Below, piece after piece: positions 1 to 24,591 of a DNA stretch of 24,591 bases. Each line of letters opens with the position of its first letter. Position 1 is the stretch's first letter. The notes under the pieces were generated by a model. The model did no database searches. It saw only the letters and a list, made by a program, of their open reading frames with translations, and had not been told where the DNA came from. This DNA is from Planctomycetota bacterium (GTDB lineage: Bacteria; Planctomycetota; Brocadiia; JAJRTI01): assembly GCA_024278415.1 (NCBI GenBank), contig JAJRTI010000607.1, positions 1-24,591 of the forward strand, in the 5' to 3' direction. The position numbers and the translations under genes are program-made.

Positions 1-723
1 GGCAGCTATGGCGGCTACAAGGGCAGCGGGTTCCAGCACCTGGAGAACGTGCAAACGATCGCGCCCGGCAAGTGGTGGGCGCAGTGGAAGCTCGACGGCG
101 CGGACGACGTGGGCCTGCGCATGCGCATCCTCGACCAGCCCGGCCAGGAGCTGTTCCTGTGCGACGGCCGCGTCTCGCCGACTGGCAAGAGGCCGTGGGT
201 GCTCAAGTACCTCATCGCCCGGCGAAAGGGCGACTCGCTCCGGAGCCGATACGTAACGATCCTCGAGCCGTTCAAGGGCGAGCCGCAGATCACCGACGTG
301 GAGCGCGTCGACGTGCCCAACGGTTTCGGCGTGCGTGTGCGCCGCCGCGGCGGCGAGGACATCATTGTGCACCAACAGGCGCCGGCCTCGGTGTCGGTCG
401 CCGGCCTGGAGACGGACGCGACCCTCTGCGTCGCGCGGCTGAACGGAGACGGCTCGATCGCATCGCTGACAATGCTCAACGGGACGTACGCGCGCATGGG
501 CGGCTGCGAGGTTAAAGCCCAGCCATCGCCTCAAGGCGAAGTGGTGGGCATCGACTACAACAAGCGAGCGGTGCGCCTGCGCCTGGCCGGCGGCGGAGCG
601 CTGCCGACCGACGGCACGCTCAAGGGCCGGCCCATCATCATCTCGAACGCGCTCCACAGTTGCATCTACACCATCCGCAGCGTCGCGCGCGACGGCGAGG
701 AGTGGGTCGTAGCGTTCAACTAG
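1..723 (+). CDS. heparinase II/III-like protein, C-terminal part (5' truncated by window edge, ends at in-frame UAG)
   Basis: The reading frame is open from base 1, so the start lies outside the window. The visible protein is about 240 residues of beta-rich sequence. The stretch from TILEPFKGEP to ITDVERVDV resembles the C-terminal beta-sandwich of heparinase II/III-family polysaccharide lyases, where a phrase of the type 'FVTVLEPYKGEP' is common. The alpha/alpha-toroid catalytic part is not visible, so the substrate cannot be named. The frame stops at TAG 721-723 but continues without another stop to 1026, and the continuation reads like the natural end of the same protein. The gene is therefore probably interrupted. 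The quinoprotein gene follows on the same strand. Family assignment is moderate; that this is a secreted carbohydrate-active protein is an inference. Confidence 0.6.
   Translation, partial: GSYGGYKGSGFQHLENVQTIAPGKWWAQWKLDGADDVGLRMRILDQPGQELFLCDGRVSPTGKRPWVLKYLIARRKGDSLRSRYVTILEPFKGEPQITDVERVDVPNGFGVRVRRRGGEDIIVHQQAPASVSVAGLETDATLCVARLNGDGSIASLTMLNGTYARMGGCEVKAQPSPQGEVVGIDYNKRAVRLRLAGGGALPTDGTLKGRPIIISNALHSCIYTIRSVARDGEEWVVAFN
721..723 (+). other. in-frame amber stop splitting a heparinase-like gene
   Basis: TAG sits between AAC and CCG in a frame that is otherwise open from base 1 to base 1023. A single G-to-C or G-to-T change would give Tyr. This points to a nonsense mutation, a sequencing or assembly error, or less likely recoding. 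Confidence 0.75.
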
Positions 724-732
724 CCGGAGATC

Positions 733-1026
733 ATGACCGGCCGCGGACAAGTGACCGGCGTGGAGCCGGATCAGATGCAGATCAAGACGAACTCCATGTT
801 CCCCTCGGCCGGCATCTACCCCGGCATGCGCGCGGTGAACGAGGCCAAGACCGTGTCCCTGCGCGTCGAGTCGATCGCCCGCGGAGCGATCCACCTAAGC
901 CAGCAGCCCAACCCCGCGGACTTCACCGACGCGAACCGCGACGGCGTGGTGGACGCGTGGCTCTGCGACTTCGGCCCCGGCGACGCGTTCCGCATCGACG
1001 CGGTTGCGTCGTTGACGCGGCAGTAG
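733..1026 (+). CDS. in-frame continuation of the preceding heparinase-like protein (C-terminal fragment beyond a UAG codon)
   Basis: The ORF starts at ATG 733 and encodes 97 residues. It is in the same frame as the upstream coding region and separated from it only by TAG 721-723 and three sense codons (Pro-Glu-Ile). The residues MTGRGQVTGVEPDQMQIKT followed by DFTDANRDGVVDAWLCDFGPGD read like the terminal beta-strands of heparinase-like proteins, including an Asp-rich DxNxDGxxD segment that could bind calcium. No signal peptide or independent domain start is visible. GGAG lies four bases before the ATG, so reinitiation as a separate small protein is possible, but a split single gene is the simpler reading. 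The stop is TAG 1024-1026. Confidence 0.5.
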   Translation: MTGRGQVTGVEPDQMQIKTNSMFPSAGIYPGMRAVNEAKTVSLRVESIARGAIHLSQQPNPADFTDANRDGVVDAWLCDFGPGDAFRIDAVASLTRQ

Positions 1027-1076
1027 CCGACCGACGGCGGTGGGCTCGTTGAGTTGAGATAGAAAGCGCGAAAAAA

Positions 1077-4000
1077 ATGAGAAACGCACACCGTACGGCT
1101 CTGCTGAAGCCTGGTTTCGTCTCCAGGCCACTTGCCTGCAAGTTGGCTCCATGGATGGCGCTGGCGGCGCTTGCCGTCGGCGGGTTGCCGTTTGGGGCGT
1201 CAGGCGCCGTGCCCGGAGCGACGGCGAACCACCTTCTGAGTCCGCGCCGCACAGGCTACACGCCGCGGGCCCTGCTCCCGCCATACCGGCTGGTGTGGAC
1301 TTATCAGGCCAAGCACAAGCCGCGGCGCGCCTGGCCGGAGCCGGTGTGGGAAGTGCAGCGAATCGACTTCGACTACGCGTACGCGCTGGCCGCCGGCAAC
1401 GGCCTCGCCTACTACGCGTCGTCGAGCGAGCACGCGGTGTGCGCGCTCGACCTGCGGACCGGCGCGCTGCGGTGGCGCTTCTTCACACAAGGCCCCGTTC
1501 GGCTCGCTCCCGCGGTGCACGATGGCCGCATCTTTTTCACCTCGGACGATGGCTGGGCCTATTGCCTCGACGGGAAGACGGGGAAGCTCATCTGGAAGTA
1601 TCGCCCGGCGATCCCCGACGAGCGCCTGGTGGGCAACGAACAGGTCATCTCGCGCTGGCCGGCGCGTTCGGGCGTGCTCGTGCGCGGGGACCGCGCGTAC
1701 ACGACCTTCGGAATGTGGTCGCCTGAAGGCATCGTGGTGAGTTGCCTGAACGCGGACACAGGCGCCGTGATTTGGCAGAACGATTCTTCCGGAACCCAGT
1801 ACCAGACCCAACCCCATTACCAGGCCATGGGCGGGGTGTCGCCGCAGGGGTATCTTGCGCTCGATGGCGACGTGCTGGTCGTTCCCTGCGGCCGCGCCAT
1901 GCCGGCTTTCTTCAATGCGCGCACGGGCGAGTTCCTCTACAATGAGAGCGAGGGGCTGTTCCCCGGGGGCGCATCGGTCATGCTCTACGGAGGGCTCACG
2001 TTCGTGCCCAGCGAATACTTGCAGAAGCCGAACACCCTTCGGCCCGCGGGCACGGAAGGCGCCATCTCCCCTGAGGCCAGCCTCGTCGCGGTCCGCACGG
2101 ACACGCACAAGGAGATCTTCCACCTGAACGGCGCGCTCCGAGGCGTTGTCACAGATGATGGCATTCTCAACCTGATCGGCCCCAGAAAGCTCCTCAGCGT
2201 CGCGTTGGCCGACGTCCTCCGGGTGGCGCCGTCCTGCTACAAAGCGAAGATGGGCAGCTCCCGAGGCCACATGGTTCCCGTAGCGAGGCTCCAGCGGTGG
2301 GCGACGCCGGCCGAGCGCGTCTTCGCGCTGATCCAGGCCAAGACGACGATCATCGCCGGCGGCCGCGGGGCGGTGGCCTGCTACAACGCGATCAATGGCC
2401 GCAAGACGTGGGAGGCGAAGGTTGACGGCGACGTGTACGAGTTGCTCGTCGTGGGCGACGCGCTGCTGGCGAGCACGACCGAGGGCAAGATCTATTGCTT
2501 CCGTCCCGGCCAAGGCGGCAAACCGCGCGTGGTCGCGCCGCGCACGCACAAGGCCACGGCGCCCGCGGCGATGAAGGCGCGCGTCAAGCGTCTCCTCGCG
2601 GCCGCCGGCGCCGCGAAGGGATATGCGCTGTTGCTGGGCCGGGCTGACGCGGCGTTTCTGTCCGAACTCGTGCGCCAATCCCGGTTGGTTTGGCAGTGGC
2701 CCACCCGCAGCGCCAACGCGCAGGAGTTGCGCGGCGCGCTGGCCGACGCGGGGCTGTACGGCACGCGCATCGCCATCCACACGGCGCCGCAAGGCCGCCT
2801 GCCCTACGTGGACTACTTGGCCAATCTCATTCTGTTCAGAGCCGAATCCGAGGCCGACTTGCACCGAACGCCGGCGTCGGAGGTGTACCGCGTGTTGCGG
2901 CCCTATGGCGGGGCCGCACTCGTCGCGTGCGCCGATGCCCTGCGCGCAAAGGTCGAACAGTGGTTGCGCGCGGGCGGAGTTCCGGCCGGCGAGATAGAGC
3001 GCGTGGCCGTGGGGATTCGGGTCCGGCGCGGCCCGCTGCTCGGCGCGGGAAGTTGGACGCACCAGTACGCCGACCCCGGCAAGTCGGGCGCGTCCAAAGA
3101 CCACCGCGTGCGGCTGCCGCTGAAGGTGCTTTGGTTCGGAGGCCTCGGCCTCGGCCCCAGCGACGCGGTGAGCCGCCACTACCGCGGCCCCGCGCCGCTG
3201 GCCATCAACGGCCGGATGTTTGTGCCGGGCAACCAGTTCCTCCGCGCGGTGGACGCATACAACGGGCGCATTCTGTGGGAGCGCAAACTGCCGGGCATCG
3301 GCCGCTGGCCCATGCCCTACCGGGCTGGAAGCATCGCCGCGGACGCCGGCAGCGTGTACGCCATTCGGGGCACGTCATGCCTGCGACTCGATGCAGAGAC
3401 CGGCCGAACACGGTTCGTCTACCGTGCGCCTGAGGGGTGGCAGAAGGCCATGCAGAACGTTCCGCATCTCGCAAAAACGGGGAGGCGCGGCCTGGTGGTC
3501 AGCAACGAGCCGACCTGGGAGTTTCTGGCCGTGACAAACGACACGGTCGTCGGCAGCGTCGGCCTGCCCAACGTGCGGCCCTCTTGGTGGTCGCACGCGC
3601 ACCCGGCTAACGGGCTGGTGTTCGTGCAGGACAAGACGACGGGGAAAACGAGGTGGACTTATCAGCCTGAGAACGCGATCGACTCGAACGCGATCGCCAT
3701 TGAGGGCGATCGGCTCTTCCTGATTGATGGCCTGGCGCCAGTGGACATTTTCACGAGACCGAGGCGGGGATCGAAGGTGAAGTCGAGGCTCGTCTATCGA
3801 CTGCCGGGCGCGCCGGGGCCTCGGGTGCTGAAGGCCTTCGACCTTCAAACGGGCAAAGAGTTGTGGCGGTCGGCCGAAATCGGCGCGCGGCAGAACTCGC
3901 TGTACGCGGCGAACGGCGTCGTGCTCGCCACGGTGCCCATCTGGTGGGGCCTGCGGTCGAAGAAAGACGGCCCGGATCTTTCGGCGTTTTCCAGCCGTAA

Positions 4001-4991
4001 CGGCAAGTTGCTATGGACACGCGAGGAACGCCGCGTGCAGCCGATCATCATCGGGGACAAGGTGTACCTCTTCAACGCAGTGTGCGACTTGCGCACGGGC
4101 AAGCCCGTTATGCGTCCCGACCCGCTCACAGGCGTCATGACGCCGCTAGCGGTGCGCGTCATCGGCGGATGCGGCAGGCCGACCGCGTGCCCGGCTGTCA
4201 TGATGAGCAGGTCCGGGTCGTTGGGCTTCGCCGACCTCAGCAACGGCATGCTCTACCACTACCCGAACGTGCGCGCGAGTTGCTGGGTCAACATGGTTCC
4301 CGCGTGCGGGTTGGTGCTCGTGCCCGAAGGCTCCAGCTCGTGCCCTTGCGCGTACAACTACAAGACGTCGCTCGCGTTCATGCCGGCGTCTCGGGACAAC
4401 CACTGGGGGCTATTCCCTCCTATCCGACGGCCGAAGAATGTGCGCATCAAGCATCTTCGCCTGAACCTCGGCGCGCCGGGCGACAAGTCCGACGCCGAGG
4501 GCGACGTCTGGTACGCGGTCCCGCGGCCATCCTCCAATGGCCCGCGCGGCGCGGGCGGCATGGGCATTCCGCCAAAGGACAAACTGCCTGTCGAGTTCGT
4601 GGGCGATGCGAAGGCGCTGCGCACCCTCGCGCGCAACCCGGACTGGGTGCGCATCGCCGGCACGGACAAGCCGTGGCTCTACAGCTACGCTTTGGCTGGC
4701 CCGGTGCGGCTCCGCATTCGCCTCGGCCCCGACGGTGCGCCCGCCTCGCGGTATCGCGTGGCGCTGCACTTCTGTGCGCTTGAGGCCGCACAGCCAGCCG
4801 AGCGTTTTACCGTGACAGTGCAAGGCCGCACGGTGCTGGCCGATGCGAACGTGCGCGAGTTGGCTGGCGGGGAGAACCGCGCCTGGGTGAAAGAAGTGGC
4901 CGTGGACGCCGGCGCGCAGTTGATTGTGGAGGTCTTGCCCGCCGCTGGCGCGTCCTCATCCATCTGCGGGATCGAGGTCGCCGCGCAGTGA
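1077..4991 (+). CDS. secreted PQQ-type beta-propeller protein with inserted degenerate methyltransferase-like domain and malectin-like C-terminus
   Basis: This is a 1304-residue protein. Residues 1-44 form a signal peptide (KLAPW, then an Ala/Leu/Gly-rich core, cleavage near GASGA|VP), so it should act outside the cytoplasm. PQQ/quinoprotein-type blade motifs recur, for example ALDLRTGALRWRF and CLDGKTGKLIWKY near residues 120-175, then DAYNGRILWERKLPG and FDLQTGKELWRS further on. Residues about 495-615 interrupt the propeller with a Rossmann-like segment (GYALLLGRADAAF at 515-527, ADAGLYGTRIAIH, EVYRVLRPYGG ending at 612) that resembles a class I SAM methyltransferase but lacks the glycine-rich GxGxG loop. 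The segment GSWTHQYADPG begins at 658 and the propeller then resumes. Residues about 1200-1304 look like a malectin-type carbohydrate-binding beta-sandwich. Related large proteins occur in Planctomycetota. Ligand and activity are unknown. The ATG at 1077 has no clear Shine-Dalgarno. Confidence 0.85.
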   Translation: MRNAHRTALLKPGFVSRPLACKLAPWMALAALAVGGLPFGASGAVPGATANHLLSPRRTGYTPRALLPPYRLVWTYQAKHKPRRAWPEPVWEVQRIDFDYAYALAAGNGLAYYASSSEHAVCALDLRTGALRWRFFTQGPVRLAPAVHDGRIFFTSDDGWAYCLDGKTGKLIWKYRPAIPDERLVGNEQVISRWPARSGVLVRGDRAYTTFGMWSPEGIVVSCLNADTGAVIWQNDSSGTQYQTQPHYQAMGGVSPQGYLALDGDVLVVPCGRAMPAFFNARTGEFLYNESEGLFPGGASVMLYGGLTFVPSEYLQKPNTLRPAGTEGAISPEASLVAVRTDTHKEIFHLNGALRGVVTDDGILNLIGPRKLLSVALADVLRVAPSCYKAKMGSSRGHMVPVARLQRWATPAERVFALIQAKTTIIAGGRGAVACYNAINGRKTWEAKVDGDVYELLVVGDALLASTTEGKIYCFRPGQGGKPRVVAPRTHKATAPAAMKARVKRLLAAAGAAKGYALLLGRADAAFLSELVRQSRLVWQWPTRSANAQELRGALADAGLYGTRIAIHTAPQGRLPYVDYLANLILFRAESEADLHRTPASEVYRVLRPYGGAALVACADALRAKVEQWLRAGGVPAGEIERVAVGIRVRRGPLLGAGSWTHQYADPGKSGASKDHRVRLPLKVLWFGGLGLGPSDAVSRHYRGPAPLAINGRMFVPGNQFLRAVDAYNGRILWERKLPGIGRWPMPYRAGSIAADAGSVYAIRGTSCLRLDAETGRTRFVYRAPEGWQKAMQNVPHLAKTGRRGLVVSNEPTWEFLAVTNDTVVGSVGLPNVRPSWWSHAHPANGLVFVQDKTTGKTRWTYQPENAIDSNAIAIEGDRLFLIDGLAPVDIFTRPRRGSKVKSRLVYRLPGAPGPRVLKAFDLQTGKELWRSAEIGARQNSLYAANGVVLATVPIWWGLRSKKDGPDLSAFSSRNGKLLWTREERRVQPIIIGDKVYLFNAVCDLRTGKPVMRPDPLTGVMTPLAVRVIGGCGRPTACPAVMMSRSGSLGFADLSNGMLYHYPNVRASCWVNMVPACGLVLVPEGSSSCPCAYNYKTSLAFMPASRDNHWGLFPPIRRPKNVRIKHLRLNLGAPGDKSDAEGDVWYAVPRPSSNGPRGAGGMGIPPKDKLPVEFVGDAKALRTLARNPDWVRIAGTDKPWLYSYALAGPVRLRIRLGPDGAPASRYRVALHFCALEAAQPAERFTVTVQGRTVLADANVRELAGGENRAWVKEVAVDAGAQLIVEVLPAAGASSSICGIEVAAQ
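1109..1147 (+). repeat. two adjacent palindromes inside the signal-peptide coding region
   Basis: GCCTGG (1109-1114) pairs with CCAGGC (1123-1128) across an 8-base loop. Directly after it, GCCACTTGC (1127-1135) pairs with GCAAGTTGGC (1138-1147) with one bulged base. Both lie in codons for the unusual n-region of the quinoprotein and could form mRNA hairpins close to the start codon. Confidence 0.5.
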
Positions 4992-5233
4992 GATGTTGCT
5001 GGGCCTGCTCAGGCGAAGCTGGCGGCGCCCTGCAAGCATAGGCCACTCCGCGCTGGACGGCCGCGCCCAGCGCAACAGAGCCTGAGCACGTACGTCCCCC
5101 GCGAGTGACTTGAAAGTTGAGCGCACATGACAGTCGTCACAACCCACCGGCCACATCGGGCTTGGGATGGGATCGCTGCTCGTTTTGGGAAAACTCGATA
5201 TGAATCGGCTATTGAGCGACATGGCGGTTCTGA
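4992..5233. other. intergenic region between the quinoprotein and the nucleotidyltransferase promoter
   Basis: No convincing gene was found. The stretch contains a long nested stem-loop at 5006-5088 and then the -35 region of the downstream promoter at 5212. Short ORFs on either strand show no recognisable domain. Confidence 0.5.
5006..5088. other. long nested stem-loop downstream of the quinoprotein
   Basis: TGCTCAGGC (5006-5014) is perfectly complementary to GCCTGAGCA (5080-5088). The enclosed DNA contains a second perfect stem, GCGCTGG (5050-5056) with CCAGCGC (5067-5073). There is no T-run after it, so it is not a standard intrinsic terminator. It could be a transcript-end structure, a small structured RNA or chance. 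Confidence 0.4.
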
Positions 5234-5239
5234 TATCAT
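5212..5239 (+). promoter_or_regulatory. sigma70-type promoter with extended -10 for the nucleotidyltransferase/HEPN pair
   Basis: TTGAGC (5212-5217), a 16-base spacer, then TATCAT (5234-5239) preceded by TG-A, making an extended -10. The expected transcription start is near 5246, about 40 bases before the ATG at 5287. Confidence 0.55.
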
Positions 5240-5286
5240 GGAGTGGTCCTGGGCGCACCCGCTGCACACAGGCAGACCAAACAGCT

Positions 5287-5655
5287 ATGAGCACCTCGGC
5301 AACAACTGAGCCGGCAGCACAGAAGACGACGGGCGGCGCTGTGGCAATGTCTCAGATCAGACGCCTTGCAGAGCGTATCGGTGAGCGCTTCAGGCCGAAG
5401 AAGGTCGTCCTTTTCGGGTCCTATGCCGTGGGGAACCCGACGCCAGACTCGGATGTCGACGTGCTGGTCGTCATGACCACGGACAAGAAGCCGTTCTGGC
5501 AGTCGGTCGAAGTGCTCCAGGCCGTTGATTGCCACTTCCCCATCGACCTCATCGTCAGGACTCCCGAGGACTACCAGCAGCGCCTGGAGTGGGGCGACCC
5601 GTTCGTGAGGGACATCGACGAGAACGGAGTGACCCTGTATGAATCCGGTCGTTGA
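5287..5655 (+). CDS. MNT-type nucleotidyltransferase domain protein (putative antitoxin of a HEPN/MNT pair)
   Basis: This is a small protein with the minimal nucleotidyltransferase fold. VVLFGSYAVG begins the GS-x10-DxD motif: Gly-Ser at residues 44-45, then Asp56-Val-Asp58 in PDSDVDVLVV, with a possible third acidic residue in HFPIDLIV. In characterised MntA/HepT systems this enzyme AMPylates the HEPN toxin and neutralises it. The gene overlaps the downstream HEPN gene by 17 bases, which is typical of such pairs. The start is uncertain. ATG 5287 gives 122 residues with a low-complexity N-terminus and suits the promoter at 5212-5239. ATG 5347 gives 102 residues and matches where many homologues begin. 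Neither has a strong Shine-Dalgarno. Function as an antitoxin is inferred from motif and context. Confidence 0.85.
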   Translation: MSTSATTEPAAQKTTGGAVAMSQIRRLAERIGERFRPKKVVLFGSYAVGNPTPDSDVDVLVVMTTDKKPFWQSVEVLQAVDCHFPIDLIVRTPEDYQQRLEWGDPFVRDIDENGVTLYESGR

Positions 5656-6028
5656 GGAATGGGTACGGAAGGCTGAGGGCGATTTCGCCACGGCTTGCCG
5701 CGAGTTTGCGGTGACGGATGGCCCGAACTTCGACGCCGTTTGCTTCCACTATCAGCAGTGCGTCGAGAAGTATCTCAAGGCGTTCCTGATCGAGAAGGGG
5801 GAGTCGTTCCCCAAGACGCACGACCTCGCAGCCTTGCTGGACATGTGTCTGCCCTCTGAACCTGGCTGGGCCAGTCTGCGGCCAGATTTCATCTTGCTCT
5901 CCCGCGCGGCGGTTGAGTTTCGTTACCCAGGTGATTTTGCTGACGTGGCTGAGGCCCAGGCCGCGAAGTCGGTGGCAGAAAAGGCCCGGGAAACCCTGCG
6001 CGGCGCATTGGGCATCGCTGCGCAGTAA
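5639..6028 (+). CDS. HEPN domain protein (putative toxin or partner of the nucleotidyltransferase)
   Basis: This is a 129-residue, mostly helical protein. The core FHYQQCVEKYLKAFLIEKGE followed by FPKTHDLAALLD is the classic HEPN-domain pattern (helix with QQxxEKxLKAxL, then THDL). Later VEFRYPGDF matches the 'ARYPG' segment of PF05168-type HEPN proteins. The R-x4-6-H ribonuclease motif of HepT-type toxins is not evident, so RNase activity is uncertain and the protein might instead be a substrate-binding or regulatory partner. Its ATG (5639) lies inside the 3' end of the nucleotidyltransferase gene, indicating translational coupling. Codon use in the pair looks less GC-biased than in neighbouring genes, as expected for a mobile toxin-antitoxin-like module. 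Confidence 0.8.
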   Translation: MNPVVEEWVRKAEGDFATACREFAVTDGPNFDAVCFHYQQCVEKYLKAFLIEKGESFPKTHDLAALLDMCLPSEPGWASLRPDFILLSRAAVEFRYPGDFADVAEAQAAKSVAEKARETLRGALGIAAQ

Positions 6029-6159
6029 TCCTGTGCGATCCGCATGCTTCGGGGCCATCGGGCAAACCGGTTCCTCGCGGTCGGCAATGGCCCAGAGGAC
6101 GCGAAGCGGGTCGAGTGCGGCTTCCGCCGCATCGCCCCGGCCATGGGCCTTGCCGCCTG

Positions 6160-8598
6160 TCATGGGCCGTCTTGCGTAGTGACGCGAAGCGCGCCGCGGA
6201 TCGCGGCCGCTTGATCTTGGAGCCCCATGCGGTCGAACCCCTCCGTCGCGGCCGCCTTGTCGAGCCAGTATTGTGCGCGGCCGCGGTTGCCCAGCCGCAG
6301 GTAGCACTGCGCGGCATTCAGCGCGTTGCGCGCAAACTCGCCCGCGTCGTCGAGTTCCCAGGGCCGGGCGAGCCCTTGCTCGTACTGCTTCGCGGCCGCC
6401 TGCCACTTGCCCTCGGCCTGGTCGCAGTTGGCCAGCAGCAGCGCGGTGGGCAGGTACGTGCGGTCCACGAGCATCATCTTGTGGCAGGTGTTGCGCGCGA
6501 GCGCGATGCGCCCGCGGCCCAGGTCGCGGATGGCCTCGCGCTTGAGGGAGTCGATGACCGCGGCCTTGTACATCGCGCCGTGCCAGGGGTGCGCCTCGAG
6601 GGCCTTGTCCTGGCGATGGTGCTCGTACTTCGCCAGGGGCAGCATGAGCGCACCTATCGCGATCCACACGGCCATCCAGCGCCGGCGCACGTTGGCGAGG
6701 CACAGGCAGCGCAGGCCCCCGGCCGCGAGCAAGTTCGCCACGCCCGCGACGCGGGTGAAGTAGTGGGAGCTGTACGTGTTGGGGATGATGAGGGTGGGGT
6801 CGGAGGCCGCGCAGATGAGATACACGACACCGCCCGCAAACAGGAGGCATCCCGCAACGCGGTCGCGCTTCAGCACGACCGCCGCGGGCAGGAGGCAGCT
6901 TCCGATCGCGGTCCACCACGTGTAGTCGCACACCGCGCGGAGGAACGCGGCCCATGGCCTCACGCCGAGGCGCGCGAACTCCCCCGACGCGGGTACGTCT
7001 GCGAGGAGCGTCAGTACGATGGAGAACTTGCCGGCGAAGCTGCCGCCGAGCAGCGTGCGCCACCACGCGTCCCACACGCCCGTGGCCTGGCCAACGGCGA
7101 ACGCGGCCAGGCCGGCCGCGGCGACCGCGCCCGCGGTGAGTCCGAGCGCCGCGAACAAGCGCCGGCCCGCGGCGCGGGTCGAGAACACGTGAGCGAAGAG
7201 CAGCACCGGCAACGCCATGAGCCCGACCTTGGTCAGGCAGCAAAGCGCGGCGAAGAGGATGAGGAGCGCCGTGTTCGGAGTCCGGCCGTTCGGAGTCCCC
7301 CTGTTCAGCAGGAAGTAGGCGAATCCGAGCAGCACCACGATCGACGTGGTTCGCAGGCACGCGCCTTCGATGTTGGGCCGCACGAGCGTCGCGTACGCCA
7401 GCACTGGCAGCAGCGCACACAGCGTCTGCCACGGCCCGCGCACGCGCGCCAGGCCGCAGGTGATGGCAAAGACGATCCAGAGCTGCACGAGCCACACGAA
7501 GAGAAAACTCGCCATGCGATCCCCCAGCAGCACGAACGCGGCCATGCCCACGTACGAGCGCAACGGCAAGTGGGTGATCGTGTACCCGCCGCCATCGAAG
7601 ATCGTGCCGTCGTAGGAATACGTGAACGGCAGCACGTGGTCGCGCAAGTTGCGCGCGAGGCTGAGCTGCTCGCGCACGTCGCCTATGTCCCAAATCGCAT
7701 AGCGTTTCCGCACGCGTGCTTGGACTTCTTCCGGTGGGAGCCCCGTGAGGTCGAGGATCGAGAGCCGGCAGGCGGGGTCCGCGGCCTGCAAGCCGACGGT
7801 CAGCCTCTCAGTTCCTGGCGGCACAGGCAGATCGATGAGTTGCGTGTTGGGGGGGTAGTTGTGCGGATGGCGTTTGATGTCGAACGGCGGAGGGAAATAG
7901 TACGCGCCGAGCAGCTTGTCCCCGCGCTTGAACGTGACGTAGCACTCGCGCGTCGCGCGGACGAGCCACCGCACACGGCCGCCGTAGGTTTCGATCTCCA
8001 AGGACTCGCCTGGCGCGAGATCAGTGCCTTCATTCCAAACGTACCAGACGCCTCTGAACGGCTTGATCGGGGCATGCTTCTCGTTTGCGCGTGCGGGCGT
8101 TGGCGCAAGCTTCGCGAGCCGATAGAGGAAGTCGGGCGTGAGGAAGTCGTCCGGCGACCCAGGGATGGTGGGATGCGCGAGGAAGACGTAGCCCACGATC
8201 GCCGGCCCCGCGGCGACCGTCAGCCACAGGCCGCGGCCAGGACGCTGGACCCTCGCGAGCCGGCCCCGCCGGGCCTGCACGAGCGCGGCCAGCGCGGCGG
8301 ACGCGATGGCCGCCGCGGCAAGATAGCTCCAAGGCGTGACCACCTGGCCGCAGAGCTTGACCGCGGTGGATAGGACGATGACACACGCGTAGTTGATGCC
8401 CACCGTCGCGAGCGTGAAGGGGCCGAGCCGCGTCTCCCGAAGCATGAGCGCGGCGATGTAGACCCCCGGCACGAGATGCAGAATCGCCAGCCCGGCCACG
8501 ACGCGCAGCGCGTCCGCGGAGCCGCCCATCGCCAACGCGGCCGCGTAGCCGGCAAGGAGCGCGAAGACAAGCGCGTGCAGGTATCGCGTACGGTTCAC
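6160..8598 (-). CDS. large multi-pass membrane protein with C-terminal TPR-like region
   Basis: About 812 residues from GTG 8598. The frame extends to TTG 8667, but those 23 extra residues lack a hydrophobic start, whereas NRTRYLHALVFALLAGYAA fits a first membrane helix. About five transmembrane helices come first, then an extramembrane beta-rich stretch of roughly 180 residues (from TPDFLYRLAKLAP to DPACRLSILDLTG). About seven or eight more helices follow, and then a soluble C-terminus of about 160 residues that looks TPR-like (ALLLANCDQAEGKWQAAAKQ, NALNAAQCYLRLGNRGRAQ). The architecture recalls GT-C-type lipid-linked glycosyltransferases found in many environmental bacteria, but I see no diagnostic catalytic motif and assign no function. 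A tandem 'TPNGRTPN' sits between two helices, encoded by a short direct repeat near 7272-7300. It converges with the HEPN gene and lies downstream of the MCE operon on the same strand. Confidence 0.75.
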   Translation of the reverse strand: MNRTRYLHALVFALLAGYAAALAMGGSADALRVVAGLAILHLVPGVYIAALMLRETRLGPFTLATVGINYACVIVLSTAVKLCGQVVTPWSYLAAAAIASAALAALVQARRGRLARVQRPGRGLWLTVAAGPAIVGYVFLAHPTIPGSPDDFLTPDFLYRLAKLAPTPARANEKHAPIKPFRGVWYVWNEGTDLAPGESLEIETYGGRVRWLVRATRECYVTFKRGDKLLGAYYFPPPFDIKRHPHNYPPNTQLIDLPVPPGTERLTVGLQAADPACRLSILDLTGLPPEEVQARVRKRYAIWDIGDVREQLSLARNLRDHVLPFTYSYDGTIFDGGGYTITHLPLRSYVGMAAFVLLGDRMASFLFVWLVQLWIVFAITCGLARVRGPWQTLCALLPVLAYATLVRPNIEGACLRTTSIVVLLGFAYFLLNRGTPNGRTPNTALLILFAALCCLTKVGLMALPVLLFAHVFSTRAAGRRLFAALGLTAGAVAAAGLAAFAVGQATGVWDAWWRTLLGGSFAGKFSIVLTLLADVPASGEFARLGVRPWAAFLRAVCDYTWWTAIGSCLLPAAVVLKRDRVAGCLLFAGGVVYLICAASDPTLIIPNTYSSHYFTRVAGVANLLAAGGLRCLCLANVRRRWMAVWIAIGALMLPLAKYEHHRQDKALEAHPWHGAMYKAAVIDSLKREAIRDLGRGRIALARNTCHKMMLVDRTYLPTALLLANCDQAEGKWQAAAKQYEQGLARPWELDDAGEFARNALNAAQCYLRLGNRGRAQYWLDKAAATEGFDRMGLQDQAAAIRGALRVTTQDGP

Positions 8599-8608
8599 GT
8601 GGCCCAGT

Positions 8609-8632
8609 GTAGCCGAATCCGCCAGGATTCGG
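8609..8632 (+). repeat. GTAG-headed hairpin, copy A (GCCA loop)
   Basis: GTAG (8609-8612), stem CCGAATCC (8613-8620), loop GCCA, stem GGATTCGG (8625-8632), followed by GAGGGAG. The stem is perfectly paired. It has the same layout as the hairpins at 11229, 11297 and 19239, with compensated stem changes. It lies directly upstream of the membrane-protein start at 8598. Confidence 0.7.
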
Positions 8633-8698
8633 GAGGGAGAAGCTTCGCGGGGGAAGGCAGCTTCCAACGAATTCAGAAAGACAACGAATCCGGAGGCG

Positions 8699-8730
8699 AG
8701 GCGGAATGGACTCGGCTGTGCCGTCCGCCT
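8699..8730 (-). other. weak stem-loop downstream of the lipoprotein gene
   Basis: AGGCGGA (8699-8705) pairs with TCCGCCT (8724-8730). On the minus strand it follows the end of the MCE operon at 8767 and leads into moderately T-rich sequence. It is a possible transcription end signal, not a strong intrinsic terminator. Confidence 0.25.
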
Positions 8731-8766
8731 GCAGACCCCATGAGCCCGCGCGCCGCCCCCGAAAGC

Positions 8767-9333
8767 CTACCTGCCCGCCAGCGCGTTCGCCATGTCCTCC
8801 AGCGCTTCGTCGATGATGCTTTCCAGGGCCTTTGCGGCCGCGTTGGCGTAGGCCGTGGGCTTCTTGTCGGCAAGCGGTTCCTCGCGCTCGTAGAGCTTTG
8901 TCAAGAGGGCCTTGCCGGTGGCGTCGTCGATGAGCTTCAGTTCGATGGCCACGCGCGCGGTCTCCGCACCGGAGGACTCGAATGTAGCGACCGCGCCATA
9001 GAGCCGCGCGTGCTTGCCCGCTTGGGCCGGCTTGAACCGGCGTTGCACCGCCATGTGGAACTCTCGGGCGATGCACTTTTCGGGGGGCTGGACCCATCGG
9101 TTGTAATCGTCTTGTTCCAGTTCGCGGCCCCCGCGTCGCACGAGCATGCGCGTGCCGGCCGGCGCCATCATGCGGAACGGCTCGACGGTGACGGTGGCTG
9201 GGGTCGGCGAGGCTGGGGCGCCTGGCGTGGAATACCGCGTCTGCAAATCATAGAGCCGCACCCCCTGGTATTCGTGTTGGCCGACACAACCGGCCAACAC
9301 CATGAGGACGAGGCAGCGGGCGAACGTTTTCAT
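8767..9333 (-). CDS. ABC-type transport auxiliary lipoprotein (PqiC-like)
   Basis: This is a 188-residue lipoprotein. MKTFARCLVLMVLAGC carries a lipobox (LAGC) with Cys16 as the lipidated residue. The mature part has the alpha/beta pattern of the PqiC/LAM auxiliary lipoproteins (PF03886-like): YDLQTRY, a short proline-rich stretch, VTVEPFRMMAPAGTRMLVRRGG, WVQPPEKCIAREF, then VAIELKLIDDATGKALLTKLY. In this family the protein sits at the outer membrane and works with an MCE protein to move lipids across the periplasm. Its ATG overlaps the stop of the mlaD-like gene as ATGA at 9330-9333, so the two are translationally coupled. It is the last gene of the operon. Exact subfamily is moderate confidence; lipoprotein status is clear. 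Confidence 0.8.
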   Translation of the reverse strand: MKTFARCLVLMVLAGCVGQHEYQGVRLYDLQTRYSTPGAPASPTPATVTVEPFRMMAPAGTRMLVRRGGRELEQDDYNRWVQPPEKCIAREFHMAVQRRFKPAQAGKHARLYGAVATFESSGAETARVAIELKLIDDATGKALLTKLYEREEPLADKKPTAYANAAAKALESIIDEALEDMANALAGR

Positions 9334-10400
9334 TCTTCGCTCCAGATTTGGGATCGTGGCTTGCGCTTGCCGCGCACGAGCGCGCTGGGGTCTTCTTCGA
9401 GCGACTTGGCAAGCCCGTTGATGGAGTTGATCGTTTGGTCCAACTTATCGATGACCGGCTGGAGGTCGGCGCGCATGCGGCCGAAGCCCTTGAGCGCCGC
9501 CTCAGCCGCTCGGAGGCCGTCGCGAGCCGCGGCCAACGTCTCGCCGAGCTTGGCCTGCTTGAGCGTGGCCCGGGTGTCCTTCACGAGGCCCTCGACCTCC
9601 GCGAGAGCGGAGTTGAACTGGTTGACGCCTGTCTCCAGGCGCTGCCGCATCTGGTCCGCCTCGCGGTCCACCCGCGCGGTGACCTTGGCCATGTTCGTCA
9701 CCGCTTCGTCGAGGGACGTCAACATGCTGTCCACGCGCTTGTCCCGCACGAGCGAGTCGATGCCCGCGGCCAGGCGAGACACGTCCTTCACGAGCGTATT
9801 GGTGTCCTGGCCGATCTGGTCGAACGGCACGTTCGCGATCTTGGCCAGCGTCTCCGTCAGGTCCACCGTCACTCCCGCCAAAAGGGATGGCTGTGCGGGG
9901 ATGAAAAAACTGTTCGCCGGGCGCTTGTCCTTGTCGAGCGGATCGGCCGGCGCCGCGGCGTTGGGCTTGGCGTAGTAGTCGATCTGGATGAACTTCATGC
10001 CGGTGATGCCGGCGAACGCGAGTTGGCACCGGGCGCCGCGCTGGATCTGGTTGCTGAGGAGCCGCCAAAGCTGCTCGCGGTCGATCGCGCCGGACGTCTC
10101 GATCTCTGGGGAGATGTCCATGCGCACGACAATCTTCAGCTCTTCCTTGCCGGACGGCTGCGCGCCGGGTGCGACGCCCTGCTCGATTTTGATGGACGTG
10201 ACTTGGCCAATCGGCACGCCGCGGAACTTGACCGCCGCGCCGGCTTCGAGACCCTGCACGGACTCCGTGAAGACCGTGTGCACGTGGTACTTCTCCTCGA
10301 ACAATTGCCCGCCGGCGAAAACAAGGATGAACGCGACGAGCAGTACAGCCGCCGCGATCACGAAGATGCCGAGCTTGAACTTTTGGGACTCGGTGAGCAT
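9330..10400 (-). CDS. mlaD: MCE/MlaD family lipid-transport substrate-binding protein
   Basis: 356 residues from ATG 10400, which has AAGGA about eight bases upstream; longer in-frame extensions lack this. An N-terminal membrane anchor (GIFVIAAAVLLVAFILVFAGG) is followed by an MCE domain with VFTESVQGLEAGAAVKFRGV and PIGQVTSIKIEQG, the classic 'GL..G..V...G..VG.V' pattern. The domain carries a mid insertion GAQPSGKEELKIVVRMDI. The C-terminal half is long and helical (heptad-rich, residues about 180-340) and could form the tunnel-like coiled coil seen in longer MCE proteins. It should bind phospholipid in the periplasm and dock on the MlaE-MlaF inner-membrane complex encoded upstream. It is 58 bases from the mlaF stop, with a strong stem-loop between them. 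Confidence 0.93.
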   Translation of the reverse strand: MLTESQKFKLGIFVIAAAVLLVAFILVFAGGQLFEEKYHVHTVFTESVQGLEAGAAVKFRGVPIGQVTSIKIEQGVAPGAQPSGKEELKIVVRMDISPEIETSGAIDREQLWRLLSNQIQRGARCQLAFAGITGMKFIQIDYYAKPNAAAPADPLDKDKRPANSFFIPAQPSLLAGVTVDLTETLAKIANVPFDQIGQDTNTLVKDVSRLAAGIDSLVRDKRVDSMLTSLDEAVTNMAKVTARVDREADQMRQRLETGVNQFNSALAEVEGLVKDTRATLKQAKLGETLAAARDGLRAAEAALKGFGRMRADLQPVIDKLDQTINSINGLAKSLEEDPSALVRGKRKPRSQIWSEE

Positions 10401-10425
10401 TGGGGGATTCCTTCGTTCAACTGAC

Positions 10426-10454
10426 CCTCCCGAAGGTTGGCAGCCTTCGGGAGG
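10426..10454 (-). other. perfect intercistronic stem-loop between mlaF and mlaD
   Basis: CCTCCCGAAGG (10426-10436) and CCTTCGGGAGG (10444-10454) are exact reverse complements around a 7-base loop. It lies just after the mlaF stop codon in the direction of transcription. No T-run follows, so RNA processing, stability control or partial attenuation is more likely than full termination. Confidence 0.7.
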
Positions 10455-10458
10455 TTGC

Positions 10459-11214
10459 TTATGCCACGGTCTTCGTGCCGGCGCGGGTGAAAAACTCGCG
10501 CACCCACGCGTCTGCATGGGTCTTGGCGATCTCGGCCGGCTTGCCGCGGGCGATGATCTTCTGGTCGTGCAGCATGATGCACGTGTCTGCGATGCTGTAG
10601 ATGCTATCCAGCTCGTGTGTCACGATCACGACCGTGACGCCGAAATGGTCGCGCAGGTCGAGGATCAACTCGTCCAACTCCGCGGCCGAAATGGGGTCGA
10701 GCCCAGCCGACGGCTCGTCGAGGAAGAGCAACTCCGCGTCGAGCGCGAGCGCCCGCGCGAGCCCTGCGCGCTTCTTCATGCCGCCGCTGATCTCGTTGGG
10801 CAAAAAGTCCTCGAACCCGTCGAGCCCCACCGACGCGAGCTTGAGCCGCGCGATGGACTCGATGATATCGTCGGGCAAATCGGTGTGCTCTTGGAGCGGG
10901 AGGGTCACGTTCGCCAGCAGCGTCATAGAGCCAAAGAGCGCGCCGGACTGATAGAGCACGCCGAACGTCTGGTAGATCTCCTGCCACTCGTTTTCGTCGG
11001 CCTGCACGATGCTGCGGCCGTTGATCGTGATGTCGCCGGCCAGCGGCTTGTAGAGCCCAATCATGTTCTTGAGCAGTGAACTCTTGCCGCAGCCGCTGCC
11101 GCCGAGGATGACGAAGACCGTGCCCCGCGGAACCTCGAAGTTCTGCTGGTCCAGCAGCACGGTCGAGCCGTAGCCAATGGTCAGGTCGGTGGCTGTGATG
11201 ATGGGGTCGGTCAT
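10459..11214 (-). CDS. mlaF: MlaF-family ABC transporter ATPase
   Basis: 251 residues from ATG 11214 (MTDPIITATDLTIGYG). Walker A is GGSGCGKS at residues 38-45, the signature is ISGGMKKRAGLARAL, Walker B is LLFLDEPSAGLDP, and the switch histidine is in IVTHEL. The GGMKKR variant of the signature is characteristic of MlaF/Ttg2A-type ATPases, which energise lipid movement through MlaE. The protein acts at the cytoplasmic face of the inner membrane. It lies 125 bases after the mlaE-like stop, with repeat hairpins in the gap, and upstream of mlaD. The reading frame extends far upstream, but homology begins at this ATG. No strong Shine-Dalgarno is visible. Confidence 0.95.
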   Translation of the reverse strand: MTDPIITATDLTIGYGSTVLLDQQNFEVPRGTVFVILGGSGCGKSSLLKNMIGLYKPLAGDITINGRSIVQADENEWQEIYQTFGVLYQSGALFGSMTLLANVTLPLQEHTDLPDDIIESIARLKLASVGLDGFEDFLPNEISGGMKKRAGLARALALDAELLFLDEPSAGLDPISAAELDELILDLRDHFGVTVVIVTHELDSIYSIADTCIMLHDQKIIARGKPAEIAKTHADAWVREFFTRAGTKTVA

Positions 11215-11228
11215 AACGGAGTAGGGCG

Positions 11229-11252
11229 GTAGCTGCACGCGCCAGCGTGCGG
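11229..11252 (+). repeat. GTAG-headed hairpin, copy B (GCCA loop)
   Basis: GTAG (11229-11232), stem CTGCACGC, loop GCCA (11241-11244), stem GCGTGCGG, followed by GAAGGAGT. One pair is G-T; the others are Watson-Crick. It differs from copy C by a compensated T-A to C-G pair. Confidence 0.75.
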
Positions 11253-11261
11253 GAAGGAGTC

Positions 11262-11294
11262 GGATCGGACCGATCAGACAGACCGGTCCGATCC
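11262..11294. repeat. GGATCGG inverted repeat between hairpins B and C
   Basis: GGATCGGACCG (11262-11272) and CGGTCCGATCC (11284-11294) are perfect reverse complements around an 11-base loop. It contains GATCGG units like the tandem array at 19263-19316. Confidence 0.7.
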
Positions 11295-11296
11295 CA

Positions 11297-11320
11297 GTAG
11301 CCGCATGCGCCAGCATGCGG
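11297..11320 (+). repeat. GTAG-headed hairpin, copy C (GCCA loop)
   Basis: GTAG (11297-11300), stem CCGCATGC, loop GCCA (11309-11312), stem GCATGCGG, followed by GAAGGAGT as in copy B. Copies B and C are 68 bases apart in the same orientation. Confidence 0.75.
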
Positions 11321-11339
11321 GAAGGAGTGGCGAAACTCG

Positions 11340-12470
11340 TTACGGGAGGATCTGGAAAATGATCGTGAGGACCGAGTCGGCCACCACGACGAGGAAGATG
11401 CCGGACACCACGGCCGAGGTGGTCGACGTGCCCACGCCTTGCGCGCCGCCGTCCGTGCGCAGGCCGCGCAGGCAGCCGACCGCGGAAATGAGCAGCGCAA
11501 AGACGACGCTCTTGATGACGCCCTGCGAGATGTGCCACACGGTGATGTATTTCGTGGTTTCCTGGTAGTAGGCCGTGAACGGCAGATCGAGTTGCACCAT
11601 GCCGACGACGAAGCCGCCGGCGATGCCGAAGAGATCGCCGAAGAGCGTGAGCATGGGCATGACGAACGTGAGCGCGAGCACTTTGGGCAGCACCAGGAAG
11701 CGCGTGGGATCGAGGCCCATGGTCACGAGTGCGTCCACCTCTTCCGACACCTTCATGGTGCCGATCTCGGCCGCGAACGCGGAGCCCGCACGGCCCGTGC
11801 AGATCATGGCCACCATGAGCGGGCCCAGCTCCATGACGATAGACAGGCCCACCAGGTCGGCCACGAAGATGTCCGCACCGAACTGGTGCATCTGCATCGC
11901 GCCCTGGAACGCCAAGATGAGGCCCATGAGGAAGCAGAGCAGCGCCACAATGGGCACCGCGTCGCTCCCGGTGCGGGCCATGTAGAGGAGTGTGTCCTGC
12001 CACCGGACGAACTGCGGGTGGCGCGCCGCCAGCCACAGCGAGTGCGCGAGTTCGCCCACGAACGCGAGGATCGCCCGGCAATCGGCCAGGAAGCCGGCCG
12101 TGCTTTCGCCAACCTGAAGGGGCAGCGGCACGTTGCGGTCGACGCTGGAATCCGCCGCGTCGGCCTGGGCCAACTTCCGCAGCAACTCGTCGAGCCCCTC
12201 GCCCGTGTTCTGCCACTCGATCGTGCGGCCCGCCTCGGCGCTTGCGCGGGCCAGCGCACGCACCAGCGCTATCCCGTTGTGGTCGTGGCCCATCATGCCG
12301 TCGAGATCGACGGCCACCGTGTCGGCACTAGCGCCTGCTAAGATCCCTTTGAACTGGTCCATCGTCGCCACGACGTTTCGCCGCTCGACACGTCCCGTCA
12401 GCCGGAGTTTGATCCGCTTGGCGTTTTGCTCCTCCACGGACAACAGGGATTGGGCGTCCTGATCGCTCAC
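11340..12470 (-). CDS. mlaE: MlaE-family ABC transporter permease with N-terminal STAS domain
   Basis: 376 residues from GTG 12470, preceded by GGAGG (12481-12485) with a 10-base spacer. Residues 1-110 are a STAS-like domain (VAVDLDGMMGHDHNGIALVRAL). In many bacteria a separate gene (mlaB) supplies this domain; here it is fused. Residues about 155-376 are the MlaE permease: LLYMARTGSDAVPIVALLCFLMGLILAFQ, GLSIVMELGPLMVAMICTGR, AGSAFAAEIGTMKVSEEVDAL and GLDPTRFLVLPKVLA, all hallmark MlaE segments. It forms the inner-membrane channel for lipid exchange with MlaD. It is the first gene of the operon and is divergent from the FHA-protein operon, with a compact shared promoter region between them. 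Confidence 0.95.
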   Translation of the reverse strand: MSDQDAQSLLSVEEQNAKRIKLRLTGRVERRNVVATMDQFKGILAGASADTVAVDLDGMMGHDHNGIALVRALARASAEAGRTIEWQNTGEGLDELLRKLAQADAADSSVDRNVPLPLQVGESTAGFLADCRAILAFVGELAHSLWLAARHPQFVRWQDTLLYMARTGSDAVPIVALLCFLMGLILAFQGAMQMHQFGADIFVADLVGLSIVMELGPLMVAMICTGRAGSAFAAEIGTMKVSEEVDALVTMGLDPTRFLVLPKVLALTFVMPMLTLFGDLFGIAGGFVVGMVQLDLPFTAYYQETTKYITVWHISQGVIKSVVFALLISAVGCLRGLRTDGGAQGVGTSTTSAVVSGIFLVVVADSVLTIIFQILP

Positions 12471-12512
12471 GCGCGAGCAGCCTCCGGCAGATGGGCATTG
12501 AGTCGATAGGAG

Positions 12513-12521
12513 AATATATCA
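12513..12521 (-). promoter_or_regulatory. extended -10 element for the MCE operon
   Basis: On the minus strand TGATATATT is read from 12521 to 12513, a TGnTATATT extended -10. No good -35 hexamer is visible upstream. It lies about 45 bases before the mlaE GTG. Confidence 0.45.
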
Positions 12522-12572
12522 GAAGCGGGCGCGGCCATGCCAGCCTGGCCGGCTCCGGGTGTGGCCGCGACC

Positions 12573-12602
12573 TTGACCCCGGGCTCCTCGGCGGATTACG
12601 AT
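12573..12602 (+). promoter_or_regulatory. candidate promoter for the FHA-UroD-YceD operon
   Basis: TTGACC (12573-12578), an 18-base spacer, then TACGAT (12597-12602). Transcription would start near 12609, about 40 bases before ATG 12650. It is divergent from the mlaE promoter. Confidence 0.45.
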
Positions 12603-12649
12603 ATAGCCGCAGCCTGTCCTCCCTGTCCACCACCGTGCCCCCCGCCATC

Positions 12650-12961
12650 ATGCCCAAAGCCGTACTGACTTACGAATCCGGCGACGAGGCCGGCCCGTCG
12701 CACGAGTTTGAGCAACCGCAGATCCGCATCGGCCGCGGTTCTGAAAACGACCTGGTCACTCCGCCTGAGACGAGCGTTGTGTCGCGCGAGCAGTGCCTCA
12801 TCTTTTTCCACGACGGGTATTACTGGATCGAGGATTTGGCCAGCCGGCACGGCACGTTCGTGAACGACGAGCCACTCACTGTGCAGCAGATGCTGGTCGA
12901 GGGCGACGCGATCCGCTTCGGCATGACGGGGCCCGTGCTGCGGTTCCATTGGGAACGTTAG
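12650..12961 (+). CDS. FHA domain protein
   Basis: 103 residues from ATG 12650, consisting almost entirely of one forkhead-associated domain. IRIGRGSENDLV supplies the GR turn (Gly28-Arg29). VVSREQCLIFFHDGYYWIEDL contains the Ser45-Arg46 pair expected to contact phosphothreonine. SRHGTFVNDEPL has the conserved Asn, and GDAIRFGMTGPVLRF ends the sandwich. In most FHA domains the segment is SRxH; here the last position is Gln48, so phosphopeptide binding may be altered. FHA proteins read Ser/Thr kinase signalling; no kinase gene is in this window. The stop is five bases before the UroD-like start, so the two are co-transcribed. In-frame codons upstream of 12650 show no homology. Confidence 0.9.
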   Translation: MPKAVLTYESGDEAGPSHEFEQPQIRIGRGSENDLVTPPETSVVSREQCLIFFHDGYYWIEDLASRHGTFVNDEPLTVQQMLVEGDAIRFGMTGPVLRFHWER

Positions 12962-12966
12962 CGGCG

Positions 12967-13989
12967 ATGCCCACCGGCAAACAACTCGTCGCAAGCGCCA
13001 TCGCGCACGAAGAGACCGAGCGCGTGCCGTTCCACATCGACGTGACGCCGCCGGTGCGACGGCAGCTTGCCGAACACTTTGGCACGGACGACCTCGCGAC
13101 GGCCGTGGGCGAGCACTTGGCCATCGTGGGCGCCGGCACGGACAAGCCGCTCTACGCCGACCCGGCCGAGCACGGCGACGCGATCCGAGACGAGTTCGGC
13201 GTGCTGTGGCGCACAACTCCCGACGACCGCGGCTACGTGCTCCAGCACGCGCTCCCGGAGCCCACGCTCGACGGGTACGCCTTCCCCGACCCGCTGCGTC
13301 CCGGCCGATTCGACGCGGTGCCGGCCGCGATCGAGGCCAACGCCGGGCGCTTCGTCCTGGGCGTGGCCGGCGACCTGTTTGAGCGCGCCCACTTCATGCG
13401 CGGGCTGGACCGGCTGCTCATGGACTTTCTCCTGGACCCGGGCTTTGCACATGAACTGCTCGACCGCATCTGCGAGTACGACCTGGCTACGCTGGAGCGC
13501 ATGGCGGAGTTCGAGATCGACGGCATCTTCGTCAGCGACGACTACGGCCTCCAGCATTCGCTCATGATGCGGCCGGACACGTGGCGCGAGTTCATCAAGC
13601 CCCGGCTCGCGCGGCTCCTCGCGGCGGCCCAACGGCGCGGCCTGCCGTCGGTGCTCCATTCGTGCGGCTGCATCGACGCGATCATTCCCGATCTAATCGA
13701 GATCGGCCTCAGCGTGCTGCACCCCATCCAGCCGGAGGCCATTGACGTGTGGCGGCTCAAGCGCGAGTTCGGCCGCGACCTGTGCTTTTTTGGCGGCATC
13801 AGCACGCAGGGCCTGCTGCGCACCGGCTCGCCCGACGACGTGCGCCGCGAAGTCGAGCGCGCCAAGACCGTGCTCGGCGCCGGCGGCGGCTACATCCTCG
13901 GCCCCGGCATCACGATCCAGAAAGACTGCCCCCTCGACAACGTGCTCGCGCTCATGGACGCCGCGCAGGCCCCGCGGCAGAACGGATGA
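12967..13989 (+). CDS. UroD/corrinoid-methyltransferase family protein
   Basis: 340 residues from ATG 12967, a complete uroporphyrinogen-decarboxylase-fold TIM barrel (PF01208). KQLVASAIAHEETERVPF is the family N-terminus. LHSCGCIDAIIPDLIEIG (His231, Cys233) with Cys321 in ITIQKDCPLDN matches the His-x-Cys...Cys zinc site of MtaA/MtbA/CmuA-type methyltransferases. True HemE enzymes do not have this site. The protein is therefore more likely to act on a methyl-corrinoid or methyl-thiol substrate than in heme synthesis. No corrinoid-binding partner is encoded nearby, so the substrate is unknown. It lies five bases after the FHA stop and 15 bases before the YceD start, in one operon. Such paralogues are numerous in Planctomycetota and Lentisphaerota. 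Confidence 0.88.
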   Translation: MPTGKQLVASAIAHEETERVPFHIDVTPPVRRQLAEHFGTDDLATAVGEHLAIVGAGTDKPLYADPAEHGDAIRDEFGVLWRTTPDDRGYVLQHALPEPTLDGYAFPDPLRPGRFDAVPAAIEANAGRFVLGVAGDLFERAHFMRGLDRLLMDFLLDPGFAHELLDRICEYDLATLERMAEFEIDGIFVSDDYGLQHSLMMRPDTWREFIKPRLARLLAAAQRRGLPSVLHSCGCIDAIIPDLIEIGLSVLHPIQPEAIDVWRLKREFGRDLCFFGGISTQGLLRTGSPDDVRREVERAKTVLGAGGGYILGPGITIQKDCPLDNVLALMDAAQAPRQNG

Positions 13990-14004
13990 ACTGAAGAGAC
14001 ACAC

Positions 14005-14544
14005 ATGAAACTCAACATCTACGCAGTCGGGGAGGACGGGCTCGACCTGTCCGATGCGATCTCGGCGCAGGAGCTTGGGCTCGACGCCATCGAATTCGAG
14101 GTCGAAGGCTCGTGCCATCTGTCCCTTCGCGTGCGCAAACTTGGCCATGGCTTCCACGTGCGCGGCCGCGCGCGGGCGACTGTTGTGCGCACGTGTGGGC
14201 GCTGCCTCGAACGCGCCCTCCAGACTGTGGAGCCCGAATTCTCGATGGTCTACGAGCCGGCCGGCGGGACTTCGCAGGGGATCGAGAGCGACGTGTCCTC
14301 TCGCGACTTGGGCGTGACGTTCTTCGAGGGCGTCGAACTGGATCTTTCGCCCGAGATCCGGCAGGCCGTGCTGCTGGCGCTGCCGCTGAAGCCGCTGTGC
14401 CGGGAGACATGCAAAGGGCTGTGCCCGACGTGCGGCGCCAACCTAAACGACGGCCCGTGCGCGTGCGCACCCCACGCGGATGCACCCGCGGCAACGACGC
14501 TGGAAGGCTTGGCCAAGAAGTGGGCCGGCCGGAGAGGCAAATGA
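14005..14544 (+). CDS. yceD: YceD/DUF177 family protein (large rRNA subunit accumulation protein)
   Basis: 179 residues. TCGRCLERALQTVEPEFSMVY is the first Cys pair and the family's core strand. LSPEIRQAVLLALPLKPLCRETCKGLCPTCGANLNDGPCAC is the typical C-terminal block with a second Cys cluster, possibly zinc-binding. In Escherichia coli and plants YceD/DUF177 affects 23S rRNA accumulation, and the gene normally sits directly before rpmF (ribosomal protein L32). Here no L32 gene follows; the next gene is a HEAT-repeat lipoprotein with its own promoter. The N-terminal segment (LDAIEFEVEGSCHLSLRVRKL) fits the family. It is the third gene of the FHA-UroD operon. Confidence 0.88.
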   Translation: MKLNIYAVGEDGLDLSDAISAQELGLDAIEFEVEGSCHLSLRVRKLGHGFHVRGRARATVVRTCGRCLERALQTVEPEFSMVYEPAGGTSQGIESDVSSRDLGVTFFEGVELDLSPEIRQAVLLALPLKPLCRETCKGLCPTCGANLNDGPCACAPHADAPAATTLEGLAKKWAGRRGK

Positions 14545-14571
14545 AGACACCCACTGGGGAATCTGCCAATC

Positions 14572-14601
14572 TTGACCGATGCTCCCGGGCTGTGATACCA
14601 T
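14572..14601 (+). promoter_or_regulatory. sigma70-type promoter for the HEAT-repeat lipoprotein
   Basis: TTGACC (14572-14577), an 18-base spacer, then TACCAT (14596-14601). Transcription would start near 14608. This would place the upstream ATG at 14579 outside the message and favours the GTG start at 14648. Confidence 0.5.
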
Positions 14602-14647
14602 GCGCGTCCGTGCTTTCGCGTCGCGTCATGAGCGTTGGGAGTATGCC

Positions 14648-16189
14648 GTGTCTGCTTGTCGTTCGTCTCACCTGATTCACACCGTTACAATGCTCGGATT
14701 GGCGCTGGCGAGCGGCTGCGTGGCGGGAGAGGGGGCGTTGGTCCCCGCGGGGCCGGACCTCCAGAAGCGGGTCCAAGCGCTGCGCGCAGAAAACGAGAAG
14801 CTCAACAAGGAAGTGGTGGACGCACATCGGCGGCTCTTTGCCGCGCTCCAGGGGGAGGCCAAGGCCGTCGAACTGGCGAACGGGCTCGCAAGCCCACACG
14901 CCGGCGTGCGCGCGGCTGCCGCGGACGAAGCCGGCGCGGCCGGGCTGAAGCAAGTGGCGCCCGCACTTCGGGAGCGTTTGAAAGACGCTTCGCCAGAGGT
15001 GCGTGTCGCCGCCGCGAACGCGCTCGGGCTCCTGGGCGACGCGGCGAGCGCGGAGGGGCTCGTGGGGCTCTTGGGCGACGCGCCGGCCGTGCGCATCGCG
15101 GCCGCGGCCGCGCTGGGGAAGCTCAAGTCCGGCATGGCCGTGGACCCGCTGTGCCAACTGGCCAAGTCCGGCGACGACGCGACCGTGCAGGCCAGCATCG
15201 ACGCACTTGGCGAGATCGGCGACCCGCGCGCGGTGCGGCCGCTGCTGGCCCAACTCAAGGCGGGAAGTGCGAAGGTCCGCGAGGCCGCGGCGCGCAGCCT
15301 GGGGCCCATCGCCGCCCAGTCGGACGACGCGGTCCGCATGGCGGCCGTGTCCGGGCTGTCGGCCGCGATCGGCGACACCGACGAACGCGTGCGGTGGTAC
15401 GTGGTGCACAGCTTGGCCCAACTCGACGCGGTGCGCGCGGAGGCGGCGCTCATCACCAGGCTCGCGGACAAGAGCCCCCGGGTGCGGGAGGAGGCCGCGA
15501 GCGCACTGGGCGCGATCGGCTCCGTGCCGGCCCGAGAGCCCCTGCTGGCGCTGCTCGGGGACAAGGATGCGCGCGTGGAGAAGCAAGCCGCCGACGCACT
15601 GATGAGCATCGCGGCGAAGCACCCGGACGCCGCGCGGGCTCTGGCCGATCAGTTTGCCAAGCGGGGCGACTACCCGCGCGCGACGCAGCTTTGGCAGAAG
15701 CTCCTGGCGGGCGCCGATGGCGGCCCGCAGGCGCGGGTCTTGAGAGTCAAGCTTGCCGACGCGTACGAGGCCCAGGGGGACTGGCCGCAAGTCGTGGTGC
15801 AGCTCGCAGCGGCCGAGAAGATCAAGAACGGCGAACCCAAGATCGTGCGGAGGTTGGCGCTGGCCCATCTGAAGTTGAAGGCGTACGCACCCGCGGCCGA
15901 TGCGATGGCGGATTACCTGCGAGCCACCAAGGCGCCATCGCAGGTGGACTGGCGGACCGCGGCCGAGATCGCAAGGGGACTGGCGGACGCCAACCAAGCT
16001 GATGCTGCGCACGCGTTCATCGCGAAGCTGCGGAAGGTCGACGCAAAACTAGGTGGGCAGACAAGGGCCGCGCTGGAGGCCATCGAAGCCGCGCTCGCAC
16101 CCAAGCCTGCCGCGAAGAAGCCCGCACCCAAGCCTGAAGCCGCGCCTGCTGAGGCCAAGACGCCCCCAATCGCGAACGGCGCCAAGTAG
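14648..16189 (+). CDS. HEAT-repeat and TPR-like lipoprotein
   Basis: 513 residues from GTG 14648, which has a GGGAG Shine-Dalgarno six bases upstream. A longer frame reaches ATG 14579, but that codon lies inside the likely promoter. The N-terminus ends in LALASGC, a lipobox, so the protein is probably membrane-anchored in the periplasm. A short coiled coil follows (LQKRVQALRAENEKLNKEVVD). Next come about seven or eight HEAT/PBS-lyase-like repeats with the recurrent pattern 'VR.AAA.ALG..GD..A...L...L'. A TPR-like region follows (GDYPRATQLWQKLLAG, VKLADAYEAQGDWPQVVVQL) and finally a Lys/Pro/Ala-rich low-complexity tail. Such alpha-solenoids are scaffolds for protein contacts; the partner is unknown. 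The next 424 bases contain only repeats and the hom promoter. Confidence 0.85.
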   Translation: MSACRSSHLIHTVTMLGLALASGCVAGEGALVPAGPDLQKRVQALRAENEKLNKEVVDAHRRLFAALQGEAKAVELANGLASPHAGVRAAAADEAGAAGLKQVAPALRERLKDASPEVRVAAANALGLLGDAASAEGLVGLLGDAPAVRIAAAAALGKLKSGMAVDPLCQLAKSGDDATVQASIDALGEIGDPRAVRPLLAQLKAGSAKVREAAARSLGPIAAQSDDAVRMAAVSGLSAAIGDTDERVRWYVVHSLAQLDAVRAEAALITRLADKSPRVREEAASALGAIGSVPAREPLLALLGDKDARVEKQAADALMSIAAKHPDAARALADQFAKRGDYPRATQLWQKLLAGADGGPQARVLRVKLADAYEAQGDWPQVVVQLAAAEKIKNGEPKIVRRLALAHLKLKAYAPAADAMADYLRATKAPSQVDWRTAAEIARGLADANQADAAHAFIAKLRKVDAKLGGQTRAALEAIEAALAPKPAAKKPAPKPEAAPAEAKTPPIANGAK

Positions 16190-16411
16190 CGCGGAGGCTG
16201 CGGCTCGACGTTGACCACCGGCGCGATGGCGTTGGCTTGGGGAAGCGCCGCCGCGAACGCGGCGACCGCTCCCGTGCCTCTCTTGACAGGGCTTTCCCCA
16301 GGAACGGCGCCTCCTGGAGAGGGCGATATGGCAGGGCTGCTCAAGGCAAGCGGGATGTGAAACGGGTACTCCTGCCGTAGGAGTTGGGGCGTCAGTAGCC
16401 GCGCGCACCCA

Positions 16412-16478
16412 GTAGTGCTCACGTCAGTGAGCCCTCTGAGGCTCACGCACCCCGGCGGCTCACTGACGTGAGCACTAC
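16412..16478. repeat. REPIN-like perfect 22-bp inverted repeat with GTAG ends
   Basis: The arm at 16412-16433 begins GTAG and is the exact reverse complement of 16457-16478, which ends CTAC. Each arm is itself a mini-hairpin (GCTCAC, 4-base loop, GTGAGC). The 23-base centre also pairs with the left arm (GTGAGCC 16427-16433 with GGCTCAC 16440-16446). Confidence 0.8.
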
Positions 16479-16516
16479 AGGCGGGGCGCATGGGGAACCT
16501 CGTGGAACCGCGTCCG

Positions 16517-16545
16517 TTGACAACCCCGCGCGCGGCGCGTATCAT
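16517..16545 (+). promoter_or_regulatory. strong sigma70-type promoter for hom
   Basis: A consensus TTGACA (16517-16522), exactly 17 bases, then TATCAT (16540-16545). Predicted start is near 16552, about 60 bases before ATG 16614. Confidence 0.75.
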
Positions 16546-16613
16546 GGTCGCCTCGTGTGGCTCGTGCCGGGGCCGCGCCGGAACCCCCCTGTTCACCACC
16601 GCCAGGACAACAC

Positions 16614-17915
16614 ATGAAAACCGTCAACATCGGCCTTATCGGACTCGGCACCATCGGGTCGGGAGTGGCCAAGCTGCTCGTGGAATGCCGCGACCGCATC
16701 GCGCAACGCGCGGGCGTGCAGCTCCATCTTAAGCTCGCAGCGGAGAGGAACCCAGAGACTGCAAAGGCGTCGTGTGTGCCGGCTGACCGGCTCGCCGACG
16801 ACGCGGCCGCGGTGCTGGACGATCCCGATATCGCCGTCGTCATCGAACTCATCGGCGGCACCCACCCGGCCAAGGAGTTCATCGAAGCCGCGCTGCGCAA
16901 CGGCAAGGCCGTGGTCACCGCGAACAAGTCGCTGCTCGCCAAGCACGGCCCGGAGTTGTTCGCCCTGGCGCAAGCGAATGACACCTGCATCAGCTTCGAG
17001 GCGAGCGTGGGCGGCGGCATTCCCATTATCCAAGCCGCGCGGGACGGCTTCGTCGCCAACGACATCGAGTACGTGCGCGGCATCGTGAACGGCACGTGCA
17101 ACTACATCTTGACCAAGATGGCAGGCGAAGGCACTCCCTACGAAGAGGCCCTGGCCGAAGCCCAAGCCCTCGGCTACGCGGAGGCCGACCCCACGCTCGA
17201 CGTGGGCGGTGGAGACTCCGCGCACAAGCTCGCGGTGCTCGCGCGCATGGTCTTTGGGCTCGACTTCGAGTTCGACGACGTGTACTGCGAAGGCATCGCC
17301 GGCGTGGACGTGGCGGACATTCGCTACGCGCAGGAGATGGGCTATGTGCTCAAACTCCTGGCCATAGCGAAGCGGCACAACGGCGAACTCGAGCTGCGCG
17401 TCCACCCCACCCTCTTGCACAAGACCCATCCGCTTGCCGCGGTGAGTGGCGTGTTCAACGCGATCTACATCAAGGGCCACGCGCTCGACGAGGCCATGCT
17501 CTACGGCCGCGGCGCGGGGCACATGCCGACCGCGAGCGCGGTCGTGGCCGACGTGGTGGACGCCGCGCTCGGCCGCGCGCAGATCACCTTCAAGAGCCAT
17601 TGGCTCGCCTGCGCGGACCGGCGCCGGCAGGCCAACATCCGGCCCATGGCCCACATCGAGTCGCGCTACTACGTGCGCCTCATCGCCAGCGACCGGCCAG
17701 GCGTGTTCGCCAAGATCGCCACGGCCTTTGGCAACCATAACATCAGCATCGCCAGTGTGGTGCAGCACGAAGCCGTCCACGAGGCCAGCGGCTGGGTGCC
17801 CGTGGTCATGACCACCCACACCGCGCAGGAAGGCAAGATGCAGCAAGCCCTGCGCGAGATCGAAGCGCTCGACTGCATCCAAGGCCAAGCCAAGCTCCTA
17901 CGCGTCGAGGAGTAG
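16614..17915 (+). CDS. hom: homoserine dehydrogenase (with C-terminal ACT domain)
   Basis: 433 residues from ATG 16614, preceded by AGGA. It reduces aspartate semialdehyde to homoserine with NAD(P)H on the threonine/methionine route. VNIGLIGLGTIGSGV is the Rossmann nucleotide loop. TANKSLLAKHG contains the conserved Lys105, and VGGGIPII and VNGTCNYIL are catalytic-domain hallmarks. In YAEADPTLDVGGGDSAHK the Glu, Asp and Lys needed for catalysis are present. YYVRLIASDRPGVFAKIATAF begins a regulatory ACT domain, which in other bacteria senses threonine. The length matches monofunctional bacterial enzymes, with no aspartokinase fused. The gene has its own promoter and is followed by the phosphoglycerate-mutase-like gene, a linkage known from threonine-pathway clusters. 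Confidence 0.97.
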   Translation: MKTVNIGLIGLGTIGSGVAKLLVECRDRIAQRAGVQLHLKLAAERNPETAKASCVPADRLADDAAAVLDDPDIAVVIELIGGTHPAKEFIEAALRNGKAVVTANKSLLAKHGPELFALAQANDTCISFEASVGGGIPIIQAARDGFVANDIEYVRGIVNGTCNYILTKMAGEGTPYEEALAEAQALGYAEADPTLDVGGGDSAHKLAVLARMVFGLDFEFDDVYCEGIAGVDVADIRYAQEMGYVLKLLAIAKRHNGELELRVHPTLLHKTHPLAAVSGVFNAIYIKGHALDEAMLYGRGAGHMPTASAVVADVVDAALGRAQITFKSHWLACADRRRQANIRPMAHIESRYYVRLIASDRPGVFAKIATAFGNHNISIASVVQHEAVHEASGWVPVVMTTHTAQEGKMQQALREIEALDCIQGQAKLLRVEE

Positions 17916-17934
17916 CGGGATAGGTTGGCGGTCG

Positions 17935-17971
17935 TCGGTTTTCGTTGTTCACCACTCCCGCCGAAAACCGA
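17935..17971 (+). other. stem-loop between hom and the mutase-like gene
   Basis: TCGGTTTTCG (17935-17944) and CGAAAACCGA (17962-17971) pair perfectly across a 17-base loop. No T-run follows on the plus strand, so it is not a canonical intrinsic terminator. It could modulate read-through from hom. Confidence 0.5.
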
Positions 17972-18021
17972 AAACCATCCACGCGTGAGCCTCTGCCTTC
18001 CCCAACCCCCCGAGCCCGACC

Positions 18022-19221
18022 ATGAAATACGTCATCCTCGTTCCCGACGGCATGGCCGACTATCCGTTTCCCGAGCACGACGGCCGCACGCCCCTTGAGA
18101 TGGCGCGCACGCCGCACATGGACCGGCTCGCGCGGGAAGGCCGCGTCGGCCTGGCGCGCACGATCCCCCGCGGCATGGCCCCCGGCAGCGACGTGGCGAA
18201 CCTGTCGCTTGTGGGCTACGACCCCAAACGATACTACAGCGGACGGGCGCCGCTCGAGGCCGCGAGCATGGGCATCGACATGGGGCCGGACGACGTCGCG
18301 TTTCGCTGCAACCTCGTGACGCTGAGCGCGGGCATCATGGGCGACTTCGCCGCGGGCCACATCCCCAACAAGGAGTCCCACCCACTCATCGCCGCGCTCA
18401 ACGACGCACTCGCAACGGACGAAATCCGCTTCCATCCTGGGGTGAGCTACCGGCACATCATGGTCTACAGCGGGCCCGAGAAACTGAAGCTCAAGACCAC
18501 GCCGCCCCACGACATCATCGGCCAGCCGTATGAGAAGCACCTGCCCAGGGGCAAAGGCAAGGACCTCATCCGCGGGCTCATGGAGCGCTCGCGGGAGATT
18601 CTCGAACCGCACGAGATCAACACCGTGCGGCTCGACCTGGGCGAGAACCCCGCGACGCAAGTCTGGCTCTGGGGCGAAGGCCACGCGCCGCAGATGGAGC
18701 CGTTCGCAGACAAATACGGGCCCACCGGAGCGATGATCACCGCGGTCGATCTGCTGCGCGGGATCGCCAAGTGCATCGGTTGGGACGTGATCGAAGTGCC
18801 CGGCGCAACGGGGTACCTCGACACCAACTACACGGGCAAGGGCGAGTACGCAGTCGAGGCGCTCAAGGACCACGACCTCGTGTACGTGCACGTGGAGGCG
18901 CCCGACGAGGCCTCGCACGGAGGGCATTTGGAGGAGAAGATGCTCGCCATCCAGCGCGTGGACACCCACGTGCTCGCGCCGCTGCTGGAGGCCGCGGAGC
19001 GCTACAACGCGGACGGCGAGGGCTGCCGTGTGCTCGTCATGCCCGACCACCTCACGCCCATCTCGAAGAAGACGCACACGGCCGAGCCGGTGCCGTTCGT
19101 GCTGTGGGGCCCCGGCTTCGAGCCCAACGGCGCCGAGTCGCTCTCCGAGGCCCAGGCCAAGGCAGCGGGCCTGAAGGTGGGCAAGGGCTTCACGATCATG
19201 GAGCAGTTGCTCGGGGCGTAA
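18022..19221 (+). CDS. archaeal-type cofactor-independent phosphoglycerate mutase-like protein (putative homoserine kinase)
   Basis: 399 residues from ATG 18022 (MKYVILVPDGMADYP). It is an alkaline-phosphatase-superfamily enzyme of the ApgM type. Metal ligands are seen in VPDGMAD, in VHVEAPDEASHGGH and in MPDHLTPISKKTHT. The nucleophile Ser56 is in PGSDVANLSLVGYDP. KYGPTGAMITAVDLLRGIAK is also typical. In several bacteria this subgroup sits with hom and threonine synthase where a standard ThrB is missing, and it has been proposed to be an alternative homoserine kinase (the TIGR02535 family name, from memory). The immediate linkage to hom here supports that reading; a glycolytic mutase role is the alternative. 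It lies 106 bases after hom, so it may share the hom transcript. Confidence 0.9.
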   Translation: MKYVILVPDGMADYPFPEHDGRTPLEMARTPHMDRLAREGRVGLARTIPRGMAPGSDVANLSLVGYDPKRYYSGRAPLEAASMGIDMGPDDVAFRCNLVTLSAGIMGDFAAGHIPNKESHPLIAALNDALATDEIRFHPGVSYRHIMVYSGPEKLKLKTTPPHDIIGQPYEKHLPRGKGKDLIRGLMERSREILEPHEINTVRLDLGENPATQVWLWGEGHAPQMEPFADKYGPTGAMITAVDLLRGIAKCIGWDVIEVPGATGYLDTNYTGKGEYAVEALKDHDLVYVHVEAPDEASHGGHLEEKMLAIQRVDTHVLAPLLEAAERYNADGEGCRVLVMPDHLTPISKKTHTAEPVPFVLWGPGFEPNGAESLSEAQAKAAGLKVGKGFTIMEQLLGA

Positions 19222-19238
19222 ACGCCGCAATCGGTCTG

Positions 19239-19262
19239 GTAGCCGCATGCGCCAGCATGCGG
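19239..19262 (+). repeat. GTAG-headed hairpin, copy D (GCCA loop)
   Basis: GTAG (19239-19242), stem CCGCATGC, loop GCCA (19251-19254), stem GCATGCGG. It is identical to copy C over all 24 bases and lies about 7.9 kb away. It is followed directly by the GATCGGTC array. Confidence 0.8.
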
Positions 19263-19316
19263 GATCGGTCTGATCGGTCTGATCGGTCTGATCGGTCGGA
19301 TCGGTCGGATCGGTCG
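19263..19316 (+). repeat. six tandem copies of a 9-base unit GATCGGTC(T/G)
   Basis: Three GATCGGTCT units (19263-19289) are followed by three GATCGGTCG units (19290-19316) and then GATT. The array directly abuts hairpin D and lies between the mutase-like gene and the sulfatase. It has no spacers, so it is not CRISPR. Confidence 0.9.
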
Positions 19317-19355
19317 GATTAGCCCCAATCTACCCTCATGCCAAGGATTACCCCC

Positions 19356-20753
19356 ATGAAAACCATCTTCATCATGGCCGACTCGCTGCGACGCGACCAC
19401 GTCGGCGCGTACGGCAACGATTGGATCCGCACGCCCAACCTCGACCGATTGGCCAAGACGTCCAACGTGTTCGACCACTGCTACGTGGGCTCCTTCCCTA
19501 CCGGCCCCAACCGCCGGGACATCGCGCTCGGCCGCGGGGACGAAGGTGGCCACAAGTTCAACCCGTGGATCAACATCCGCGACAACGAGACGACCCTCGC
19601 CGCCCGCCTCAGCAACCACGGCGCGCACACCATGATGATCACCGACGTGCAGAACGGCGTCACCAACGGCCGCAACATGTTCAAGGGCTTCCGTTATTAC
19701 ATCTGCAACCGCGGCCAAGAGGGCGACAACATGTGGTCCGACGAGTCCGTGCCGCTCGACTACACGGTGCCGCCGAAGCTCGTGCGCTACAACCCAGACA
19801 TGTACCATCGCGTGCTCATCAACCGCGCGCATCGCCGCGTCGAGGAGGACTACTTCGCCCCCGGCACGTACAAGCTCGCGTGCGAATGGCTGGAGCGCAA
19901 CTGGAAGCGGGAGAACTTCTTCCTGTGGGTCGAGACGTTCGACCCGCACGAGCCGTGGGACCCGCCGCAATGGTACGTGGACATGTACGACCCGGGGTAC
20001 AAGGGCCGCGTCATCGAGAACCCGCCGTACGGCTTCTACAAGCGCCTCGGCATCACCGACCGCGAGATGAAGCACACCGCGGCGCGGTACGCGGGCGAGT
20101 GCACTATGGTCGACAACTGCGTCGGCCGGCTGATGCACACGCTGGAGAAGCTGGGGCTCATGGACGAGGTCGCGATCGTCTTCACGTCCGACCACGGCAT
20201 CTACGCCGGCCTCGAAGGCGACGCCGGCACTTGCTGCAAGCCGCACTTCATCGGCGAGGAGGGTGCGTGGCTTGTCGAGGGCCGGCCGCCCAAGGGCAAG
20301 GTCGAGTTCTTCCCCCTGCGCACCGGCACCATGCGCATCCCCCTGTTCGTCAAGATGCCCGGCCAGACCAAGGGCAAGCGCATCAAGCACATCGCGCAGC
20401 CGTGGGACATGGCGCCGACCGTGATGGAGCTGTTCGGGCTCAAGCCGCCGGACGAGTTCCAAGGCCAGTCGCTGCTGCCGCTCATCAAAGGCAAGAAGCT
20501 CCCGCCGCGGCCGGTCGCGTTCAACGGCGCGAACCAGGGCCCCACCAAGCTGCGCCAGGCGATCAACAAGGATTGGCTCTACGCCTGCTGGCCTGCCGGC
20601 GAGCGCGAGCCGTGGCTCATCGATCTCAAGAACGACAAGTCGCAGACCAAGAACCTCGCGAAGAAGAATCCACAGGTTTGCAGGAAGATGCACGACGCGC
20701 TCGCGAAGTTCGACCCGGTCGTGTTCGACGGCGTTGAGAATCCGTGGAAGTGA
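19356..20753 (+). CDS. sulfatase/alkaline-phosphatase-superfamily hydrolase with non-canonical nucleophile motif
   Basis: 465 residues from ATG 19356, chosen because AAGGA lies eight bases upstream; ATG 19338 is also in frame. No signal peptide is visible. The sulfatase fold is clear: MADSLRRDHVGAYGNDWIRTPNLDRLA at the start, ETFDPHEPWDPP, VAIVFTSDHGIYAG (metal ligands), IPLFVKMPG and FQGQSLLPLIKGK. Canonical sulfatases have Cys/Ser-x-Pro-Ser-Arg, which is matured to formylglycine. Here the site reads GSFPTGPNRRD with Ser46 at the nucleophile position and the Arg displaced, and the usual DD pair near the N-terminus is DS. It may be a Ser-type sulfatase, a phosphodiesterase-like relative or a non-sulfatase hydrolase. 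The adjacent heparinase-like gene suggests a polysaccharide role. It ends at an AT-rich hairpin region. Confidence 0.88.
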   Translation: MKTIFIMADSLRRDHVGAYGNDWIRTPNLDRLAKTSNVFDHCYVGSFPTGPNRRDIALGRGDEGGHKFNPWINIRDNETTLAARLSNHGAHTMMITDVQNGVTNGRNMFKGFRYYICNRGQEGDNMWSDESVPLDYTVPPKLVRYNPDMYHRVLINRAHRRVEEDYFAPGTYKLACEWLERNWKRENFFLWVETFDPHEPWDPPQWYVDMYDPGYKGRVIENPPYGFYKRLGITDREMKHTAARYAGECTMVDNCVGRLMHTLEKLGLMDEVAIVFTSDHGIYAGLEGDAGTCCKPHFIGEEGAWLVEGRPPKGKVEFFPLRTGTMRIPLFVKMPGQTKGKRIKHIAQPWDMAPTVMELFGLKPPDEFQGQSLLPLIKGKKLPPRPVAFNGANQGPTKLRQAINKDWLYACWPAGEREPWLIDLKNDKSQTKNLAKKNPQVCRKMHDALAKFDPVVFDGVENPWK

Positions 20754-20756
20754 AAC

Positions 20757-20830
20757 GTAAAGCGTAAAGACGTAAAACGTAAACCAGAAGGGCTACAAAC
20801 GCCTCTCCGCCTTACGTCTTTACGTTTTAC
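20757..20830. repeat. 19-bp AT-rich stem-loop of CGTAAA units after the sulfatase
   Basis: The arm 20757-20775 pairs with 20812-20830 over 19 positions with only one G-T pair. The arms are built of repeated CGTAAA-type units. Its position three bases after the sulfatase stop suits a transcript-end structure, though no T-run follows. Confidence 0.7.
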
Positions 20831-20835
20831 TCGTT

Positions 20836-20893
20836 ACGTATTACGTATTGCGTATCCAGACTCGCGGTCCGAGATACGGAATACGGAATACGC
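20836..20893. repeat. second inverted repeat of heptamer CGTATT / GGAATAC units
   Basis: The arm 20836-20856 (three 7-base units, CGTATT-type) is reverse complementary to 20873-20893 at 18 of 21 positions. It lies tandem to the hairpin at 20757-20830 and is strikingly AT-rich for this DNA. Confidence 0.65.
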
Positions 20894-20950
20894 AGTAGAG
20901 GCCAGGGCGCGGCTCACGTACGAGCACGATTGCATTCTCAGAGACGAACC

Positions 20951-23900
20951 ATGATGAAGCACCACCTCACTCGCGCCGCCTTGTCCTTGCTTCTGGCCGC
21001 CTCGGCCCTCGCCGGGCCCGCGCCTCAGAAGTCGACACCGCTGGCCGGCCCGTACGCGATCCCGCGGCAGACCGTCCTCGTCCAGAACGGCGAGCCGCGT
21101 GCCGCGGTGGTCGAGCCCGACCCTGCCGCGTACAAGCCGCTCGCCGCGGAGTTCGCCAAGCGCTTCGCGGAGGCGACCGGCGTGCGGCTGCCGGTTGTGG
21201 CTGCCGCGGACGCGCGGGCCGCGCGCACGCGCGTGGTGCTCGGCAACTCCGGCGCGGGCCGGCTCGCGCTGCGCCTCTACGCGAACAAGCTCATCGGCTC
21301 CGACGCGGCCTACCCGGGCAAAGGCGGGTACGAGCTTCGCACCATCCCCAACGCGATGGACTTGGGCAAGAACGTGCTCTTCATCGGCGGCAGCTCGCCG
21401 GCAGGGGTGAACGCGGCAATGAACGTCTTCTTCGACATCCTCAAGCCGGGCCGAGATGTGTCGCTGCCGCACACGATCCGCTGGGTCTGCCCATCCATGT
21501 CGAAAGCGCGTGCCCTGTCGGACGCGGACATTGATCGGCAGGTCCAGCGCGCATGGGACACCTTGAATGCGTTCCGCAGCAACCGCTATCGCAGCGTGTG
21601 CTCCCAGTTCTACTCCGCGGCCGGCAGCTACTACCTGTCCGGCGACGACAGCTACGGCCGGCTTTGCGCCCGGCTCATCGACGTGCTCGATCAGCATTGG
21701 GACAAGGCGAAGCCCAAGCCGCCCACATTTGTCATGCAGAATGTGGTCATGGGCCTGGACCAAGTCGAGGAGAGCGCCGGCATGACCGACGCGGCCCGGG
21801 CCCAGGCCGCGGAGTGGGTGCGCAAGGTCACCGAGGCGACCATGGACTACTGGGAGATGCGGGAGCCCAAGCGCCGCTACCGCGACCACGCGCTGCGCCC
21901 CATCTGTAACCACGAGACGCACCCCGCGGTCAGCGTCGCGCACGCCGCGCAGTTCCTTAGGGCGCGCTATCCCATCCCCGCCGCGGCCTACTGGGAGGCC
22001 GTGGTCGACCATCTCTTCCGCGGCCAGATCACCTGCGACCTGCCGCTCGAAGATTCCGCGAACTACGAGTGGTCCGTGGCCGAGCACACCATCGCTTACG
22101 TGCTCGCGACCGGCCGGCTAACCGAGTACTTCACCAACGGGTCGCTCAACTCGATGATGGAATACGCGATCGCGTCGCACGACAGCCAGGGCAACGAGGC
22201 GACCCACGGCGACGCGTGGGCGCCGTTCGGGAGCACCGCGGCGCCGCTGTTCCGGGCCGGCGCGACCCTCTACCGCGACCAGCGCTATCAGTGGATGTTG
22301 GCCCAACTCGGCTCCGCGACCACAAGCATGTGGAGCTACCCCACCGCGATCAAGCCGGCCGCGCCGGACGGCCACGTGGGCCTGCGGATCTTCATGGTGC
22401 ATCCGTCCCGCTCCGCCGCGTACGGCGTCGAAGGCGTGCCCACGGATCGCGTGCTCGACAAGGCCGTGTTCCGCAGCGGATGGGATGCGAACGCGGACTA
22501 CATGATGCTCGACGGACTGAACGTGGGCAACCACAAGCACCTCGACGCGAACGCGATCATCCGCTTCAGCACGCAGCGCCGCTATTGGCTCGTGGACATG
22601 GACTACATTCGCGCGGCGCCCAAGCACCACAACTCCATCGCGGTCGTGCGGGACGGCATCGGCCCGGACCAATCGCCCGCGAGCCGCAAGGACGCGCAGG
22701 TGATCGCGGCGCAGCCCTACGCGGCGGAGCTGCTGTGCTCGGCCGGCACGCGCACGGCCGGGCTCGTGCAGTCGCGCCTGAACGACTACGACGGGCTCGA
22801 CTGGACGCGCAGCATCTTCTGGCAAGCCAAGGACTTCTTCGTCGTCATCGACAAGCTCCGGGCGCGCAAACCCGGCAACTACATCGTTCGGGCGTTCTGG
22901 CGCACGCTCGGCGAGACCGCGCTCGATGGCCGCACGCTGCACGTGCGCCAGCGCGGCGAGCGCCAGCATGGCAACGCGCACCTGCGTGTGATCGAAGACG
23001 ATGGGCGCACGGTCGTGCAGTGCGCGTCGCGGCAGGCGCAAATCGAGTTCGACGCGGACCTCGCCAAGGGCAAGCACCGGGTCAACATCGTGGCCAAGGG
23101 CCTGAGCGGCAGCCAAGACTCGCTCTGGCTTCAGGCCGACTCGCAAGCTCGCGTCGCGTTCCACCTGCCCATCGGCAAGTACGGCCGCAGCGCCGGCACC
23201 TGGCAAAAGGACACGCCGAGCCCGACCGTCACGTTCGACAAGCCGGGCAAGCACCGCTTCAAGATCACGCTGCGTGAAGGGCCGGGCGTGTGCGTGGACA
23301 AGATCGAGATCAAGCCGGAGCAAGGCAAGCCGATCACGCTCGAGGCCGAGGACATCATCGCCGACAGGGTCGAGCGCATCGACGAGCCGGAGCAGCATTT
23401 CTTCATCGTGAACGCGGACGCGTCGCGGCTGAAACTGCGCGAGTCGTTCGACTACGGCCACGGCGGACGGGACGGGTACTACGCGAACTACCCGTACGCG
23501 GGCAAGATCACCAAGATCCTCGTGCAGACGCGCACCGCGGACATGGGCGAAGGAGAGGAGCTGACGTTCGCGAATCTCTTCCTCGCCCGCGGAGGCGACG
23601 CGAAGCCGCTCGCGCTTCGGCCCCTGGCCGAGAACGCGTGGCTCGTCGGCGATGGGGCCGCGGTCGTGGGAGTCGGGCCCGTGAAGCTCGACGGCCTCCG
23701 CATGGACCGAGGCCTGTTCCTGCTCACGAGGGAGGGGCTCCTCACCGCCGGCGCGGACGGCTTGACGCAGCCGGCTGACCCAGCCGCGTTGCTCGCGCAC
23801 TTCGCCGCCCGAGCCAAACCCGCGCCGCGGCCGCAAGCCGCGCCGCGCGTGGACGCGCCGGCGCGCCCGCCTCAATGGGCGGTGAAGCTGGACGCTCGCG

Positions 23901-24591
23901 TGACCGCGCTGGCCGGCAGTGCCACGGGGTTGTTCGTCGGCACGGAGGACGGCCGCGTGGTTTGGCTCGACCCATCGGGCGAGACGCTACGGTCGGTCGA
24001 CGTCGGCTCGCGTGTGCGAAGCCTGGCTTGCAGCAATCGCGGCGCGGTGCTCGTGGGCACGCGCGGCGGCCTGGCCCTCGCGCTCGACGCCAAGACCGGC
24101 GCGGAGCGATGGCGTTACCAATGCCAGCCCTACCACGGCCGCACCGGCTCCGTGGCGACCATCTTCCCCGCGGACCTCGACGGCGATGGCAAGCACGAGG
24201 CCGTCGCGGGCTCGGACAACTGGCACTACCACGGCCTGTCCGCGGCCGGGAAACTGCTCTGGCGCACGCAGACCGTGCACGCGAGCACCGTCGGCTGCGC
24301 GGGCGACTACGATGGCGACGGCAAGGACGACGTGCTGGCCGGCACCGAGTACTACTGGCCGCGCATCGTCGGCTCCTCGGGCAAACAGATCGGCCGGCTC
24401 AGCGGCGGCCCAGTCACCTCGGCCGCGCTCATGGCCGACGTGGACGGCGACGGCAAGGCCGAGGCGTTCGTCGGCATGGAGGACGGCTTCGTGCGATGCC
24501 TCAAGCAGCAGAGCCGTCTGGCATGGAAAGCCAACGTGGGCGCGGCGCCGACCGCGCTCGCGGCCCTGGACATCGACGGCGACGGCAAGCC
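20951..24591 (+). CDS. secreted heparinase II/III-like protein fused to FG-GAP/VCBS-type repeats (3' truncated by window edge)
   Basis: The frame is open from ATG 20951 to the window end, more than 1210 codons without a stop. MMKHHLTRAALSLLLAASALAG is a signal peptide. Residues about 30-170 resemble the N-terminal alpha/beta domain of glycoside hydrolases (VVLGNSGAGRLALRL). A helical toroid follows (YEWSVAEHTIAYVLATGRL). Then comes the heparinase II/III-like signature: YMMLDGLNVGNHKHLDANAI, RRYWLVDMDYI and HHNSIAVVRDG, with His residues in the expected places. A beta-sandwich follows, then a Pro/Ala-rich linker (KPAPRPQAAPRVDAPARPP). After the linker is a beta-propeller with DLDGDGKHEAVAG, DYDGDGKDDVLAG, DVDGDGKAEAFVG and DIDGDGK, calcium-binding FG-GAP/VCBS-type loops. 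It probably cleaves or binds uronic-acid polysaccharide outside the cytoplasm. The sulfatase-like gene upstream fits that role. Confidence 0.85.
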   Translation, partial: MMKHHLTRAALSLLLAASALAGPAPQKSTPLAGPYAIPRQTVLVQNGEPRAAVVEPDPAAYKPLAAEFAKRFAEATGVRLPVVAAADARAARTRVVLGNSGAGRLALRLYANKLIGSDAAYPGKGGYELRTIPNAMDLGKNVLFIGGSSPAGVNAAMNVFFDILKPGRDVSLPHTIRWVCPSMSKARALSDADIDRQVQRAWDTLNAFRSNRYRSVCSQFYSAAGSYYLSGDDSYGRLCARLIDVLDQHWDKAKPKPPTFVMQNVVMGLDQVEESAGMTDAARAQAAEWVRKVTEATMDYWEMREPKRRYRDHALRPICNHETHPAVSVAHAAQFLRARYPIPAAAYWEAVVDHLFRGQITCDLPLEDSANYEWSVAEHTIAYVLATGRLTEYFTNGSLNSMMEYAIASHDSQGNEATHGDAWAPFGSTAAPLFRAGATLYRDQRYQWMLAQLGSATTSMWSYPTAIKPAAPDGHVGLRIFMVHPSRSAAYGVEGVPTDRVLDKAVFRSGWDANADYMMLDGLNVGNHKHLDANAIIRFSTQRRYWLVDMDYIRAAPKHHNSIAVVRDGIGPDQSPASRKDAQVIAAQPYAAELLCSAGTRTAGLVQSRLNDYDGLDWTRSIFWQAKDFFVVIDKLRARKPGNYIVRAFWRTLGETALDGRTLHVRQRGERQHGNAHLRVIEDDGRTVVQCASRQAQIEFDADLAKGKHRVNIVAKGLSGSQDSLWLQADSQARVAFHLPIGKYGRSAGTWQKDTPSPTVTFDKPGKHRFKITLREGPGVCVDKIEIKPEQGKPITLEAEDIIADRVERIDEPEQHFFIVNADASRLKLRESFDYGHGGRDGYYANYPYAGKITKILVQTRTADMGEGEELTFANLFLARGGDAKPLALRPLAENAWLVGDGAAVVGVGPVKLDGLRMDRGLFLLTREGLLTAGADGLTQPADPAALLAHFAARAKPAPRPQAAPRVDAPARPPQWAVKLDARVTALAGSATGLFVGTEDGRVVWLDPSGETLRSVDVGSRVRSLACSNRGAVLVGTRGGLALALDAKTGAERWRYQCQPYHGRTGSVATIFPADLDGDGKHEAVAGSDNWHYHGLSAAGKLLWRTQTVHASTVGCAGDYDGDGKDDVLAGTEYYWPRIVGSSGKQIGRLSGGPVTSAALMADVDGDGKAEAFVGMEDGFVRCLKQQSRLAWKANVGAAPTALAALDIDGDGK

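Follow-up and report, generated by a model that had tools for sequence, protein, structure and literature searches.

Four GTAG-headed hairpins in a Planctomycetota contig are probably repeats of a single-strand DNA transposase of a kind for which no such repeats were known

Four short hairpins, each headed by GTAG, lie dispersed along a 24,591-nucleotide stretch of DNA from a Planctomycetota bacterium (the whole stretch analysed, here called the window), and they raise the question of what these elements are and which enzyme, if any, placed them there. The first-pass annotation had described them as non-autonomous REP elements moved by a RAYT transposase. All four hairpins were found where that annotation had placed them (Table 1), each with GTAG, an 8-base stem and the loop GCCA. 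The pattern of GTAG, eight fully paired bases (G.T allowed) and GCCA matched only these four places in the window, a density of four copies in 24.6 kb. The window showed an excess over shuffled sequence: no such hairpin arose in any of 300 dinucleotide shuffles of the window, and with any 4-nt loop allowed the same shuffles gave a mean of 0.027 hairpins (maximum 2).

Table 1. Positions of the hairpins and associated repeats in the window
Feature	Position	Strand	Description
Hairpin e1	8609..8632	+	GTAG, CCGAATCC / GCCA / GGATTCGG, then GAGGGAGA
Hairpin e2	11229..11252	+	GTAG, CTGCACGC / GCCA / GCGTGCGG (one T.G pair), then GAAGGAGT
Hairpin e3	11297..11320	+	GTAG, CCGCATGC / GCCA / GCATGCGG, then GAAGGAGT
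Hairpin e4	19239..19262	+	sequence as e3, then GATCGGTC
9-bp tandem array	19230..19319	+	GATCGGTCN, split by e4
e2-e3 spacer	11253..11296	-	about four degenerate units of GATCGGTCN-type 9-bp repeat, 29/36 positions

Folded as single-stranded DNA, each copy gave exactly the hairpin of GTAG, 8-bp stem and GCCA loop (z of -2.2 to -4.3). Pairing was kept in all 32 stem cells (four copies by eight pairs); three of the eight pairs change on both sides, four are invariant and one changes on one side only. The compensatory stem changes noted earlier hold for the three double-sided cases, while the one-sided change, from C-G to T.G in e2, is a wobble that had gone unflagged. The 24 nt of e3 and e4 do not differ, which leaves three distinct stems among the four copies. 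The sequence 3' of the stem is common to e2 and e3 and differs at e1 and e4, so that the GGGA-like or GA-rich tail attributed to all four elements is present in three. The sequence upstream of the hairpin differs at every copy.

These features were compared with the rules for short REPs set out in PMC6006769, which give GTAG or GTGG 0-2 nt 5' of the stem, a fully paired basal stem of 7-20 nt, a loop of 2-5 nt, at least three G/C among stem bases 1-4 and an intergenic position, and which also list high genome copy number and one copy within 1 kb of the cognate tnpA. In all four window hairpins the tetranucleotide stands directly at the stem foot, and the first four stem bases are CCGA, CTGC, CCGC and CCGC (e1 to e4). 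Hairpins e2 to e4 lie between likely genes; for e1, an intergenic position requires the minus-strand gene to begin with the in-frame GTG at 8598, as its longest ORF (TTG at 8667) would take in e1. Judged by sequence, the window hairpins fit this published description of a short REP with a GTAG tag, and REPs of this kind have been reported before from PVC bacteria. No inverted REP pair (REPIN) is present in the window, since the four copies share one orientation and e2 and e3 stand head to tail with 44 nt between them. The GTAG REP super-family described by Di Nocera in 2013 (PMC3733652), comprising 24 families and found in Planctomycetes and Verrucomicrobia, has in common with the window elements an unpaired GTAG at one end, a short loop (many of theirs fit TY or CMA) and stems mostly of 6-9 bp with alternative complementary bases. 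The subterminal hairpins of IS200/IS605 elements (PMC6006769) also have a tetranucleotide 5' of the hairpin foot, whereas the window holds single, dispersed hairpins with no transposase gene between them. Two Y1 transposase profiles built for this analysis detected no Y1 gene in the window, in line with the earlier statement that it encodes no RAYT.

Hairpin e4 sits between the apgM and sulfatase genes, after a gene end, and interrupts a 9-bp tandem array by 25 nt (19239-19263); taking out exactly 25 nt gives back the perfect phase of the array. Such an in-register break is as would be expected of a precise insertion without target duplication; IS200/IS605 transposition is not known to duplicate its target either. 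A search for hairpins near 9-bp arrays elsewhere, at 15 loci of other genomes, gave no convincing case. Hairpins e2 and e3 lie within a probable mla operon, e2 being between mlaE and an ATPase (mlaF-like) gene. In the window, the homologous ATG (start of MTDP) lies 125 nt past the stop codon of mlaE; in loci L040 and L041, where the protein begins MTEP and MSEP, it lies at -1. This is only suggestive of an empty site between mlaE and mlaF, as 25 loci were tried, of which seven yielded no ATPase gene and two others had a gap of more than 150 nt. As to lineage, the proteins of the window point in different directions, MlaE to Lentisphaeria and phosphoglycerate mutase to Brocadia and Planctomycetes.

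The identity of the enzyme was approached by comparison with GTAG hairpins lying no more than 350 nt from Y1 genes in PVC genomes. That the window elements are canonical REPs moved by a class 2 RAYT (Y..NP) is a possible, though rather unlikely, reading. A GTAG foot, a perfect 8-bp stem and a short loop are features of Stenotrophomonas maltophilia (group 3) REPs as presented in PMC8266576; Y..NP genes occur in the genomes of relatives, and GTAG is the usual foot beside them (11/15 hairpins, against 13/48 beside genes of TnpA subclass 1.2). However, stems starting with CC or CT were found in 14 of 16 GTAG hairpins beside subclass 1.2 genes and in none of 19 beside Y..NP genes, where 16 of the 19 GTAG hairpins had loops beginning with T. 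All four window hairpins combine a CC/CT start with a loop that does not begin with T, and so depart from the PVC Y..NP type in both stem start and loop. A simple classifier placed all four with subclass 1.2 by 2.0-4.4 bits, a modest margin from features picked after seeing the data and with few Y..NP examples (15 hairpins, 9 genes); in leave-one-gene-out trials with the foot included, 45/48 and 15/15 assignments were correct. Because stem start and loop group the window hairpins with those of Y...Q..HH TnpA enzymes, the RAYT named in the first-pass annotation is probably not the partner. The REP-type, non-autonomous character and the GTAG guide proposed there agree with the structure, the placement and the hairpins flanking Y1 genes in PVC genomes; a strict class 2 RAYT is the poorer fit.

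The genes beside look-alike hairpins encode proteins of about 150 aa with the motifs HuH, WQ and Y...Q..HH, the length and motifs of subclass 1.2, to which they were assigned by motif rather than by tree. Look-alike hairpins are associated with these genes in other genomes: hairpins with the same arms flank 27 of 52 subclass 1.2 genes on both sides, compared with none in 20 rounds of shuffling, and are absent as pairs at the remaining 25. Among chosen genomes, dispersed copies of one stem type occurred in 19 of the 20 that had subclass 1.2 hits and in none of the 10 that lacked them. A GCCA loop was seen beside subclass 1.2 genes at L192 (foot GTAG) and L305 (foot TTAG). The flanking hairpins are often inverted pairs, unlike the uniformly oriented window copies. 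Two TnpA relatives were tested, and the ISHp608 transposase was the closest solved structure. To our knowledge, IS200-like TnpA enzymes of the Y...Q..HH type have so far been orphans with no known DNA partner. The table in PMC6006769 enters subclass 1.2 of TnpA-Y1 as REP 'no' and places it in Cyanobacteria and Bacteroidetes, whereas the subclass 1.2-type genes of PVC bacteria carry REP-like hairpins on both flanks.

The explanation we favour, with moderate confidence, is that the window hairpins form a family of short REPs with a GTAG tag and a high local density, spread by a Y1 HUH transposase, most likely a subclass 1.2 TnpA; the super-family of PMC3733652, by comparison, is treated there together with RAYTs. 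Each element would fold into its 8-bp stem and GCCA loop when the DNA is single-stranded at replication forks, probably on the lagging-strand template. The Y1 HUH transposase, from a gene elsewhere in the genome, would recognise the GTAG foot and the loop, cut the strand and re-join it, and an element of 25-34 nt would thereby reach intergenic spacers with no target duplication. That enzyme would most likely be a Y...Q..HH-type, IS200-like TnpA rather than a canonical RAYT.

Many hairpins flanking subclass 1.2 genes match the Rfam family Acido-Lenti-1 RNA (RF01687), and the family and the subclass 1.2 transposase co-occur in Planctomycetota genomes (54 of 63). The RF01687 covariance model gave no match across the window at the gathering score, nor around the copies at E <=10. 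On the complement strand, three of the four window hairpins have, like Acido-Lenti-1, an 8-bp stem starting CC, a 4-nt loop and GG then CTA; e2 departs from this pattern with CAG in place of CGG before CTA. In Acido-Lenti-1 a linker leads to a second small hairpin, which was not seen in the window copies; these resemble only the first half of the family. A broader proposal, which we regard as evenly balanced between right and wrong, is that Y...Q..HH TnpA enzymes form REPs in PVC bacteria, that their TAG-tagged hairpins are Acido-Lenti-1, and that the GTAG/GCCA elements are a one-hairpin branch expanded in an uncultured PVC lineage. If these readings are right, a transposase group described as REP-less would have a DNA substrate, the orphan 'RNA' family would consist of mobile DNA hairpins rather than regulatory RNA, and GTAG-type REPs would have arisen alongside two separate Y1 enzyme branches.

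It is improbable that the hairpins are instead structured RNA, whether hairpins of mRNAs or members of a regulatory family that acts in operon spacers, in which RNA function would have maintained the paired changes. The stem changes do preserve pairing, with one T.G pair, and the positions of e2 and e3 inside the probable operon and of e4 after a gene end would suit such a role. In the direction of the genes, however, transcripts of e1 to e3 would carry the complementary sequence, with CTAC after the hairpin, and that of e4 would carry GTAG before it, opposite forms that leave the strand unfixed by gene context. In addition, the hairpins have no Rfam match and no T tract for a terminator, the genes near the copies share no common function, and one copy breaks a tandem array. 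Chance palindromes are already refuted by the shuffles, and purely local tandem or segmental duplication, despite the identity of e3 and e4 and the proximity and common 8-nt tail of e2 and e3, is scarcely credible given upstream flanks that differ at every copy and three distinct stems, all paired.

Copies and relatives were also sought elsewhere. No copy was found by exact search of the genome contigs, no exact or near-exact copy in viral contigs, and no relative with the window stem sequences in the genomes searched. With two mismatches allowed, 14 genomes gave about as many matches as a reversed control, and a degenerate pattern matched 32 places (26 genomes) among 197 genomes, against 46 for the reversed control; nine of the 32 were fully paired, four with a GCCA loop and five with GCAA. 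A looser pattern matched 2 of 392 and 0 of 75 in the Planctomycetota sets. Run against the 197 genomes, a covariance model built from these four hairpins gave weak hits (in 82 genomes at E <= 0.5; the lowest E was 6e-6). The top hit (L123) is a hairpin that has GCCA but lacks GTAG. The next (L124, in genome G071) combines a foot of GTGG with a CCGAAGTC stem and the GCCA loop, and may be a relative.

The four hairpins e1 to e4 (GTAG, an 8-bp stem and the loop GCCA) were found exactly where the first-pass annotation had placed them, and a scan of both strands of the window gave no others of that form. When the window was shuffled 300 times with its dinucleotide counts preserved, no such hairpin arose, and the mean was 0.027 hairpins per shuffled window when any tetraloop was allowed. 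The proposed compensatory changes were also borne out: three stem pairs are altered on both sides, and one further pair has become T.G. Folded as single-stranded DNA, each element leaves GTAG unpaired and forms 8 bp and a 4-nt loop. The elements e3 and e4 are identical in sequence; the stems are followed by GAGGGAGA in e1, GAAGGAGT in e2 and e3, and GATCGGTC in e4. A covariance model built from the four gave them 47.5 to 51.8 bits, scores that are high by construction, versus 16.1 bits for the next-best place in the window. That the window hairpins are REP elements is well supported and very probable. The extra hairpin listed in the table has GCCA inside its loop and a tail like that of e1, without GTAG, and scored 14.1 bits.

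Positions and surroundings of features in the window
Feature	Position	Strand	Surroundings or content
MNT and HEPN genes	5167-6028		Nucleotidyltransferase (MNT) gene overlaps HEPN gene
Gene near e1	6160-8667 (ORF)	-	No Pfam match
e1	8609-8632		10 nt upstream of possible GTG start (8598) of gene near e1
Extra hairpin	10425-10450	-	CCGAAGG-CTGCCAA-CCTTCGG, then GAGGG; within the neighbouring mla operon spacer
e2	11229-11252		Spacer between MlaE gene (with STAS domain) and ABC ATPase gene
9-bp minisatellite	11253-11296		e2-e3 spacer
e3	11297-11320		Same spacer as e2
9-bp minisatellite	19230-19319		Tandem array at e4
e4	19239-19262		Spacer between cofactor-independent phosphoglycerate mutase (apgM) gene and sulfatase gene
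AT-rich spacer	20755-20892		Past sulfatase gene; 7-bp repeats CGTAAAG, TTACGTA, ATACGGA

The e4 hairpin interrupts a 9-bp tandem array. The array unit ATCGGTCTG abuts its GTAG and recurs immediately past GTAG...GCGGG, and removal of exactly 25 nt renders the array perfect and in phase, a register that could be chance (1/9) as only one unit lies to the left of e4. Such an in-register split is the trace expected of a precise insertion that duplicates no target sequence. Between e2 and e3, the spacer consists of degenerate copies of this unit on the opposite strand (29/36 positions). Apart from this spacer and the array at e4, no place in the window matches the unit at 27/36 positions or more; three of the four hairpins therefore touch arrays. 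Spacers are favoured by both hairpins and arrays, so their contact need not be causal.

A search of genome contigs gave no exact copy of the window hairpins. A degenerate hairpin pattern matched in 26 of 197 genomes, which belong to the class of a Victivallaceae MAG; the 32 matches are uninformative as a count because the reversed control gave 46 in sum. Full 8-bp hairpins make up nine of the 32, and one of these directly adjoins a Y1 transposase gene (genome G083, contig 40). Twenty-two genomes were therefore searched for Y1_Tnp; 20 were positive, and 90 of the loci listed (30 + 60) were inspected. In each of the six genomes where full hairpins occur (G028, G036, G069, G080, G081 and G083), there is at least one gene with the catalytic motif Y...Q..HH. 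A hairpin close in form to e1 lies at 1501-1532 of locus L124 (genome G071, contig 73), with GTGG before the stem CCGAAGTC/GGCTTCGG and the loop GCCA; Y...Q..HH genes are present in this genome too.

In Table 1 of PMC6006769, Y...Q..HH is the motif of subclass 1.2, which has a length of about 150 aa and the entry ‘REP: no’, and Y..NP is that of class 2, the RAYTs. Transposase genes were sorted by these motifs, and not by tree. NCBIfam agreed in all four cases tested (NF033573 IS200/IS605 for three, NF047646 REP-associated for the Y..NP one), and the ISHp608 transposase was the nearest solved structure for two Y...Q..HH TnpA proteins. A transposase search was positive in 68 of 246 Planctomycetota genomes; 30 loci were added from it, 27 with a usable gene, for a subclass 1.2 total of 52. 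Hairpins that share an 8-bp arm, with one mismatch tolerated, occur on both flanks of 27 of these 52 genes, versus none in 20 rounds of shuffled flanks. The count for Y..NP genes is 11 of 32. In all but one of the 27 paired subclass 1.2 genes, the tetranucleotide 5' of the stem (the foot) has AG as its last two bases, read on the strand that gives AG; 43 readings comprised ATAG (13), GTAG (10), CCAG (6), ACAG (5), TTAG (4) and others (5), and the stem began with CC in 39. For GTAG hairpins within 350 nt of a gene, the stem started with CC or CT in 14/16 for subclass 1.2 versus 0/19 for Y..NP (Fisher 5e-8) and the loop with a base other than T in 14/16 versus 3/19 (Fisher 3e-5), counts in which one gene's hairpins are not independent and Planctomycetota loci are among the 16 and not the 19. 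Restricted to the same 22 genomes, the stem-start counts were 8/8 versus 0/19.

On the complement strand, the Rfam family RF01687 (Acido-Lenti-1) covers the subclass 1.2 hairpins together with a linker and a second, small hairpin. It was detected at E <= 1 in 14 of 18 subclass 1.2 loci preselected for having hairpins (e.g. L192, L195, L305, L307 and L316), eight of which reached the gathering score. Among 246 Planctomycetota genomes, drawn as for the transposase search and with agreeing handles where listed, 63 had RF01687 at E <= 0.001, and in 48 of them its score passed the cut-off. RNA and subclass 1.2 gene co-occurred in 54 genomes, with the gene only in 14 and the RNA only in nine (Fisher 1e-31, kinship ignored); for gene hits below 1e-20, RF01687 was present in 50 of 53. 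In eight of 12 listed pairs, picked as examples, RNA and gene match are 18-65 nt apart, and in the other four 122-569 nt. Acido-Lenti-1 appears as a probable RNA in the list of Weinberg 2010, and a statement in a 2026 paper has little known of its function. Among the papers listed by full-text searches, which covered body text and a minority of subscription papers, none was recognised as linking RF01687 or subclass 1.2 to REPs.

The window stems start with CC, CT, CC and CC (e1 to e4), and a naive-Bayes comparison that included the foot, a feature leaning to RAYT, assigned each of the four to subclass 1.2, with margins of 2.0, 3.5, 4.4 and 4.4 bits. Hairpins with the loop GCCA also adjoin subclass 1.2 genes at L192 (genome G083, foot GTAG) and L305 (genome G371, foot TTAG). 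Judged by stem start and loop, the enzyme for the window hairpins would rather probably be a subclass 1.2 TnpA. Two observations count against subclass 1.2: e1 to e4 all share one orientation, and an Rfam search found no RF01687 match in the window, because the second hairpin is missing. The first-pass annotation had REP elements moved by RAYT; the REP nature stands, and RAYT is the less likely mover, since stem start, loop and naive-Bayes comparison side with subclass 1.2. Its statement that the window holds no RAYT was upheld, as profiles built from 25 Y...Q..HH and 24 Y..NP transposases had no match in six frames at E <= 10.

By analogy with TnpA-REP work (PMC8266576), the GTAG foot would act as a guide, and the enzyme would cut one strand at a nearby dinucleotide and join the released strand elsewhere. 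That account gives CT as the cleavage dinucleotide in most studied systems. CT is present past e4, in GATCGGTCT, and absent from the first 12 bases past the stems of e2 and e3, which speaks mildly against a CT rule here.

Twenty chosen genomes that have subclass 1.2 hits and ten that lack them were scanned with a pattern for one subclass 1.2-type stem. It matched in 19 of the 20, with a maximum of 40 places (G345), and in none of the ten; its reversed control matched in G201 only. Subclass 1.2-type hairpins are dispersed repeats. Many of the matched places are inverted pairs. In 16 pairs picked from five genomes, the hairpins are spaced 110-145 nt start to start, an inner inverted repeat can be seen by eye, and the closest two copies within one genome are 94% alike; these pairs are gene-free, REPIN-like elements (inverted REP pairs). 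The Planctomycetota loci L356-L371 hold gene-free elements of about 150-180 nt with TAG- or CAG-tagged inverted hairpins at their ends and, by eye, a second, internal inverted repeat.

The contig comes from a metagenome, and the closest relatives of the window's MlaE and apgM proteins share 68% and 79% identity. The best named relatives are Lentisphaerae, then Candidatus Binatia and others, for MlaE, and Brocadia, then Planctomycetes, Phycisphaerae and Omnitrophota, for apgM; on these protein relatives we would call the host an uncultured PVC-like bacterium. The layout of the MNT and HEPN genes is that of HEPN-MNT toxin-antitoxin pairs. The 7-bp repeats past the sulfatase gene are, by eye, in part inverted repeats. 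The minisatellite pattern GATCGGTCN, also present at loci L215-L229, matched in 14 of the 197 genomes and its reversed control nowhere, with 168 places in G048 and 191 in G050 (partly overlapping).
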